Source: an uncultured Rhodospirillales bacterium (GTDB taxonomy: Bacteria; Pseudomonadota; Alphaproteobacteria; ATCC43930; CGMCC-115725). From it: a DNA stretch of 64,000 bases. Shown piece after piece: positions 1 to 64,000 of the stretch. Position 1 is the stretch's first letter. Each line of letters begins with the position of its first letter. The stretch spans positions 496,001 to 560,000 of the forward strand of contig CAIJOA010000011.1 of assembly GCA_903822185.1 (NCBI GenBank), given 5' to 3'. A program made the position numbers and the translations under genes. The notes beneath the pieces were generated by a model. It did no database searches. It was not told where the DNA came from and worked only from the letters and a program-made list of their open reading frames with translations.

Positions 1-574
1 GCGGCGTCAGTGTCACGGTCTCGATGATCTGGAATGCCTCGCTCTCGCCGGGACGTTGCGCCGCCAGTTCGGTCGATGCCGTGTTGAGAGCAGGTTCGTT
101 GAAGCGATGGAAAACGCGCGGCGCCGTATCCTGCGCCACCAACGTCTCGATATTGATGTCGCGCGGACGCATTCGATTGAAGATCGCCATCGAGCCTGGG
201 GTCGCATCGATATTGATCCCGCGCCAACCGCGCCGGTACAGCAGAAACGTATTCGAGTGGCGCGAGGGATGATGCGCGCCGACATCGACGTAAAAACCCG
301 GCCCCCGGTCCCCGATCAAACGCGCGAAGACGAGATCTTCTCCTTCTTGTCCGTATGATTCCTGTGCATGCCCCGTCTCATTGGCCTCATCGAGAACCTG
401 GTGCAATTGCGCGGTCGCGACCGGTGAGAGGTGGCGCGCGACATCAGGGGCAACCAGCACGCGGCAAGCGAGACGCGCCGCCAGACCAGGGAAAAGGCCG
501 GCGATGATTTTATCGACCAACCCTCGCGCGGTTGATTTGGCAAGCACGGCAAATCGATTGCGATGATGGTTCAT
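1..574 (-). CDS. FkbM-family methyltransferase (3' end beyond window)
   Basis: This is a SAM-dependent methyltransferase of the FkbM type, which usually O-methylates sugars or other small substrates of surface glycans. Translating the minus strand from the ATG at 574 gives 191 codons with no stop before the window edge, so the C-terminus is missing. After a roughly 70-residue N-terminal region come SYGQEGEDLVFARL and then GFYVDVGAHHPSRHSNTFLLY, the characteristic FkbM motif I that binds SAM, followed by GWRGINIDA, where the acidic residue would contact the SAM ribose. It is 88 bases downstream of the glycosyltransferase at 663-1856 on the same strand, which fits glycan decoration. The family assignment is firm; the substrate is unknown. 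Confidence 0.85.
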   Translation of the reverse strand, partial: MNHHRNRFAVLAKSTARGLVDKIIAGLFPGLAARLACRVLVAPDVARHLSPVATAQLHQVLDEANETGHAQESYGQEGEDLVFARLIGDRGPGFYVDVGAHHPSRHSNTFLLYRRGWRGINIDATPGSMAIFNRMRPRDINIETLVAQDTAPRVFHRFNEPALNTASTELAAQRPGESEAFQIIETVTLTP

Positions 575-662
575 AGGCCGATATGACAGGAAGGACGGCG
601 GGAATGGGAAGCCGCGGCAAAACTACAAATTCCCCCGGAAAAAACAACAGAACCGGCATTCG

Positions 663-1856
663 TCATGATCCGAACACACGCTCAAATATGGCGAGGAGTT
701 CGCCCATACGTTTTTCGTAGTTATGGTCGTTATGGAAACGCACCCGCCCTGCCATGGCGATTTTCTCGCGTGCGCCGTCGTTGCGCGAGAAGTAGCGCAC
801 CAGATCAATGCATTCCTCGGTCGATCGATAGGCGACGACCTCTTTGCCCGGCTCGAACAGATCGGCCAGATTTTCTTTCCAATCGGTAATGAGGCACGCG
901 CCCATCCCCGTCGCCTCGAACAACCGCATATTGTTGGCGTAATTTTCCGAGATATCGATATGCCGGTTCAATGTCAGTTGCGAGCAACGCAGAATCTGGA
1001 ACATCGCCGGCCCCCACGCACCGCCGTGATGTCCCTTGCGTAAGAGGCTTTCGACCGGCAACCGATCAGCCCCGTCTCCCCAAATCGCCAGATCGACATT
1101 GGCGGCGACCGTTTCGAGAAAGGTCAATCGTTCGCGATGCACCGGCGAAATACTGCCGACGAACGACAACGGAATGTCGTTCCCGATGTTTGGAATACTG
1201 CGCCAGACGCCCGGCTCGAAGGCGAGTGGAAGATATTCCGCCTTCAGCCCCTCGCGGCGAAACGCCGTCACGAAATTCGGTAACGACGAGATGAGGAGGT
1301 CATAGGCCTGCCAGTTGATCGCCGGGTTTCGGGGGGCGGCGATCTGCCCGACGAGAACGCAGCCCGAAGGCATCAGATCACGCAGGAGATCGGCCGATAT
1401 TTCGCTGGGATCGTGATTGTACAGAATGGTCGGCTGAAACGCCGCAATCTGCGCTTTGAGAATTGTCGCAAACCGGGGGTGACGCGGGTCGAGCCGCACC
1501 AAGCGCGGGCGGATCCTTGGTGGTGCCCAAGGTAGCACCGCGCGCATCCACCAGCCGTTACTGCCCTGACCCGCCCCCGCCATCCAGGCTTCCTGTAGGG
1601 GCCGGTTATTGACGTGAATATCGATGGCTTCCTGTCCCAGACGGCGCATCGGCGCCGACATGAAATCGGCCGTGCCGAAGAGGCTTTCGTTGCGGCTACC
1701 CATCTGCGCCGCATCGTCGCGCAGCGCGAGGCCCGGAGATCGAGCGTAGTGCGCGGCCAGAAAGCTCGGATAATCGGTATTCAGGAAGAGGATGCGGCGC
1801 GCCAACAGCGGTTCTTTCGGGATATCCGCGGGACCGAAATTGAAAAGTTCGGCCAT
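663..1856 (-). CDS. CgeB-like glycosyltransferase
   Basis: A 397-residue protein that looks like a GT-B glycosyltransferase of the CgeB / glycosyl-transferase-group-1 type. The N-terminal half has a Rossmann-like strand (RRILFLNTDYPSFL) and a central ILYNHDP segment. The C-terminal half carries a nucleotide-sugar-binding signature of the kind LFEATGMGACLITDWKENL followed by LFEPGKEVVAY, typical of CgeB-like proteins where the E would bind the donor. It starts at the ATG at 1856 and is divergent from legB across 200 bases. Together with the FkbM gene downstream it probably extends or decorates a surface glycan. Donor and acceptor cannot be told from sequence. Confidence 0.75.
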   Translation of the reverse strand: MAELFNFGPADIPKEPLLARRILFLNTDYPSFLAAHYARSPGLALRDDAAQMGSRNESLFGTADFMSAPMRRLGQEAIDIHVNNRPLQEAWMAGAGQGSNGWWMRAVLPWAPPRIRPRLVRLDPRHPRFATILKAQIAAFQPTILYNHDPSEISADLLRDLMPSGCVLVGQIAAPRNPAINWQAYDLLISSLPNFVTAFRREGLKAEYLPLAFEPGVWRSIPNIGNDIPLSFVGSISPVHRERLTFLETVAANVDLAIWGDGADRLPVESLLRKGHHGGAWGPAMFQILRCSQLTLNRHIDISENYANNMRLFEATGMGACLITDWKENLADLFEPGKEVVAYRSTEECIDLVRYFSRNDGAREKIAMAGRVRFHNDHNYEKRMGELLAIFERVFGS

Positions 1857-2056
1857 AGTCTTTATGGATCAAGACCATAGCAGAATTCACCATCCGAAAA
1901 CAGGACCAGCGTCCAAATCGCGATTGACGCGCCGATAGCGGACGTGGATACCAAGCGGACAATAACGATGCTGCGTAATATGATCCGAATCGATATCGGC
2001 CTCTCACAGGGCGCCGTCCGCGACGGCAGCACCTCCAACTCCGTGATTTCCGAGTC

Positions 2057-3097
2057 ATGATCAATATCGATTTATCGCGCGAAGCAACTGTTCTTCGCGG
2101 CAAGCGCGTCCTCGTCACCGGCGCTGACGGTTTCATCGGATCGCATCTGACCGAGGCGCTGGTCCGCGCGGGCATCAACGTCCGCGCCTTTGTCTTCTAC
2201 AACGCCTTCAATTCCTGGGGCTGGCTGGACACGGCCGATCGGGACATCCGCGACTCACTCGACGTATTTGCCGGCGATGTGCGCGATCAAGGCGGCGTAC
2301 GCGCGGCGATGCGGGATTGCGACGTCGTACTTCATCTCGCGGCGCTGATTTCGATCCCGTTCTCCTATCATTCGCCCGAAGCCTTCGTCGATACCAACAT
2401 CAAGGGCACGCTCAACGTCCTGGAAGCGGCACGGGCGCTTGGCACCGAAAGGGTCGTCGTCACCTCGACGAGCGAGGTTTACGGCACCGCGCAGGTCGTG
2501 CCGATCACCGAGGCGCATCCGCTACAGGGCCAGTCGCCTTATGCTGCGACGAAGATCGGCGCCGATCAGATTGCCCTATCGTATCATCGCGCCTTCGGCA
2601 CACCTGTCGTTGTTCTGCGGCCGTTCAACACCTATGGCCCACGGCAGTCGGCACGCGCGGTTATTCCCACGGTCATCACCCAGCTTCTGGCCGGCGAGCG
2701 GCGTATCAAATTGGGTGCGACTCATCCGACACGCGATTTCTCGTTCGTCGCCGATACCGTACGGGGTTTTTCCCGTGCGGCGGTGGCCGAGAATATTTTC
2801 GGCGAGGTGATCAATGTCGGTTCGGGCTTCGAAATTTCGGTCGCAGAAACCGTCACCGCCATCGCCGAGGCGATCGGCGTCGAAGCGGAGATCGTGACCG
2901 ACGATATCCGTCTCCGCCCGGCGGCGAGCGAAGTTGAACGGCTATTCGCCGGCATCGAAAAGGCTGGCGAAAAGCTTCAGTGGCAGCCGCTTTATGGCAA
3001 ACGCGACGGCATGATCCGGGGTTTGCGTGAAACCATCGCCTGGTTCTCCGACCCCGCAAATCTCGCGCGTTACAAGCACGATCGCTATAATATCTGA
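2057..3097 (+). CDS. legB: NAD-dependent 4,6-dehydratase, LegB type
   Basis: A short-chain dehydrogenase/reductase of the extended type (346 aa) that should convert an NDP-N-acetylglucosamine to its 4-keto-6-deoxy form, the first step towards legionaminic acid. Visible features are the NAD-binding GADGFIGSHL near residue 25, the STSEVYG strand carrying the catalytic serine/threonine region, and the active-site YAATK. It is followed after 3 bases by a LegC-type aminotransferase and then a hydrolysing 2-epimerase, the order legB-legC-legG known from Campylobacter and Legionella. Whether the nucleotide is UDP or GDP is not decidable here. It is distinct from the PseB-type dehydratase at 24.5 kb. 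Confidence 0.85.
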   Translation: MINIDLSREATVLRGKRVLVTGADGFIGSHLTEALVRAGINVRAFVFYNAFNSWGWLDTADRDIRDSLDVFAGDVRDQGGVRAAMRDCDVVLHLAALISIPFSYHSPEAFVDTNIKGTLNVLEAARALGTERVVVTSTSEVYGTAQVVPITEAHPLQGQSPYAATKIGADQIALSYHRAFGTPVVVLRPFNTYGPRQSARAVIPTVITQLLAGERRIKLGATHPTRDFSFVADTVRGFSRAAVAENIFGEVINVGSGFEISVAETVTAIAEAIGVEAEIVTDDIRLRPAASEVERLFAGIEKAGEKLQWQPLYGKRDGMIRGLRETIAWFSDPANLARYKHDRYNI

Positions 3098-3100
3098 CGT

Positions 3101-4300
3101 ATGTCAGGCATGTCTTCGATCCCCTCAACGCCGGTTCTCGATCCGCAAGAAATCGTCCGGCGCATCCGCGCGGCGCTTCCCGCCGAGGTGACGCGCGCCG
3201 CGCTGCACGAGCCGCGTTTTCTCGGCAATGAAAAGCGCTATCTCGCCGATTGCATCGATACCGGATGGGTTTCCTACGCCGGCAGCTATGTCGATCGTTT
3301 CGAGCAGGATCTTGCCGCGGTTTGCGGGGTCGAACACGCCGTCGCCGTGACCAGCGGCACCGTCGCGCTTCAGGTCGCGTTGCACGCCGCCGGTGTCGGC
3401 TCCGGCGACGAAGTGCTCGTACCGGCCCTCACCTTCGTCGCAACCGCCAATGCAATCGTTCACGCCGGGGGTATCCCCCATTTTGTCGATGCCGACGAAG
3501 CGACTCTCGGCATCGATCCGACCGCGCTCAAGACTCATCTCGCGGAAATGGCGATACGGCGCGACGGGAAGCTTTATAACCGTATCACCGGCAACCGAAT
3601 CGCCGCCTTGCTGCCCGTTCATGTCTTCGGCCATCCGGCAGATATGGATACGATCAAGAGCCTCGCAGCCGATCACGGCCTGACCGTCATCGAGGACGCC
3701 ACCGAGGCGCTCGGCAGTTTCTATAAGGACCGGCCTTGCGGTTCACTATCCCCGATCGCCACGCTTAGTTTCAACGGCAATAAACTGGTGACGACCGGCG
3801 GCGGCGGCGCGATCCTGACCGATGACGCAGCGATGGCGAAGCGTCTTCGCCACCTGACCACGACCGCGAAGCAGCCGCATCGCTGGGCTTTCGTTCATGA
3901 TGAAGTCGCCTGGAACTTCCGCCTGCCCAACATCAATGCTGCGGTGGGCGTCGCCCAATTGGAACGCCTCTCGCCGATGCTGGAAGCAAAACGCATTCTG
4001 TGGCAGCGCTATGCCGATGCGTTCGCGGATCTTCGGGGATTGCATGTGTTCAAGGACGCGCCGTTCGCGCGGAGCAATCACTGGCTGGTCTCGCTGATCC
4101 TCGACCAGGACCATGCCCATCTGCTTGAGCCGATCCTGACGGCGACCAACGATGCCGGCCTGTCGACGCGGCCGACCTGGACGCCGATGCATCAATTGGC
4201 GATGTATCGCGATCATCCGCGTGCGTCCCTGCCTGTCACGGAAAGCCTGGCGCAGCGTATCGTTAGTCTGCCGTCCAGTCCCTTTCTGGCCGCGCCGTGA
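3101..4300 (+). CDS. legC: PLP-dependent aminotransferase, LegC type
   Basis: A DegT/DnrJ/EryC1/StrS-family aminotransferase (399 aa) that would add the C4 amino group to the 4-keto sugar made by LegB. The PLP lysine is K228 in SFNGNKLVTTGGGG, and the PLP-ring aspartate is D199 in VIEDATEA. The N-terminus (IRAALP...LHEPRFLGNEKRYLADC...GWVS) matches the LegC branch rather than PseC. It starts 3 bases after legB; an alternative ATG lies at 3110. Its stop overlaps the GTG start of the next gene in a GTGA. One of four DegT-family paralogues in the window, each in a different sugar context. Confidence 0.85.
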   Translation: MSGMSSIPSTPVLDPQEIVRRIRAALPAEVTRAALHEPRFLGNEKRYLADCIDTGWVSYAGSYVDRFEQDLAAVCGVEHAVAVTSGTVALQVALHAAGVGSGDEVLVPALTFVATANAIVHAGGIPHFVDADEATLGIDPTALKTHLAEMAIRRDGKLYNRITGNRIAALLPVHVFGHPADMDTIKSLAADHGLTVIEDATEALGSFYKDRPCGSLSPIATLSFNGNKLVTTGGGGAILTDDAAMAKRLRHLTTTAKQPHRWAFVHDEVAWNFRLPNINAAVGVAQLERLSPMLEAKRILWQRYADAFADLRGLHVFKDAPFARSNHWLVSLILDQDHAHLLEPILTATNDAGLSTRPTWTPMHQLAMYRDHPRASLPVTESLAQRIVSLPSSPFLAAP

Positions 4301-5457
4301 TCCGGCCTCTGACGATCTGCGCCGTCTCAGGCAGTCGGGCCGATTACGGCCTGTTGGTATCGCCGCTGCGGGCCATTCTGAAAGACCCGGCTTTTCGGCT
4401 TCAGCTTGTCCTGACCGGCCAGCATCTCGTGACCTCAGCGGGCGATACCGCCGCCCAGGTGCGGCGCGACGGGTTCGACATCGCGGCGACGATCGACCTC
4501 GGCCTCGGCGATGACAGCGCTGCCGGCGTAACGGTTTCGGCGGCTCGAGCGCTCGAAGGAATGGCCGGCACGCTGAAGGCGCTCAATCCCGACATCCTGC
4601 TGCTGCTCGGCGACCGCTACGAAATCCTGTGCTGCGCCATCGCGGCGACGATCGCGCGTATTCCAATTGCGCATATCGCCGGCGGCGATGTCACCGACGG
4701 GGCGATCGACGATTCCTTCCGCCACGCGGTGACCAAGATGGCGCAAATCCATTTCGTCACCGATGAAGCCGCCGCGCGGCGCGTACGGCAACTCGGCGAA
4801 GAGGAAAGCCGCATCCATCTTGTCGGCAGTCCCGGCCTCGACCTGGTGCGCCAAACAAAAGTTCCGTCACGCAAGAGTTTCTTCACCCGGATCGGCGCCG
4901 CCGACACCGGCAGCCCGCTTTTCCTCGTCACTTTCCATCCAGCGACCCGGGCTGGCAACAGCCTTGAACAACTGGAACATCTTCTGGAAGCGTTGACCTG
5001 CTTTGGCGACTCAACCCAGCTTTTTACCGGATCGAACGCGGATCCCGAAGGACGCCGGATCGAAGAACGAATCAAATCGTTTGTCGCCGCGCACGAAAAC
5101 GCGCATTTCGTTTCGTCACTGGGCGCCGAGCATTATTTCGCAGCGCTCAGCTATGCGAATGTGGTTATCGGCAATTCATCGAGCGGCATCTATGAAGCGC
5201 CCACCTTTGGCGTGCCGACCGTCAATATTGGTGACCGCCAGAAAGGCCGGTCGATGGCCCGCTCGATCATCGAAGCGTCCCTGGAATCCGACGCCATCAT
5301 CGCGGCGATCAACGCCGCCTTGGCTGGCGGACGGCGGCCGACCGTCAATCCTTACGGGGATGGCCATGCCAGCGAGAAGATTGTCGCCGTGTTAAAAGCC
5401 ATCGACGATCCGGCACGGCTTCTCACCAAGCATTTCGTCGATCGAGAAGGCATCTAA
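4297..5457 (+). CDS. legG: Hydrolysing UDP-sugar 2-epimerase, LegG/NeuC type
   Basis: A 386-residue GT-B-fold hydrolysing 2-epimerase that releases NDP and inverts C2, giving the free 6-deoxy diacetamido mannose used by the LegI/NeuB synthase. Family signatures are SGSRADYGLL at the N-terminus, LLLGDRYE around residue 105, HIAGGD, DDSFRHAVTKMA and a late GNSSSGIYEAP that holds the nucleotide. The GTG start overlaps the legC stop, implying translational coupling. Against plain NeuC, the adjacent legB and legC favour a bacillosamine-type substrate. It ends 24 bases before the convergent ABC exporter gene with no obvious terminator. Confidence 0.83.
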   Translation: MIRPLTICAVSGSRADYGLLVSPLRAILKDPAFRLQLVLTGQHLVTSAGDTAAQVRRDGFDIAATIDLGLGDDSAAGVTVSAARALEGMAGTLKALNPDILLLLGDRYEILCCAIAATIARIPIAHIAGGDVTDGAIDDSFRHAVTKMAQIHFVTDEAAARRVRQLGEEESRIHLVGSPGLDLVRQTKVPSRKSFFTRIGAADTGSPLFLVTFHPATRAGNSLEQLEHLLEALTCFGDSTQLFTGSNADPEGRRIEERIKSFVAAHENAHFVSSLGAEHYFAALSYANVVIGNSSSGIYEAPTFGVPTVNIGDRQKGRSMARSIIEASLESDAIIAAINAALAGGRRPTVNPYGDGHASEKIVAVLKAIDDPARLLTKHFVDREGI

Positions 5458-5481
5458 ACCGCGCCCGCTGATGCACATCAG

Positions 5482-7260
5482 CTATAAAGCGGCGAGTTTC
5501 GCGAAGCCCGGAGAGCTACACAATAACTCGTCGAAGCTGCCGCTGGCAACGATCTTCCCATTGTCGATGTAATGCAGAATATCGCATTTTCGGACTGTAC
5601 TCAGTCGATGGGCAATGACGATAAGAGTCTTTTTCCGGCTGAGATTTTCAATAGCGGAGGTAATTTCCCGCTCAGTGTTATTGTCCAACGCGGCCGTTGC
5701 TTCGTCCATGATCAGAACCTCGGGATCTTCGTATAGGGCGCGCGCGATACCAATTCGTTGGCGTTGTCCGCCCGACAACCGTACGCCGCGTTCTCCAATC
5801 TCCGTATCGAGACCCTGAGGCAACGCATCGACAAATTCTTCGAGTTGCGCAAAATCCAAAGCCTTGCGCACGCGCGCATCGTCTATCTCGGCATCGACTA
5901 TGCCGAACGCCACGTTCCGGCGGACCGAGTCATCCGTCAAATAAACGCTCTGAGGAATATAGCCAATATTTCTCTGCCACGAACGGATGGCCGTCCGAAT
6001 CTCAACGCTGTCGACGAAAATATTTCCCTGATAGGGCTCGAGCAATCCGATCAGCACATCGACCAGCGTCGATTTTCCCGCGCCGGATTCACCGATCAAT
6101 CCGACCGACATCCCCCGCTTTATTTCGAGCGACATTTCATTCAGCGAAGGCTTGCCGGCTCCCGGATAGGTATAGGAAAGCCGCTCGATCCGCAGGGTAT
6201 CGCTGAATGGCAGGCGAGTGGCGCTCCGGGCTTCAACGATCGACGGCGCGGATAATAATTCCGGGCGGACAATATCCAACGCGCGCTTGTGATACCGAAT
6301 AAACGTTACGAGACTCATGATGCGACTCACCGAAGGCATGAGACGTACCGCGGCGACCGCGAACAGCGTCAATGTTGGGAGAATGGACTGTATCGACCGC
6401 GGCTGATTGACCATGACGATGACCAAGGCGGTCATCGCGAAAATGGCGAGCGTCTCGATAAATAACCGCGGCGCCTGATTGGCGATCTGAATGAATCCCA
6501 ACGATTTTACGAATTGCTGACTGTGCCGCGAATAAGCATCGATGAAAAAAGATTCCCGGCCAAGAACCTTGGTTTCCTTGACCGCACCCAGGCCCTGATT
6601 GACCCACTTGATCATATCTTTGCCGTGCTGCCGTTGCTCATTTCCGTGGCGCGCGAGCGAATGCCGCAAAATACGATAAAAGCCAAAAACGGCGAGACCG
6701 AGAACGCCCAACGACACCAACGAGGTCATCGGATCGACGACAAGAAGCAGTATGGCGACGCACCCGACCAACATGCATTCCGTCGCCAGATTCATCAACG
6801 GCATAACCAAATTGGTTATGATCGTTGCCGTCTCCGATCCAATATTATGCAGCAGATCGGCGGTGTTGTGATTGAAATGAAACGTGACCGGCTTTCGGAG
6901 ATAGACTTCGAAAAGCCCACAGCCTAGCCGAGACATTTTCCGGTAGGTAAACGAGGTCTGCACGAATTGCAGACCCAGTAAATAAAAATTCTTCAGCAGA
7001 AAAAGAAGTGCAAGTCCGACGCACGCGGCGACAATGAGCTGCTTACCGCCGCCGATGCCCAGCAAATCGAAAACACCGGACAAGAAACGGTTGGCGCGAA
7101 CGCGATCAGGCTCGCCGAGCACAGCGACGAAAGCGGGAATCGCTCCGATACCGGCAGCCTCGATAAGAGCGCCGCCCGCCATCATCAACCAGATCGTGAG
7201 AAGCCGCCGCTTTTCCTGCGGGGAAAACAAGTCGAGAAGATGAGTGATAAAGAGACGCAT
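5482..7260 (-). CDS. ABC exporter, MsbA/PglK-like glycan flippase candidate
   Basis: A half-size ABC exporter (592 aa) with an N-terminal six-helix membrane domain (about residues 15-330) fused to a nucleotide-binding domain. Walker A is GESGAGKST near residue 390, the signature LSGGQRQR near 495, Walker B plus catalytic glutamate IMDEATAALD near 519, and the switch histidine in AHRLSTV. Such proteins flip lipid-linked oligosaccharides (PglK) or lipid A (MsbA). It is the last gene of a tight minus-strand operon (2-base gap to the gene upstream) that begins with a nonulosonate synthase, so export of a lipid-linked glycan is the best guess. Substrate is inference only. Confidence 0.8.
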   Translation of the reverse strand: MRLFITHLLDLFSPQEKRRLLTIWLMMAGGALIEAAGIGAIPAFVAVLGEPDRVRANRFLSGVFDLLGIGGGKQLIVAACVGLALLFLLKNFYLLGLQFVQTSFTYRKMSRLGCGLFEVYLRKPVTFHFNHNTADLLHNIGSETATIITNLVMPLMNLATECMLVGCVAILLLVVDPMTSLVSLGVLGLAVFGFYRILRHSLARHGNEQRQHGKDMIKWVNQGLGAVKETKVLGRESFFIDAYSRHSQQFVKSLGFIQIANQAPRLFIETLAIFAMTALVIVMVNQPRSIQSILPTLTLFAVAAVRLMPSVSRIMSLVTFIRYHKRALDIVRPELLSAPSIVEARSATRLPFSDTLRIERLSYTYPGAGKPSLNEMSLEIKRGMSVGLIGESGAGKSTLVDVLIGLLEPYQGNIFVDSVEIRTAIRSWQRNIGYIPQSVYLTDDSVRRNVAFGIVDAEIDDARVRKALDFAQLEEFVDALPQGLDTEIGERGVRLSGGQRQRIGIARALYEDPEVLIMDEATAALDNNTEREITSAIENLSRKKTLIVIAHRLSTVRKCDILHYIDNGKIVASGSFDELLCSSPGFAKLAAL

Positions 7261-7262
7261 TT

Positions 7263-8798
7263 TCAGAGCGGGTTTACGTGATTTCGGCTGAACCCGATAT
7301 CTTCGATTTTATGCAGCAACGCCGAGGTCAAATTGGCGACATTCTCGTCGTCGCTAACCATTGACGCCTCGCGCCGATTGCCCTGCGCGTAGCCCCGAAT
7401 GGCCGTTTCCTCGATCGCCTTGAAAAATAGGCGCAGATCCTCGATCCGAGGAAAAAATCCGTTGTGAAACACCGCGTCGATCGCCGCGCGACAACTCGCC
7501 AGGTCATCGACCGGCAAGACGCCGGGCGCATATTGATAAACATGGTGACCAAACATGAGATATGGCTTTTGTCGAAAAAGCGCTTCCCACCCCGCCGCTC
7601 CCGTAGCCGTCGATATCGCGGCGCAATTCTTCATGAGAGCGTAGGTACTCGTACCGCGCGGAACGAGGCGCACATTCGGGACATCCAGTAAGTCCTGGTA
7701 GAACACGCGGGAACGGCTGACGACACCGTATTTATCCTGCATCGGATGTTCTTTAACATAGATCAGAACATCCGGCGGCGCGGCCGCCGCGAGAAGCTGC
7801 ACCATCAGTTGTTGCTCGACGAACGCGCCGCCCATCGGACAAGTCGTGCATTCGGGCTGTAGATGCAAAGGTACGTAGATAAAGCGGCGCGTCATATCGA
7901 CGGGGTGGGCTTGCTCGTTATAGAAAGCGACCACGTCGCGAAATTCGTTATCCTGCTCTTGCCATTCGCGCCTGAACCTGAGTTTACCGATCCAGTAATC
8001 GGCTTTGACGCCCTTGAGAAGAATCGACGGCGACTTGGCGATCCGGCGAATCTTTTGCAACCATCCTTCCTGTTCGCGATCGAACGGCCGCTTCCAGATC
8101 GGATTTTTCATATAAAACGGCGTCTGATCCGATTGGATATCAGTCATTTTTTGAAACTGCCGCTCCGACCATTCGGCGAGGACCACGCGAGACCGCTCTT
8201 CCGGTGAAACTTGTTCACAAAGCTGCTTGAACCGAACGGCGAGATCGGGCGCGGGATCGTCGATGTCCTGCGTGAGAAATGACGTATCCATCCAAAGCGA
8301 CTGGCAGGAAAAAACCAACGTCGGGATATTCTTCAATTTGCACAGAACATAGACGATATAGTCGAACGATCCGTGCGGAATTCCCGAAAACAAAGTCAAA
8401 TTGATCTGATTGCGATCCAGACAATCGGCCCAATACCGGACATGTTTCAGATAAAGGGCCTTCCGCTCCGCATAGGGGAGCGGCGCCCAAATATCATTAC
8501 GATCAAACATGCGCATGACGGTCGACTCACAATGCGCCAAGGCATCGAGCAGCTTCTCATCGAGAGGCGCTAGCTTATTCCAATCGACTTTATAGTCGCC
8601 TTTCTGGACATCGATATAGAAATGGCCCTTACCCGCGATCTTTCGACCAAGATCGCGCGGTTCATCATAATAATACTCGCAATAGGTAACATTGAACGTT
8701 TCAAGGATCGGCCTAACAGCACGATGCGTCACTTCATCCGTGAACCCGAAATAGAGTAGACGCAGCGGGCTCGATGCGCGGTCGTTGATGTTATCCAT
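7263..8798 (-). CDS. Capsule-type polysaccharide biosynthesis protein
   Basis: A 511-residue cytoplasmic protein resembling capsule-synthesis (KpsC/KpsS-like, GT-B) proteins. The N-terminal half has an RLLYFGFTDEVTHRAV strand and a long helical region. The C-terminal half has YVPLHLQPE...CPMGG and VLIYVKEHPMQ, the K/R-EHP block seen in this group, and later STATGAAGWEALFRQKPYLMFG, like the GTAGWEA donor-site segment of these transferases. It sits between a methyltransferase and the ABC exporter in the operon headed by neuB. The KpsC/S group uses CMP-activated ulosonic acids, so this is a plausible transferase for the CMP-nonulosonate made by the same operon; that role is inferred. Confidence 0.65.
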   Translation of the reverse strand: MDNINDRASSPLRLLYFGFTDEVTHRAVRPILETFNVTYCEYYYDEPRDLGRKIAGKGHFYIDVQKGDYKVDWNKLAPLDEKLLDALAHCESTVMRMFDRNDIWAPLPYAERKALYLKHVRYWADCLDRNQINLTLFSGIPHGSFDYIVYVLCKLKNIPTLVFSCQSLWMDTSFLTQDIDDPAPDLAVRFKQLCEQVSPEERSRVVLAEWSERQFQKMTDIQSDQTPFYMKNPIWKRPFDREQEGWLQKIRRIAKSPSILLKGVKADYWIGKLRFRREWQEQDNEFRDVVAFYNEQAHPVDMTRRFIYVPLHLQPECTTCPMGGAFVEQQLMVQLLAAAAPPDVLIYVKEHPMQDKYGVVSRSRVFYQDLLDVPNVRLVPRGTSTYALMKNCAAISTATGAAGWEALFRQKPYLMFGHHVYQYAPGVLPVDDLASCRAAIDAVFHNGFFPRIEDLRLFFKAIEETAIRGYAQGNRREASMVSDDENVANLTSALLHKIEDIGFSRNHVNPL

Positions 8799-8804
8799 GA
8801 GAGA

Positions 8805-9638
8805 TCAATGTGCCGGTTTGCGGGCGACGACGATGAGATATTCGGATTTTGCCGGATCGAATTCCGCGCCGTCATAACCGCCCATGAATTGGAAATCGGC
8901 GAATCCCACGTCACGAAGCAAGACCTCAAGCATCGGCCGCGTATATGCGATTTCCATGTCAGCCTTACGCCGCTCTGCTCCATCACGGCGCAAATAAATC
9001 GTCTCGCTGAGAATCAGATTCTTTGTCCGATTCCGTGTTTGGCGATACAGCGCGAATTTGAATGCATTCGTCTCCGGCAGTTCAATCCATAGCTGCCGTT
9101 GATCCTCATGCATCGCGGCAAAGACCTTTTCCTGATTATGGATCTCGATAACGATGGAGCCGCCTGGCCGCAGGGCATCAAACGCCAGATCGACGAGGCG
9201 TTGTGGATAGGCTGCGTTTTCCGGACCGATGAGGCTGAACGTATTGTCGATACAGACGAAGATGTCTTTTGATTTTGGCTCATGCTTTATTTGCGCAAAA
9301 TCGGCGCAATGATTGACGATGTTCTGAAAGTCTTTGTCTTCACGCCAGCGTTCGGCAAATCGGTGGCGGCTTTCCGAGAGTTCGATGGCAACGCCGCTCT
9401 TGAGCATTCCCAGATTCGACAGTGAATAAAGCAGCGCCGAACTGCCGGCGCCGACTTCGACGACATCGACCGGCACCGTCGCACCGCACCCCGTCAGAAG
9501 AAACTCTGCGCGCAAACCACAGAAGGCAAGGCGCTCTCGACGGTAACTATCCATTTCCTCGACGCTGCGATAATTATCGGGCGCTTCAACTTGATCATAT
9601 GACGAGAAATTTTTGTTCTCGTTCCAATCGATCGTCAT
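8805..9638 (-). CDS. Class I SAM-dependent methyltransferase
   Basis: A 277-residue protein with a Rossmann methyltransferase core. SAM motif I is VDVVEVGAGSSALLYSL around residues 58-74, with an acidic residue two strands on (VAIELSESRH), followed by DIFVCIDNTFSLI as motif II/post-II and LRPGGSIVIEIH as motif III. It lies in the middle of the minus-strand nonulosonate operon, 6 bases upstream of the capsule-type gene. It probably methylates the sugar or a nearby glycan position. The acceptor atom (O or N) cannot be told. Confidence 0.78.
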   Translation of the reverse strand: MTIDWNENKNFSSYDQVEAPDNYRSVEEMDSYRRERLAFCGLRAEFLLTGCGATVPVDVVEVGAGSSALLYSLSNLGMLKSGVAIELSESRHRFAERWREDKDFQNIVNHCADFAQIKHEPKSKDIFVCIDNTFSLIGPENAAYPQRLVDLAFDALRPGGSIVIEIHNQEKVFAAMHEDQRQLWIELPETNAFKFALYRQTRNRTKNLILSETIYLRRDGAERRKADMEIAYTRPMLEVLLRDVGFADFQFMGGYDGAEFDPAKSEYLIVVARKPAH

Positions 9639-9669
9639 GATTTTTGCCTTGTCACTACTTGGTCGCAGC

Positions 9670-10377
9670 TCAAAGCGCGAGCTTGCTTAGACGCTTATCG
9701 GCTTCGGCCAGATCTTCCGGCCAATCGATATCAACACTGTCTTCCGGACCCAACACAATGGCCCCCCAACGGTCACCGTACATGCTGGGGCGCGGCATGA
9801 ATTTGCTGACGCGATTGATCCAAAATGCGCCGCTAGGATAATAATATGGCTTCAGGTTCTGAGAGACGTTGTATTCGCCATCAAGGCTGTTGCCCAGCAA
9901 CGTCGTCACCTCACCGGATTGCAAGTCTCGATTCAACACCCATTCCGGATGCTCGACGGCCCGGCGGATCGTCGCCACGCTCGACCAGGTCGGATTTCCG
10001 CGTAGCAATTCGAAAGCTTCGTCGAGTTGCGTGGGTCTTGTCAGCGGCGTAGCCGGCGTGAGCGTAACCGCATATTCCGGCACTTCGCCCGTTTTCTCTT
10101 TGATAAATTCGAGAGCATGCTTGGTGACGAGCTCGGAAGCGACGTCCTCGGAAATATCGGCGGGACGCCGAAACGGCACTTCCGCACCGTACGCGCGGGC
10201 CGCTTCCATGATTCCATCATGATCCGTGGTTACGATGATGCGATCAATCCATTTGCAGCGTTTGCACAAATCGATCGGATAAGCGATCAGCGGCTTTCCA
10301 CCGACAACGGCCAAATTCTTCAGCGGAATGCGCTTCGAGCCCCCGCGAGCATGGATCAGCGCAACAGTCCCGGCCAT
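9670..10377 (-). CDS. CMP-nonulosonate synthetase (NeuA/LegF family)
   Basis: An acylneuraminate-type cytidylyltransferase of about 235 aa that would activate a nonulosonic acid with CTP. The N-terminus ALIHARGGSKRIPLKN is the CTP-binding loop with the KR pair; IIVTTDHD and VDIDWPEDL supply acidic metal ligands. I chose the ATG at 10377 because it has a good ribosome-binding sequence (GGAGGGGA) and lies 1 base after the upstream stop; a longer reading frame from 10446 would overlap the upstream gene by 68 bases. It is in the neuB-headed operon, so its most likely substrate is the product of the synthase at 15117-16175 (legionaminate or a relative). Confidence 0.85.
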   Translation of the reverse strand: MAGTVALIHARGGSKRIPLKNLAVVGGKPLIAYPIDLCKRCKWIDRIIVTTDHDGIMEAARAYGAEVPFRRPADISEDVASELVTKHALEFIKEKTGEVPEYAVTLTPATPLTRPTQLDEAFELLRGNPTWSSVATIRRAVEHPEWVLNRDLQSGEVTTLLGNSLDGEYNVSQNLKPYYYPSGAFWINRVSKFMPRPSMYGDRWGAIVLGPEDSVDIDWPEDLAEADKRLSKLAL

Positions 10378-10378
10378 A

Positions 10379-11809
10379 TCATCCCCTCCCTCGATCAAAG
10401 GGCATGACCGAAGGTTTACCGTTTTTTTCGTAAGCGACGAGTTCATGGCGGCGCGTGACGATTTTCTCGAACGCGGCGACGATATCGTCCATATCCGCAG
10501 GCGTATTGGGATGACCTAAGAGGAAGAAACCGAGATATTCGACGTCATGCGCCAGATAGGCGTTCGGCAGCTTTGCCGGATCGTAATCCACTTTCCCGTG
10601 ATAGACTGGCGACGAGAATGGGTGGCCGCCACGGCCATAGGCCAATTTGCGCTGGAACAAAAGGTTATCGGACATCAGCCGCCCCACGCCCGTTGCGACC
10701 GGTATTCCTTCCGCACGCAACGCCAGGGCGACGGTATCACGGCTGATGCCGCTCGCTTCGCTCAACCACCGAAATGCGGCCGTATAGCTGTAAAAGCTCT
10801 CTGGATGGGTAATGCGCTGCGGCAGGAGATAACCACCGGCAACGTCATCCAAGCGCGATCTCAGATATTGATAATTGCGCTTGCGTATCTGGTTGACCAT
10901 TTCCAACTTCGAGGTCTGTACCCAGCCAAGGGCAGCCGTCGCTTCGACCATCCTGAAGTTATATCCAACGATATTGAGAGCGAAATCGTCCGTATCGTTC
11001 GGCATCGGCACCGCTTCGCCATGATTGCGAATGAGGCGGCATTTCTCCGCAACCTCCGGATTGGAGGTGATCACCATGCCCCCCTCCCCGGTCATGACGT
11101 TCTTAGGCTCCGAAAAAGAGAAGACTCCCGCGTCGCCATACGAACCCAGCATTCGGTCGTCATATTCCGTCCCAGGCGCCTGCGCGGCGTCTTCGATGAC
11201 ATGAAGATTGTGCCGCTTGGCGATGTCGAGAATGGCGTGGAAGTCTCCGGCGTTGCCGCACCAATGGACCGGCATGATTGCCTTGGTATAGGGCGTGATC
11301 GCACGTTCGACGGATGCCGGATCGAGGCACAGCGTATCGAGGTCGATATCGGCAAACACCGGCACGGCCTGGGCCGCGACGATGGCCGTCGCGGTCGCGG
11401 TGAAAGACAAAGGCGTGGTAATGACCTCAGCGCCGGGACCAACATCCAAAGCCATCAACGCCGCCGTGAGACAGGATGTCGCCGAATTCATCGCAATGGC
11501 ATAAGGCACGCGATGGGCACGCGCCCAGGCAGCCTCGAATTTCCGCACATTGGGACCGCCGAAGAACGAAGCCGGCGCATCGAGCTTTTCGAGTTCCTCG
11601 CTCGTCTGACGAAGACCTTCACGAGTTCCCGGAAGAGCGGAGCCGACGAAGCGTGAGAACAGGCCGTCGCGAACGGTTTGTGCGACAGCTTCGACTTCCC
11701 GTTCATCGATATGGGGACGCGAACTGAAAGGCTTGTTGCGGACGGCCGTGCCACCAAGCAGCGCCAAAGGCGGGGCGGCATTCGTCGAACGGGCGAAATC
11801 ACTGGGCAT
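10379..11809 (-). CDS. DegT/DnrJ-family PLP aminotransferase
   Basis: A 476-residue sugar aminotransferase, about 80 residues longer than LegC or PseC because of an N-terminal extension and an insertion before residue 85. The PLP lysine is K236 in FSEPKNVMTGEGG and the PLP aspartate lies in VIEDAAQA near residue 207. Its start overlaps the upstream oxidoreductase gene by 11 bases. The Gfo/Idh oxidoreductase plus DegT pair recalls systems that oxidise a sugar carbon and then aminate it (for example WbpB/WbpE in mannuronate pathways), but the substrate here is unknown. Not an obvious LegC or PseC orthologue. Confidence 0.78.
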   Translation of the reverse strand: MPSDFARSTNAAPPLALLGGTAVRNKPFSSRPHIDEREVEAVAQTVRDGLFSRFVGSALPGTREGLRQTSEELEKLDAPASFFGGPNVRKFEAAWARAHRVPYAIAMNSATSCLTAALMALDVGPGAEVITTPLSFTATATAIVAAQAVPVFADIDLDTLCLDPASVERAITPYTKAIMPVHWCGNAGDFHAILDIAKRHNLHVIEDAAQAPGTEYDDRMLGSYGDAGVFSFSEPKNVMTGEGGMVITSNPEVAEKCRLIRNHGEAVPMPNDTDDFALNIVGYNFRMVEATAALGWVQTSKLEMVNQIRKRNYQYLRSRLDDVAGGYLLPQRITHPESFYSYTAAFRWLSEASGISRDTVALALRAEGIPVATGVGRLMSDNLLFQRKLAYGRGGHPFSSPVYHGKVDYDPAKLPNAYLAHDVEYLGFFLLGHPNTPADMDDIVAAFEKIVTRRHELVAYEKNGKPSVMPFDRGRG

Positions 11810-12749
11810 TGAGAATTTCTTCCAGAAGAATTTGAGTAGCTAGGGCGCTGCGGCCATCCGAGGTAAGCGGAGATGACAAGCTGTCCAGATGATCCGCGAC
11901 CTCTTCGAATAACGGCACGAAACGTTCCGCCCCGGGCCGTTGCGAGGGCGTTGCTGGCCGCAGTTCCTGGTATCCGCTGTACCGATCGCTGGGCCTGAAC
12001 ACACCATATTCGAGCCGGTCACAGTTATCCAGAATCCGGATTCGCCCGGCGGAGCCGATAATATCGATCTCGAAAATGAGTTCTTCGCGCGGACCTGTCT
12101 GCTGCAAGGTGGCCACGCCTTCGGCGCCGAAAGACAGCACCGCCAAATGGCGATCCTCCCCTGTCTTTGCCGCATATTTGAGGGTGAGAGGGCCGATCAA
12201 AAAGGATAAGAGATCGAGAGCGTGTGATCCCACCGCCTCGAGCGGTCCGGCGTAAAGAGCCGTTGCCGACCGGATCGACCCCAATGCTCCACTTCGGATC
12301 ATCTCCGCGACCGTCGGGACACACCCGTCGAAACGCTTATAATAATTGACGACGAGAAGCGTCCCGGATTGTTCGCACGCGCTTACGATCGCACGGGCCT
12401 TTGCGCTCTGCCCGCCGAGCGGCTTCTCGCATAAAATCGCGCGAACCCGTCCCGCAAATGTTTCGATCTGCGACGGATGCAGATCGGGCGGCGTGCAAAG
12501 ACTGACGACGTCCAGTGTTTCCGCTCGTAACATATCTTCGATATCGGCATAGCATCGGATCGACGGCAAACGCGCTTGTGCTTTGGCGCGGCGCAGCGGA
12601 TCCGGATCGCAAGCCGCGACCAGATCGAAGCGCGCACGGCAATATTCATACGCCCGAAAATGAGTCCAGACGCCTTTACGTTTCAGGTCATCGTCGAACA
12701 GCAGACCCACCTGGCCTAATCCAACGACCGCGGCAGCATAGCGCTTCAT
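11799..12749 (-). CDS. Gfo/Idh/MocA-family oxidoreductase
   Basis: A 316-residue NAD(P)-dependent sugar oxidoreductase. The N-terminal Rossmann domain shows AVVGLGQVGLLFDDD, then VAACDPD, VVSLCTPPDLHPSQ and CEKPLGG, the EKP lysine being the usual catalytic/cofactor residue of this family. The C-terminal domain has SHALDLLSFLIG, in which the histidine is the usual catalytic position. It overlaps one base with the CBS-aminotransferase stop and 11 bases with the next gene, so these three are probably co-translated. It may oxidise a sugar hydroxyl for one of the neighbouring aminotransferases. Confidence 0.8.
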   Translation of the reverse strand: MKRYAAAVVGLGQVGLLFDDDLKRKGVWTHFRAYEYCRARFDLVAACDPDPLRRAKAQARLPSIRCYADIEDMLRAETLDVVSLCTPPDLHPSQIETFAGRVRAILCEKPLGGQSAKARAIVSACEQSGTLLVVNYYKRFDGCVPTVAEMIRSGALGSIRSATALYAGPLEAVGSHALDLLSFLIGPLTLKYAAKTGEDRHLAVLSFGAEGVATLQQTGPREELIFEIDIIGSAGRIRILDNCDRLEYGVFRPSDRYSGYQELRPATPSQRPGAERFVPLFEEVADHLDSLSSPLTSDGRSALATQILLEEILNAQ

Positions 12750-14239
12750 TATGAATCCAACGTGATACGCGCCACCTCGGCCATTTGACGGACGTCGAGA
12801 ATCGCCTTGATATTTGCGACGACATTTTCAATGTCGCTATTGGTGAGCGTGGCCGCCGAGGGCAGGCTTAAGCCCATACGCGACAAAGATTTGGAGACCG
12901 GAAAAACCGCCTCCGCGCAATACTGCTGATAAGGCGGCATTTCATGCATGGGAAAGAAGACGGGGCGCGTTTCGATGCCGTTGCGCAACAGTCTTTCCGC
13001 AAGTTCGTCGCGTGTAATTCCGATGTTGGGATCGATCAAAATCGTAAAAAGCCAAAAGATCGGATCGGCATCGGGATGGGCCGGTGGCAAGGTAATGCCG
13101 CGCGTGCCGGCCAGAATTTCGCAATAGTGGCGCGCGACGGCGCGCTTGCGCTCGAGAATATGCTCGACCCGTTCCATCTGGGCAACGCCGACGGCCGCCT
13201 GCAGGTTCGTCAGACGGTAATTATATCCGATATCCAGATGCCAATAGCGCTTCTGCTTGGACATGCCATGGTCGCGGAGCATGCGGGCTCGTTCATAAAG
13301 CGCCGCATCCTTGAAGAGGATGACACCACCTTCGCCTGTCGTCAGAGTCTTGTTGCCGAAGAAACTGAAACATCCCGCATCCCCGAACGCGCCGGTGAAC
13401 TTTCCTTTCCAACTGGCCCCCAGCGATTCAGCGGCATCTTCGACCAGCTTCAAGCCATGACGCCGCGCTATGGCGCAGAGCGCGTCCATATCGCACGGGT
13501 TGCCGTATAGATGCACCGGCATCAATGCCTTCGTCCGTGGCGTGATGGCGGCCTCGACCTTTTCCGGATCCATATTCCAGGACTGAGGATCGGCATCCAC
13601 GAACACCGGCTTCGCCCCCGTATAAATCACGACATTCGCGGTCGCGGCGAAGGTAAGGTCCGGCACGATGACTTCGTCACCAGGGCCTATTCCTAAACTC
13701 ACGAGCGCGAGATGCAGTGCGACGGTCCCATTGCTGACCGCGAGTGCGTGCGGAACATCGTGAAACTTGGCAAGCATCGATTCAAATAGGGCGACAAACC
13801 GCCCCTGCGATGAAATCCAGCCCGTTCGGATACATTCCTGGACATATTCCATCTCATTTCCATCAAGCACCGGCTCCATCACGGGATAGCGGCGATGGCG
13901 GTTGACACTCGCGTAATCGACCGGCCGTCCGACGGCGTCGATCAAGGGAATGAAGGTTATCTTCGTATCGAGCGCCGCGTTAATGGCCTCTGGCGCGGCG
14001 TCGATCGACAATGCTTTGTAGTTTTCCTGCATCGCAGCCGAAACCGGCTCTCCGATGGCGATACCGCGCAACAGGGCCCTTCTGATATCGCCGTCCGTGA
14101 CGACGCCGACAAGTTTTCCTGTCGCATCGACGACGACAAGAAAACCTGACCCCGTACGATCAAGCTCTTGCAGGGCGATTTGCAGTGCATCGCCGGCGCG
14201 TACGGTCAATTCTTGAATGGACAAAGCAGATTGAGTCAT
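12749..14239 (-). CDS. CBS-domain/DegT aminotransferase fusion
   Basis: A 496-residue fusion. Residues 1-120 form a CBS pair with the motif GVVTDGDIRRALL (residues 45-57) and a second repeat ending in TFIPLIDAVGRPVDYAS. Residues 125-485 form a complete DegT/DnrJ aminotransferase with the PLP lysine K297 in FFGNKTLTTGEGG and the PLP aspartate D268 in LVEDAAES. CBS modules bind adenine nucleotides and commonly regulate the attached enzyme; in glycan loci this CBS type is usually found on nucleotidyltransferases (as in PtmE) or arabinose-phosphate isomerases. Its start overlaps the upstream TIM-barrel gene by 4 bases. The aminotransferase part resembles perosamine-synthase-like enzymes. Substrate unknown. 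Confidence 0.82.
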   Translation of the reverse strand: MTQSALSIQELTVRAGDALQIALQELDRTGSGFLVVVDATGKLVGVVTDGDIRRALLRGIAIGEPVSAAMQENYKALSIDAAPEAINAALDTKITFIPLIDAVGRPVDYASVNRHRRYPVMEPVLDGNEMEYVQECIRTGWISSQGRFVALFESMLAKFHDVPHALAVSNGTVALHLALVSLGIGPGDEVIVPDLTFAATANVVIYTGAKPVFVDADPQSWNMDPEKVEAAITPRTKALMPVHLYGNPCDMDALCAIARRHGLKLVEDAAESLGASWKGKFTGAFGDAGCFSFFGNKTLTTGEGGVILFKDAALYERARMLRDHGMSKQKRYWHLDIGYNYRLTNLQAAVGVAQMERVEHILERKRAVARHYCEILAGTRGITLPPAHPDADPIFWLFTILIDPNIGITRDELAERLLRNGIETRPVFFPMHEMPPYQQYCAEAVFPVSKSLSRMGLSLPSAATLTNSDIENVVANIKAILDVRQMAEVARITLDS

Positions 14240-15108
14240 AGAGATTCCAGCACAGCAGTGCGCACGGCAAGAATTTGAGCCGGCGCCAGTTTATTCAGCT
14301 CGAGCGTAAGCACCGCATCGGAAAAATCCTTCAGGTACGGTACGAACCACGCGCTTTTGTCGAACGCGCAATTTTGATCGCGGACGCCGTCATTGTCACT
14401 CAAATGAAGCGCGGCGATGTGAGGCGAGAGCGTGGCGAAGAAGTCATTCCGGTCGAATTGTAGGGCGTTCGACGATACGTTCGCGTGGCCGACGTCAATG
14501 AGCAGGCCGAAATCGGGATCGCCGACATCCCGGACCAGGCGAAGAAGTTCTTCCGGATGCGCCATCGGGATTAAGCGCCGGCCATGAACGCCATTCAGCG
14601 GCGACAATACGTTATTCTCGATCAGGAAACGAACCCCCCGCTCTCGACCGTAGGCGCAAAGAGCCTGTGTCGATTCGACCAACGTCGCATAAATTCGCTC
14701 GTAGGGCGTGAAGGCATCTTCGGAGAGGGCCTTTTGGGCTTCGGGATTGCCCAACAAAGTGGTTCCCAGGTCCATCCCAAATCCACCATGAGCCGCATAA
14801 ATCGCGCCCCCCAATTCGGCGGACAGATCGATGGCGGCACGACAATGGTCAAGACTGCGTCGAAGATTGTCGGCATCTTGTGAGGCGAGGTTAAGCAAAA
14901 AAGGATTTTCGGGCGGTGGAAAATAATTGTGCACCAGCAACCGCCGCACGTTCTTTTCGCGACGCACCATCTCCAACGTCCATGCCTTTGCGACCGAGAG
15001 TTCGACAGCGCCGATATCGTGCGTTTCGCAAAGTCGGAAAATATCCGCCAGATCATGCGTCTGGAAAGACGTCGTAGAGACAAACACGTCACGGGGAGAA
15101 CTACGCAT
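14236..15108 (-). CDS. Sugar isomerase/epimerase-like TIM-barrel protein
   Basis: A roughly 290-residue protein of the xylose-isomerase-like TIM-barrel / AP-endonuclease-2 superfamily. Likely metal ligands are in VELSVAK, IYAAHGGFG, FLIENN (glutamate), LLIDVGHANV (aspartate and histidine) and ALHLSDNDG (histidine and aspartate), the usual EDH-rich set at strand ends. I chose the ATG at 15108; a longer frame begins at 15144 but would overlap the neuB stop by 28 bases. It sits directly between neuB and the CBS-aminotransferase, so it may isomerise or epimerise a keto sugar in that pathway. This family is not part of the textbook legionaminate route. Confidence 0.72.
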   Translation of the reverse strand: MRSSPRDVFVSTTSFQTHDLADIFRLCETHDIGAVELSVAKAWTLEMVRREKNVRRLLVHNYFPPPENPFLLNLASQDADNLRRSLDHCRAAIDLSAELGGAIYAAHGGFGMDLGTTLLGNPEAQKALSEDAFTPYERIYATLVESTQALCAYGRERGVRFLIENNVLSPLNGVHGRRLIPMAHPEELLRLVRDVGDPDFGLLIDVGHANVSSNALQFDRNDFFATLSPHIAALHLSDNDGVRDQNCAFDKSAWFVPYLKDFSDAVLTLELNKLAPAQILAVRTAVLESL

Positions 15109-15116
15109 GTGATCGA

Positions 15117-16175
15117 TTAATCCCCGCGCTCGAGGCTGGACCATTGCAGTATTTCGTCGGCGACAATGGTCTTGCTTGCAATAGTGCCCACAACCGAATC
15201 CCAGTCGCGCGGAGGAATGCCGGTCGCCGGCCTTTTAAAGGTCAGCATATCCGAAGTGATTTGCGTCCCAGCCTCGATGTGGATCTTGCTGACAATACTA
15301 CGGCGCATGCCTTCGGCATTGATGCGCTCGCGCTCACTCGGCTTTTTTACAGCACTGCCGAGCACCGTTTCGGCCTCGCGGATGGCGCGAACCAATTGTG
15401 CGAATTCACGAGGGTCCGCAGAGGTGCTTTGGTCAGGCCCCGGCAAAGACTTGTCCGTGGTGAAATGTTTTTCGATCACACGGCCTCCCAGCGCGACCGC
15501 CAGCGAACTCGCCGTGCAGGATTGGGTATGATCGGAAAAACCGACAGGCAGATCAAAGGCCGTGGCAAGAGTCTTCATGGCCAGCAGATTCGTGTCTTCG
15601 AAACGAGCAGGATAATCGGTCGTGCATTGCAATAGAATAATATCACGCGTGCCGCCGGCCCGAAGGGCCTCGATGCCCTCTTCGACTTCGCCGAGGTCGG
15701 CCATACCGGTGGACAAAATCACCGTTTTTCCTTCGCGGCCGATGCGTTGCAGAAACCGCGGCTCGACACACATCGCCGACGCGACCTTATAAGCCGGGAC
15801 ATCGTAGCGCGCCAAAAGATCGACATCTTCGACATTATAGGGCGTGGAGAGAAACAATATGTCCTGCTGCGCGCAGAGAGCGAGCAGGTCGGGATAATAT
15901 GCCTCGGGCAGCTCCAATTTACGCAGCATTTCCAACTGCGATTCGGCAGGATCGGTGGACAAGAGCTGATATTGGGCTTTGCCTGCCCCCGCCGTTGCGA
16001 CACGCTCGGCTTTGAATGTCTGGAATTTCACGCAGTCCGCGCCCGCACGCTTCGCTTCGATCACCATGTGCTTGGCCAGCGCCAGATCGCCGTTGTGATT
16101 GACGCCGATTTCGGCGATGACAAACGTAGGCGCATCGGGCGCAATCCGATGATGACCAATCTTAATATCGGGCAT
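15117..16175 (-). CDS. Nonulosonate synthase, NeuB/LegI family
   Basis: Condenses a 2-acetamido mannose-type sugar with phosphoenolpyruvate to give a nine-carbon ulosonic acid. The TIM-barrel domain shows FVIAEIGVNHNGDLALAK, DCVKFQTF, ILFLSTPY, YKVASAM, VILSTGM, VGFSDHT and RVIEKHFTTD, which are all family blocks (metal, PEP and sugar contacts). A C-terminal SAF (antifreeze-like) domain follows from about residue 290. I placed the start at the ATG at 16175, preceded by GAGGAG at 8 bases; the frame could begin 9 bases earlier at a GTG. The sequence differs clearly from PseI at 21.5 kb. First gene of the long minus-strand operon; with legBCG it completes a legionaminic-type pathway. Confidence 0.88.
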   Translation of the reverse strand: MPDIKIGHHRIAPDAPTFVIAEIGVNHNGDLALAKHMVIEAKRAGADCVKFQTFKAERVATAGAGKAQYQLLSTDPAESQLEMLRKLELPEAYYPDLLALCAQQDILFLSTPYNVEDVDLLARYDVPAYKVASAMCVEPRFLQRIGREGKTVILSTGMADLGEVEEGIEALRAGGTRDIILLQCTTDYPARFEDTNLLAMKTLATAFDLPVGFSDHTQSCTASSLAVALGGRVIEKHFTTDKSLPGPDQSTSADPREFAQLVRAIREAETVLGSAVKKPSERERINAEGMRRSIVSKIHIEAGTQITSDMLTFKRPATGIPPRDWDSVVGTIASKTIVADEILQWSSLERGD

Positions 16176-16272
16176 CAAACCCACTCCTCACGATACGCGG
16201 ATATGGCTGGAAGCTTCGGGGTGAAAGCATTGAAGATAGTCGAATCCTGCTGAAAAGGGCCGAAAAGGCTAT

Positions 16273-16303
16273 GTGGACATAGGTCCACTCCCCTGATTAT
16301 AAA
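16273..16303 (+). promoter_or_regulatory. Promoter with palindromic operator candidate
   Basis: A sigma-70-like promoter can be read as -35 TGGACA (16274-16279), an 18-base spacer and -10 TATAAA (16298-16303), pointing at the gene starting at 16326. The -35 box lies in a perfect inverted repeat, GTGGAC-ATAG-GTCCAC (16273-16288). This stretch is between the divergent neuB operon and the orphan gene pair, so a protein binding the repeat could control both sides. The sequence match is direct; the regulatory role is inferred. Confidence 0.5.
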
Positions 16304-16325
16304 ACAATCGCATGTTGCGCATGTG

Positions 16326-17237
16326 ATGATAGAAAATATGTCCAATTTAGACGGTTTCCTGCTTTCTGCGGTCCACGCTTTGCCCGTTCGGACATGCCGT
16401 TCGCTCGGCTTTTCGCTGCGCGTGGGATTGACCAACGACAGTCAGATCGAACCGCGCTTCGCCACCGACTACCAGATTCAGGCCAAGATTTATTCGCCGG
16501 AAGGCGTTCAAGTCGCTTTTCACGATAATCTGGGGATTATTCGGCCCCGCGAGAAAAAGACCATTGTCGTCGATGAATTGATCGACGACGCACGCGACCA
16601 GCTGGTTATCTTCATCTTGCTGCCGCTTCGGCTCCTTGCCGAATCGCAGGATGGAATTCACTGCTCAATCAGCCGCGAAGAGCTTCATCATCTCGTCAGT
16701 TGCCAAGGTCATCAAGTCGAGTATTTCCGGCCGAGTGGATATTCAACGGGCGTTTTGCTGGCGTTTCCGGCTTACAACTACACTAAATTCCACAAGGATA
16801 TTCCGGCCGCAATCATTCAGGCACCGAAAGTATTCGTCTCGCGAGACATCGACACCTATGTGACGCTGATCAATCCGTCTCCGGTTGCCGACTACAACCA
16901 GACTCATGTGATGTCGTGCAGCGTCACGTCGGAAGACGGAACCGTCTTGAAGGCATGGAAACAAGACGTGCCCGCGTTTCAATCTGTCGCCGTGAGCATG
17001 AAAAGCGTTCTCGGTGGCACTTTTGATGAAGCCATTCGCTTTTTCTGTTTTTCGGGTTTTTGCGATACCGGCCTGCTTTTGCCGTTGATTTTTACCCATA
17101 ACGCACGCGCCCAAACACTGGGGGTCGAACATACCTTCGCGCCATTCCTCTACGGTCGCAATCTTTACGGGCCGACCCGCCGCGACATCGACCGGCAGAT
17201 AAAACGTTCGCGCTTGTTCCAGCAAATATCGACGTAA
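16326..17237 (+). CDS. Protein of unknown function (orphan pair, first gene)
   Basis: I do not recognise this 303-residue protein. It has no signal peptide and no clear membrane segment; one hydrophobic run (LVIFILLPLRLL, about residues 98-109) reads as a buried strand. Alternating polar/hydrophobic strands suggest a mostly beta structure, with two segments reading as tandem beta-sandwich units (SLRVGLTNDSQ and later DIDTYVTLINPSP). Cysteines and histidines cluster around HCSISREELHHLVSC. It could start at GTG 16323, ATG 16326 or ATG 16338. It is transcribed opposite to both flanking glycan operons and is followed after 12 bases by a second unknown gene with a similar strand-rich look. A role in glycan assembly or surface attachment is guesswork. 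Confidence 0.6.
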   Translation: MIENMSNLDGFLLSAVHALPVRTCRSLGFSLRVGLTNDSQIEPRFATDYQIQAKIYSPEGVQVAFHDNLGIIRPREKKTIVVDELIDDARDQLVIFILLPLRLLAESQDGIHCSISREELHHLVSCQGHQVEYFRPSGYSTGVLLAFPAYNYTKFHKDIPAAIIQAPKVFVSRDIDTYVTLINPSPVADYNQTHVMSCSVTSEDGTVLKAWKQDVPAFQSVAVSMKSVLGGTFDEAIRFFCFSGFCDTGLLLPLIFTHNARAQTLGVEHTFAPFLYGRNLYGPTRRDIDRQIKRSRLFQQIST

Positions 17238-17249
17238 TAAGGACGCGCC

Positions 17250-18059
17250 ATGGCATTCCAGGACGTCAAAGAAATATTGCGCACGGCTCTTCCAGAACCC
17301 ATTTTTGCAGGACTGAGGCAGGCCTTCAATTTTTGCAGGCCCGGCGAGATCGATAAGGTTCAAACGACGATCTATCTCAATACGGCGACGAGCCGGACCT
17401 ATATCGGGGTCAACAATTTCTATTCCTGGCTCGGCGCTGACCAGATCGTCAACGCGCATATAAAGGTCGTTTTTCACGACAAAGCAGGCACCCCTCGACT
17501 GACGATCAAAAAGCCGCTTGGCTTTTTCGGTTCCTGCATGCTCGATGTCCGCGAACTCTTCCGCGATCACAAGATCAATTCCGATTTCGGTATCTTCACG
17601 GTCAGCGTCAAGCCGAACAATCCGTGGAACATCGCCGTCAAAAAAATGGGCAAGAGCACGGCGATTTTCTACTGCCTTTACCAAGACGACAACGGTTCAA
17701 TCGGTCTCGTTCATCCGAACGCACGTATCGGCGATGTTGAACCGATCCATAACTGGACCAGCTTGCAGGTCATTTCGACGAAAGAACTGGCTTCCATCGT
17801 TCTCTATCAAATGCACGGCGGCGATTATTCGCACGAAGTAACCTACCGTCTCACCGCGCTGGACACTGGCGAAGAGTTGATGACCCGAACCGTCAACTAC
17901 GATCCTTTTGGAAGCGCCAAGATCGAATTTCCGATCGAAGAATGGTCGCGCATACCGGCCGAAATCATCTTGAAAGCCGACTCACTGCCATCGAGCAACG
18001 CCAAGCCGCTTCTGCAACGTGTTTTCAAGAACGGCCTGTTCAGCATCAGCCATTCGTAA
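17250..18059 (+). CDS. Protein of unknown function (orphan pair, second gene)
   Basis: A 269-residue protein I cannot assign. No signal peptide or membrane helix is visible. Beta-strand-like segments dominate (TTIYLNTATSRTYIGVNNFY, HIKVVFHDKAG, AIFYCLYQDDNGSIGLVHP, EVTYRLTALDTGEEL), giving the impression of repeated beta-sandwich units like the gene before it. An AAGGA ribosome-binding sequence precedes the ATG, and only 12 bases separate the two genes, so they form one operon. It ends 3 bases before the convergent acetyltransferase gene with no terminator in between. The pair interrupts an otherwise minus-strand glycan island, which suggests a discrete function. Confidence 0.6.
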   Translation: MAFQDVKEILRTALPEPIFAGLRQAFNFCRPGEIDKVQTTIYLNTATSRTYIGVNNFYSWLGADQIVNAHIKVVFHDKAGTPRLTIKKPLGFFGSCMLDVRELFRDHKINSDFGIFTVSVKPNNPWNIAVKKMGKSTAIFYCLYQDDNGSIGLVHPNARIGDVEPIHNWTSLQVISTKELASIVLYQMHGGDYSHEVTYRLTALDTGEELMTRTVNYDPFGSAKIEFPIEEWSRIPAEIILKADSLPSSNAKPLLQRVFKNGLFSISHS

Positions 18060-18062
18060 GCG

Positions 18063-18707
18063 CTACTTCAGAACACGCGCTGGAACACCGCCCACGGAAA
18101 CATTATCCGGCAGATTTCGAATAACGGCACTTCCCGCGCCGATAGTACACATCGCGCCGATTCGTATTCCCTGAATCACCGACGCGCCGACACCGATCAG
18201 GCTGCATTCCCCGACGTGAACGTTCCCCGACAGGGTCGCCCCGGGCGCAATATGTGCATAAGCGCCGATGACACAGTCATGGTCGACGGAAGCGCGGGTG
18301 TTGATAATCGCGCCGATACCGACCTTCACCTTAGCCTGGACCACCGCGCCGGCCATGATCTGACAACCGTCTTCCAGATTCGCAAACGAACTGGTGACGG
18401 CGGCAGGATGAATGAGGGTTGAAAACCGGTACCCCCGCAGCAAAAATTTTTCCTGGATCTCTTTTCGTAGATCAGATGCCCGCGCATATCCGACGGCATT
18501 GACCAATGCGACGTCCGTGGGAGAATGATTCAATATGACATCATCATTCCCGAGTATCGCAATATCGGGAAGCGGCGGCTCGCCTTTACCATCGAACGTC
18601 GTCACGCCGAGGACCTTCGCGCCGATTAAGGAAAGCAAATCGAGCAAAACACGCGCGTGCCCTCCGCCGCCCATAACGATAACCGGATGCGTTTGCGCGG
18701 AAACCAT
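18063..18707 (-). CDS. NeuD/PglD-type sugar O/N-acetyltransferase
   Basis: A 214-residue acetyltransferase with the two-part PglD/NeuD build. The N-terminal Rossmann-like domain binds sugar nucleotide (PVIVMGGGGHARVLLDLL), and the C-terminal left-handed beta-helix of hexapeptide repeats (from about residue 95) contains the catalytic histidine in ASVDHDCVIG and ends in SVGGVPARVLK. It should acetylate the 4-amino group of a bacillosamine- or legionaminate-type precursor (LegH role), or O-acetylate the finished acid (NeuD role). ATG at 18707 shares one base with the upstream stop (TGATG). It is the last gene of the pse operon, yet the LegH role would serve the other pathway. Confidence 0.8.
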   Translation of the reverse strand: MVSAQTHPVIVMGGGGHARVLLDLLSLIGAKVLGVTTFDGKGEPPLPDIAILGNDDVILNHSPTDVALVNAVGYARASDLRKEIQEKFLLRGYRFSTLIHPAAVTSSFANLEDGCQIMAGAVVQAKVKVGIGAIINTRASVDHDCVIGAYAHIAPGATLSGNVHVGECSLIGVGASVIQGIRIGAMCTIGAGSAVIRNLPDNVSVGGVPARVLK

Positions 18708-19744
18708 CAACTTTTACCCGTGGCAGCGTAGTTCGAGTAAATCCGGGGGTATCGCTCCATCATTTCGTTCAACCGCGAATCACGAACCTGATCGAAGGCA
18801 ACTTTTGGATAAGCCGGCCCGAACAGGCTGTTGCTGAACTGAATTTGCAGCATCAACCGATGTCCCTGCCTGACATGCTGCCCTTTGTGCAGTCCGCGCG
18901 TATCTTCGGCGAGGATAGTTCCCCGCGGTGCAACAAATTCGATGATATCCTTCGCGGGATAGTGCGATTCGATTTCCTCGTCGAGCAATCGGACATAACC
19001 TTTGGATAAAAGGTTTTTCGGGATGCCGTCGGTGCGATGGGAACCGACGACGAAGTAATGCGGTCCGTTGTCGGAGGAAACGTCCGTCAGATAGATAAAA
19101 AATTTTATCCAGCGAATACGGTCCATATCGAAATGATAGAACTGGGCCGCCTCGGAGTCCGGTTGATCGGAAAAGGCGGTGTGCCACCACATCGAAACCA
19201 CATCCGCCACGGGCTGCACGCCGAGATAAGCTTGCGCAACCGCGACGATGGCAGGATCGGCCATCAGCGCCTGTACATCCGGATGATTGATGACGTCCTT
19301 TTCATCGAAATCGTAGCGCACGCCCAGCGGCTTCAATGGATCATATATCGCGGCAATCGTTTCCCGCGACTGACCGTCCTGCAAACGCACTTTCGCCGGC
19401 TGCGTCAGAGCGAAGTCGAGCAGACGGCGGCATATCTCATCAGGGACGCGGTTCTCATAGAGAAAATAGCCTTGTTCACGCAGCGTCGGGACTATCTGGG
19501 CTACCTCCCTTTCTCGCAGAGGCTGCAACACGCCCTCGCTCGCGCTCAAAGGGCGTGGCGGATGCGCCCAGGCCATCACGCGAGCGATCAGATCATTGCT
19601 GCGCCCGCCGCTGGCACAAAATAACCGGACCATGCTTTCAACCGTTTTCCGAGGCGTCACGCCGGCGATGGCAAATGTCGAGAAAGACACGCCGAGCTGT
19701 ATCATATCGAGAAACAGACGTATCGACCGCCGTAAGCTACGCAT
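18707..19744 (-). CDS. Phytanoyl-CoA-dioxygenase-family protein
   Basis: A 345-residue protein resembling Fe(II)/2-oxoglutarate dioxygenases of the PhyH family. The iron triad reads as H204 and D206 in FYHFDMD plus the distal H286 in RGLHKG, with R296 placed to bind 2-oxoglutarate. The N-terminal 80 residues are outside the catalytic core and include a hydrophobic run. It overlaps the preceding gene by 8 bases and the acetyltransferase by 1, so it belongs to the pse operon. Hydroxylation of a glycan, lipid or nonulosonate is possible; PhyH proteins are common in polysaccharide islands but few have known substrates. Confidence 0.75.
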   Translation of the reverse strand: MRSLRRSIRLFLDMIQLGVSFSTFAIAGVTPRKTVESMVRLFCASGGRSNDLIARVMAWAHPPRPLSASEGVLQPLREREVAQIVPTLREQGYFLYENRVPDEICRRLLDFALTQPAKVRLQDGQSRETIAAIYDPLKPLGVRYDFDEKDVINHPDVQALMADPAIVAVAQAYLGVQPVADVVSMWWHTAFSDQPDSEAAQFYHFDMDRIRWIKFFIYLTDVSSDNGPHYFVVGSHRTDGIPKNLLSKGYVRLLDEEIESHYPAKDIIEFVAPRGTILAEDTRGLHKGQHVRQGHRLMLQIQFSNSLFGPAYPKVAFDQVRDSRLNEMMERYPRIYSNYAATGKS

Positions 19745-21506
19745 GGGACGAAGACTCAGTAATGCAGGTCAACCACCGGCCAAGTCTCGATAAACGCGCC
19801 TTTTCTCCGGGATACATCGCGGATAGGATGCGGCCCATTTGAGACCGTATGGCGATCCCTTCCGCCTCGACGGAGGTCGTTGCCGGCGCCGTAACATCAG
19901 CCGTATCGAGGGCGGAACTCGCACCGGATGCGAACAACGCGGCGATGCGATCCTTTGATTCGATCGGCCTCGGCCGTGCGCGACAGTCGCGGCGCTCGTT
20001 CCGATAGGGATCGAATGTCCGAACCAGTTTTCCGAACGCTCTGCTCAGCAAGCTGCTCGTGGCGTATTCGCGGGAATGAACCGCGTCCGAAACATCAATA
20101 ACCATGCGCCGGTATTCGGTCGCGCACCAGCGATAGATACGAATTATATTCTCGAACCGCCATCCGTCGCCGATCGCACGTTCGATAGCATCGAAATAAG
20201 CGGCCGGCGTGAGACCCAGATAGTTCATATCGACGGGATAGAGCGCCAATTCCGATGAATAGGAAACGACGGGAATACCCAGCAGGGACATTTCCTTGCC
20301 GACACTCGACCAAGCATTGAGAAAGACATCGGTAACCTCGGCCAGATCGTAAAGCGACAGATCGTCCGCCGGCCAATTCACCGCCACGTTCGATGGCATG
20401 TCGGCAAAAAGCGCCTCGAGTTGTGACGCATGCGCGGATTTCACACCTTCGCGCTTATTCGGAAATTCGCGTGGATGAACACGAATAACAAGAAACAAAC
20501 TGGGACGAAGAGCGACATACTCGATCAAGCTCTTCACCCAGTCGGCCTGAGTCGGAAACGGGATATTCGATACGACGGGCCGCACGCCAATCGCCTCCGC
20601 CGCAAACCGTTCGTCGTAACTGGACAGCGTGGCGCACAAAACTTTTTGTTGCGGCCCAATGCCGAACCGCTTTCGCGGATCTGCGGCACCCCCCGTCTGC
20701 GGCGACGAGTAGGTGAAGACGCTGTGGCCCCGCAGCAATTCCAAAAAATGATCGGTGACGAGGCCCGCCGTGTCGGCATCAACCGGCGAATTCCGGTGAC
20801 GTGGCCACATATCAATCGCCTGACGCATCAAGTCGAAAATATCACCCTTAGAGACCATCATCGTCTGCAGCCGATGCGCGAGGTTACCGCCCGCATGCAA
20901 AAAATAAGAAGGATGATTGTGAAGGGCGGCGAGACGGCAAACCGTCTGATTGACCGAATAGAGCGCGTTATAAACCACGATCGCATCGGGAACTTCCCGC
21001 TGGATGATACGACGCGCGGCATACGCCGCGTACAGCGTGTTCTCGAGCGACGCCAGGTAATCGTGCCAAACACCGTCATTTTCGAATTCGACAGCCGACT
21101 TTTTGTGCGCGAGCAGAAATTCGTAAAGCGCGGTCCGACCGACATTGACCCCGAAAACCTCGAGATCGAGAACAGTGTCGCGCCGGACCTTCGCGATCAG
21201 GCTTGTGATAGCCGAGATATCTTCAGGGCTCAGTTCCTCGGCAATATCGGAACCGCGAAACCCGAATTCATGCCGCAGCAAATGTTTCTTGTCTTCGCAT
21301 CGACGACAAACTTCGGCGCGCCGTTCAGGCGAATCTTGACTGGAAACACCATACGCCGCCATGGCGACACAGCCGGCTTTTAGCTGTCGACCGCACGTCG
21401 CATAAAATATCTCATGCCCGCTATCGCGGAGCGCTTCGGCGATCAGAGCCTCCGGAAACGCATGGGCCCAGATAGCCGCGTGCGGCGCAAAGAAAAGCAG
21501 CTTCAA
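19737..21506 (-). CDS. Capsule-type glycosyltransferase-like protein
   Basis: A roughly 590-residue GT-B-like protein. It begins KLLFFAPHAAIWAHAFPE, has a cysteine group after residue 70 (CRRCEDKKHLLRHE), and a central KVLCATLSSYDERFA followed by LVIRVHPREFPNKR, the R-x-HPRE block seen in capsule/LPS transferases. SSVGKEMSLLGIPVVSY is the donor-site-like segment. The C-terminal 90 residues look disordered. I take the TTG at 21506, which overlaps the pseI stop as TTGA; a TTG at 21518 is also possible. Placed directly after pseI, it is the best candidate in this operon for transferring the pseudaminate-type sugar. It is not PseG: the PseG N-terminal GxGHxxR motif is absent. Confidence 0.65.
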   Translation of the reverse strand: MKLLFFAPHAAIWAHAFPEALIAEALRDSGHEIFYATCGRQLKAGCVAMAAYGVSSQDSPERRAEVCRRCEDKKHLLRHEFGFRGSDIAEELSPEDISAITSLIAKVRRDTVLDLEVFGVNVGRTALYEFLLAHKKSAVEFENDGVWHDYLASLENTLYAAYAARRIIQREVPDAIVVYNALYSVNQTVCRLAALHNHPSYFLHAGGNLAHRLQTMMVSKGDIFDLMRQAIDMWPRHRNSPVDADTAGLVTDHFLELLRGHSVFTYSSPQTGGAADPRKRFGIGPQQKVLCATLSSYDERFAAEAIGVRPVVSNIPFPTQADWVKSLIEYVALRPSLFLVIRVHPREFPNKREGVKSAHASQLEALFADMPSNVAVNWPADDLSLYDLAEVTDVFLNAWSSVGKEMSLLGIPVVSYSSELALYPVDMNYLGLTPAAYFDAIERAIGDGWRFENIIRIYRWCATEYRRMVIDVSDAVHSREYATSSLLSRAFGKLVRTFDPYRNERRDCRARPRPIESKDRIAALFASGASSALDTADVTAPATTSVEAEGIAIRSQMGRILSAMYPGEKARLSRLGRWLTCITESSSHA

Positions 21507-22555
21507 AGCAAATCCCAACTCAGCGGCGTGCCTTTAGCGACCGCGCGGTTGATCTTTCGTCCCAGCACTTCTTCATAATGTATTGGCGCCAACCCAAAGC
21601 CGGGGCGGATACGACGCAGATTTTCGGTGGTGAGCACGTCACCGGCCGACATATCAGAAGCGATATAAAGAGAACGGCGAAATTTTAGAGATTCATGTTC
21701 GGCCGCTGTTGGGCCATAAGCAACATGGCCCAATGCCTGATAGGCCCGCCCGGTTTCTTCCACAAGCGACGCAAGTTCGGCCGGCTCCAGCGAGAATTGG
21801 GAATCGACTCCGCCATCCGCGCGTGCGAGCGTAAAGTGTTTCTCGATGACGGTTGCACCGAGAACGACCGACGCCACGGATACGCCGATCCCCATCGTAT
21901 GGTCCGACAAACCCACCTGTGCATTAAAGAGTTCGCGCAGATGGGGAATGGTCGAGATATTGGTGTTGGCCGGGCTCGCGGGATAGGTGCTGGTGCATTT
22001 AAGAAGAACCAAGTCACGATTTCCGGCCGCACGCGCAGCCGTTACCGTTTGATCGAGTTCCGCGACGGTCGCCATCCCGGTCGAGATGATCATGGGCTTA
22101 CCGGTTGCCGCGACTTTGCGAATGAGGGGAAGATCAGTATTTTCAAACGACGCGATTTTGTAAACCGGCACATCGAGCGTTTCGAGGAAGTCGACGGCAC
22201 TTTCATCGAATGGGGTCGAAAATCCGACCATGCCGTGTTCACGGCAACGCTTGAAAATGGCCTCATGCCACTCCCACGGCGTATAGGCGTGTTGATAGAG
22301 CGCGTAGAGTGTGCTGCCGTTCCAGAGACTATCGGTATCGGCAATCGAAAATTCTCCCGACGATAAGTTCAACGTCATCGTATCGGCCGTGTAGGTTTGT
22401 ATTTTCAAACCGTGGGCGCCCGCTTGCGCCGCAGCGTCAACAATCGCAAGAGCACGGCTTAACGACTGATTATGATTGCCCGACATCTCGGCGATGATAA
22501 AGGGCTTGTTGCCTGGGCCAATCAGGCGATCGGCAACCTGAAACGATTGAATCAT
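21503..22555 (-). CDS. pseI: Pseudaminic acid synthase
   Basis: A 350-residue NeuB-superfamily synthase of the PseI branch, condensing 2,4-diacetamido-2,4,6-trideoxy-altrose with phosphoenolpyruvate. Key blocks are FIIAEMSGNHNQSLSRAL (the MSGNHN form is typical of PseI), GLKIQTYTADTMT, GFSTPFDESAVDFLE, YKIASFEN, IISTGMA, LLKCTSTYPA, VGLSDHTMG and VIEKHFTL. A C-terminal SAF domain follows from about residue 290. I chose the ATG at 22555, which has AAGGTGG about 9 bases upstream; the open frame extends to 22648 without a plausible site. It is downstream of pseB, pseC and the cytidylyltransferase, but pseG and pseH are not among its neighbours. Confidence 0.88.
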   Translation of the reverse strand: MIQSFQVADRLIGPGNKPFIIAEMSGNHNQSLSRALAIVDAAAQAGAHGLKIQTYTADTMTLNLSSGEFSIADTDSLWNGSTLYALYQHAYTPWEWHEAIFKRCREHGMVGFSTPFDESAVDFLETLDVPVYKIASFENTDLPLIRKVAATGKPMIISTGMATVAELDQTVTAARAAGNRDLVLLKCTSTYPASPANTNISTIPHLRELFNAQVGLSDHTMGIGVSVASVVLGATVIEKHFTLARADGGVDSQFSLEPAELASLVEETGRAYQALGHVAYGPTAAEHESLKFRRSLYIASDMSAGDVLTTENLRRIRPGFGLAPIHYEEVLGRKINRAVAKGTPLSWDLL

Positions 22556-22610
22556 TGTCTCGATCCACCTTTTTAAGGCGAAGAAGTATTCGTGAACCCC
22601 GAACGCCGCC

Positions 22611-23356
22611 TCACGACGACGCAAGCATTTTTTGCTCAATGCCCGCATTGAGCGCCGGCAATTCGGGATGTCGGCTTAAAAGCGACAAGATTTCGTTCAT
22701 CCCGAAGACTCCATCCGGCGTGAACAAGGCGCCGTAAACGGCTTCGATGAAGCGCCAGTCTTCGATCGTATCGAGCGTCCAGCGGTACTGCGAATAGTCG
22801 GGATCACCGCCGAAATTGCGCAGCCGGAAGCGATCGGGATGGCGGTAGATAAAAGGGGTCACATGTTCGCGCTCGTCGTCCCGTGCGGCGTTACGATACG
22901 CTTGCTCGAGAGCGGCGAAGGTGAATATTTCCGCATCCAATCCACGCGGGAACCGGCGCGTGAGGGTGTTGCTGAGATAGTCGATACCGGGAACAGATTT
23001 CTGAGCCACCGCAAAGCTTCTCAGCATCTCCCCCAACAGTCCCCCTTCGAACAGGGGACAATCCGACGTAACACGCACAACGACATCAGCATCGTGCGCC
23101 GACGCCGCGAGATAATAGCGCGCTAACACATCCGTTTCACTGCCGCGGAACAGCGTCGCACCAAGAACCCGCGTGGCCGCAGCGATATCATCATCAACTG
23201 AATGGTCGGTTGTCGCGACGATAATTTCGTCGATACCCTGCGCCCTGGAAACGCGCTCCACGACATGAGAAAGAACGCTCCTGCCGCAGAGGGTTTTAAG
23301 AACCTTTCCGGGCAAGCGCGACGAATTCATACGCGCCTGGATAATCGCAGCCGTCT

Positions 23357-23360
<4 letters not shown>
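22611..23360 (-). CDS. pseF: Cytidylyltransferase, SpsF/PseF-like
   Basis: A 249-residue nucleotidyltransferase with the N-terminal loop IIQARMNSSRLPGKVLKTL, the form found in SpsF-type and many PseF-type enzymes. EIIVATTDHSVDD and VRVTSDCPLF supply the base- and metal-binding residues. It lies directly between pseC (4-base overlap) and pseI, so CMP activation of pseudaminic acid is the natural role. The SpsF family also contains enzymes of spore-coat polysaccharide synthesis whose sugar is not certain, so the symbol rests on context. Confidence 0.72.
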
Positions 23361-25557
<2,197 letters not shown>

Positions 25558-25626
25558 TCAGCCCAATAAGGTAAGCAAGGCAGTACAAGCGTCAAGTTTC
25601 GTTGTTAATTGGTCGATCGGCACAGC

Positions 25627-26619
25627 TTACAGAACACGGCCTCGAGCGATCCAGACACCGCAGCCACGCCAGATAATCGCGCCGACGGCGCGGAACTTAG
25701 TCGCGAAGGCTCCGACCTTGAAAGAATCCCTCCTGAGTGGCGTGATCTTCAAGACACCTCCAAGGCGCCGTTCGCCGGCGGCAATATCCTCAAGATACGG
25801 CCTGTAGAGCAGATGCCGAACAAGAGCATTGAGCGGTGCGCCGAATTCATGATGCGCCGTACGCCAGAGATAGGAGGTCACCCGCCGCAGGCCGTGAAAA
25901 TGAAAGAAAACAAGCGGCGCGCCATCGACCAGCGGAACGCCCGCGTCACTCTTCGACAAACGATAATTATCAAGGTTCCACGGCGCCAGATTGACGCCGG
26001 GATTCTCGTCGATTTGCACGCCACCGAACAAGCGGGGAAAGCGATCGAGATATTTCTGGTCAGCGAAACGATCCGCTTCCTCAATGTCGTAACACCACTC
26101 GACGCAGCGTTCGTACCACCAACGTAAGCAGCGGAGCCCTTCGGTATCGCGCCGGAATCCTACCCATCCGACGTTATAAATTCCCCATCTCAAGAGATGT
26201 TCGTTCCGCCGCGAAAATCGATGGGGCACGATGAGCACGGACGAGCCGGAAAATTCCTGGAATATACGGTCGGGGCTGCTGAAGAAGTAAAGGTCCGCAT
26301 CGAGATAGGTCAGCGTATCGATCTGCGGCTGCTTATCGAACAGCCACGTCAGCAAAGCCGGCGTGCAGGTAAAATAATATTCGAGTAAAGAGCGGCCGCT
26401 CTTTACCGCCGCCAAGGATGGAAGAGCGGTTTCGAGAGCATTGAGCTTTAGCGGAACGACATCAGGCAGTCCGAGAAGGCTGATCTGCCTGTAGCATTCA
26501 TCGCTCATGCACAGAACCCATAAACGAAAGGGCGCGCAATGGCGGCGCATCGATTCATAAAGCGCGAGGCCGCGCGTCAAATACCGATCGTCGAAATAGG
26601 TACAGTAATGAGCGGTCAT
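25627..26619 (-). CDS. GT-A-type glycosyltransferase (GT8-like)
   Basis: A 330-residue nucleotide-diphosphosugar transferase. It begins HYCTYFDDRYLTRGLALYESM, as in GT8-like enzymes, and has the metal-binding DxD in LTYLDADLYFFSSP near residue 105. An IYNVGWVGFRRD segment and the late FHFHGLRR histidine block are also typical. It lies between the methyltransferase and pseB, in the same direction, 26 bases from the former. It probably adds a hexose to the glycan that carries the nonulosonate. Donor sugar unknown. Confidence 0.75.
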   Translation of the reverse strand: MTAHYCTYFDDRYLTRGLALYESMRRHCAPFRLWVLCMSDECYRQISLLGLPDVVPLKLNALETALPSLAAVKSGRSLLEYYFTCTPALLTWLFDKQPQIDTLTYLDADLYFFSSPDRIFQEFSGSSVLIVPHRFSRRNEHLLRWGIYNVGWVGFRRDTEGLRCLRWWYERCVEWCYDIEEADRFADQKYLDRFPRLFGGVQIDENPGVNLAPWNLDNYRLSKSDAGVPLVDGAPLVFFHFHGLRRVTSYLWRTAHHEFGAPLNALVRHLLYRPYLEDIAAGERRLGGVLKITPLRRDSFKVGAFATKFRAVGAIIWRGCGVWIARGRVL

Positions 26620-26645
26620 GATGCGTCGGCGTGACCAGTCTCTTT

Positions 26646-27494
26646 CTAGGAAGACGTCACTTCAAATCGCTGCGTCCAATCCGATTCGAAGGGCAACGCC
26701 GCGTCAGACGCGTAAAAATAAAGATTATGCCGTTCTTCCAACGGATCCGACCATTTCGTTTCGAACACGCGGATATTCCCAAAATTACCCGTGAGAATAC
26801 GTGCCAGATCTGCCTTCGACTTGAATTCGTATTCATGATCGGGATGCGATTTTTCATCCCGTTCGACAATCGTATAGCCGGTCAGTATTCCCGTTGCCCC
26901 CAAGCGCTGCTTGATCTGCCGCAAAACATCGGCGATTTCCTGCTCGGTGAAATGCTCGATCGCGGCGTCCCAAACGACATTATCGAACGATCCTTCCGGC
27001 ATCCCGGTTCTAATGTCCGCGCAGCGAAATTCGAGGTTCGCCGCCTTGAAATTTTTGGTGGCATGCCGCGTCGCCAGGGGATCGAAATCGACCGCGATGA
27101 TTTTTGACGCACGCAAAGAATAGAAGTGGTAACTGAAAAAGCCGCCGCCGCAGCACAGATCGAGAACCCGGCCGCCCTGCTTCATGGCCAACGCGCCGAA
27201 CACTCCGCGCTCCCAACTCATCGGGTTGCGCGTGAAATCCCAACGCCAATGCTGATCGATCGTGTGATCGAACCATTCCGGCGGATGCGGCGCAAATCGC
27301 CACTCGACCTGGAATTGCAACCAATGTCCCCAAAAAGTAAGCGCCCGAAGTAGGCGGTTCATCATCTTGACGAACGGCCGGAACCACCAGATGGCGCGCC
27401 GTATGTTGTCTTTGAGAAACTTTGGCAACTCGTTAAGGTCCTCGTTATTCGGCGCTCTTAGCAGGCATGCTACCGCAGTCCGGGTGACGAGCAT
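26646..27494 (-). CDS. Class I SAM-dependent methyltransferase
   Basis: A 282-residue methyltransferase. After about 85 residues rich in aromatics come SAM motif I (GRVLDLCCGGGFFSYHF), IIAVDFDP with the ribose-binding aspartate, FRCADIRTG and SFDNVVWDAAIEHFTEQE, a Methyltransf_11-type arrangement. It is the first gene after the NusG-like antiterminator, 40 bases downstream, with a small palindromic RNA hairpin between. The target is presumably a glycan. Confidence 0.8.
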   Translation of the reverse strand: MLVTRTAVACLLRAPNNEDLNELPKFLKDNIRRAIWWFRPFVKMMNRLLRALTFWGHWLQFQVEWRFAPHPPEWFDHTIDQHWRWDFTRNPMSWERGVFGALAMKQGGRVLDLCCGGGFFSYHFYSLRASKIIAVDFDPLATRHATKNFKAANLEFRCADIRTGMPEGSFDNVVWDAAIEHFTEQEIADVLRQIKQRLGATGILTGYTIVERDEKSHPDHEYEFKSKADLARILTGNFGNIRVFETKWSDPLEERHNLYFYASDAALPFESDWTQRFEVTSS

Positions 27495-27513
27495 GTCACC
27501 GGACCATCAGAAT

Positions 27514-27528
27514 GGCGCATGATGCGCC
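27514..27528 (-). promoter_or_regulatory. Intercistronic hairpin downstream of nusG-like gene
   Basis: A perfect 15-base palindrome, GGCGCAT-G-ATGCGCC, lies 7 bases after the stop of the NusG-like gene and 19 bases before the methyltransferase start. In RNA it would fold as a 5-pair GC-rich stem with a 5-base loop. No T-run follows, so it is not a normal intrinsic terminator. It could act as a pause or recruitment site for the NusG-like factor, by analogy with the hairpin in ops/RfaH systems; this is inference. Confidence 0.35.
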
Positions 27529-27534
27529 GGCAGC

Positions 27535-28050
27535 CTAGACCGCAACGACCGATTCTGTGTCGAATACGACCCGGACGTTGCGACCCAAAAAATTCAAAAG
27601 AACCGCTGCTCGATCCCGGTCAGCGATTTCCTCGAACAGTCCCAAACACGCCTCAAAGGCTCCGCCGAGGATCTGAACCTTATCGCCGCGTTGAAAAGCG
27701 AATTTCTTTTCAAGCTCGATAAGACCATGGTCGTCTTCCCGGCGTCTCAAACCTTCGACGATATCCTCCTGCAGAACGGACGGAAATTCGCCGTTCGAGA
27801 CAAGACGCGCCACCCCGAACGTCGATTGAATCGCGCGCCAGCGCTGCGCCGCGATATCGATGGCAACGAACAGGTATCGCGGAAACAACGGCGCCGCCAC
27901 GATTTCTATCCGGCGCGCATGACTGCGGCGTTTGCGATAGCAGGGCATATAGGTTTCAAACCCTTGACGCCGAAGATTGGTCACGGCGCGCGCTTCGGCA
28001 TGAGGATGCGTTTCGACGACATACCAATGGCGCATCTGTGTCGCCGTCAT
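27535..28050 (-). CDS. NusG/RfaH-like transcription antiterminator
   Basis: A 171-residue specialised NusG paralogue. The N-terminal NGN domain (about residues 7-105) shows HWYVVETHPHAEARAVTNLRRQGFETYMP and PLFPRYLFVAID, and the C-terminal KOW domain shows KFAFQRGDKVQILGGAFEACLGLFEEI. NGN binds RNA polymerase across the clamp and suppresses pausing, and such paralogues (RfaH, LoaP, UpxY) are needed for long polysaccharide operons. Its ATG overlaps the preceding regulator's stop by 4 bases, and eleven genes of glycan synthesis follow on the same strand, so it probably drives transcription through its own operon. It is far from the secE-nusG-rplK context of housekeeping NusG. Confidence 0.85.
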   Translation of the reverse strand: MTATQMRHWYVVETHPHAEARAVTNLRRQGFETYMPCYRKRRSHARRIEIVAAPLFPRYLFVAIDIAAQRWRAIQSTFGVARLVSNGEFPSVLQEDIVEGLRRREDDHGLIELEKKFAFQRGDKVQILGGAFEACLGLFEEIADRDRAAVLLNFLGRNVRVVFDTESVVAV

Positions 28051-28679
28051 ACGCGCACCTTGTGCTTCGCATGAAACGACAATCCCAGCAATGCAGGCGC
28101 CAGCACCCTATCGGGGCCGAAACGCTCGATTGCTTTCTTCAGAACCGAGGCGCTGGCCGTAAGATCCGTGATCATGACTCCATCAAAACTTTCGGCGACA
28201 TCGTCAAAAGACAAGAAAATCGGCAGTCCAACGAAAGCTGCCTGTTGGACCTTCGCGTCGACGACGCCGACGATCACGATCCCGCCTTCCAAAGCACAGA
28301 TGGTTGAAATCTCCGCAAGGTCCGACACGCCAGCCAAAAGAATCTTCTTCCAGCCTCTGCGTTTCGCGTCTTCGAACGTCGCCGCGCAATCGGCCCGAGC
28401 GTGGCGGAAGAAAGAAAATGAATAAGATAGATATTCGACCGTCAGTCGGGATTTTTCCGCAAAACCTTGAGGCGTCAGATAATAAGTATATCGTCGCGCC
28501 GGCGCATCCGTGACTTTGACCAAGCCTTTTTTTACGCAACGCTTTAAATAGGCGTTCACCAGCCCCAAAGCGATGCCAAACTCGGCTGACAGACTGCGCT
28601 GCGATTGGGTGCCGTCTCGCTCAACCGATTCGAGCAATCCCAATAAGATTCGCGCGTCTCCGTTTTTTTGATCGATCAT
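28047..28679 (-). CDS. Winged-helix regulator with Rossmann-like C-terminal domain
   Basis: A 210-residue protein. Residues 8-75 form a MarR-like winged helix (TQSQRSLSAEFGIALGLVNA is the recognition-helix region, and ARRYTYYLTPQGF the wing). Residues 90-195 read as an alpha/beta Rossmann-like domain (KKILLAGVSDLAEISTICAL, IVIVGVVDAK, DGVMITDLTASASVL) resembling the sugar-nucleotide-binding part of PglD-like proteins. It may sense a sugar nucleotide or related glycan intermediate and control the operon it heads. Two palindromes at its own promoter support autoregulation. It is transcribed with the NusG-like gene. Confidence 0.72.
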   Translation of the reverse strand: MIDQKNGDARILLGLLESVERDGTQSQRSLSAEFGIALGLVNAYLKRCVKKGLVKVTDAPARRYTYYLTPQGFAEKSRLTVEYLSYSFSFFRHARADCAATFEDAKRRGWKKILLAGVSDLAEISTICALEGGIVIVGVVDAKVQQAAFVGLPIFLSFDDVAESFDGVMITDLTASASVLKKAIERFGPDRVLAPALLGLSFHAKHKVRV

Positions 28680-28705
28680 CCGTCAGAGGCCCTAATCTTC
28701 CCATC

Positions 28706-28735
28706 CTTATACGTCGTTCATCAGATGAACGTCAA
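28706..28735 (-). promoter_or_regulatory. Promoter of the regulator/nusG-like/pse operon
   Basis: Read on the minus strand: -35 TTGACG (28735-28730), an 18-base spacer and -10 TATAAG (28711-28706), with transcription expected near 28699 and the start codon at 28679. This is one of the best consensus matches in the window. The spacer is almost filled by the palindrome described separately, the usual position for a repressor that blocks RNA polymerase. Confidence 0.7.
28715..28731. promoter_or_regulatory. Operator candidate 1 (perfect 17-base palindrome)
   Basis: CGTTCATC-A-GATGAACG is a perfect inverted repeat with 8-base arms lying between the -35 and -10 boxes. Size and symmetry suit a dimeric winged-helix protein, most simply the product of the gene it precedes. 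Confidence 0.6.
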
Positions 28736-28739
28736 GCTT

Positions 28740-28756
28740 CGTTCACAGCACGAACG
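28740..28756. promoter_or_regulatory. Operator candidate 2 (imperfect 17-base palindrome)
   Basis: CGTTCACAGCACGAACG repeats the outer half-sites CGTTC and GAACG of operator 1 with the same 17-base length, and its centre is 25 bases upstream, just beyond the -35 box. The shared outer arms and spacing suggest a second, weaker site for the same protein. It would also be near any rightward promoter. Confidence 0.5.
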
Positions 28757-28772
28757 ATCTCCGCTCACGTGA

Positions 28773-28949
28773 ATGCCCATTGATATTGTTGAGAAAATAA
28801 CCCTCGAGGCGCTGAAACTGTGGCAAGGCCGTCCCGCCCCAAGCAAACATGCGGAAATGATCTTGCGTGCGGTGACACCGCCTCGAACCAACCGAGATCG
28901 CGGGATTTCGAAGCGGAAAGGGTTTTCAGCCGATCCCAAAGCTCTATAA
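28773..28949 (+). CDS. Possible small protein (58 aa), doubtful
   Basis: In the 386-base gap between the regulator and the next plus-strand gene, a 58-codon frame starts at ATG 28773 (begins MPIDIVEKITLEALKLWQGR). It has no clear ribosome-binding site and no recognised relative. The opposite strand over the same bases is also open for 80 codons, so this may be chance or the remnant of a decayed gene. The rest of the gap (28950-29065) shows nothing else that I recognise. Confidence 0.2.
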   Translation: MPIDIVEKITLEALKLWQGRPAPSKHAEMILRAVTPPRTNRDRGISKRKGFSADPKAL

Positions 28950-29065
28950 GGCGGTGATCTTTCGTTAGCGGCACGAGCGTCCGTTGACTGACAGCTGGAC
29001 ATGACATCGGAGCCCTGGTGGGGTCTGTCCGACAGAAGGTCCGAAGCCGCTATTTGTGAGGACCG

Positions 29066-29905
29066 ATGCATCCCATCATTCGTACCTTGGGAAGAAAAAT
29101 TCCCGTTCGGCTTCGCCGCCGCATATCGGCGCCGCTGGATGCCGTAAGATTCTTCAAGACATATTTGGGGCGTCAAACGGCAACCATCTTGCCAATCCTT
29201 CTTGCTACCGGCGAGACGCACAATTTCACCTACGATCTCACCGAAAAGAATCTCCGCTATCTGGCTGAGACGATCGCTGTCGTCACCGGCAAAGCGCCCA
29301 CGGACATTGCCGGCTATATCGACGAGGCAATCGGCGATTCGGCCCTGAAACGGCATTTTGAGACGGCGATGCGGACCGTCGGCGATCAACCCCTGCGCAA
29401 TCTTCGGTCTCCGTTTGGGCGCCGACTCGGCTGGTACGCGATCGTTCGCGCCATAAAACCAAAGGTAATCGTCGAAACGGGCGTCGAACGAGGTCATGGC
29501 GCGCTGCTTTTATGCGCCGCCCTACTCCGCAATGCAGCGGAGAACGAGCCCGGCCGCTATTTCGGCACTGACATCAATCCCAAGGCGGGGCGGCTCCTCT
29601 CGGGTGAATATGCTTCGGCAGGCAAGATCCTCTACGGCGATTCGATTACCTCCTTGAAAGCCCTCGACGAGACAATCGATCTTTTCATCAATGACAGCGA
29701 TCATTCCGCCGACTACGAATATGAAGAATTCAAAGTTATCGCCCCGAAGCTGAGCGCAAAAGCCATTGTCTTAGGTGATAACGCACACGTCACCGACAAG
29801 CTGGCGCTGTTCTCGCGTGAAAGCGGAAAACGATTCGTCTTTTTTCAGGAAGAGCCTAAAAATCATTGGTATCCAGGAGCCGGGATCGGAATCTCATTTC
29901 CCTAA
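29066..29905 (+). CDS. SAM-dependent methyltransferase (Methyltransf_24-like)
   Basis: A 279-residue protein with a basic N-terminal region and a class I methyltransferase core from about residue 125. Motif I reads KVIVETGVERGHGALLLCAAL, then YFGTDINPKAG carries the ribose-binding aspartate, and LFINDSDHSADYEYEEF resembles the DxDH segment of Methyltransf_24 and cephalosporin-hydroxylase-like proteins. GAGG precedes the ATG. First of three plus-strand glycan-modification genes. Confidence 0.75.
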   Translation: MHPIIRTLGRKIPVRLRRRISAPLDAVRFFKTYLGRQTATILPILLATGETHNFTYDLTEKNLRYLAETIAVVTGKAPTDIAGYIDEAIGDSALKRHFETAMRTVGDQPLRNLRSPFGRRLGWYAIVRAIKPKVIVETGVERGHGALLLCAALLRNAAENEPGRYFGTDINPKAGRLLSGEYASAGKILYGDSITSLKALDETIDLFINDSDHSADYEYEEFKVIAPKLSAKAIVLGDNAHVTDKLALFSRESGKRFVFFQEEPKNHWYPGAGIGISFP

Positions 29906-29941
29906 CTCACCCAAGGCACTTGCCACGGCGCGGCGGGATGT

Positions 29942-30784
29942 TTGCATTCTGTTTGTTTAAGAAAGCTCCTCTCAGGAAGGAAGAATAAAATCAAATCGAA
30001 ACTGGCATTCTTGTTGCGATCCGGCGTTAGCGCAGTACGCCGGAGCGCGTTATCACGCGGCACGCGAGACGTTCTGACGGAATATGGTTCCGGCTGGAGT
30101 TCCTATAGAGAGACGCTTGCCTCGTCCGACACGCTCGAACAATGGCTCTGCATCGAGAATCTCGATGAACGAGAGGACTGGTTTTATGTCGATGGGGAAT
30201 TGACATATCGCCGCTTTAATTCCTCGAATTTTTACCGGCAGACTCTTGCCCAGACACTCAGGTCTCAACTGGCGACAGCAGAATCGATTACCGAATATGG
30301 CTGCGGGATCGGACGCAATCTCCTTTACCTCAAGAAGCTTTTTCCGAACCTTCGTTGTTATGGCTATGAGCTGACACCGGACGGCGTTGATATCGCGCGA
30401 CAAGCGGCGGCAAAATTCGCATTAGACATAGAATACGCGCAACTCGACTACGTGTTCGATCCCCCTGAAAAATTTGTTTTCCCGGTGACCGACGCGGCAT
30501 TCACAATGTTTTCTCTCGAGCAGCTTCCGACCGGCTGCGATATCGCACTCGGTAATATTTTGTCCCATGTGCGATACGGCTCGATACATCTTGAGCCCAT
30601 CCCCGAATATTATCCAAAGACCTTGCGCGGCATGATTGCGCGCCTGGATCATCGGAAAGCAGGCTATCTGGGAGGATTTCCCGCCGCCGTGGAACGGCAA
30701 AATCTTAAAACGGTGTCGCGACAGCGAGCAACTTCCGCACATAATCCCTTGATGTTTCCCTCGGTCATCGTTTTGCACAAATAA
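29942..30784 (+). CDS. SAM-dependent methyltransferase
   Basis: A protein of up to 280 residues with motif I SITEYGCGIGRNLLYL near residue 115, then CYGYELTPDGVDIARQ, a Methyltransf_25-like layout. The start is uncertain: the frame opens at a TTG at 29942 with no good ribosome-binding site, while AGGAAGG at about 29976 would suit a start further in. It is followed after 2 bases by the acyltransferase gene. Probably modifies the surface glycan. Confidence 0.68.
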   Translation: MHSVCLRKLLSGRKNKIKSKLAFLLRSGVSAVRRSALSRGTRDVLTEYGSGWSSYRETLASSDTLEQWLCIENLDEREDWFYVDGELTYRRFNSSNFYRQTLAQTLRSQLATAESITEYGCGIGRNLLYLKKLFPNLRCYGYELTPDGVDIARQAAAKFALDIEYAQLDYVFDPPEKFVFPVTDAAFTMFSLEQLPTGCDIALGNILSHVRYGSIHLEPIPEYYPKTLRGMIARLDHRKAGYLGGFPAAVERQNLKTVSRQRATSAHNPLMFPSVIVLHK

Positions 30785-30786
30785 CG

Positions 30787-31809
30787 ATGTCCATGCTGGC
30801 ACATAGAAGTCGGGCAATATTCCGCACATTGTTCCGCCTCCTGATAGAGGAAACACGCATCTACCGTTTCCTCAAATACCGGCGACAGTTTCCGGGCCTC
30901 GGCGCATCGGCTTCGGCTGACCTTCAGATATTCGGAAAGCTTCGATACGAACCGGGAACAAGCATCGGCCAGGGGACTTCTTTGCTTATCGAAACGTCAG
31001 GCTGCGTCTCTCTAGGAAAAGAAGTTTTCTTGGGCAGAGACGTCGAAATAAGCACCGACGACAATCTTCACATCGGTTCTCGTTCCTCAATTCAAAATTT
31101 TAGCGTTGTCGTCGGGCGCGTCGCCATTGGCGCCGATTGCCTCATTTCCTACGGCGTCATGATCACATCGGGGCGTCACTATTTCCGCTTGCGCCCCAAC
31201 TGGCTCATTCGCGACCAAGATGAGTTTGCGAGAAACACGCCCGAACTTCGGAACGAACATCACCAAGCGATCTCCATCGAAGACGATTGCTGGATCGGCG
31301 CCCATGCGGTTTTGACGCCTGGAGTCTCCGTCGGAAGAGGAAGCATCATCGGCGCTAATGCCGTCGTGACCTCCAACATCCCTCCTTATTCAGTGGCGGT
31401 CGGGGCACCGGCTCGTGTGACCGGCAAACGGTTGCAATTCCTCCCCCCGCGTCAGATCGACAGCGCGCGGCTCGACGACATTCCTTACTTCTACGCTGGC
31501 TTCGACCTGGCACAAAGCCATAGCGATAGTTCTTCGGCGCAGGATGGATTCATTGCAACGGGAAAATTCTGCCTTGCTCTCGCTCACCGCAACGGCCAAA
31601 AAGTAAGATTGAGAATAAGGTCCTTGGCCGGCCCGGCGGTGGTTCTTCACGGCAGTGTTGAAATCTCCATACCGGAGCACTGGAGTGAAATATCTTTCAC
31701 GACGTCATCCGAAATGGGGGAGCGTCTCTGGTTTGAAATCATTCCCACGACAAACAATCCGAAACCGGCCGTAGCGATCACGACCGCGGCGATTGACGTT
31801 GCGGGATAA
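30787..31809 (+). CDS. Hexapeptide-repeat acyltransferase with C-terminal extension
   Basis: A 340-residue protein. Residues about 45-220 form a left-handed beta-helix acetyltransferase (LGKEVFLGRDVEIS, GSRSSIQNFSVVVGRVAIGADC, and CWIGAHAVLTPGVSVGRGSIIGANAVVTSNIPPYSVAVGAPARV), as in the WbbJ/CysE-like sugar O-acetyltransferases. HHQAISIEDDCWIG places the catalytic histidine region. The last 90 residues form an extra beta-rich module that is not part of the usual fold and may bind glycan. Functions as a sugar O-acetyltransferase by family. Confidence 0.78.
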   Translation: MSMLAHRSRAIFRTLFRLLIEETRIYRFLKYRRQFPGLGASASADLQIFGKLRYEPGTSIGQGTSLLIETSGCVSLGKEVFLGRDVEISTDDNLHIGSRSSIQNFSVVVGRVAIGADCLISYGVMITSGRHYFRLRPNWLIRDQDEFARNTPELRNEHHQAISIEDDCWIGAHAVLTPGVSVGRGSIIGANAVVTSNIPPYSVAVGAPARVTGKRLQFLPPRQIDSARLDDIPYFYAGFDLAQSHSDSSSAQDGFIATGKFCLALAHRNGQKVRLRIRSLAGPAVVLHGSVEISIPEHWSEISFTTSSEMGERLWFEIIPTTNNPKPAVAITTAAIDVAG

Positions 31810-31891
31810 GAGGAAGGCGCGGCTAAGACTTCTTCCGTTTTTTCGAGAGACGATTTCCGCCAACGCACAATTTCCGTTATAAGAAACCACA

Positions 31892-33142
31892 ATGGAATTT
31901 CAGCCCGCGGTTCGATCGGCCGGCACCGTTTTGGCCGTCACGGGTGTGTTGTTACCGCCCCTGGCAGTCTTTGCGCCACTCGGCGCAGCGCCGATTTTGG
32001 GTGTGGCCGCAATCGCCATGATAATCCTCGATTGGCGCCGTTGCCGCGCTCAGTTCGGGGCCAGCGCCGGGCTCGCCATGTTATTGGGAGGACTTGGCCT
32101 ATGGGCTTCGGCGTCCTTTTTATGGTCGATCATACCCAATCATAGCCTCTTCGAAGGGCTTCGTTTTTTGGTTGTTTGCGCAGGCGGTTTGACCCTCCTT
32201 GCCGGTGGACTGTCGGTTACCAAGCACGAACGGCGCCGTATCGATAAAGCCTTGCTTATCGGCCTCGGGCTGGCTCTGTTCCTCCTCGCCATCGAGCGTT
32301 TCACCCATCAGCCGATCACGCGCTGGTGGCATCACATCACCGACAACTACCTTCCCCTGGCACGGTTCGATCGCGGCGTCATCGTCGTCGTGCTGTCCGG
32401 TTGGGCTGCGATCTGCGCCAAAGAGGGAAGTTGGCCCCGCCTCGCCCTGATCCTGGTTTTTTTGGCGACGACATTGTTGATGGTCAGCGAGGCCGCGATG
32501 TTGGCGGCACTCGCCGGCACGGCGACTTTCATCGTCGCCCGATTTGCGCCGCGCCTGGCATCGGCGGCGATGATCGCCGGCACACTGGTGCTCGGCATCG
32601 CCATTCCCATCGCCACGCCCGGCTTTGATACTGTCCTCGCGCTTCACGACAACCTGCATGCGATCAAACCGTCCGGCATCCATCGCCTCCTGATCTGGCG
32701 CTTTGCCGCCGATCACGCGGCGGAACGGCCGTTTCTGGGTTGGGGCATGGATGCGTCGCGCGCGATCCCGGGCGGCCAGACTGACCTGAACGTCATGCTT
32801 CCCGGCCTTCATTACGGTGAGCCGGCCCAGGCTCTACCGCTTCACCCGCACGACGCCGCCCTGCAATGGCAACTTGAACTCGGAATCCCGGGGCTGGCTC
32901 TGGGATTGGCTATCGTGATCTGGATCATTTATCGCGTCGGTTGGGAAAAGCGCTTGTCCCCAACACGACGCGCGGGCGCCTTGGCCCTGACCATGGCCGC
33001 GTTGACGATCGGACTGTTGAGCTTTGGCGTCTGGCAGGCCTGGTGGCTCTCGACCCTCTGGCTGTCGGCCGGTCTCTTCGCAGCGACGGCATCCGGTGGT
33101 GCCGATGACGAAACTTTGACCCCGGACGATCCGGCGTCCTAA
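31892..33142 (+). CDS. O-antigen ligase-like polytopic membrane protein
   Basis: A 416-residue membrane protein with about 11-12 hydrophobic segments. The large central loop (FDTVLALHDNLHAIKPSGIHRLLIWRF region) followed by RPFLGWGMDASRAIPGG and LHPHDAALQWQLELGIPGLALG matches the Wzy/WaaL family, where the HPHN/D-type block (here HPHDA) includes the catalytic histidine. It would ligate or polymerise undecaprenyl-linked glycan in the periplasm. Gene order with methyl- and acetyltransferases supports surface-glycan assembly. Confidence 0.8.
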   Translation: MEFQPAVRSAGTVLAVTGVLLPPLAVFAPLGAAPILGVAAIAMIILDWRRCRAQFGASAGLAMLLGGLGLWASASFLWSIIPNHSLFEGLRFLVVCAGGLTLLAGGLSVTKHERRRIDKALLIGLGLALFLLAIERFTHQPITRWWHHITDNYLPLARFDRGVIVVVLSGWAAICAKEGSWPRLALILVFLATTLLMVSEAAMLAALAGTATFIVARFAPRLASAAMIAGTLVLGIAIPIATPGFDTVLALHDNLHAIKPSGIHRLLIWRFAADHAAERPFLGWGMDASRAIPGGQTDLNVMLPGLHYGEPAQALPLHPHDAALQWQLELGIPGLALGLAIVIWIIYRVGWEKRLSPTRRAGALALTMAALTIGLLSFGVWQAWWLSTLWLSAGLFAATASGGADDETLTPDDPAS

Positions 33143-33209
33143 TTCTCCTTACCGGCAGGAACAGGAAGGGGGGACGAAACATGTCAATCGCACGGGGTAA
33201 GACGGCGGC

Positions 33210-35144
33210 ATGCCGACAATCCTGATCGACACGCTAGGGGCTGTCGGTTTCGTCGTCGCCGCCTTCGGCTTTTACGGATGGGGCCGCGCCGTCCGTCGCT
33301 TGGTGGGACTGCCCACGGGAACGTGGCCGGTCAGTATCGCGCTGGGCATCGCAGCAGCAATTTTCGCCGGCGGCATCCTCAGTCTCCTTCACCTCGCCTA
33401 TCCTTGGGCGCTCGATACGCTGCTGATCATCGGCGCCGGTTTTGCCATCGATGCCTTGCGGCGTGATGGCCTGAGTACCGTCTCTACGATATGGCCAGCT
33501 TCGCGCGCCGAACGGCTTTATGTCGCGATTTGGTACGGGTTGGTGCTGGCCATCATGGGCTTCACCATTACGACGCAATTGACGCCGCGGGTTTTCAATC
33601 TCAGCGACGATTTCCAAAAATATTTCGCGCACGCCATGCGAATGGTCGAGACCGGCACGCTGGCCGGCGGCAGCCTCGATGCGCTGGGGTCCGAGACGCT
33701 GGGCGCACAAGCCTTCCTACAGGAATTCGTCGTCGGTCATTTCCCGATCTATTTCATCAATGCCGCCGACGGCGTCTTTTGCTTCGGACTCTGCCTACTG
33801 CTGGCCGGCGGGGTCGCGCTGCATCGTCCGGCAATCGGCGTCGCCGCGTTGCTGGGTATGATCGCAGTGTTTTTCATTCACCCGCAATATGTGAACGTGT
33901 CGTCACTTTATTCGACCGCGGCATTGATGATGGGCCTGACGCTTCTGACCGGCGATCCACGCGAGGCGACTCCGGTCACGGCGCGTAGCATGATCGGCCC
34001 GGCCCTGTTCTATGCCGCCATCGCCGCGCTCAAACCGACCGGCGCGCTTTATATCGGCGCCCTCTTGGCATTTTCGGCACTCTTAAGCACCTGGGCGCAG
34101 AAAGATTGGCGGATCGCGGTAAAGCGCGGAGTTTGGCTTGTCTTATGGAGCGGGATTTTTCTCTCCCCGTGGGTTACGCTTTATGTGCCTCATTACATTG
34201 CCGCGTTCCAGCACCCGTTGCCGCCGCCGGTAACGCCCATTCCCGATATCCGCGATGGAACGAGCTTTTTCTCATTCGCCACGACCACCTATGACGGCTC
34301 ACACCTCGCTTATACCGTGGTCGCGATAGGTTTGGCCCTCTACGTCGCCTTGGCGATCTTCAGACGCTTCCCAAAGCCCCTTGCCGCGCAACGCACGCCC
34401 CTATTGGAATTTGCGGCGGCCTGCGCCGCCGCCGTTTTCGCCTACTTGATCAGCAATCTGGCCGGGCCGTTGATCGTCGAGGCCGATGGCGCCCTGCGCT
34501 ATTCCATTCCCGTCTTGATCGGCGTCATGCCCGTGGCGTTGGGTCTCGGTGCGCTTTACGCCGATGACGCGGCCACCTTCCCGGCCCTGCGGCGCGGCTC
34601 TTTGCTCGCGATAGGCTGCTCCGTAGCCATGATCGCCCTTTTCGCCCTACCCGCACTCCATCGCATTGACAGCTTGCTGTTGTACGGCAGCCAACTGGCC
34701 TTTTTGCGCAATGCCGAGCCGCAACCGCTGGCGAATCTCATGACCTATGAAGAGACGGCGCTGCATGGCGGTCTGGCCGACGAGATCAAATATTTTCAGG
34801 AGAAGATTCCCGCCGGCGAACCGATCCTCGCCTGGATCGCAACGCCCTTCTATCTCGACTTCCGCCGCAACACCATCATCGACGCAAACGATTCCGGCTT
34901 CGGCACCGGCTGGGCGCAGTTTCCCGCGGTGGAATATATTCTCTGGCAGCATATCGGTTACGGCGTCACGCCGCCGCAAAACTATCTCGGCACCATTCGG
35001 GCCTTCGGGCGACGCCTGGGATTCGTCCTGGCCCGCGCTTATGATTTTCACCGCCACCTCGAAGCCTTGGTGCCGCAATCGGCAATCCTTGCCGACGAAG
35101 ATGGCGTCGCCATCCTGCGGTTGAACAATCCGCCCGGCCATTGA
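33210..35144 (+). CDS. Large polytopic membrane protein, GT-C-like
   Basis: A 644-residue protein with about 12 predicted membrane helices and a soluble C-terminal part from about residue 500. A FNLSDDFQKYFAHAMRM segment after the third or fourth helix resembles the acidic DD/DE motif of GT-C glycosyltransferases that use lipid-linked sugars. Near the C-terminus, NDSGFGTGWAQFPAVEY and a conserved aromatic region are periplasmic candidates. It follows the ligase-like gene by 67 bases. I would call it a possible lipid-linked-sugar transferase; the exact family was not recognised. Confidence 0.6.
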   Translation: MPTILIDTLGAVGFVVAAFGFYGWGRAVRRLVGLPTGTWPVSIALGIAAAIFAGGILSLLHLAYPWALDTLLIIGAGFAIDALRRDGLSTVSTIWPASRAERLYVAIWYGLVLAIMGFTITTQLTPRVFNLSDDFQKYFAHAMRMVETGTLAGGSLDALGSETLGAQAFLQEFVVGHFPIYFINAADGVFCFGLCLLLAGGVALHRPAIGVAALLGMIAVFFIHPQYVNVSSLYSTAALMMGLTLLTGDPREATPVTARSMIGPALFYAAIAALKPTGALYIGALLAFSALLSTWAQKDWRIAVKRGVWLVLWSGIFLSPWVTLYVPHYIAAFQHPLPPPVTPIPDIRDGTSFFSFATTTYDGSHLAYTVVAIGLALYVALAIFRRFPKPLAAQRTPLLEFAAACAAAVFAYLISNLAGPLIVEADGALRYSIPVLIGVMPVALGLGALYADDAATFPALRRGSLLAIGCSVAMIALFALPALHRIDSLLLYGSQLAFLRNAEPQPLANLMTYEETALHGGLADEIKYFQEKIPAGEPILAWIATPFYLDFRRNTIIDANDSGFGTGWAQFPAVEYILWQHIGYGVTPPQNYLGTIRAFGRRLGFVLARAYDFHRHLEALVPQSAILADEDGVAILRLNNPPGH

Positions 35145-35159
35145 TGAGCGCCGGCTCTC

Positions 35160-35951
35160 TTACTCCGTCCGATCGAGCAGCCGTTTTAGCCGGCTGGCGA
35201 AGTTCGATTCCGGCTGCGTATCGCCAACTGCTTTACCGACGCCGAGATAACGCGCGGCGACTTCAGGATTGTTGAGCAATTCGGCGCCCGTGCCGCCTAA
35301 AACAATTTTCCCGTTCTCGATGACGTAGCCGCGATTCGCGATCGCCAGCGACAGCCTCGCATTCTGTTCCGACAACAGAATGCCGAGGCCTTTTTGACGC
35401 AGCCCCGCGATCAACTGGAAAATTTCCGCGACCAAAATCGGCGACAGCCCCAACGAGGGTTCGTCGAGAATCAGAATGCGCGGGTCGGCCATCAGCCCCC
35501 GCCCGATCGCCAGCATCTGCTGTTGCCCGCCCGACAGATTCGCCGCCGGCTGGTCGAGCCGTTGCAAGAGGATTGGAAAGAGTTCACCGATCTGCACGAT
35601 CTTTTCAGCCAATTGCGGCGGTGTGATTTCTTTGGCGCGTCCATGGGCCCCGAGGCGCAAATTCTCGCGCACCGTCAGCCCGGCAAAAATCTGACGTCCC
35701 TCGGGCACCTGCACGAGACCACGCAGCACGCGCGCACGCGTGGTTTCGCGATCGATACGCTCTTCCTCGAATTGAAGCCCGCCGCTGCGAACCGGAATAA
35801 TGCCGGAAATCGCTTTGACCAAAGTCGATTTGCCGGCACCGTTCGCCCCGACTAGCGCGACGATCTCGCCTTCACCGACGCGAAGATCGATGTCGTGAAC
35901 AATGTTGCCCGAGTCATAGCCGGCGGACAGGCGATTGAGTTCCAGCATCAC
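35160..35951 (-). CDS. livF: Branched-chain-type ABC transporter ATPase LivF
   Basis: A 263-residue ATPase for a HAAT-type uptake system. Walker A is GANGAGKSTLVKAI, the signature NLSGGQQQMLAIGRGL and Walker B ILILDEPSLGLSP. Its start overlaps the livG stop by 4 bases. Together with livG and the fused permease it forms a typical liv cassette, but no periplasmic binding protein is adjacent. The neighbouring Rieske oxygenase suggests uptake of an aromatic or related acid rather than leucine; that is inference. Confidence 0.9.
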   Translation of the reverse strand: MMLELNRLSAGYDSGNIVHDIDLRVGEGEIVALVGANGAGKSTLVKAISGIIPVRSGGLQFEEERIDRETTRARVLRGLVQVPEGRQIFAGLTVRENLRLGAHGRAKEITPPQLAEKIVQIGELFPILLQRLDQPAANLSGGQQQMLAIGRGLMADPRILILDEPSLGLSPILVAEIFQLIAGLRQKGLGILLSEQNARLSLAIANRGYVIENGKIVLGGTGAELLNNPEVAARYLGVGKAVGDTQPESNFASRLKRLLDRTE

Positions 35952-36712
35952 GACTGCCCCACATAGGCGGCAATGACGCGTGCGTCCTGTTGAATGTCGC
36001 GCGGGCTTCCCGAGGCGACGACGCTACCCGCATCGAGAACGATGACCTGATCGGCGACGCCCATCACCAGCGACATATTGTGCTCGACGACGATCACCGA
36101 AATACCGGTGTCGCGAATGGCGCGCAGCAGCGCCGCCAGCTCCTCCGTTTCCGCATCGTTGAGTCCCGCAGCCGGTTCGTCGAGCAGCAACAGACGCGGC
36201 CGCGCCATCAAGGCACGTACGATTTCGAGCAGCTTCTGGCTGCCCATGGGCAGGTCTGTCGCGGCCACATCGCGAAAAGCCGAGAGTCCGACGAGATCGA
36301 GCAGTGCAGCAGCACGCTCGATCAAAGCGCGTTCTTCGCGCCGCGCGCTGCCCAACCACAGCATCTGCTGCCACGCCGCTGTTTTGCGATGGAGATGCGC
36401 GCCCGCCATGACGTTCTCGATCGCGGTCATGCCGGGATAGATACGGGCGGATTGAAAAGTGCGGATGAGGCCCTTCTTGGCAATCTCGACGGGCGACTGA
36501 TCGCGCAAAGACGCGCCGTAGAACATCACCGTCCCGCTATCAGGCGCATAGAGACCCGTGACGAGATTGAACACGGTGGTCTTGCCGGCACCATTCGGGC
36601 CGATCACAGCTGTAAGACTGCCATGCGGCACGATGAAATCGACCTGCTTGACCGCGTGCAAGCCGCCGAAAGTTTTATCGAGCCCTTGAACGGTAAGCGC
36701 CGCTTCGCTCAT
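35948..36712 (-). CDS. livG: Branched-chain-type ABC transporter ATPase LivG
   Basis: A 254-residue ATPase with Walker A GPNGAGKTTVFNLV and Walker B LLLLDEPAAGLND. The long ARIYPGMTAIENVMAGAH insertion is typical of LivG. The signature region reads LPMGSQKLLEIVRAL where the family usually has LPYGQQR, a mild deviation. Overlaps both neighbours by 4 bases, so it is translated as one operon with livF and the permease. Confidence 0.9.
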   Translation of the reverse strand: MSEAALTVQGLDKTFGGLHAVKQVDFIVPHGSLTAVIGPNGAGKTTVFNLVTGLYAPDSGTVMFYGASLRDQSPVEIAKKGLIRTFQSARIYPGMTAIENVMAGAHLHRKTAAWQQMLWLGSARREERALIERAAALLDLVGLSAFRDVAATDLPMGSQKLLEIVRALMARPRLLLLDEPAAGLNDAETEELAALLRAIRDTGISVIVVEHNMSLVMGVADQVIVLDAGSVVASGSPRDIQQDARVIAAYVGQS

Positions 36713-38589
36713 CCCGACACCGCTTTGCGTTTGATGAGCGCGTGCTTGAACCAGATTGCGGCGGCGCCGAACAACCCTTCAGGCAGCCAGAGAAAGCACA
36801 GCACCAGCAGAAGGCCCTCGGCAAACGTCTTATAGAGCGCGAAGGGCTGAAAGACCGTCGGGATAAGCGTCAACAGAGCAACACCGAGCAGCGGTCCGAT
36901 CAAGGTCCCCTCACCGCCCGCCACCAGCATCGCGATCATCTCGAACGAGCGCGGCGTGCCGACCATGTCGGGCGAGAGAAAATGAAAATTAAACGCGTAG
37001 AGACTGCCCGACAGTGACGCGAGCACCGAGGCGATACAGACTGCGGCCAGTTTATAACGCGCCACATTCACGCCCAGCGCCGCCGCGGCGGTTTGATCCG
37101 TGCGGACCGCCTTGAGCGCACGGCCGAAATCCGAACGCAAGCCGCCTTGCAGCATTACCGTTAGAACGATGATCAGCCCCGCGACGAGATAATACATGCG
37201 CACCGGCGAGTTGAAGACGTAGCCCGCGACCGAAAAGGACGGGATGCCGACGAGGCCGGACGGACCGCCGGTGACATCGGTCAATCCGACCGTCAGTGAA
37301 TCGACCAGCAGTCCAAACGCCAACGTCGCCAGCGCGAGAAAATGACCGCGCAGCCGGGTCGTCACCAGCGACAGGCCTACGGCGCAGAGCAGCGACAGGA
37401 CGATGCCCGCGCCAATGCCGGCGAGCGGCGGCCAGCCGTAGGTCGTCGCCAACACCGCTGCCGTATAGCCGCCGATGGCCATGAAGCCGGCATGACCGAG
37501 ACTGACCTGACCGGCAAAGCCCATCAGCACGTCGAGTCCCAGAACGGCAATGAATAGAATGCCGGTGATCACCAGGGAGTTGAGGATCGCGCCACTCGGC
37601 AGGAGCAACGGCAGGGCGAGCATCAGCGCCGCGGCAATCAAGGCAAAGAGCAGACCACCCTTGCCGTCGAGCCGCACAATGGCGCGCTGGATACGCTGCT
37701 CGTCGCGCACGTCCTGACGCCGCGCTGGCCCCGCGCCGAAGAGTCCATTCGGCCGCCACAGCAGAACCGCAAGCAACAGCGCGAGGGCCAGGCCATTGGC
37801 AAAGAGTGACGAGACATAACCCGCTGCGAGCTGTTCCGAAACGCCGAGGACCAAACCGCCCAGCACCGCACCGGCGAAGGTGCCGAGCCCGCCGATCGCC
37901 ACGGCGATAAAACCGAAATTGGTGAAAAAGCCGCCCGTGTCGAATTGCAGCGAGATGATAGGCGCCACCGCGATCCCGCCCAGCCCGGCGATGATCGCGG
38001 CAAGGCAAAAACTGAGCAGCGTCATGCGCGGCACGTCGATGCCCATCAACTGCGCCGCGAGACGGTTCTCGGCGCAGGCGCGCAGGGCAAGACCGAGCCG
38101 CGTGCGGGCCAGCAGGAACCACAGGCCCGCGATGATCAGCGCCGCCGCACCGATGATCCAGAAGCCCTGCGTCGGAACGCGGATGCCGAACAGCACCGCC
38201 GGCGCTTCGCCCGAGATCGGCGGCAGCGAATAAGGCGTGCTGCTCCACCCGATCAGCAAAACGCCCTGGATCAGCGTCAGGAGCCCCGCGGTCATGACCA
38301 GGATGCTACTGACCGGCAGCCGCGCCAGCGCCGGTACGAAGGTCGTCGCGCCGAGAACCGCGCCCCCCAAGAACGTGCCGAACACAGCGCCGAGCAGCGC
38401 CACCGGGACCGGTAGGCCGTAACTGACCTGCAGCGTATACATCAGCAACGCGCCGAGGACGCAGAAACCGCCCTGGGCCAGGTTGATGACGCCGGTGACG
38501 CGGAAGACGAGCGAGAAGCCGAGCGCCAGAACGGCAAAGACGGCCCCCTGGAGGAGGCCGCCGATGATGATCTGGATTGCCTGGATCAC
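36709..38589 (-). CDS. Fused LivH-LivM permease
   Basis: A 626-residue permease in which the two usual subunits are joined. Residues 1-290 are LivH-like (GLLQGAVFAVLALGFSLVFRVTGVINLAQGG) and residues 300-620 LivM-like (GLDVLMGFAGQVSLGHAGFMAIGGYTAA...GPSGLVGIPSF). The fused form is known in several proteobacteria. The last 30 residues are cytoplasmic and basic. It lies upstream of livG in the operon and 30 bases downstream of the Rieske oxygenase, implying shared transcription. Confidence 0.88.
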   Translation of the reverse strand: MIQAIQIIIGGLLQGAVFAVLALGFSLVFRVTGVINLAQGGFCVLGALLMYTLQVSYGLPVPVALLGAVFGTFLGGAVLGATTFVPALARLPVSSILVMTAGLLTLIQGVLLIGWSSTPYSLPPISGEAPAVLFGIRVPTQGFWIIGAAALIIAGLWFLLARTRLGLALRACAENRLAAQLMGIDVPRMTLLSFCLAAIIAGLGGIAVAPIISLQFDTGGFFTNFGFIAVAIGGLGTFAGAVLGGLVLGVSEQLAAGYVSSLFANGLALALLLAVLLWRPNGLFGAGPARRQDVRDEQRIQRAIVRLDGKGGLLFALIAAALMLALPLLLPSGAILNSLVITGILFIAVLGLDVLMGFAGQVSLGHAGFMAIGGYTAAVLATTYGWPPLAGIGAGIVLSLLCAVGLSLVTTRLRGHFLALATLAFGLLVDSLTVGLTDVTGGPSGLVGIPSFSVAGYVFNSPVRMYYLVAGLIIVLTVMLQGGLRSDFGRALKAVRTDQTAAAALGVNVARYKLAAVCIASVLASLSGSLYAFNFHFLSPDMVGTPRSFEMIAMLVAGGEGTLIGPLLGVALLTLIPTVFQPFALYKTFAEGLLLVLCFLWLPEGLFGAAAIWFKHALIKRKAVSG

Positions 38590-38619
38590 GCGGACCGCAT
38601 TGTCGGCCGCGCGCTTCGA

Positions 38620-39906
38620 TCAGACCGTGACGGGATCGGTGCCGAGTTCGCAGAAGAGGCCGTGCTTGGCGCCTTCGGCGAATTTGACGTCCTTCGGGAG
38701 GACGATGGCGCAGGACCGCACGCGCTGTGATTCCGGCGTAAGGCCGGGGATCTTCTTGCCGTCCTTGTTGGCCTTCATCGCGCGCATGAGCGAACGGCGG
38801 GCCATGATGATGCCGTTGTCGGTCGAGACCAGGTTTTCCTGGCTGCGGTCGATGACCGGCCCCATGCTTTCCTGCAGCGACGCGTCCTGCATGCCGACTC
38901 CTTCGATGCCGCTGAACGACGCGCCCGAAACCTGCGCGTTGCGGTTCATCAGATAGTCGTTGGTCTTGTTGGCCTGCGGAATGAAGGTGCCGGGAATGCC
39001 TTTGACGTGAATCCCGGCGCCGTCATCCATCGCCGCGACTTCGTACTTCGTCAGAGCGCGGCGCGGGTGATAGCTGATGCTCCACGACCAGGTATTGTGA
39101 TCGTCGATCGGCACCCAGGCATGGCCGCCGATCGGATTGCCGCCGCGCGGCGGGATCAGCGTATAGAACGGCATGATCCACGGCGTGATGCGCCAGTAAT
39201 AACTGTCCTGCTCGGCATTGCGCCGCGCCGCGACCAACAGCCCGCCTTCGAACTCGGCGATGTCGAAGATCGGCATCTTGTCGCGCTGATTATACTGGTT
39301 GCCCTTGCTACCCTGGAATAGCGGGTCGGTCTTGAGCGCGCCATCATGCAGGAACGAGACATGGCTCGAATCGATGCCGCCTTCGACCGCCTGAAGATAG
39401 TTGCATTCCTGCAACCGCTTGGACAGGTAGCGCTGCTCGGGCGGAACCAGCGCCCATTCGAATCCCGGCGGGGCCGGCTTCAATTCGGGCGGGCCCATAT
39501 AGGTCCAGATGATGCCGCCGCGCTCGATGCAAGGATAGGCCTTGAGCTTGATCCGGCTGCGCATGCCGGTCTCGTCGGGCTCGGACGGCAGATCGGTGCA
39601 TTGTCCGGTCACGTCGTATTTCCAGCCGTGATAGGGGCAGCGCAGGCCGCATTCCTCGTTGCGCCCGAACCACAGCGACACCCGGCGATGGGCGCAGAAT
39701 TCGTCGATCAGGCCGATTCGGTCTTCGGTGTCGCGGAAAGCGACAAGCTTTTCGCCGAGAAGCTGGACCCGCACCGGCGGGCAATCCGGCGACGGCAGCT
39801 CGTCGGCGCGGATCGCGGGCATCCAGTAGCGCCGCATCAGGTCGCCCATCGGCGTACCGGGGCCGACCTCGGTCAAAAGCTTATTGTCGGAGGGGGAAGT
39901 CGCCAT
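38620..39906 (-). CDS. Rieske non-haem iron oxygenase, large subunit
   Basis: A 428-residue ring-hydroxylating oxygenase. The Rieske 2Fe-2S ligands are C71, H73 (FCAHRR), C90 and H93 (CPYHGWKYD). The mononuclear iron site is in the block VEGGIDSSHVSFLH: D179 bridges, with H182 and H187 as ligands. This pattern is closest to phthalate-4,5-dioxygenase-type monooxygenase/dioxygenase subunits, which work as single-type alpha multimers. It follows a Rieske ferredoxin gene by 32 bases and precedes the liv-type transporter, so the set probably takes up and hydroxylates an aromatic acid. The substrate is unknown. Confidence 0.88.
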   Translation of the reverse strand: MATSPSDNKLLTEVGPGTPMGDLMRRYWMPAIRADELPSPDCPPVRVQLLGEKLVAFRDTEDRIGLIDEFCAHRRVSLWFGRNEECGLRCPYHGWKYDVTGQCTDLPSEPDETGMRSRIKLKAYPCIERGGIIWTYMGPPELKPAPPGFEWALVPPEQRYLSKRLQECNYLQAVEGGIDSSHVSFLHDGALKTDPLFQGSKGNQYNQRDKMPIFDIAEFEGGLLVAARRNAEQDSYYWRITPWIMPFYTLIPPRGGNPIGGHAWVPIDDHNTWSWSISYHPRRALTKYEVAAMDDGAGIHVKGIPGTFIPQANKTNDYLMNRNAQVSGASFSGIEGVGMQDASLQESMGPVIDRSQENLVSTDNGIIMARRSLMRAMKANKDGKKIPGLTPESQRVRSCAIVLPKDVKFAEGAKHGLFCELGTDPVTV

Positions 39907-39938
39907 GTGTCACCTGCGAATACGGGCCGAATATTGCC

Positions 39939-40268
39939 CTAACGATGAGACGGAGGCTCGTCGGGGTCAATCCAGATCTCGTCCCCATCCAGATGCACCG
40001 TCCAGACCTGAACCGGGTCCGTGCAAGGCGGCAAAGTGGGCTTGCCCGTCGGAATATGAAACCGGCCCTGATGGAAGGGGCACTCGATCTCATCACCGAT
40101 AATCAGACCTTCGCCGAGCGACCCTGGGCCGTGACTGCAGAGATCAATGCTGACGTAATAACGGTCGCCGAGGCGATAGACGGCATAGGCGGTGTTCTCG
40201 ACGACGACACGCGTCGCGAACTCACCTTCTTCGACTTCATCGGTACGGCAGATAGTTAAACGGCCCAT
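39939..40268 (-). CDS. Rieske-type ferredoxin
   Basis: A 109-residue electron carrier. The 2Fe-2S ligands are C44 and H46 (LCSHGPG) and C63 and H66 (CPFHQGRF). It would feed electrons to the oxygenase encoded 32 bases downstream; no reductase is adjacent. I use the ATG at 40268; the open frame extends to a TTG at 40304 that has no ribosome-binding site. The gene is divergent from the protease gene starting at 40469. Confidence 0.85.
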   Translation of the reverse strand: MGRLTICRTDEVEEGEFATRVVVENTAYAVYRLGDRYYVSIDLCSHGPGSLGEGLIIGDEIECPFHQGRFHIPTGKPTLPPCTDPVQVWTVHLDGDEIWIDPDEPPSHR

Positions 40269-40427
40269 GCGCGCCAAGCTAGGTAACGAGGCGCGAGCGG
40301 TCAACCCAAGGCACTGATGGTATTATCGAAAATCAAAGTTAGGACTGCGTTGCTTACACTTACGCGTTTATACGTATGCCCTTCACCATCTATTTCGCTC
40401 CGCAATTTAAAGGAACGCCTGTAGCTT

Positions 40428-40457
40428 ACCCCTGAAGCCGATCGGCTTCGTTGGGGG
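40428..40457 (+). promoter_or_regulatory. 5'-UTR hairpin covering the ribosome-binding site
   Basis: Upstream of the protease, CCCC (40429-40432) can pair with GGGG of the ribosome-binding sequence TTGGGGG (40451-40457), around a perfect 16-base palindrome GAAGCCGATCGGCTTC (40434-40449). A similar arrangement precedes the barrel-protein gene at 44193. It could mask the ribosome-binding site; function not shown. Confidence 0.45.
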
Positions 40458-40468
40458 ACGTTTCGACG

Positions 40469-42733
40469 ATGAAAAGCTGGCTGTTGGGTGCCGCGCTGAT
40501 AATTGCGGCAGGTCACGATGCTGCGGCGCAGTACACAAACTACGCCTATTCACCGCAGGATATTCTGACCGGGGCGAATGTCGTTCATGCCGGCGGCGTG
40601 ACCGGCGCGGGCGTCACCTTCGGCATCATCGATACCGGCATCGCCGCACCCTGGACCGGCTTCGGCGGCCGTGTCGCCCCGACGCCGGTCAGCGTTTGCG
40701 GCATCAGCAACTGCAACCAATCGCTCGCCGTCACCGACGACAATGGCCACGGCACCTTCGTCGCCAGCGAGATCATCGGCAGCATCCCCAATGCCGGCTT
40801 CGTCGGCATCGCGCCGGGCGCTAAGGCCATCGCCGTGAAGGTTCTCGATGCGTCGGGATCGGGCAGCTACACCGACGTCGCCAACGGCATCGTCACCGCG
40901 GTCAATCATGGCGCACAGGTTCTGAATCTGAGCCTCGGGCCGTTCGTGCAAAGTTCGGCGCTTGTCGCCGCGATCAATTACGCCGCCTCGAAAGGCGCCT
41001 ATATCGTTTTCGCCGGCGGCAACAGCAGCGCCGCGCTCAACAACAACGCCAACATCACCGGCCTGACAGACGCGGCGATTCAGCGGCTCGTCTTCGTCGG
41101 CTCGACCAACGCGCAAAAGAAGATCAGCAGCTTCTCCAACACGCCCGGCGCAGCGGGATTCGTCTCGACCACCGGCAAGTTCACCGCCTATGACGCGATG
41201 TGGCTGATGGCCGACGGCGAGAACATCTGGGGCGCGAGCACTTATCACACCGGGCAATACGGCTATTCCTACATCACCCAGATGTCGGGCACCTCGATGG
41301 CCGCGCCGCAGGCCGCTGGCGCGATCGGGCTGCTCGTCTCGCGCTGGAACTTCTTGCTCAACACGGGCACCGCGCCGGCGATCCTCGAACAGACGGCGCA
41401 GCGTCTCGGCACCAATAACGGCATCAACACGACCTATGGCGACGGCTTCCTGCGCGTCGATCTTGCCTTCCAGCCGATCGGCGCGCTGCAGGTGCCGGTC
41501 AACGGCAAGCTGACCCCGGTCGGCAATGCCCAGATCGCCGCCAGCACGCCGTTCGGCACGCTGCCCAAACTCTCCGCCGCGTTTCAGAACGCCACCGCTT
41601 ATGACAGCTACCAGCGCGACTTCGCCGTGGCGCTGGCCAGCAGCATCGCCGGCAAAAGCACCGGCACCGGTTCGACCGTGGCGACAGCGCAGGTGCTTGG
41701 TCAGTCAGGCGGCGGCGCGCGCAGCTTCACCGATCTCGGGCATGGGTCGTGGTTCGCCAGCTCGTTCTCGGGCACGCAGACCGTACCGCTTCTTCCGTCG
41801 ATGGAAGGGCATAACAATCCCGGCCTGATCAAAGACCCGTCACGGCCGCAATTCAACGACTGGTCGCTCGGCTTCTCACAGCAAGGCACCTATGTCGGAC
41901 TCGGCCAGGGCAGCAATGTCGCGCTCGCGATGAGCGACGCGCGGTGGGGCGGACAGACCGCCTTCTTCAACGGCAACACCGATATGTCCGGCGCGCTGCT
42001 GAGTCTTGTGCCCGGTGCGAATTTCGGCGCGGTCGGCATGAAGCTCGGCGATCGCTCGCGGGTCTTCTTCAGCATGCTGAGCGCCAACGGCGATACGCTG
42101 ACGGCGCTGTCGCCCGAAGGCATGGCCGCCAAGGGCGCGGCGATGGGCTACACGCTCGAGCCGAAGAAAGGCTGGAAGGTTTCGTTCACCGCCTCGGCCC
42201 TCAACGAAAAGAACATGATGCTCGGCTCGACCTCGAGCGGTTATCTCGGCCTGTCGCCGACGGCGCTGACGGCATCCTTCGGCATCGGCACCAACATCGA
42301 CCTCGGCGAGGGCTATCAGCTCGGCTTCGACGGCTCGATGGCGACGACCGATGCGACGCATAATTCGAACAGCCTCATCACCAACACCTCGCGCCTGACC
42401 AGCGGCGCGTTCGGCATGGCCTTCAGCAAAGCCGGCATCGTCACCGAGACCGACAATTTGGGCGCGGGCATCCGCAAGCCGATGCGGATCTATGCCGGCA
42501 CCGCGACCGCCGCCGTCCCGACCGGCACCGACGCCTTCGGCAATCCGGTGGTGACGTCGATGCGGGCGAGCCTGGTCCCGAGCGGCAGCGAAACCGATTT
42601 CCAGCTTGGCTATGACCGCCCGCTGGGCGCGGCGATGAGCACGGGCCTTAGTCTCGTTTATCGCCATGACGCCGATAACGTCGCCGGCGCAAAGGACGCG
42701 GCGGCGCTAGTGAAGTTCAAGGCGAGCTTCTGA
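40469..42733 (+). CDS. Subtilisin-like (S8) serine protease autotransporter
   Basis: A 754-residue secreted protease. Signal peptide is residues 1-20 (cleavage after AGHDAAA). The catalytic triad is D55 (IIDTGIA), H94 (GHGTFVA) and S276 (SGTSMAAPQ), with the oxyanion asparagine N185 (FAGGNSS). From about residue 450 the protein becomes Gly/Ser/Thr-rich with alternating strands and ends in KFKASF, with a terminal phenylalanine, as in a 12-strand autotransporter barrel. The protease domain should thus be exposed at the cell surface. I use the ATG at 40469; a TTG six codons upstream is part of the ribosome-binding region. Confidence 0.88.
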   Translation: MKSWLLGAALIIAAGHDAAAQYTNYAYSPQDILTGANVVHAGGVTGAGVTFGIIDTGIAAPWTGFGGRVAPTPVSVCGISNCNQSLAVTDDNGHGTFVASEIIGSIPNAGFVGIAPGAKAIAVKVLDASGSGSYTDVANGIVTAVNHGAQVLNLSLGPFVQSSALVAAINYAASKGAYIVFAGGNSSAALNNNANITGLTDAAIQRLVFVGSTNAQKKISSFSNTPGAAGFVSTTGKFTAYDAMWLMADGENIWGASTYHTGQYGYSYITQMSGTSMAAPQAAGAIGLLVSRWNFLLNTGTAPAILEQTAQRLGTNNGINTTYGDGFLRVDLAFQPIGALQVPVNGKLTPVGNAQIAASTPFGTLPKLSAAFQNATAYDSYQRDFAVALASSIAGKSTGTGSTVATAQVLGQSGGGARSFTDLGHGSWFASSFSGTQTVPLLPSMEGHNNPGLIKDPSRPQFNDWSLGFSQQGTYVGLGQGSNVALAMSDARWGGQTAFFNGNTDMSGALLSLVPGANFGAVGMKLGDRSRVFFSMLSANGDTLTALSPEGMAAKGAAMGYTLEPKKGWKVSFTASALNEKNMMLGSTSSGYLGLSPTALTASFGIGTNIDLGEGYQLGFDGSMATTDATHNSNSLITNTSRLTSGAFGMAFSKAGIVTETDNLGAGIRKPMRIYAGTATAAVPTGTDAFGNPVVTSMRASLVPSGSETDFQLGYDRPLGAAMSTGLSLVYRHDADNVAGAKDAAALVKFKASF

Positions 42734-42841
42734 CCCGATCGTCCGCGCCGGGGCGCATAGCTCCCTGTTTCCCTGGCGGTCGATTTCGCCCTCTTCCCGT
42801 GCTATTAAAATAGGCATCGAGGAAGATCGGGCATTGTTTCC

Positions 42842-44068
42842 ATGGCACAATTAAGCGACGTCGCCCCCGCGCCGAGCAAGCTGCAGGACATCAAGGTCAT
42901 CAGCCTTGTCGGTCTGGCGCATTTCATGAGCCACATCTATGTGATCATGCTGCCGCCGCTGTTCATCTTCGCGCGCGCAGATTACGACGTCAGCTTTATC
43001 CAACTCGGCTTCGTCATGGCCGTGTTCGGCTTCTTCTCGGCGGCGCTGCAAACCCCGGCGGGGTATGTCGTCGATCGGCTGGACGCCGGCACCATTCTCA
43101 TCCTCGGCCTGGTCCTCAGCGCGACCGGCTGCGCGGTCATCGGCCTCGTCCCGTCCTACTGGGCGCTGATGCTGGGCTATGCGTTGCTGGGCCTCGCCAA
43201 CACCATCTATCACCCGGCCGACTACGCGATCCTGTCGCATGGTGTTTCGGCGCCGCGCATGGCCAGCGCCTATTCAATCCATACGTTTTTGGGGATGGCC
43301 GGCCAGGCCGTCACGCCTGCCTTCATGCTGCTCATGGCCAGCGTCTGGGGCTGGCGCAGCGGCTTCCTCACGATCGCGGTCGTGACCTATGCCGCATCGA
43401 TCATCCTGCTGCTGCAAAAGGACGTGCTTTCGTGGCGCGTTGCCGGCCAGCCACGCAAAGGCGAGCCTGCTGCAAAACAGCAAGCCGCCGGCTGGAAAAT
43501 CCTCTTGAGTGGGCCGATCCTCAAAAGCTTTGTCTTCTTCTGCTTTTTGACGATGACCGGCAGCGCCATGCAGAATTTCTCGGTCGTCGGATTCGGCGCG
43601 TTGCAGCACACCGAAATCGGCACCGCCAATTGGGCGCTGACGTCCTATCTGGTTTTCAGCGCCTTGGGCGTGTTGCTGGGCGGTGTCATCGCCAGCCGCC
43701 TCAAGAACCCGATGCTGATCGCGACCCTCACCCTCTTCGGCAGTGGTCTGACGATCCTGGCGATGGCGTTGATCGAAACCGGCCCGGTTCTGCTGATAAC
43801 ACTTATGACGCTCGCCGGTGTCCTCAGCGGCATCATCATGCCGTCGCGCGACATGATCGTCCGCGAGATTACCCCGCCGGGCTCTTTCGGACTCGTGTTC
43901 GGCTTCGTCAGCACCGGCTTCGCCGTCGCGGCGATGATCGCGCCGCTGCTCTATGGCTGGCTGATGGATTTGGGCCAGCCGCGCACGATCTTCCTGTGCG
44001 CCGCGGGTTTCACGCTGATCTCGGTCGTGATGGCGAACAGCACCAAGGCGAAACCCGCCACCCGTTAG
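42842..44068 (+). CDS. MFS transporter
   Basis: A 408-residue major-facilitator carrier with 12 predicted helices. SHIYVIMLPPLF is in the first helix and the loop 2-3 segment GYVVDRLDAGTILILG replaces the usual GxxxDRxGRR. HPADYAILSHGVSAPRMASAYS and the matching second-half loop region are recognisable as MFS, resembling fosmidomycin-resistance-type or sugar-acid carriers. Substrate unknown. It lies alone between the protease and the barrel gene. Confidence 0.8.
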   Translation: MAQLSDVAPAPSKLQDIKVISLVGLAHFMSHIYVIMLPPLFIFARADYDVSFIQLGFVMAVFGFFSAALQTPAGYVVDRLDAGTILILGLVLSATGCAVIGLVPSYWALMLGYALLGLANTIYHPADYAILSHGVSAPRMASAYSIHTFLGMAGQAVTPAFMLLMASVWGWRSGFLTIAVVTYAASIILLLQKDVLSWRVAGQPRKGEPAAKQQAAGWKILLSGPILKSFVFFCFLTMTGSAMQNFSVVGFGALQHTEIGTANWALTSYLVFSALGVLLGGVIASRLKNPMLIATLTLFGSGLTILAMALIETGPVLLITLMTLAGVLSGIIMPSRDMIVREITPPGSFGLVFGFVSTGFAVAAMIAPLLYGWLMDLGQPRTIFLCAAGFTLISVVMANSTKAKPATR

Positions 44069-44082
44069 ACGATAAATCGGCT

Positions 44083-44107
44083 ACGCACCTTCCCGGAAGA
44101 TGCGTTT
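44083..44107 (+). terminator. Intrinsic terminator candidate after MFS gene
   Basis: An interrupted stem, ACGCA-C-CTTCC / GGAAG-A-TGCGT, begins 15 bases after the MFS stop and is followed by TTTCTC. The stem has 10 pairs with one internal mismatch and a minimal loop, and the T-run is weak, so termination is plausible but not certain. Confidence 0.45.
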
Positions 44108-44161
44108 CTCGGCGCGCGACGCCGTAGCGCTTGATTAATGATTTAAACCTGCAACAATATT

Positions 44162-44187
44162 CCCCAACACGTCGTGTACATTGGGGG
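44162..44187 (+). promoter_or_regulatory. 5'-UTR hairpin covering the ribosome-binding site
   Basis: CCCCA (44162-44166) can pair with TGGGG (44182-44186), enclosing ACACG-T-CGTGT, so that the ribosome-binding GGGGG just 5 bases before the ATG at 44193 would be hidden. The outer elements CCCC and TTGGGGGAC are shared with the protease leader at 40428-40459. Confidence 0.45.
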
Positions 44188-44192
44188 ACTAA

Positions 44193-45029
44193 ATGAATAT
44201 TCGTTGGATCGCCGGTATGGCGGGAGCCGTGCTGATGTCGATAACCGCCGTCTAGGGCGCCGAGGCGCAGACAGCCGTCAGCTTCGCCGGACCTTATGTC
44301 GGCATCAATGCCGGCGGGGGAATGCTTAACGACTCTGGGCTTGGAAACTGCATCAGCCCCATCAACGGTCTCAATGGCATCGGCTGCGTTCCACAAAGCG
44401 GCCTCGCCGGCGGACTTAACGGTTCAGGCTTTATCGGCGGTGTCCAGGCCGGCCTCAACGTGCCCGTGCCGATGAGCCTACCCTTTTTTGCGACTATTCC
44501 GACCGTGATCGGATTTGAGCTTGATATGCAAGGCTCGACGATCAGCGCCGGAAGCACGAAGGCAATTCCGGTGGGAATCGCCTTCGTCGGCGGCGCTCTC
44601 AACACCACTCCCGGCGTCACGACGGCAAGCCAACAACTGCAATGGCTCAGCACCCTACGGGCACGTATCGGCTATGCCGGGTTTGATCGGATGTTGATTT
44701 ACGGCACCGCGGGCGTCGCGGTCGGCCAAGTGAAAGAAACCTTTAATACCAGTTCCCCCGCGAAGGTTTACTCGGGCAGCACCGATAGCGTGAAGGCTGG
44801 CCCGACCATCGGCGGCGGCATCGAATACCTCATCACCGACAAGCTCTCGATTAAAGGTGAAGGACTTTATTACGACCTGGGCAGCGACACGCAGTCTGTC
44901 TCCAACGGTCTTTTCCAAACCGGCAAGGAATTCCGCACGCGCGGCGCGATCTTCCGCCTTGGTTTGAACTATCAGTTTGGCTTCGCGGCCACGCCGGCTC
45001 CGGCTGCAACTGGCGATCATCGCCTGTAA
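44193..45029 (+). pseudogene. Outer-membrane beta-barrel protein with amber codon in signal peptide
   Basis: A 278-codon frame for an Omp25/porin-family barrel, interrupted at codon 21 by TAG (44253-44255). Codons 1-20 read as a signal peptide (MNIRWIAGMAGAVLMSITAV), and after the stop GAEAQTAVSFAGPYVGINAG gives the cleavage site and the usual first strand. The rest is open to 45029, with barrel-like features (LRARIGYAGFDRMLIYGTAG, GIEYLITDKLSIKGE, FRLGLNYQF). The frame continues 16 codons past the expected terminal phenylalanine, possibly because of fusion to the remnant that follows. Possible readings are a recent nonsense mutation, a sequencing error, or suppression. An in-frame ATG at 44322 would lack a signal peptide. 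Confidence 0.75.
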
Positions 45030-45216
45030 CCGCGAACATTCGATCCTCGCCACCGCCGTCGGCCGCGACTTCAAAGGCAAGATATCGATCGTCGGGTACG
45101 TCGCCGCGATTCCGCTGGCCTTCGTCAGCCCGTGGATCTCGATCGCGATTTATGTCTCGGTGTCGCTGATGTGGCTGGTCCCCGATCGACGGATTGAACG
45201 GATCGCCAAGCGATAA
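45007..45216 (+). pseudogene. 3' remnant of a TMEM175/DUF1211-like channel gene
   Basis: In the frame offset from the barrel gene, the peptide beginning QLAIIACNREHSIL and continuing with VGRDFKGKIS, IPLAFVSPW and MWLVPDRRIE matches my memory of the C-terminus of bacterial TMEM175 (DUF1211) potassium-channel proteins. Only the last 69 residues remain; there is no start, so this is likely a fragment left by a deletion that joined it to the end of the barrel gene. No promoter is visible. The family call is from memory and was not searched. Confidence 0.5.
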
Positions 45217-45254
45217 AAGAAAATGTCCCGCCCGTTCGCGACGGACGGGACATT
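45213..45254 (-). terminator. Intrinsic terminator of the lyase gene
   Basis: On the minus strand, 23 bases after the stop at 45278, a 14-pair stem with one mismatch (AATGTCCCG-x-CCGT with its complement, loop CGCGA) spans 45222-45254 and is followed by TTTTCTTTT. The opposite strand has no T-run, so it mainly serves the minus-strand gene. Confidence 0.75.
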
Positions 45255-45277
45255 GAGCATTATTCGTAAGGCTTGGG

Positions 45278-46243
45278 TTATTCGGCGGCTTGGCGCGCGC
45301 CCTGTTCCAACAGACCGCCCTTGCCCAGCGCGACGCGGATGCGTCCGATCTCGGCATCCGAGATTTTCGCCAGCGGGGGACGCACGACGGCGCGCGGCAG
45401 CTTGCCCTGCAACACCAGCGCTTCCTTCATGCGGTTGTGCATATCGACGAACGGGTCGGCATAGAAAACCTCGGCCGTCGGGTAGATACGGTCATTGATC
45501 TTGCGCGCGGTGGCGAGATCGTTCGCCTGCACCGCGCGGAAGAGCTGCGCCTGAAGATCGGCGATGACGCTGCCCGAACCCGACAGAAGACCTTTGCAGC
45601 CCAGCACGAGCGAGCTGAGCAGCCAGGCGCTGTTGGTGCTGAGGACATTGACCGGCTTGTCGAGGCTGTGCAGCGTGCGGATATGGCGCTCGTGCATCGG
45701 CACTTGCGGCGTCCAATCCTTGATCGCGCGAATGGTCGGCACGGCCTGGAACAGCTTCAACATCGTGTCGAGCGGATAGCCCTGCCCCTGGATACCCTGG
45801 GTCGGATATTCGAAGACGATGATCGGCAGATCCGACGCATCGGCGATGCGCTTGAAATGCGAGAGCACCATCTCGGGACGCTGCCCCAGCGTCAGCGGGC
45901 CGGGCGGAAAGACCAGCAGCGCGGAGGCGCCGCCGTCATGCGCGAGGCGCGCGAGCTTCGCGGCTTCGAGGCTGCCCTCAGCATAGATGCCGTTGACGAT
46001 CGGCAGCTTGGCGCCGATCTCATCCTGGGTGATGGCGAGGATGCGTCGCTGTTCATCGACAGTGCAGGAACCGACTTCGGTCGCATGGGCGTTGATGGTG
46101 ATCGCCGCGAGGCCATTGACCGAGGCGACATCGCTGAGATGCGCCCGGAACGACGGCTCGTCGATCGAGAGGTCTTCGTGGAAGGGCAGCAACGCCGCGG
46201 GAATGACGCCCTCGGGAACGAAATTGGCAAATCTCGGCATCAC
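45278..46243 (-). CDS. Dihydrodipicolinate-synthase-family lyase/aldolase
   Basis: A 321-residue class I aldolase of the DapA/NAL family. The Schiff-base lysine lies in IRAIKDW and the proton-relay tyrosine in VFEYPTQG. The N-terminal GVIPAALLPFHEDLSID matches the family's (β/α)8 start. DapA proper is usually about 290 residues with a GTT motif; here NAHATE replaces it, so this is likely a non-lysine-pathway member such as a keto-acid aldolase or decarboxylase/hydratase. Single gene, followed by a terminator. Confidence 0.82.
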   Translation of the reverse strand: MMPRFANFVPEGVIPAALLPFHEDLSIDEPSFRAHLSDVASVNGLAAITINAHATEVGSCTVDEQRRILAITQDEIGAKLPIVNGIYAEGSLEAAKLARLAHDGGASALLVFPPGPLTLGQRPEMVLSHFKRIADASDLPIIVFEYPTQGIQGQGYPLDTMLKLFQAVPTIRAIKDWTPQVPMHERHIRTLHSLDKPVNVLSTNSAWLLSSLVLGCKGLLSGSGSVIADLQAQLFRAVQANDLATARKINDRIYPTAEVFYADPFVDMHNRMKEALVLQGKLPRAVVRPPLAKISDAEIGRIRVALGKGGLLEQGARQAAE

Positions 46244-46371
46244 GGTTCTCCTCTCGATGATGGCTCGATCTTACCACGAGACCGGGCAAGCCGCCAAACG
46301 GCCGGTTCTTAGCCCCAAGACAAGACCGGAGCCGTGTTTCATAATGCCGGCCATCATTGAGGGAGTTACGC

Positions 46372-46746
46372 ATGATCCGCACGAAGAACGCCGCCGCCAT
46401 TCTGGCCCTGACTGCACTTGCCCTGGGTAGCCAGATCGGCTCTGCCGCAGCGGACGGCGCGGCGACCTTCAAGGCGAACTGCACGGTGTGTCATTCGACC
46501 GACCCGGGCACCAACAAGCTGGGGCCGTCGCTCTTCGGCATTGTCGGCCGCAAGTCAGGCGCGCTGGACGATTATTCCTATTCGCCGGCGATGGCGAAGG
46601 CCGGGCTGACCTGGGATCAGGCGACGCTCGATAGCTATCTGACCGACCCACAGAAGGTCGTGCCTGGAACGAAGATGATCCTCTTAGGGATCAAGAGCGC
46701 GGATGATCGGAAGGATCTGATCCAGTATCTCGCGACCTTGCAGTAG
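46372..46746 (+). CDS. Class I c-type cytochrome
   Basis: A 124-residue periplasmic cytochrome c2/c550-type protein. Residues 1-27 are a signal peptide (cleavage after SAAADG region). The haem motif is C37-T-V-C40-H41, and the distal methionine lies in PGTKMILLG. LGPSLFGIVGRKSG and LTDPQKVVPG are family blocks. I use the ATG at 46372 because it has GAGGGAG 9 bases upstream; a TTG 15 bases earlier is inside that site. The last 56 bases overlap the convergent hpnL. Confidence 0.88.
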   Translation: MIRTKNAAAILALTALALGSQIGSAAADGAATFKANCTVCHSTDPGTNKLGPSLFGIVGRKSGALDDYSYSPAMAKAGLTWDQATLDSYLTDPQKVVPGTKMILLGIKSADDRKDLIQYLATLQ

Positions 46747-47740
46747 AGAAATTATCCGGGAGCCGGCGGCCGAGGCGCAGCTTAAGCCACATGCGCCGGC
46801 TCTCGACCGAATGCCACAGCAAGAGGCCGGTGCTGCCGACGATCAATTCGCGGCCACGCTTCAAGAGCGATAGCGCCAAGACGAATTCGGGACCGATCCC
46901 GATCAGGCTACCGACAAGGATATAGCCGCCTTCCTGAACGCCCGCCGCCGCCGGGACGAAGAACGCCGTGGTACGAATGGCGAAGACCAGGCTTTCGAGC
47001 ACGATCAAAGAATCGAGGCCGGGCCAGATTCCCATGAAGGACAGGGCGATCGCCGCCTCGCCCACGCCCACCAGCCAAGCCAGAAGATGCGTGATCGCCG
47101 CACGGAAGATCGCCGGACGATTGCGGTAAAGGCCGTGGACGCGTTCTTCGAGACCGTTCACATGCGTCAAGGCGGTCCAGCCGTAACCGGTCGCGAGCTT
47201 ATCGGCGACACTTTCCAAGAGGCCGATGAGGCCAAGCCGCTGCGCGAAGACAAGCGCGCAGGCCAGCGGGATCATCACGGCAAGGCCCAGAAGCGCCCAG
47301 GGCACCAGCGGATTGGACGGACCGTCGAGCAGGATGATCAGCCCCAGCACGATGAAGCCGATCTGCGAGCAGATTTCGACCGTCACGTCGGCGACCGTCG
47401 AAGCCGTCGCGGTGCCCGTATCGATACCGCTAAGCTTCATCGCGCGGATGCCCAGCATCTCGCCCCCGCCCGGCAGCAGGCCGAGAATGTCGCTGCCGGC
47501 GTCGCGCACCCAGCGGAACCAGATGAAAGCCGCGACGCTTGCCGGCGGCTTGTCGAAGAGCGCGCGCCAAGCAAGAGCGCAGACCGTCACCGGGATAACG
47601 TGGAAGAGAACCATCGCGGCGAGGCCTTCCCAGCCCGCTAATTCCAGCGCGGCGCCGACGGCGCCAAGGCCATACCAAGCCGCCAGTAAGACCGTCGCGC
47701 CCAATCCCAACAGGGCGACGAAAACGACACCGATCTTCAT
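46691..47740 (-). CDS. hpnL: Hopanoid-associated inner-membrane protein HpnL
   Basis: A 349-residue membrane protein of the lysylphosphatidylglycerol-synthase-TM (UPF0104) type, with about eight hydrophobic segments and the family blocks FRWVRDAGSDILGLLPGGGEMLGIRAMKL and RTTAFFVPAAAGVQEGGYILVG. HpnL is proposed to help move hopanoids across the inner membrane; the role is not firmly shown. It overlaps hpnK by 4 bases. The last 25 or so residues are hydrophilic and lie antisense to the end of the cytochrome gene, so the C-terminal tail is probably an extension. Confidence 0.83.
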   Translation of the reverse strand: MKIGVVFVALLGLGATVLLAAWYGLGAVGAALELAGWEGLAAMVLFHVIPVTVCALAWRALFDKPPASVAAFIWFRWVRDAGSDILGLLPGGGEMLGIRAMKLSGIDTGTATASTVADVTVEICSQIGFIVLGLIILLDGPSNPLVPWALLGLAVMIPLACALVFAQRLGLIGLLESVADKLATGYGWTALTHVNGLEERVHGLYRNRPAIFRAAITHLLAWLVGVGEAAIALSFMGIWPGLDSLIVLESLVFAIRTTAFFVPAAAGVQEGGYILVGSLIGIGPEFVLALSLLKRGRELIVGSTGLLLWHSVESRRMWLKLRLGRRLPDNFSTARSRDTGSDPSDHPRS

Positions 47741-48588
47741 GCGGCTTGTTCCAATCCGGCAAAGGGAATGATCGAAATGCCGCGCCTTGTAATGATTTCG
47801 CGCGCCGCCGGATCGATCAGGGCTTCGTATTCACCGCGGCATTGATACGTCGCCGGCCAATCGGCAGGACGATCGATCGCAGGGTGAAAATAAAGTTCGG
47901 ACACACCATCGGGAATCGCTTCGAGATAACGCAGCACTCGTGCGCTGACCATCGCGCCGGTATCGGCAAGGCCGAAGATCCAGTCGTTGCGCCGAATGCC
48001 GGCGGCGTCGATGCGCTGTTTAATTTTGCGCGCGCGTTGCGCTTCGATGAAGCCGCCGCTGAACCAGGCGAAGCGCCGCCCGCCCGCCTTCACCGGCGCC
48101 ATCGGCGGCTCCAACGGAATGCGGATCGCCTTGATGCCGAATTCAGGCGCGAGCTTCAGCAATTCGCGCATGATCGTCGGATGAAGATGGAAATGATGAT
48201 GCGCGTTGACGTGATCGAGCGTCAGACCTGTCGCGCGGAACGCCTCGAGTTGGGCTCGAATTTCGGCCACAAGCTGACGCCGCGCCGAAGGAAGACAGAA
48301 AATCCGCACGCCCTGCATGAACACATCAGGGCGGAACTTACCGTCGCGTCCGACCAGCGCCGGCACCTGATCCGGCGGCAGCACCGGCACGCCATCGACC
48401 AGAACCAGATGAAGCCCCACGCCCAATTTCGGAAGGCGTTTGGCGCGCGCGACGGCATCAGCCGCCGCTTCGCCCGTCACCATCAGGCTGGCCGCCGTCA
48501 GAATACCCCGGCTGTGGCCTTCCTCGATCGCATCATTGACCGAGGTCGTGAGGCCGAAATCATCCGCAGTAACAATCAATCGCTTCAA
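47737..48588 (-). CDS. hpnK: Hopanoid glycolipid deacetylase HpnK
   Basis: A YdjC/ChbG-family polysaccharide-deacetylase-type protein of about 283 residues. It shows the N-terminal LIVTADDFGLTTSVNDAIEEGHSRGILTAASLMV, with the D-D metal residues, VGLHLVLVDG, LDHVNAHHHFHLHP with multiple histidines and YFHPAID. HpnK is thought to deacetylate the GlcNAc-hopanoid made by HpnI, giving glucosaminyl-bacteriohopanetetrol. I use the TTG at 48588, which overlaps the hpnI stop as TTGA; the frame opens further upstream at 48720 but that sequence is antisense-like and overlaps hpnI. Confidence 0.85.
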   Translation of the reverse strand: MKRLIVTADDFGLTTSVNDAIEEGHSRGILTAASLMVTGEAAADAVARAKRLPKLGVGLHLVLVDGVPVLPPDQVPALVGRDGKFRPDVFMQGVRIFCLPSARRQLVAEIRAQLEAFRATGLTLDHVNAHHHFHLHPTIMRELLKLAPEFGIKAIRIPLEPPMAPVKAGGRRFAWFSGGFIEAQRARKIKQRIDAAGIRRNDWIFGLADTGAMVSARVLRYLEAIPDGVSELYFHPAIDRPADWPATYQCRGEYEALIDPAAREIITRRGISIIPFAGLEQAA

Positions 48589-49760
48589 GAAACACCGCTG
48601 GAAACCGCTGAACCCATCGCATCGCACGGCTCGAGCCTGCCGCCGGGGGCAATCACGAAGTCGCGTTCGCGCCAGCTTACATGGGTACTGCGGTAGCTGG
48701 CGAGCCAGACACCGAAACAAATAAATTCGCGAAGCGGCACCAACCAGGGACGCGCCGGCGTCGTAATCGCGAAACGATGACGCACGAGATAATGCAGCAC
48801 GATCCGCAGCGACATGACCAAGCCAAGCGCGGCCCAGCCGCCGAAGTGCGGGAACGGCAACAAGAGCAGCATCAACAGCGGCAGCGGCTCCATGATGCCC
48901 GACATGAAATGCTCACCCGGCTTCACGGTCCGGACGGTGCGCGCCCAGCGCAGTTCATGGCTGAAGAGCGAAGACCAGGTCTCGACGACCATGATGTCGG
49001 GGACATAATCCGCGAGTTCGACCTTGTAGCCGGCCGCCGCGATCATCCGGCCCATCGTGAAATCGTCGGCGAGATGATAGGCGAGCATGCCGAAGCCGCC
49101 CATCGCCTCCAGTGCATCGCGCCGCACCGCCGTCACCGGACCAAAGCAATATTCGACGCCGCGCATGCCGGCATCGACCACTGCGGAGGCGAGGAACCAG
49201 TCATTGACGAACAAAGCGCCGAGCGCCGACGGCGTTCCCGGCGCGGGCGCGCCCTTGTAAAGGCAGGTCACCGCGCCCGTCTTCGGATCGGCCAGCGGCG
49301 CCATCAAACCGGCAAAGCAATCGCGCGCCACTTCGGTATCGCTGTCCGAGACGACGATCACGTCGTGCCGGGCGAACGGATACATATTGATGAGGTTGCC
49401 GACCTTAAGATTGGTCCCGTGAATCGTGCTGTCGATGACCAGCTTCAAGTCCCGGTCGGGGAACTCGGCGATCAGCCGGTTGACGATGGCGATCGCCGGA
49501 TCGGACGGATCGCCGACGCCGAAGATGATCTGCAGCGGTTCGTAATCGAGATCGCAGAACGAGTGCAGGCACTCATAGAGCCGTGGCTCGGCGCCGCAGA
49601 TCGGCTTGAGCACGGTCACGGCCGGCAGCGGTTGGGTGATCGTGACCGGGCGGCGGCGGAAACGCGCCACGCGGAAAATCGCCAGCATGAGGAAGCTTGC
49701 CGACGCAGCCGCGATAAACAGGCCCACGGCGTAGATCATGACGGAAACAGACAAGAACAT
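48585..49760 (-). CDS. hpnI: Hopanoid glycosyltransferase HpnI
   Basis: A 391-residue ceramide-glucosyltransferase-like enzyme that is thought to glycosylate bacteriohopanetetrol with GlcNAc. One N-terminal membrane helix (about residues 5-27), a GT21/GT2 catalytic domain with VSDSDTEV as the DxD metal site and HELRWARTV as the (Q/R)xxRW-like motif, then two to three C-terminal helices. I use the ATG at 49760, which has GGAGGAG 9-15 bases upstream, rather than the open frame start at 49832. The order hpnI-hpnK-hpnL is as in many Alpha- and Betaproteobacteria, but hpnJ, the ring-contracting enzyme, is missing here. Confidence 0.87.
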   Translation of the reverse strand: MFLSVSVMIYAVGLFIAAASASFLMLAIFRVARFRRRPVTITQPLPAVTVLKPICGAEPRLYECLHSFCDLDYEPLQIIFGVGDPSDPAIAIVNRLIAEFPDRDLKLVIDSTIHGTNLKVGNLINMYPFARHDVIVVSDSDTEVARDCFAGLMAPLADPKTGAVTCLYKGAPAPGTPSALGALFVNDWFLASAVVDAGMRGVEYCFGPVTAVRRDALEAMGGFGMLAYHLADDFTMGRMIAAAGYKVELADYVPDIMVVETWSSLFSHELRWARTVRTVKPGEHFMSGIMEPLPLLMLLLLPFPHFGGWAALGLVMSLRIVLHYLVRHRFAITTPARPWLVPLREFICFGVWLASYRSTHVSWRERDFVIAPGGRLEPCDAMGSAVSSGVS

Positions 49761-49788
49761 CCCCCTCGGCTCCTCCAGAGCCTCGCAG

Positions 49789-49828
49789 ACTATGGAGGGT
49801 CGAATGCCGGTACTTTGATCGAGATCAA
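49789..49828 (-). promoter_or_regulatory. FNR/FixK-type box and -10 of the hpn operon
   Basis: TTGAT-CGAG-ATCAA (49815-49828) fits the TTGAT-N4-ATCAA consensus of FNR/FixK-type regulators, and the palindrome extends by one pair at each end (TTTGATC/GATCAAA). Read on the minus strand, a weak -10 (CATAGT, 49794-49789) would put the transcript start near 49782, so the box centre is near -40, the class II activation position. The hpnI start is at 49760. The rest of the 412-base gap up to rpmG holds only the rpmG promoter that I can see. Confidence 0.6.
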
Positions 49829-50120
49829 ACATCGTTAAGAAATCGCGCGGTGGCCAAGGCCAACGGTCGCGTCAATGTTCGATCCTGGCTGGGTTTAATC
49901 CTGGCTTGGATGAGACCACCGGCAGTTCGACCCCTCGGCCTGCCGATACTCCGGTTCCCCTCGAAACCCGAGCGTGTCACGCGGTTAAAAGTCGTAAGGT
50001 ATGGCGGGGTCTAAAATCAATGAAATCCCAAGCCCTGCCTCAATTTTGGGCCGTTTTGATGAAGCCACTATTTTTCATACAGCCCTATCCGCCTTTACTA
50101 CCGAAGATACACGCCGCGAC

Positions 50121-50148
50121 TTGACAGAAACGCGCCGAACATTAGATT
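50121..50148 (+). promoter_or_regulatory. rpmG promoter
   Basis: Consensus -35 TTGACA (50121-50126), a 16-base spacer and -10 TAGATT (50143-50148), 25 bases before the rpmG start codon. A direct match to sigma-70-type elements. Confidence 0.6.
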
Positions 50149-50172
50149 GTCGCGGCAGAAAGGCAGATTTTC

Positions 50173-50340
50173 ATGGCCAAGAGCAACACCGTCCAAATCA
50201 AACTCGTGAGCACGGCGGATACCGGTTACTTCTACGTGACCAAGAAGAATCCCCGCGCCAAGACCGAGAAGCTTGAACTTCGGAAGTACGACCCGGTTGC
50301 GCGCAAGCACGTCGTCTTCAAAGAAGGCAAGATAAAGTAG
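50173..50340 (+). CDS. rpmG: 50S ribosomal protein L33
   Basis: A 55-residue ribosomal protein, too short for many gene tracks. It begins [20 protein letters not shown] and has [20 protein letters not shown] and [10 protein letters not shown], matching L33 of proteobacteria. It lacks the CxxC zinc pair, i.e. the C-minus form. A promoter and a terminator flank it, so it is a single-gene unit. Next to pleD-divK, an arrangement seen in other Alphaproteobacteria. Confidence 0.95.
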
Positions 50341-50364
50341 CGCCGGGCAACCGGTTGCGACGAC

Positions 50365-50391
50365 AAAGCCGCTCTTTCGAGCGGCTTTTTT
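50365..50391 (+). terminator. Intrinsic terminator after rpmG
   Basis: A 10-pair stem AAAGCCGCTC/GAGCGGCTTT with loop TTTC, followed by a T-run (six Ts), 24 bases after the rpmG stop. Confidence 0.9.
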
Positions 50392-50462
50392 GTTGCCTGG
50401 ATTTGACGGGACGGTTCGGGCAAATTCCACCGCAACAAGGTCAATCAACCCGGGAGGACACC

Positions 50463-52178
50463 ATGGCCGAGACGCGTCATGACATGCTGATGGAGCGCAA
50501 CACCGCCATTCCGATGCGCGATGGCGCCGAACTGCGCGGCGACGTTTTCCGCCCCCAAACGCCCGGCAAATATCCGGTGCTGATGACCTTCGGTCCCTAT
50601 GGCAAAGACGTGCCGCTGAAAGAGTTCATGCAGGAGGCCTGGGACGGGCTGCAGAAATTCTATCCCGACATCGTCGCCAGCTCGTCGCTGAAACATCTCG
50701 TTTGGGAAACGCCCGATCCCGAAGCCTGGGTGCCGGACGGCTATATCATCATCCGTGTCGATGCGCGCGGCTGCGGTAAGTCGCCGGGACGGCTCGCCCC
50801 GAACTCGCCGGAAGAATTCCGCGACTTTTACGACGCGATCGAATGGGCCGGCGTGCAGCCCTGGTGCAACGGCAAGGTCGGGCTGACCGGCATTTCCTAT
50901 CACGCCGCCGGACAATGGCGCGTCGCCTCGCTGAAGCCGCCGCATCTCTTCGCGTTGTGCCCGTGGATGGGCACCTATGATTTCTTCCGTGACCGCACGC
51001 GCCAGGACGGCATTTTCGGCAGCGGCTTCATCTCGCGCTGGTGGACGCGCAGCGTGCTGCGCAACCAGCACGGCAATGGCGAAAGCCCCTATCACGACGT
51101 CTATACCGGCGGCAAAACCACCGGCGACGTCGCGCTGACTCCCGAACAACTCGTCGCCAACCGCGCCGATTATCCTGGCGAGATTTTGGCCCATCCGCTG
51201 AACGACGAATTCTATCAGGAGCGCACGCCAGACCTCAGCAAGATCGACCTGCCGATTCTCGTCGTCGCGAACTGGGGCGGCTTGGCGCTGCATCTGCGCG
51301 GTACGATCGGCGGCTTCATGGGCGTCTCGTCACGCGACAAATGGCTGAAGATCCAAAGCGGCTCTTACATCCACACTTACTTCCAGCCGAAGAACGTCGC
51401 GATGATGAAGCGGTTCTATGACCGCTATCTCAAAGACATCGACAATGGCTGGGAGAAGGAGCCGAAAGTCGAGCTGTCGGTGCGCGGTCCCGGCGACACG
51501 GTGAAGCGCCAACATCAGGCAACCGCATGGCCCCTGCCCGACACGCAATGGACCAAGCTCTATCTCGATGTCGCAAAGAAGACGCTCGATCCCAACCCGA
51601 CCAACGCGCCCGCCGCCAATGAATCCTACCCGGCGATCAGCGACGGCGTGACGTTCGTCAGCCCGGCCTTCACCCGCGATACCGACATCGCCGGTCCGGC
51701 AAAGGCAAAGCTCTATGTCTCTTCCACCACCGAAGACATGGACATCTTCGCAACGCTGCGCGCGTTCGATCCGCAAGGCAACGAGATGACCTTCCGCACC
51801 GGCGGCGAGGCGAAGGCGCCCGCGACGCAGGGCTGGCTGCGCGTCTCGCAGCGCAAGCTCGATCCGAAACGTACGACCGACTTCACGCCGTTCCATCCGC
51901 ATGACGAACGGCAAGCGTTGAAGCCCGGCGAAGTTTATGAGGTTGAAGTCGATATCTGGCCGCTGAGCCTGCATCTGCCCAAGGGCTCAACCGTCACATT
52001 GACGGTGCAAGGAAAAGATTTCGAGCGGCCGGGAGAAACCGGTCCGACCAAGGGCGTTGGCTGGATGTATCACAGCGACCCACAGGATCGTCCGCCGGCG
52101 ATCTTCCACGGCACGCATGCGGTTTATACCGGCGGCGGCCGCGAAGCCTTCCTGCAATTGCCGGTGTTGCCGGCGTAA
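50463..52178 (+). CDS. CocE/NonD-type (X-Pro dipeptidyl-peptidase S15) hydrolase
   Basis: A 571-residue alpha/beta hydrolase. The N-terminal catalytic domain has IPMRDGAELRGDVFRP, IIIRVDARGCGKSPG and the nucleophile serine in GLTGISYHAAGQW. A C-terminal jelly-roll domain (from about residue 375) ends in VYTGGGREAFLQLPVLP, as in CocE esterases. It probably cleaves an ester or amide of a small acyl compound. I use the ATG at 50463, preceded by GGGAGGA. It is intact and stands alone between rpmG and pleD. Confidence 0.83.
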   Translation: MAETRHDMLMERNTAIPMRDGAELRGDVFRPQTPGKYPVLMTFGPYGKDVPLKEFMQEAWDGLQKFYPDIVASSSLKHLVWETPDPEAWVPDGYIIIRVDARGCGKSPGRLAPNSPEEFRDFYDAIEWAGVQPWCNGKVGLTGISYHAAGQWRVASLKPPHLFALCPWMGTYDFFRDRTRQDGIFGSGFISRWWTRSVLRNQHGNGESPYHDVYTGGKTTGDVALTPEQLVANRADYPGEILAHPLNDEFYQERTPDLSKIDLPILVVANWGGLALHLRGTIGGFMGVSSRDKWLKIQSGSYIHTYFQPKNVAMMKRFYDRYLKDIDNGWEKEPKVELSVRGPGDTVKRQHQATAWPLPDTQWTKLYLDVAKKTLDPNPTNAPAANESYPAISDGVTFVSPAFTRDTDIAGPAKAKLYVSSTTEDMDIFATLRAFDPQGNEMTFRTGGEAKAPATQGWLRVSQRKLDPKRTTDFTPFHPHDERQALKPGEVYEVEVDIWPLSLHLPKGSTVTLTVQGKDFERPGETGPTKGVGWMYHSDPQDRPPAIFHGTHAVYTGGGREAFLQLPVLPA

Positions 52179-52187
52179 CCTGTTAGA

Positions 52188-53606
52188 TTAGGCGGCGGCG
52201 CCTTGCGACACCGGCGGCCGATGGTCGTCGGGCAGGGCGTCGGCTTCCGCCACGCGAACGCAATTGCGCCCGCCGTGCTTCGCCGCGTAAAGCGCTTCGT
52301 CGGCACGCTTGATTAGGCTGTCGGGCGTTTCCTCGACATCGTGCGTGATCGACACGCCGATACTGATCGAGATCGATAGCCCGCCTTCGATACCTGCGAC
52401 CTCGATCGGCTTGTCGGCAATGACCGAGCGCAGACGTTCGGCAACGACTAGGGCGATCTGCATCGGGGTTTCGGGCAGCACGACGACGAACTCTTCGCCG
52501 CCATAACGCGCAACGAGATCGAAGCCACGGACGTGACGTCCGGCGCGCGCCGCGACTTCCTTCAAGACTTCGTCGCCGGCAGCATGGCCGTAGGTATCAT
52601 TGACCTTCTTGAAGAAATCGACGTCGAACAGCAGCAGCGACGGGCCTTTGGCGCCTTCGCTGATACGCTGCATCAAGCCTTCGAGATGCGCCGTCAGATA
52701 ACGGCGGTTGTAGAGGCCGGTCAGTGAATCGGTCAGAGCAAGCGCGAGGCTCTTCTGGTAATTGTCCTGCAGCTGATCCTGCAGCCGCTTGCGGCGGATC
52801 TGCGTGCGGCAGCGGGCCATCAGTTCGTTACGATCGAGCGGACGGACGAGATAGTCGGTCGCGCCGAGATCGAGACCTTTGGCAAGACGCGGCAGCTCGT
52901 CCGGATCGGCGATCAGCAGGATCGGCACGAGGCGGCTTTGTTCATTTGCGCGCAATTGCGAAACGACGCGCAGCGCATCGACCTTGCCGGCCATGCTGAG
53001 AATGACGAGTTCGACCGATGAGTCACAGCAGGCGACGAATTCATCGACCTTGGTCGGACGCACGGTTTCGCTGACCAACGGCCCGAGCATTTCGGCGATA
53101 CGCGCGCCGGCGAAAGCATTTTCTTCCCAGAGAAGAACCCGCGCCGGGCTGGTGTCTTCCTGCGGACCGTCCTTATCGGACGACGCATTGAACTTGCCGC
53201 AAATCTCTTCGCGATGGCGCCATTCTTCCATCATCCGGCGCAATCGGACGAGCGAGCGCACGCGCGCGAACAAGGCGATATCATTGACCGGCTTGGTCAG
53301 AAAGTCGTCGGCGCCGGCTTCGAGGCCGCGCACGCGGTCGGACGGTTCGGACAAGGCCGTCACCATCACGACCGGAATATCGGCGGTCCGCGGATCGGCC
53401 TTCAGGCGCTTGCAGGTTTCGAACCCGTCCATACGCGGCATCATCACGTCCAGCAGGATGAGATCGGGATGCTCGGCCTGAGCGACTTCGAGAGCCTTAA
53501 TACCGTCATTGGCGCTGAGCACGTTGAAGTATTCGCTCGAGAGCTTCGCCTCGAGCACCTTCACGTTCACATCGACGTTGTCAACAACCAGGATTCGTGC
53601 GGACAT
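52188..53606 (-). CDS. pleD: Response regulator/diguanylate cyclase PleD
   Basis: A 472-residue protein with two receiver domains and a GGDEF domain. REC1 (1-125) has the phospho-acceptor aspartate in [14 protein letters not shown] and the conserved lysine in [11 protein letters not shown]2 (about 155-275) is degenerate: LSMAG stands where the aspartate should be, as in known PleD proteins. The GGDEF domain (about 290-455) has active-site YGGEEF and the RGFD inhibitory site five residues before it. It makes cyclic di-GMP on phosphorylation and controls the cell cycle and motile-to-sessile switch. Lies 12 bases after divK. Confidence 0.92.
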
Positions 53607-53618
53607 ATGGGTCTTTGC

Positions 53619-53984
53619 TCAGGCGCAGAAACGCGCCACGGTTTGAAGGAAATTTTGTACCGAGATGGGCTTCGCGATATAGGCCTCGCAACCGCCTTCG
53701 CGGATCTTCTCTTCATCGCCCTTCATCGCAAATGCAGTGACGGCAATGATCGGAATCGATTTCAGATCGTCGTCCTCTTTGATCCACTTCGTCACTTCGA
53801 GGCCGGAGACCTCGGGCAACTGGATATCCATGAGAATGAGATCGGGGTGATGCAGGCGGGCGAGTTGCAGCGCCTCCATCCCGTCCTTGGTTTGAAGGAT
53901 GTCGTAGCCGTGGGCTTCCAACAAGTCGTGGAAAAGCTTCATATTCAAATCATTGTCTTCGACAATGAGGACGCGCTTCGCCAT
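53619..53984 (-). CDS. divK: Single-domain response regulator DivK
   Basis: A 121-residue receiver protein. [19 protein letters not shown] gives the acidic pocket, D53 in [14 protein letters not shown] the phosphorylation site and K in AYIAKPIS the conserved lysine. The divK-pleD operon is characteristic of Alphaproteobacteria, where DivK~P is a cell-cycle regulator that acts through the CckA-CtrA pathway. I use the ATG at 53984, with AGAAGGA 8 bases upstream; the open frame extends to 54035. Confidence 0.92.
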
Positions 53985-54172
53985 GGGTCGTTCCTTCTCG
54001 GCCACGACCGAAAGATCATCGCCGTTCGGGATCATAGGCGTGCAACCGTTAAAAGAGCATCCACGGGAATAGTTCCAATTCTAAAGCTCATGCGAAGCGC
54101 CTTTCGCGCCACCTCCATCTTCCGATTAAAATTGCTTAAAATTCGTTAATTTCTTGGACAAGGGCAGCTTTC

Positions 54173-55072
54173 ATGCGGATCGGCGTTGATATCGGTGGCA
54201 CCAAAATCGAGGCAGCCGCGCTGGATGCGGACGGAACGATCCGCTGGCGGCAGCGGGCCGCCACGCCCCAGGGTGACTATGCCGGCACGATCGCCACGGT
54301 GCAGGCACTGGTGGCGGCGGCCGAGGCCGAACAGGGGCAGGCCCGAAGCGTCGGGATCGCCATCCCCGGCATGCTGTCCCCCGAAACCGGCCTCGTGAAG
54401 AACGCCAATTCGACCTGCCTCATCGGACGGCCGTTCGACCGCGACCTCGAAACGGCGCTGAACCGGCCTTTGCGGTTCGCCAATGACGCCAATTGCTTCG
54501 CCCTCAGCGAGGCGACCGACGGCGCGGCCAAGGGCGCCGCCGTCGTGTTCGGGGTCATTCTCGGCACCGGGGTCGGTGGCGGCGTGGTCGTTCATGGCCG
54601 CGTTCTGACCGGCCCCAACGCGATCGCGGGCGAATGGGGCCATTCCCCCCTGCCCTGGCCGCGCGACGACGAGCGGCCCGGTCCACCCTGTTATTGCGGC
54701 AAGAACGGCTGCACCGAAACCTTCCTGTCCGGCCCAGGGTTCGCCCGCGACCACCACACCGCGACGCGGATCGAGGCCGATGCCGGAACGATCGCCGCCC
54801 AGGCCGCCGCCGGCGACAGAGAAGCACAGGATTCGCTGGCCCGTTACGTCGATCGTCTGGCGCGCGGTCTCGCTACCGTGATCAACCTGCTCGATCCGGA
54901 TGTCATCGTGCTGGGCGGCGGCGTGGGCCAGATCGAGGCTCTCTACGACGCCGTGCCGCAGCGTTGGGGCGCTTATGTCTTTTCGGACAAGGTCGCGACG
55001 CGGCTCGTACCGCCGCACTGGGGCGATTCAAGCGGCGTGCGCGGCGCCGCGTGGCTGTGGGAAACGCGTTAG
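54173..55072 (+). CDS. ROK-family sugar kinase
   Basis: A 299-residue ROK kinase. The ATP site begins RIGVDIGGTKIEAAAL, the catalytic aspartate is in FANDANCFAL, and GTGVGGGVV and GEWGHSPL with CYCGKNGCTETF complete the ROK zinc site (one histidine, three cysteines). It resembles fructokinase/N-acetylglucosamine kinase (Mak/NagK). Stands alone; its end overlaps the convergent gntR by 4 bases. Confidence 0.88.
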   Translation: MRIGVDIGGTKIEAAALDADGTIRWRQRAATPQGDYAGTIATVQALVAAAEAEQGQARSVGIAIPGMLSPETGLVKNANSTCLIGRPFDRDLETALNRPLRFANDANCFALSEATDGAAKGAAVVFGVILGTGVGGGVVVHGRVLTGPNAIAGEWGHSPLPWPRDDERPGPPCYCGKNGCTETFLSGPGFARDHHTATRIEADAGTIAAQAAAGDREAQDSLARYVDRLARGLATVINLLDPDVIVLGGGVGQIEALYDAVPQRWGAYVFSDKVATRLVPPHWGDSSGVRGAAWLWETR

Positions 55073-55815
55073 GGTATTGCGCGCGCCGGCTTCTTAAGGC
55101 CGGGACCAGAGACCTTATCGAAGCGGCTGATTTCCCCGCTCGCGATCTGCTCGGTGCCTTTGAAATGGTCGATCAGCAGTCGAACCGCCTTTTCGACATC
55201 GCGCGCCAGCACCGCTTCCATGATCTCGCGATGCTCGTCGCGCTTGCGCCGCGTTTCGAATTGATGCGGCTGCTTCAAATTTCGATAGCGGTCGGCGGCA
55301 TCGAAAAGCTGCTCGCAGTAATCGCGCAGCCGCCCGGAACCGCAGGCCGCGATGAGGCTCGCATGAAAATTCCGATGCGCGCCTTCGTGATTGGCGCGTT
55401 CCTCGGGCGTCATCGCCGCCAGCGGATCCCCGGCGCGCGAAAAGCGATGAAACGCCAGGACGATGCCTTCTTCCCATTCGGCGTCGCCGTCTTTGATCGA
55501 TTGCCGCAAGGCGATTTCGTTCAGCCAACAGCGCGACCGCGTTAGGTCCGCCAAATCCTCGAGGCTGACCGGCGCGACGGAAAAGCCGCGAAGATCGTTC
55601 TGCCGCACCAAGCCGTCGCGCGAGACGCGGTTAAGCGCCTCGCGCATCGGGCTGAGGCCGACGTCATAACGTTCGCAGAGACGGCGAATATGCAGCTTTC
55701 GGCCCGGCGGAAAATCGCCGGCGATGATTTCCCGCCGCAGTCTTTCGTAAGCCGTCGAAGCTAGCGTGGCGGGCTCACCGCCCGCCGGCTTCGTGCTTTT
55801 CACGCGTGTTGCCAA
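55069..55815 (-). CDS. GntR-family transcriptional regulator (FCD type)
   Basis: A 248-residue repressor-type regulator. The N-terminal wHTH shows STAYERLRREIIAGDFPPGRKLHIRRLCERYDVGLSPMREALNRVSRDGLV, a classic GntR DNA-binding domain broken only by spacing. The C-terminal helical FCD domain follows, with RNFHASLIAACG and DEHREIMEAVLARD supplying metal- or ligand-binding residues. I use the TTG at 55815, with AAAGGAA just upstream; the open frame to 56022 is antisense to the next gene. It probably controls the amidohydrolase-VOC-FAH cluster beside it. Confidence 0.8.
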   Translation of the reverse strand: MATRVKSTKPAGGEPATLASTAYERLRREIIAGDFPPGRKLHIRRLCERYDVGLSPMREALNRVSRDGLVRQNDLRGFSVAPVSLEDLADLTRSRCWLNEIALRQSIKDGDAEWEEGIVLAFHRFSRAGDPLAAMTPEERANHEGAHRNFHASLIAACGSGRLRDYCEQLFDAADRYRNLKQPHQFETRRKRDEHREIMEAVLARDVEKAVRLLIDHFKGTEQIASGEISRFDKVSGPGLKKPARAIP

Positions 55816-55825
55816 ACCGTTCCTT

Positions 55826-57343
55826 TCAACTCGTCTTCGGCCGCAAGCCGTCGGGCAGCGAGGTGCCGCCCTTGGCGAGCAGATAGTCCCGCGACGCCAT
55901 CGCCTGCTGACGCACGCGATTGAGCTGGGCCTGATTGACGAGCTTGCCGTTGTATTTGACCGCCTTGCCGGCAACGAACACCGCATCGATGCAGCTCGTA
56001 TCGGCCGCGACGACGACGGCATCGACCGCCTTATTGATCGGGTAGAACAACAAGTTGTTGGTATTGAACATCACGAGATCGGCCTGTTTTCCAGGGCTGA
56101 TCGTACCGACCTGGCCGTCGAGGCCGCAAGGCTTTGCGCCATGCACCGTCGCCATTTCGAGAATCATCTGCATCGGAATGACGTTGGCGGGATGCCATTG
56201 GCGGGGATCGGCGGGCGCTTCGACATGCTCGTCGGCCGGCGGATGGCTGACGGCATAACGCCCCGCGCCCAGCGCGCCGCGCATGGTCGAGAACATATCC
56301 CCGGCGGCGAAGGTTTCGCTGTCGATACTGAGACTGGGAATGACACCGTTCCGCACCAATCGCGCGGTCGCGGGCGGATCGCCCTGCCACGGCACTTTCC
56401 ATTCCTCGCCCGGCGGCGAGACGGAGGTGGTGCCGCCGCTGTCCTTCAGCATCTTGATCTCTTCGTCGGTCGCCTTCAGCAGATGGACATGGGTGATATC
56501 GGGACCGAGCAGGCCAGCCTGCTGCATCGCGACGATCGTACCACCGCCCGAGATATGCGCCGTCGTCTGCAAGCCGAGATCGCGCGCCGTCTTCAAATCC
56601 TTCGCGACCTGTTCCATTACCGCGAATTCCGGTCCGCGTGCCGCCATCTGTAAGGTGACGAGACCGGTGTTGTTCGAGAAATGCTGCTTGCGCACCCGCA
56701 CGATGTCATCGGGCAGATCGAGCGTGCTTTTCTGAATCCATTTCATCGGCTCCGGCGTTTGCGGCCAACCCATTGCGAAAACGGTTCGCCCGGCTGAATC
56801 GCGCGCCGCTTGAATCGCCGCATCCGCGTGTTGCGGCGTATTCATGATATGCGCCCAATCGACCATCGTCGTGATGCCGGATTCGAGCGCGGCCAGACGG
56901 CTCAACAAGGTCCCAGCATAAACATCGTCCGGCCGGAAATTGGTGCCGTATTTCGTAAAGATGGTGCCGAAATAGCCGAAGAGGCTCCAATCGACCGCCT
57001 GATGCCGAAGGACGCCCTGCCAGGAATGGCGATGACTGTCGATGAAGCCGGGCGTGATCAGCATCGCGCTGGCATCGACGATCTCGGCGCCGCCCGCGCT
57101 GAGGTTTTTGCCGACGGCGGCGATCTTCCCGTTATCGATCAGAATATCGCCGCGCAGTTCGCCGATCTTCGGGTCGAGTGTCACGATATACGCACCACGC
57201 AACAGAATGCGCGGACGTTTCGGTATTGCCGACGGCGTTGCCGCTTCTGCGGGCCGGGCGCCGAAGAGCGCCGAGGCCGCGCCACTTAATGTCAGGCCGA
57301 ACGCGCCGGCCGCGCCGAATAGATCGCGTCTTCCCATAGTCAT
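55826..57343 (-). CDS. TAT-exported amidohydrolase
   Basis: A 505-residue metal-dependent hydrolase of the cytosine-deaminase/AtzA-TrzN superfamily. The N-terminus (MTMGRRDLFGAAGAFGL) is a twin-arginine signal peptide, with cleavage near ARPAEA. Metal ligands: H-x-H in GFIDSHRHSW, H in TTAHISGGG, H in THVHLLK and D in SLSIDSETFAAG. GDILIDNGKIAAVGKNL is the family beta-sandwich start. Being exported is unusual for this family. Lies downstream of the VOC gene and probably works with it. Confidence 0.82.
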   Translation of the reverse strand: MTMGRRDLFGAAGAFGLTLSGAASALFGARPAEAATPSAIPKRPRILLRGAYIVTLDPKIGELRGDILIDNGKIAAVGKNLSAGGAEIVDASAMLITPGFIDSHRHSWQGVLRHQAVDWSLFGYFGTIFTKYGTNFRPDDVYAGTLLSRLAALESGITTMVDWAHIMNTPQHADAAIQAARDSAGRTVFAMGWPQTPEPMKWIQKSTLDLPDDIVRVRKQHFSNNTGLVTLQMAARGPEFAVMEQVAKDLKTARDLGLQTTAHISGGGTIVAMQQAGLLGPDITHVHLLKATDEEIKMLKDSGGTTSVSPPGEEWKVPWQGDPPATARLVRNGVIPSLSIDSETFAAGDMFSTMRGALGAGRYAVSHPPADEHVEAPADPRQWHPANVIPMQMILEMATVHGAKPCGLDGQVGTISPGKQADLVMFNTNNLLFYPINKAVDAVVVAADTSCIDAVFVAGKAVKYNGKLVNQAQLNRVRQQAMASRDYLLAKGGTSLPDGLRPKTS

Positions 57344-57400
57344 TCGTTTCTCCCCCGTTTTGCCGACTTCAAAGAATCAGATGAACGTTTGCCGTTCGTT

Positions 57401-58384
57401 TTATTTCGGTGCGTAACCCGGCGCCGTGCGTTCGTCGCGCCATGTGCCGGGCGGTGTGTTGTTCTGTTCGGGACGGACACGCCACGACGAGCCGTAAAAG
57501 TTAGGGTCCTTGCCCGGTTGGAATTTTCGCGGGACCCAATCGTCATCGACCGCGTCCATATCGGAATAGCCTTCCGCCAATCCACCGGCGGGATTCCAAA
57601 AATACCAAGAGCAGGTCGAGCTGACGGTATGACGGATCGGCCCGATATTAGTTTTCCAGCCCGGCGCTTCGACCTGCGCGCCCAGCAGCATCACTTCGTC
57701 GAAGTCGCGGAACTCGAAGGCGACATGCTGAAAGCCCGTATGCGGGCCACCTTGCAGCAACAATGAGTGATGATCGCTGGAGCCGTCGCAGCGCATGAAC
57801 ATGCCGCCAGCGTCCATATCGTCGGTGAGGCGAAAGCCAAGGCGATCGGTATAGAATTTCGTCGCCTGAGGAATATCGCGCGGCGCCCAATAGACGATAT
57901 GGCCGATCCGCGCCGGCGCAACCGGGCGGCGCACTGTTCCTTCGGCGACGCGATTGAGCCTTGGATGATGGCCGACGGTGTTCGTCGCCGGGAATTCACG
58001 CACGAGCGACTTGCGCAGGGTAACGGCGAAGCCCAGGGGATAGCCGTAATCGTCGATGCAATGAAGAACATCTTCGGCATCGACGCGCACCTCGCGGTCC
58101 TTGGTCATTTCAGCGCCGATCGCATCGAGCGATGCCTTGCTGTCAACACCCCAGATGATTTCCCGCGCCGTTGAGTCATTCAGCATCGGCCAATCGATTG
58201 GTGCTACCGGCAGGCTGTTATCGGTCGCCTTGCGCAGATGGATCGACGTGCCGTCCTCGACGGCGAAGTCGGCACCGTGGGCGCCCGACGACAACCGCTT
58301 AAGACCGAAGCTGTCGTAGAAGCGCGATGCCCACTCCGGATCGGCAACGCCGTAAAAGATTCGCTCGACCCCGAGAATGCTCAT
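57401..58384 (-). CDS. VOC-superfamily (extradiol-dioxygenase-like) protein
   Basis: A 327-residue two-domain protein of the vicinal-oxygen-chelate superfamily. The N-terminal module shows ERIFYGVADPEWASRFYDSFGLK, and the C-terminal module ARIGHIVYWAPRDIPQATKFYTDRLGFRL, with candidate metal ligands H in IGHIVYW, H in GFQHVAFE and E in LAEGYSDM. This resembles the catechol-2,3-dioxygenase build. It could cleave a ring produced in the same cluster. Divergent from the FAH-family gene. Confidence 0.75.
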   Translation of the reverse strand: MSILGVERIFYGVADPEWASRFYDSFGLKRLSSGAHGADFAVEDGTSIHLRKATDNSLPVAPIDWPMLNDSTAREIIWGVDSKASLDAIGAEMTKDREVRVDAEDVLHCIDDYGYPLGFAVTLRKSLVREFPATNTVGHHPRLNRVAEGTVRRPVAPARIGHIVYWAPRDIPQATKFYTDRLGFRLTDDMDAGGMFMRCDGSSDHHSLLLQGGPHTGFQHVAFEFRDFDEVMLLGAQVEAPGWKTNIGPIRHTVSSTCSWYFWNPAGGLAEGYSDMDAVDDDWVPRKFQPGKDPNFYGSSWRVRPEQNNTPPGTWRDERTAPGYAPK

Positions 58385-58470
58385 CCGACCGTTTCTCCCC
58401 GCAGGCCCTTTATTGAACGGCGAAATCGTTCAACCGGCCAGCACCTTTATATAATCGATTATTTTCACGT

Positions 58471-58500
58471 TGACACGAAAGATCGATTATTTCAATAAAT
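58471..58500 (+). promoter_or_regulatory. Promoter of the FAH-family gene with repeated ATCGATTATTT
   Basis: -35 TTGACA (58471-58476), an 18-base spacer and -10 AATAAA (58495-58500). The 11-mer ATCGATTATTT occurs twice as a direct repeat, at 58455-58465 (upstream of -35) and 58483-58493 (in the spacer), 28 bases apart. These could be binding sites for the GntR regulator of the cluster. Confidence 0.5.
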
Positions 58501-58532
58501 ACCGAAGCGATAAAATCGGGGGGATCGAAATC

Positions 58533-59471
58533 ATGAAGCTGCTGTCATTCGAATACGGCTCGGACATCCATGTCGGCGCATCGATCGCCGAGGGTGTACT
58601 CGATCTCACCCGCGCCTTGGCGATAACGCATCCCAATGTTCGCGACGCGCACTCGCTGTTGGCCATTATCGAGGCCGGGATCGATATCGACAGCTTCGGC
58701 GCAGAATCGATCGCCGAGTTGCGCAAGTCCGGACGGCTCACATCGCTGCTGATCGCCGATCCCAAATATCTGCCGCCGATCACCCGCCCGCGTAAGATTC
58801 TGGCACTGGCGCTGAACACCCGCGAGCATATCGGCGAAACCGGTCAGGACTTCTTCGAAGAGCCGATCGTCTTCGCGAAATATCCCAGCAACATGGTCGG
58901 CCACGATCGCGACATCGAGTTGCCGCCCTTTCCCCAGCGCATCAACGAGGAGAACGAAGTCTGTCTCGTCGTCGGTAAAGACTGCCGTCACATCCTGCCG
59001 TCGGAAGCGCCGAACTATATTTTCGGCTGGACGATCAGCAACGATGTCTCGGCACGCGACCGTCAGCGCGAGCGCAGCAAGATGGGACAGCCTTATTCCT
59101 ACGCCAAGAATTTCGCGACCTTCTGCCCCGTCGGCCCTTGGGTGGTGACCCGCAAGGAGCTTCCCAACGCGGCCAATTTGAAGATGTCGGTTCGCGTCAA
59201 CGGCAAGACCACGCGCGAGGGCAGCACCTCCAGCATGATCTTCGATCCCTATCAGATTCTCGCTTATTGCTCGGACTACACGCCCATGGAGGCCGGCGAC
59301 ATCATCTCGCTCGGCACCTTCGCCGGCGAAAAGCTGATTCAAGAAGGCGATGTCGTCGAACTGGACGTCGAGCATATCGGCGTCTTGCGCAACCGCGTCG
59401 TCGCCGCGAAAGCCCCGTGGCGGAATTTCACGCCAGGCGCGCCAACGGGACCGTTCGTCAAAGAACGCTAA
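58533..59471 (+). CDS. Fumarylacetoacetate-hydrolase-family protein
   Basis: A 312-residue FAH-family hydrolase/isomerase that usually acts on 2-keto-diacids from aromatic-ring cleavage. The metal site reads INEENEVCLVVGKDC (E-x-E), with a further acidic ligand in YIFGWTISNDVSARDRQ. ATG at 58533 has GGGGGAT 9 bases upstream. Followed after 44 bases by the NMT1-like binding-protein gene. Confidence 0.82.
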   Translation: MKLLSFEYGSDIHVGASIAEGVLDLTRALAITHPNVRDAHSLLAIIEAGIDIDSFGAESIAELRKSGRLTSLLIADPKYLPPITRPRKILALALNTREHIGETGQDFFEEPIVFAKYPSNMVGHDRDIELPPFPQRINEENEVCLVVGKDCRHILPSEAPNYIFGWTISNDVSARDRQRERSKMGQPYSYAKNFATFCPVGPWVVTRKELPNAANLKMSVRVNGKTTREGSTSSMIFDPYQILAYCSDYTPMEAGDIISLGTFAGEKLIQEGDVVELDVEHIGVLRNRVVAAKAPWRNFTPGAPTGPFVKER

Positions 59472-59515
59472 GCAATACCGGGCAACCGGTCGAAAAGAAT
59501 GCGGGGAGGATATCG

Positions 59516-60529
59516 ATGACGAATAGGCTTCGTCCGACAGCAATCGTTTTGTCTGCTTTCATGCTCGCGACCTGTATCGCGAACGCGGCTTCGGCACAGG
59601 TCGAGAATACCGTGTTGTCGCTTCCCGCCGACGGATTGCAATTCCTGCCCTATTACGTCGCTCAGGATGCACATCTGTTCGAGCAAGAAGGTCTTGCCGT
59701 CAAATCCGTGATGCTCGCCGGTGTCGGCACGACCAACGGCGTCATTTCGGGCGCGGTCGATTTCGGTATCTCCAACGGCGCATCGCTGACCCGTGCGGCG
59801 GCGCGCGGTCAAAAACTATTGGCCATCGCCATCATGAGCGACAGGCCGAGTTGGACCATCGTCGTCCGCAAGGACATTGCCGACGCGGTGAAATTCGATC
59901 CGCAGGCGCCACTGGCGGCGCGCGCGCAAATCCTGAAAGGCCGAACCTTCGGCATCGATTCGGTGAACTCGGTCGGTCACGCCTTCCTGCGTGTCGTCGC
60001 CACGGCCGGCGGACTCGATCCCGAAAGCGCGAACGTGACGCCGCTGCCGCCGCAGGACGCGCTGGCCGTGTTCAGCCGCAAAGGCATCGACGGTTTCGTC
60101 TCGACGCCGCCCTGGACCGAGAAGGTGGAGCTAGACGGCACGGCAGTCGTTTTCGCCAGCGCCATCGCCGGCGATCCGCCGTGGCTGACGCCGTTCGGAT
60201 CGGGACTGGTGCTGACCCGGCCGCAATTCTGCGCCGAGCATCGCTCGATCTGCATGAAGATGGGTCATGCGATCGTAAATGCCCTGGCCTATGTCCATGA
60301 CAAGCCCAAAGAGGCCGACGCGATTTTGAAAAAACGTTTCAGCAGCATCGACCCTGCAGTTCTCGATCACGCTTTCCTGACGATCGAAAAGATCACGGCG
60401 CGGTCCGCGGTTGTGGTCGAGACCGCGGTATCCAATTCCGACCGCCTGAATGCGGAGGCCGGCTTCATGAAGCCGGAAGACCAACTCAGCAGCTACAAAG
60501 AACTTTTCACCGACGAATTCGTCCGGTGA
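59516..60529 (+). CDS. NMT1/SsuA-type periplasmic binding protein
   Basis: A 337-residue secreted solute-binding protein. Signal peptide residues 1-28 (cleavage after ANAASA). The mature part (LSLPADGLQFLPYYVAQDAHLFEQEGL and GVISGAVDFGISNGASLTRAAARGQ) is of the NMT1/THI5-like type used for nitrogen-containing rings, sulfonates or aromatic acids. No permease or ATPase is adjacent, so it works with a transporter elsewhere or as a sensor. It ends 4 bases before the convergent eipB. Confidence 0.82.
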   Translation: MTNRLRPTAIVLSAFMLATCIANAASAQVENTVLSLPADGLQFLPYYVAQDAHLFEQEGLAVKSVMLAGVGTTNGVISGAVDFGISNGASLTRAAARGQKLLAIAIMSDRPSWTIVVRKDIADAVKFDPQAPLAARAQILKGRTFGIDSVNSVGHAFLRVVATAGGLDPESANVTPLPPQDALAVFSRKGIDGFVSTPPWTEKVELDGTAVVFASAIAGDPPWLTPFGSGLVLTRPQFCAEHRSICMKMGHAIVNALAYVHDKPKEADAILKKRFSSIDPAVLDHAFLTIEKITARSAVVVETAVSNSDRLNAEAGFMKPEDQLSSYKELFTDEFVR

Positions 60530-60533
60530 CGCG

Positions 60534-61385
60534 TCAGCAGCCTGGTTTCGGCAGCGGCTCGATATCGTCGAGCTTCGCTTTCAGGACGTAGTCGCCGTAA
60601 TCGAGCGACATATCCTGCGAGACGCCGTTATCGAGCAGCCGCATGCTGAGCTGATAGTCCGGCGTATTCGCGTCGATCTTGGCCGGGTCGTTCTTCGCGG
60701 AATCGGCCGGAAAGAAGGCCAGGTTCACGCGCCATGACGGCCGCTGCAACAACGGGCTGTCGAGCGGCTTCAAGGCTTTCGGGTCGGGCGATAGTTGCGG
60801 CCCGATAACGGCTGTGATCTCGCCCGCATTCTCGACCGAGGCCCCGTCGAAGACTTTGCGCGAGATGAACTGATCGCCAGCGATCGCGCGTTCGATCAAA
60901 AGGAGCGTATGCGCCGTCGGGAAGATCACCCCCGGCTGAAGCGTGATCGTCGATTGTTCGGGTTTTTCGAATTGGGCGACACCACCCTTGCCGACGCCAT
61001 CGACATGCGCTTCGCCGTGGATATCGTCCTCGACCTCGCCATTGCGCAGCCGCCGGTCATTAAAGCGATAGCGCAGCCCGTCTTTCGATTCCCAGGTAAT
61101 GAGGCTCGAATTGATCTCGACCGTGCCCTCTTCGGAATAGCTGAGCCGCAAGCGAAACCGCTGATCGACAGTCCAGCCGTCGCAGGCTTCACCCCATTCG
61201 TAATACATCGCGCCGCTGGCCCCGGCGACGCCGCTGGCAGACTTGGCGCTGTCGAGCGTGAGGCTGTAGAGCGCGCGGTGAGGCTGGATATCGGTTGCCC
61301 AAGCGGGCGAGAGCGCCGCTACCAGCGTCGCGAGCGCAAGGCCGAGACGGCGGGCGGGCAGACTTTTCCCGGGAAGGCCTTTCAT
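60534..61385 (-). CDS. eipB: Cell-envelope integrity protein EipB (DUF1849)
   Basis: A roughly 283-residue periplasmic protein. An N-terminal signal (LGLALATLVAALSPAWA) precedes DIQPHRALYSLTLDSAK, the DUF1849 start. A conserved cysteine in GEACDGWTVDQRF and the C-terminal KPGC can form the disulphide known in EipB, which closes a beta-spiral fold. It is restricted to Alphaproteobacteria and needed for envelope integrity in Brucella. I use the ATG at 61385; ATG 61427 is possible. Confidence 0.82.
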   Translation of the reverse strand: MKGLPGKSLPARRLGLALATLVAALSPAWATDIQPHRALYSLTLDSAKSASGVAGASGAMYYEWGEACDGWTVDQRFRLRLSYSEEGTVEINSSLITWESKDGLRYRFNDRRLRNGEVEDDIHGEAHVDGVGKGGVAQFEKPEQSTITLQPGVIFPTAHTLLLIERAIAGDQFISRKVFDGASVENAGEITAVIGPQLSPDPKALKPLDSPLLQRPSWRVNLAFFPADSAKNDPAKIDANTPDYQLSMRLLDNGVSQDMSLDYGDYVLKAKLDDIEPLPKPGC

Positions 61386-61637
61386 CGAACGACGAACGTC
61401 ACCAAACAACGGATGCTTCTCTCGCATGGCCTCACATCGACAGTATGTCACGCTTCACGCACTTGCGGTAGCGGGCGGCACGGATTGCCATCCCACACCG
61501 GGATGGGCGGCAAGCTCTGCCGGGTGCGGAAATTTTTGCCGATGCCCACGGCAAAAAAACGGCGGTTTCCCGACCAATTCATGTGGCATGGCCTCTGCAT
61601 TAACCACGGCGAACCGAGTCGAAGGAAATTTCGAATC

Positions 61638-62312
61638 ATGTCGAGCGCCGTTCTGAAGCTCCGTAAGGCCGAGGATGCTCTTTCAGCACCTTCGCCACGC
61701 CGCCTCGGACAACTGATTCAGCTCATGCCGCCGAGCAAGCAGCCGGCCGTGATGGATTGGGCCCGCGTCGTCGCGACCGCCGCCGACCGGCGCGTCGCGC
61801 AACTCGAAGCGCGGCTCGCTTATCTCGAAAGCCAGATCGGCATCGACGAACTGACCAGCCTGCTCAATCGCCGCGGCTTCATGAATGCTTTCGTCCGCGC
61901 CAACGACGCGGCCAAACGCGGTGGCCCTGGCGGTGTCGTCATCGTCTGCGATCTCGACGGCTTCAAGAATGTGAATGATCTGCTGGGCCATGCTCAGGGT
62001 GATGAAGTGCTGCGCCAACTCGGCACGCTCATCCGTCGCAAGACCCGTAAGATGGACGCTGCCGCCCGTCTCGGCGGCGATGAATTCGCGCTGCTGCTGG
62101 TGGGCGCATCGGTCGCCACCGCCAAGCGCAAATGTCAGTATCTCAATCGCATGATCGGCACGATCGGCCTTGGCGCAAGCTTCGGCATCGCCGCCTTCGA
62201 CGGCAGCGAAGACGAAGACCGGGTGCTGCACCAAGCCGATATGGCGATGTACGAAGAAAAGCGCGCCAGCACGGCTGCGTCGAAACGCAGCCGCGTGGCG
62301 AATACGCTTTAG
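61638..62312 (+). CDS. GGDEF diguanylate cyclase
   Basis: A 224-residue protein. After a short coiled helical region (about residues 30-70, [18 protein letters not shown]) comes a GGDEF domain (residues 75-205) with the active-site LGGDEF and the inhibitory RKMD five residues before. [15 protein letters not shown] and [18 protein letters not shown] are family blocks. No sensory domain, so activity may depend on dimerisation. Starts at ATG 61638, with GAAGGAAA 14-7 bases upstream. Ends with a 4-base overlap with convergent aspS. Confidence 0.83.
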
Positions 62313-64000
62313 GGCTTCTTTTCCGGCGGCAAAGCCAGCCGCAGATGCAATTCGCGCAACCGCTCGGTCGAGATCGGCGCCGGCGCCTGCATCAACAAAT
62401 CCTGCGCCTGCTGATTCATCGGGAACGCGACGATTTCGCGAATGTTCGGCGTATCCGCCAGCAACATCACCATGCGATCGATACCCGGGGCCGATCCACC
62501 ATGCGGCGGCGCGCCGAACTTGAATGCATTGAGCATGCCGCCAAACCGCGCCTCGACCTCGGATGCCGGATAGCCGGCGATCTCGAACGCGCGATACATG
62601 ATGTCGGGGCGATGATTCCGGATCGCGCCCGACGATAGCTCAACGCCGTTGCAGACGATGTCGTACTGGAACGCCTTGATCGTCAGCGGATCTTGATTGT
62701 TCAGCGCGTCCAACTCGCCTTGCGGCATCGAGAACGGGTTGTGGCTGAAGACGATCTTCTTTTCTTCCTCGTCGTATTCGTACATCGGGAAGTCGGTGAT
62801 CCAGCAGAACTCGAACGAGCCGGTCTTGCAGATCTTCAGCTCGTTGCCGACCTTTTGACGCGCGGTGCTGGCATATTGCATGAAGGTTTTCGGCACGCCG
62901 CAGACGAAGAACACCGCGTCACCGTTCTTCAAACCCAACTGCGCCCGCAACGCTTCGGTCCGTTCCGCGCCGAGATTGCGCGCGACCGGTCCTGCTCCGC
63001 CCTCTTCGCCTTCGCGGAAGAAGATGTAGCCCATGCCCGGCTGGCCTTCGCCCTGCGCCCAGGAATTCATGCGATCGCAGAAGGCGCGATTGCCGCCGGT
63101 CGGACCGGGAATCGCCCAGACTTCGACCTTCGGATCGGATTCGATCTGCGAAGCGAAAATCTTGAAGCCCGAGCCGCGGAACGTCTCGGTGACGTTGCTC
63201 ATGGTGATCGGGTTGCGCAGGTCCGGCTTGTCGGACGCGTATTTCGACATCGCCTCGGCATAAGGAATCCGAATGAAGGGCGGCTTCGAGACGGTACGTT
63301 CCTTGCCGAACTCTTCGAAGATACCGGCGATGACCGGCTCGATCGCATTGAAGACATCGTCCTGTGTGACGAACGACATTTCGAAATCGAGCTGATAGAA
63401 CTCGCCCGGCGAGCGGTCTGCGCGGCTCGCCTCGTCGCGGAAGCAGGGCGCGATCTGGAAGTAACGATCGAAACCCGCGACCATCAGCAACTGTTTGAAC
63501 TGCTGCGGCGCTTGCGGCAGCGCGTAGAACTGACCCGGATGGATACGGCTGGGCACCAGATAATCGCGCGCGCCTTCGGGCGAGCTTGCCGTCAAGATCG
63601 GCGTCTGGAATTCCATGAAGCCTTGATCGATCATCCGTTTGCGCACAGAGGCGATCACCTGCGAGCGCAGGATGATGTTGGAATGAACGACCTCGCGGCG
63701 TAGATCGAGGAAGCGATAGCGCAGCCGCATATCCTCGGGATAGTCCGCATCGGCATTGACCGGGAACGGCAGCGTCTCGGATTCCGACAGGACGTTGATC
63801 GCTTTGATCTGCAGCTCGACTTCACCCGTCGGCAGCTTCGGGTTGATCGTCTCGGCCGAGCGTTTGACGACACTGCCCGTCACCGAGATCACGCTTTCAA
63901 GGCGTAACGCATCGACCGTCGCGAACAGCGGCGACGAGATGTCGATCACGCATTGGGTGATGCCGTAATGATCGCGAAGATCGATGAAAACGAGCTGACC
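62309..64000 (-). CDS. aspS: Aspartyl-tRNA synthetase (N-terminus beyond window)
   Basis: Class II tRNA synthetase; the reading frame runs to the window edge, so about 30-40 N-terminal residues are missing. At the edge it reads [20 protein letters not shown], the end of the OB-fold anticodon-binding domain. Catalytic features: [14 protein letters not shown] (aspartate-binding), [21 protein letters not shown] (motif 2), the bacterial insertion domain with GPTGGNRAF, and GIDRMVML (motif 3). Bacterial-type, with the GAD insertion. Whether it is discriminating or charges tRNA-Asn too cannot be seen. Confidence 0.95.

Follow-up and report, generated by a model that had tools for sequence, protein, structure and literature searches.

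A TIM-barrel gene and a CBS-fused aminotransferase gene beside NeuB in genomes lacking NeuC suggest an undescribed surface-sugar route

Gene content of the operon and its surroundings

The window, that is, the whole 64-kb stretch of DNA analyzed, carries on its minus strand, at 9670-16175, an operon of six genes. The first-pass annotation had described four tightly overlapping genes between a NeuB-type synthase and a CMP-synthetase, and this was borne out; all six reading frames are intact, and their products match Pfam families as follows.

15117-16175, minus strand: NeuB-type nonulosonate synthase with a SAF domain (PF03102, 287.4 bits, plus SAF)
14236-15144, minus strand: AP_endonuc_2-type TIM barrel, hereafter TIM (PF01261, 73.5 bits against a cut-off of 31.1)
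12749-14239, minus strand: CBS pair fused to a DegT aminotransferase, hereafter CBS-DegT (PF00571 and PF01041)
11799-12749, minus strand: Gfo/Idh-type oxidoreductase (PF01408)
10379-11809, minus strand: second DegT aminotransferase, hereafter DegT2 (PF01041, 298 bits)
9670-10446, minus strand: CMP-sugar synthetase (PF02348, 75.1 bits)

The annotated overlaps between successive genes, from NeuB to the CMP-synthetase, are 28, 4, 1, 11 and 68 bases, of which the first and the last would shrink if internal ATGs were the starts. The NeuB gene starts with an ATG at 16175, a GTG at 16184 being possible, and an internal ATG near 10377 may be an alternative start of the CMP-synthetase gene. We found that the operon NeuB scored 398.2 bits against TIGR03569, just below the cut-off of 399.65, and that no hydrolyzing 2-epimerase of the LegG/NeuC type adjoins this synthase inside the operon; the operon was thus not recognized as a neuraminic acid pathway. 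Neither was its NeuB recognized as PseI (278.9 bits against 340.25) nor its CMP-synthetase as PseF (130 bits against a cut-off of 205.7), and a true PseI is encoded elsewhere in the window, at 21503-22648 (485.9 bits). The operon has the following neighbors.

18063-18710, minus strand: NeuD/PglB-type sugar N-acetyltransferase (TIGR03570, 211.3 bits, cut-off 160.8)
8805-9638, minus strand: methyltransferase, next downstream of the operon (Methyltransf_31, _25 and _11 above cut-offs)
7263-8798, minus strand: Capsule_synth protein (PF05159, 35.2 bits, cut-off 20)
5482-7260, minus strand: ABC exporter-type protein (Walker A and LSGGQ seen by eye in the translation)
2057-5457, plus strand: LegB-LegC-LegG, a 4,6-dehydratase, an aminotransferase and a hydrolyzing 2-epimerase (TIGR04180, TIGR04181, TIGR03568)

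As judged from sequence, the NeuD/PglB-type protein, located outside the operon proper, is a candidate acylation enzyme, and the Capsule_synth protein a candidate transferase for the sugar; a home-made profile of the latter gave six matches in the surveyed loci, the window counted in. The methyltransferase is possibly a tailoring or polymer gene. The LegB-LegC-LegG genes, which had been overlooked in the first-pass annotation, end 4.2 kb from the end of the operon, on the opposite strand. LegB (2057-3097) scored 487.6 bits against TIGR04180 (cut-off 475), LegC (3101-4300) 497.1 bits against TIGR04181 (cut-off 420), and LegG, 9.7 kb from the operon NeuB, 406.1 bits against TIGR03568 (cut-off 235.9). 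These three genes, outside the operon, are a separate or rival source of precursor. The same genome encodes a GDP-mannose 4,6-dehydratase (GMD; 533 bits, cut-off 415) on the same contig, 10.5 kb outside the window and about 20 kb from the operon, that is, farther away than LegB-LegC-LegG. It also encodes a CBS-nucleotidyltransferase (L123:10577-11620) of the PtmE/LegX kind present in nonulosonate loci. As in the window operon, an enzyme acting early in a NeuB locus here bears a CBS pair, but the partner to which the CBS is fused is a nucleotidyltransferase.

The six genes comprise two modules

The six genes form two modules, TIM with CBS-DegT (module 1) and Gfo/Idh with DegT2 (module 2). Relatives of TIM were collected without NeuB as bait, and 80 loci were surveyed; a three-sequence TIM alignment used as the query retrieved relatives in genome contigs, in which a scan with the single sequence gave no matches. 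Of the 80 loci, 74 have NeuB no more than 6 kb from TIM, and 67 have a cytidylyltransferase of the CT or SpsF type no more than 10 kb away. CBS-DegT was present in 48 and immediately followed TIM in 39. The six loci without NeuB at this distance comprise two with a more distant NeuB, two cut by a contig end, and two (L063 and L077) with no NeuB in about 20 kb around TIM. The synthases at TIM loci belong to the same family, nine of the ten scored exceeding the NeuB cut-off. TIM and CBS-DegT are a module conserved far beyond chance, across many phyla.

Three plasmid matches to TIM were found, of which the one from Azospirillum lies at a NeuB locus; two weak, distant relatives on cyanobacterial plasmids have no NeuB near. 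There were also three haloarchaeal matches. No TIM relative was detected in phage records and viral contigs at the sensitivity used. Fusions of NeuB, hinted at by long ORFs, were rejected because these ORFs are start extensions or runs of N and give no evidence of fusion, and three plasmid NeuB matches with partial cover, considered as TIM fusions, were rejected on inspection, the genes being unfused.

Module 2 travels separately from module 1. Gfo/Idh and DegT2 were found with cytidylyltransferases in genomes of the class in which the TIM barrel was not found, and the best relative of DegT2 (46%; L091/L130) lies within a Gfo-DegT2-cytidylyltransferase run, the order at L130 being NeuC fragment-Gfo-DegT2-CT-amidotransferase. 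When DegT2 was compared by BLAST with the loci (flanks of at most 10 kb), the top ORF of a TIM locus, the window apart, was the CBS-DegT of L051 (191 bits). The nearest solved sequence to Gfo/Idh was 3q2k (54 bits). A survey of co-occurrence, as proposed in the first-pass annotation, did not find the full six-gene combination outside the window in the loci surveyed. The accompanying idea of an unusual precursor route is supported for TIM and CBS-DegT, which accompany NeuB and a cytidylyltransferase in many phyla, and is not supported for the four middle genes as one set. Occurrence of these genes apart from neuB, which had been named as evidence against the idea, was found in part for module 2, and for module 1 at L063, L077 and the two cyanobacterial plasmid relatives.

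An oxidoreductase, a DegT protein and a CMP-synthetase also make up the Kdo8N pathway (KdnB, KdnA and KdsB), and the window shares a run of this kind. KdnA (5k8b) is among the matches of DegT2, which is unspecific, as CBS-DegT matches KdnA too. KdnB is an iron alcohol dehydrogenase, and no oxidoreductase of this type was found in the operon, where the oxidoreductase matched Gfo/Idh PF01408 only.

CBS-DegT resembles GDP-perosamine synthase

CBS-DegT showed 50.6% identity to the GDP-perosamine synthase 3bn1 (396 bits), as compared with 41.8% to the LegC of the window. The identity to the Caulobacter GDP-perosamine synthase (PerA; 3bn1/3dr7) is about 50% across the whole DegT domain, and the PerA-family residues E194, R222 and W224 are kept; unlike that enzyme, CBS-DegT has an N-terminal CBS pair and is placed in a nonulosonate operon. 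Sixteen near-invariant PerA residues are shared by CBS-DegT and absent from two LegC proteins, and two positions show the opposite. In the DegT tree, with the same number of LegC proteins compared, PerA and LegC both fell inside the CBS-DegT clade and were unseparated. CBS-DegT scored 381.2 bits against the LegC model TIGR04181, under the cut-off of 420, and is LegC-like in a broad sense. The earlier statement that none of the four middle genes belongs to a known route is therefore only partly right. These data suggest that CBS-DegT is a candidate GDP-perosamine-synthase-like enzyme. The arginine of the NeuB SAF domain, which presumably binds the 2-acetamido group, was conserved in almost every row and has no discriminating value.

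GMD scored above the cut-off in 40 of the 50 TIM genomes and in 33 of the 36 with CBS-DegT, as compared with 6 of 14 control genomes; it is a common gene, missing from 3 of the 36 CBS-DegT genomes and from 7 of the remaining 14 TIM genomes. Inside the TIM loci, GMD was found in 14 of 80 (home-made profile) and LegB in 4 of 80, the LegB count covering loci only. The legionaminic pathway (LegB, LegC, LegH, LegG, LegI, LegF) has in common with these loci a NeuB-type synthase, a CMP-synthetase, a DegT 4-aminotransferase and a NeuD-type acyltransferase, and some TIM loci share even LegB. Unlike that pathway, they have an unrelated TIM for LegG/NeuC, a CBS-fused aminotransferase nearer to PerA, and GMD as the commonest dehydratase.

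The closest relative locus, L006 (51% identity to the window in TIM and 61% in DegT), whose genome lies outside the 50 TIM genomes surveyed, is one of the four with LegB, which stands beside NeuB and scores above the cut-off (525.5 against 475); its 13-kb contig contains no GMD. Since LegB, LegC and LegG are nearer to the operon than GMD, and LegB occurs at L006, a legionaminic-type route is possible in the window. CBS-DegT could then be a LegC under regulation, with the LegB product as its substrate, and TIM a non-homologous replacement of LegG (hydrolysis and 2-epimerization) or of its 2-epimerase half, and the product an ordinary legionaminic-type 5,7-diamino acid. The broad similarity to LegC and the fold of TIM, which is that of isomerases and epimerases, are consistent with this, but the score below the LegC cut-off, the sixteen PerA-like positions and the predominance of GMD over LegB argue against it, and we regard it as unlikely, if worth keeping in view.

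NeuC is missing from most genomes carrying the TIM gene

NeuC/LegG scored above the cut-off in 7 of the 50 TIM genomes, leaving 43 without it, and both NeuC and PseG were below cut-off or absent in 36. Picosynechococcus PCC 7117, a laboratory strain, is an example of a TIM organism with neither NeuC nor PseG above the cut-off. In a 289-genome sample of the class, all 22 genomes with NeuB above the cut-off carry NeuC; two of them hold the TIM gene, and when these were dropped NeuC was present in 20 of 20 (Fisher 5.5e-12), a comparison between sets of different taxonomy in which incomplete genomes, either MAGs or from single cells, are numerous. Among class genomes with a NeuB of at least about 340 bits, NeuC was present in 37 of 38. 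The seven exception genomes have nine NeuC genes between them, each separated from another NeuB by zero or one gene. The presence of the little-known TIM and CBS-DegT pair beside NeuB where NeuC is missing, in dozens of unrelated genomes, suggests an undescribed surface-sugar route, probably with GDP-mannose as its starting point.

These counts bear on the reading that the usual hexose comes from LegB-LegC-LegG and is turned by NeuB into legionaminic acid, which the four middle genes then modify, giving an extra amino group or an epimer. The three Leg genes are present in the window, Gfo/Idh and DegT2 stand between NeuB and the CMP-synthetase, and the order at L130 is compatible with such a role. 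In Acinetobacter, ElaABC or AciABCD are proposed to modify legionaminic acid in this way, and ElaA is the putative oxidoreductase on the way to 8-epilegionaminic acid (PMC9676051). However, the 43 genomes have no NeuC/LegG above the cut-off to supply the hexose, and in the other seven NeuC adjoins a different NeuB, which makes this reading improbable; modification of legionaminic acid by Gfo/Idh and DegT2 alone is possible. ElaA/AciABCD were also considered, by description alone, as a match for the four middle genes and were not adopted.

Fold and conserved residues of the TIM barrel

Both the profile and the fold of the AF2 model (mean pLDDT 94.1) place TIM in PF01261 (AP_endonuc_2). Among the matches listed, the best solved structure was 3wqo (VIA Z 25.8, rmsd 2.5, 247 aligned), and the other close folds, including xylose isomerase, Art22 and YcjR, were mostly isomerases and epimerases; endonuclease IV ranked 10 in Foldseek and was absent among the best 50 VIA matches. 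TIM has the same fold and metal-ligand pattern as the PF01261 superfamily (MJ1311/endonuclease IV/D-tagatose 3-epimerase), whereas its stretch HNYFPxP...PFxLNxA is absent from the aligned solved relatives. Fifteen columns are invariant in 68-70 TIM relatives, including H61, H108, E165, D206, H209, H236, D245 and E271 (alignment numbering); some of these are presumably the metal ligands of the isomerase/epimerase class, and H61 and H108 presumably also serve as ligands. In alignments, H61, H108 and the stretch NLAS...HxG resemble endonuclease IV, which is a phosphoesterase. Set against the nine metal ligands of endonuclease IV, TIM has an invariant residue of the corresponding type at eight positions, and D-x-H reads D-x-N, a correspondence read from sequence alignments. 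TIM is a candidate replacement of NeuC/LegG that would free the NeuB substrate from its nucleotide. The closest folds, the invariant ligands of the class and the position of CBS-DegT directly after TIM would also fit a keto-sugar epimerase (YcjR/tagatose-3-epimerase-like) acting before DegT, with a generic cellular hydrolase freeing the sugar, but this leaves the missing NeuC unexplained and fits poorly with the endonuclease IV-like residues, and we hold it to be decidedly improbable.

Discussion

From the observed gene content, association statistics, NeuC absence and closeness to GDP-perosamine synthase, we infer a route whose best reading, put forward tentatively and with somewhat less than even confidence, leads from GDP-mannose through GDP-perosamine, N-acylation, release by TIM and NeuB to a 7-amido, 5-hydroxy nonulosonate. 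GMD would turn GDP-mannose into GDP-4-keto-6-deoxymannose. The GDP-perosamine-synthase-like CBS-DegT would then add the amino group at C4, a committed step on which its CBS pair probably serves as a feedback sensor. After N-acylation by a NeuD-, GNAT- or formyltransferase-type enzyme, TIM, in the place of NeuC/LegG, would free 4-acylamido-4,6-dideoxymannose from the nucleotide, without 2-epimerization because the mannose configuration is already right. NeuB with PEP would then give a 7-acylamido-3,7,9-trideoxy-nonulosonate with a hydroxyl at C5, to be activated with CMP. In the window's own genome, Gfo/Idh and DegT2 may act as an extra oxidation and amination step at one more position, perhaps C8. 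Genes for every proposed step are held by each of three loci, ordered NeuB-NeuD-TIM-DegT-GMD-CT (L069), NeuB-formyltransferase-TIM-DegT-GMD-CT (L053) and NeuB-NeuD-TIM-CBS-DegT-CT-GMD (L047). No nonulosonate pathway of such a kind was found in our search of open-licence papers. UDP-GlcNAc and the LegG product, proposed earlier for reconstitution, are probably the wrong precursor, and GDP-mannose-derived sugars a better first guess.

A mannose-type nonulosonate, KDN, is made by Serratia marcescens KL1/KL2, whose NeuB carries an extra COG1082 domain (PMC9000132). In that system (NeuB-COG1082, NeuA), NeuB is coupled to a sugar phosphate isomerase/epimerase-type domain and the product has a hydroxyl at C5; the word neuC is absent from the paper (PMC9000132). 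It differs from the window in that no DegT step is named and the product is KDN, and the COG1082 domain is likened to TIM by description alone.

More broadly, nonulosonate pathways independent of NeuC may form a second class defined by TIM. In this possible but doubtful extension, TIM would be a nucleotide-sugar hydrolase, metal-dependent and descended from endonuclease IV-type ancestors, that frees several different amino sugars for NeuB (of the GDP-perosamine type, and others from CBS-linked UDP-sugar dehydrogenases), so that many bacteria, including SAR11 and Prochlorococcus, would make 5-hydroxy, 7-amino nonulosonates. If so, such sugars would be miscalled legionaminic acid or missed by current schemes. 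Calls of sialic-acid-like pathways currently rest on NeuB and UDP-GlcNAc chemistry, and a GDP-mannose/perosamine route with an unrelated NeuC substitute would, if true, add a sugar class. It would also possibly account for the COG1082 domain that the Serratia NeuB, a KDN-making enzyme, carries, explain why some marine and soil bacteria have NeuB loci that lack NeuC, and provide a direct target for enzyme assays.

The operon and its surroundings

The first-pass annotation had described a run of six genes bounded by a NeuB-type synthase and a CMP-synthetase, and this run is indeed present in the window (496001-560000 of contig 11; genome size 4.27 Mb), on the minus strand, with genes that overlap or nearly so:

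15117-16175, minus strand, NeuB (domain match)
14236-15144, minus strand, TIM barrel (domain match)
12749-14239, minus strand, CBS-fused DegT aminotransferase, CBS-DegT (domain match)
11799-12749, minus strand, Gfo/Idh oxidoreductase (domain match)
10379-11809, minus strand, second DegT aminotransferase, DegT2 (domain match)
9670-10446, minus strand, CMP-synthetase (domain match)

LegB, LegC and LegG (2057-5457) and a pseudaminic set (21503-25536), both absent from that annotation, also lie in the window, and GDP-mannose 4,6-dehydratase (GMD) is encoded 10.5 kb beyond it, 20 kb from the operon. Two plus-strand proteins without a Pfam or NCBIfam match are encoded between the NeuB operon and a NeuD-like gene (16323-18059), and the nonulosonate island includes a PhyH-type dioxygenase (18707-19744). 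A 593-aa protein with no Pfam or NCBIfam match (19737-21518) has relatives in five other loci carrying the TIM barrel (cluster 10).

TIM barrel and CBS-DegT are associated with NeuB

Few genomes of the class have a relative of the TIM barrel (2 of 289). An alignment-based scan of genome contigs found 93, and 80 loci (L-numbers) were kept, from Pelagibacteraceae, Prochlorococcus, Bacteroidetes, Geobacter, Planctomycetes, Lysinibacillus and others. The loci were collected without NeuB as bait, and neighbours were called with home-made profiles. In 74/80 loci, NeuB lies no more than 6 kb from the TIM gene; of the other six, L079 and L083 have it farther away, contig ends truncate L076 and L081, and the profile search did not find it in the stretches read of L063 and L077. 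A cytidylyltransferase (CT or SpsF profile) occurs within 10 kb in 67/80 loci and CBS-DegT in 48/80, directly next to the TIM gene in 39, while a NeuC-like gene was called in three. On an Azospirillum plasmid, CMP-synthetase, TIM barrel and CBS-DegT are consecutive genes, and NeuB follows after 3.4 kb on the opposite strand. Elsewhere, the partners are GMD with a plain DegT, other dehydratase-like SDRs, or a CBS-fused nucleotide-sugar dehydrogenase. The module of TIM barrel and CBS-DegT is real and widespread.

The AF2 model of the TIM barrel (pLDDT 94.1) has 3wqo (MJ1311) as its nearest solved structure (VIA Z 25.8, rmsd 2.5, 247 aligned), followed by sugar isomerases and epimerases; endonuclease IV ranked tenth in Foldseek and was not among the best 50 VIA matches listed. 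Profile searching gave 3.8e-20 for 3wqo and about 4e-4 for endonuclease IV, and the alignment of relatives has 15 invariant columns. These nearest folds keep an epimerase role as a live alternative. By elimination, the TIM barrel is a candidate for releasing the NeuB substrate, since it is the only suitable gene common to nearly all loci. The best outside support comes from Serratia KL1/KL2, for which PMC9000132 describes a NeuB with an added COG1082 domain, a capsule containing KDN with Neu5Ac (about 20:1), and loss of sialic acid upon neuB disruption; the COG1082 domain may belong to the family of the window TIM barrel.

TIM barrel and NeuC behave as alternatives

We surveyed 50 of the 80 TIM genomes, hand-picked before the result was known. 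The NeuC/LegG model TIGR03568 passed its cut-off in 7/50 and PseG in 9/50, and in 36/50 the profile search found neither over cut-off; among the ten RefSeq (NZ_) loci of this set, seven belong to genomes with neither. As a control, NeuB passed its cut-off in 22 of the 289 class genomes, and NeuC did so in all 22. Two of these carry the TIM gene, namely the window's own genome and G258, which is the L070 genome (Rhodospirillaceae bacterium SP279; identical NeuC coordinates and scores); this identity points to Alphaproteobacteria as the class. Without them, NeuC is present in 20/20 (Fisher 5.5e-12, between sets unlike in taxonomy and completeness). The comparison is fair in that the NeuB cut-off used for the control is also passed by 9 of the 10 NeuBs from TIM loci that were scored. 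The seven exceptions have nine NeuC genes, each separated from another NeuB by one gene or none. Eight lie in stretches that have none of the sampled 60-mers in common with the TIM locus retrieved; the ninth, in L085, shares an island with the TIM locus, at a distance of one gene from its neighbouring NeuB and three genes from the TIM-side NeuB. Taken together, TIM barrel and NeuC behave as alternatives.

Gfo/Idh and DegT2 form a second module

DegT2 relatives (E <= 1e-50) occur in 16/289 class genomes, the window's own among them. For 11 of the remaining 15, longer stretches were examined (L130-L140); L141, fetched because of its TIM gene, is outside this set. Gfo/Idh is adjacent to DegT2 or one gene away in 10/11 stretches, and a cytidylyltransferase-family gene (CT or SpsF) lies beside the pair in nine of these ten. 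L130 reads NeuC fragment, Gfo, DegT2, CMP-synthetase, amidotransferase, its Gfo-DegT2-CT genes having the same order as in the window (29, 46 and 39% identity). A probable role for the pair is to attach an amino group, either to the acid or to its precursor; C8, by analogy with Kdo8N, would be a guess at the site.

Other families at nonulosonate loci

A family of about 500 aa encoded near the TIM module (cluster 1; L066:5428-6954 and relatives in 22 TIM loci), with no Pfam match in the one member scanned, could be a new nonulosonate transferase. A second, divergent NeuB class with GEIACGHQG / MYADHTDASL motifs occurs in L010, L012, L013, L021, L033 and others; a DHDPS-like protein (PF00701 in one member scanned) occurs in seven TIM loci, each with a divergent-class NeuB by eye. 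An HMGL-like aldolase-family protein of about 540 aa (cluster 19; one member scanned) was observed at L028, L034, L036 and L019, in Prochlorococcus and alphaproteobacteria. Fusions of a CBS pair with a nucleotide-sugar 6-dehydrogenase are found at the TIM loci L046, L064, L070, L072, L074, L076, L079 and L085, so that three early enzymes in all carry a CBS pair: DegT, nucleotidyltransferase and nucleotide-sugar 6-dehydrogenase. The window's genome has six NeuB genes, three of them in a second island (C14:9382-26350; L123, L124) with CBS-nucleotidyltransferase, Gfo, a class III aminotransferase-like gene, CMP-synthetase and NeuC.

A possible route from GDP-mannose

The DegT domain of CBS-DegT has GDP-perosamine synthase (PerA) as its best match among solved proteins (396 bits). 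It is 50.6% identical to that enzyme, whereas identity with the window LegC is 41.8% and with PseC 35.5%. Of the positions conserved in 85% or more of 49 CBS-DegTs, sixteen are the same as in PerA and differ in both LegC proteins compared, whereas two positions, gap columns aside, side with these LegC proteins; a DegT tree did not resolve PerA and LegC from each other. GMD passed its cut-off in 40/50 TIM genomes, 33/36 with CBS-DegT versus 7/14 without (split by hand from gene maps; within the locus in four of these seven), and in 6/14 control genomes. The proposed route would use GMD, CBS-DegT, N-acylation, release by the TIM barrel, NeuB and CMP activation. Genes for every proposed step stand in one run in L069, L053 and L047, NCBIfam gmd having been scored over cut-off for L069 among the three. 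The acyl step in L053 would fall to a formyltransferase-family protein; Brucella has a known GDP-perosamine N-formyltransferase.

Counting against this route in the window, LegB adjoins NeuB in L006, whose full-length TIM barrel is the nearest to that of the window (a short LegC-like ORF is also there, by eye), and the window LegB, LegC and LegG are closer to the operon than GMD. These three may instead serve another NeuB over cut-off, on contig 14, whose next gene is the CBS-nucleotidyltransferase, because no LegB- or DegT-profile match was found around it in the stretch read. For the window alone, we regard the GDP-perosamine route as tentative, a little short of an even chance. For the family, it is rather probable that the TIM barrel takes the place of NeuC.
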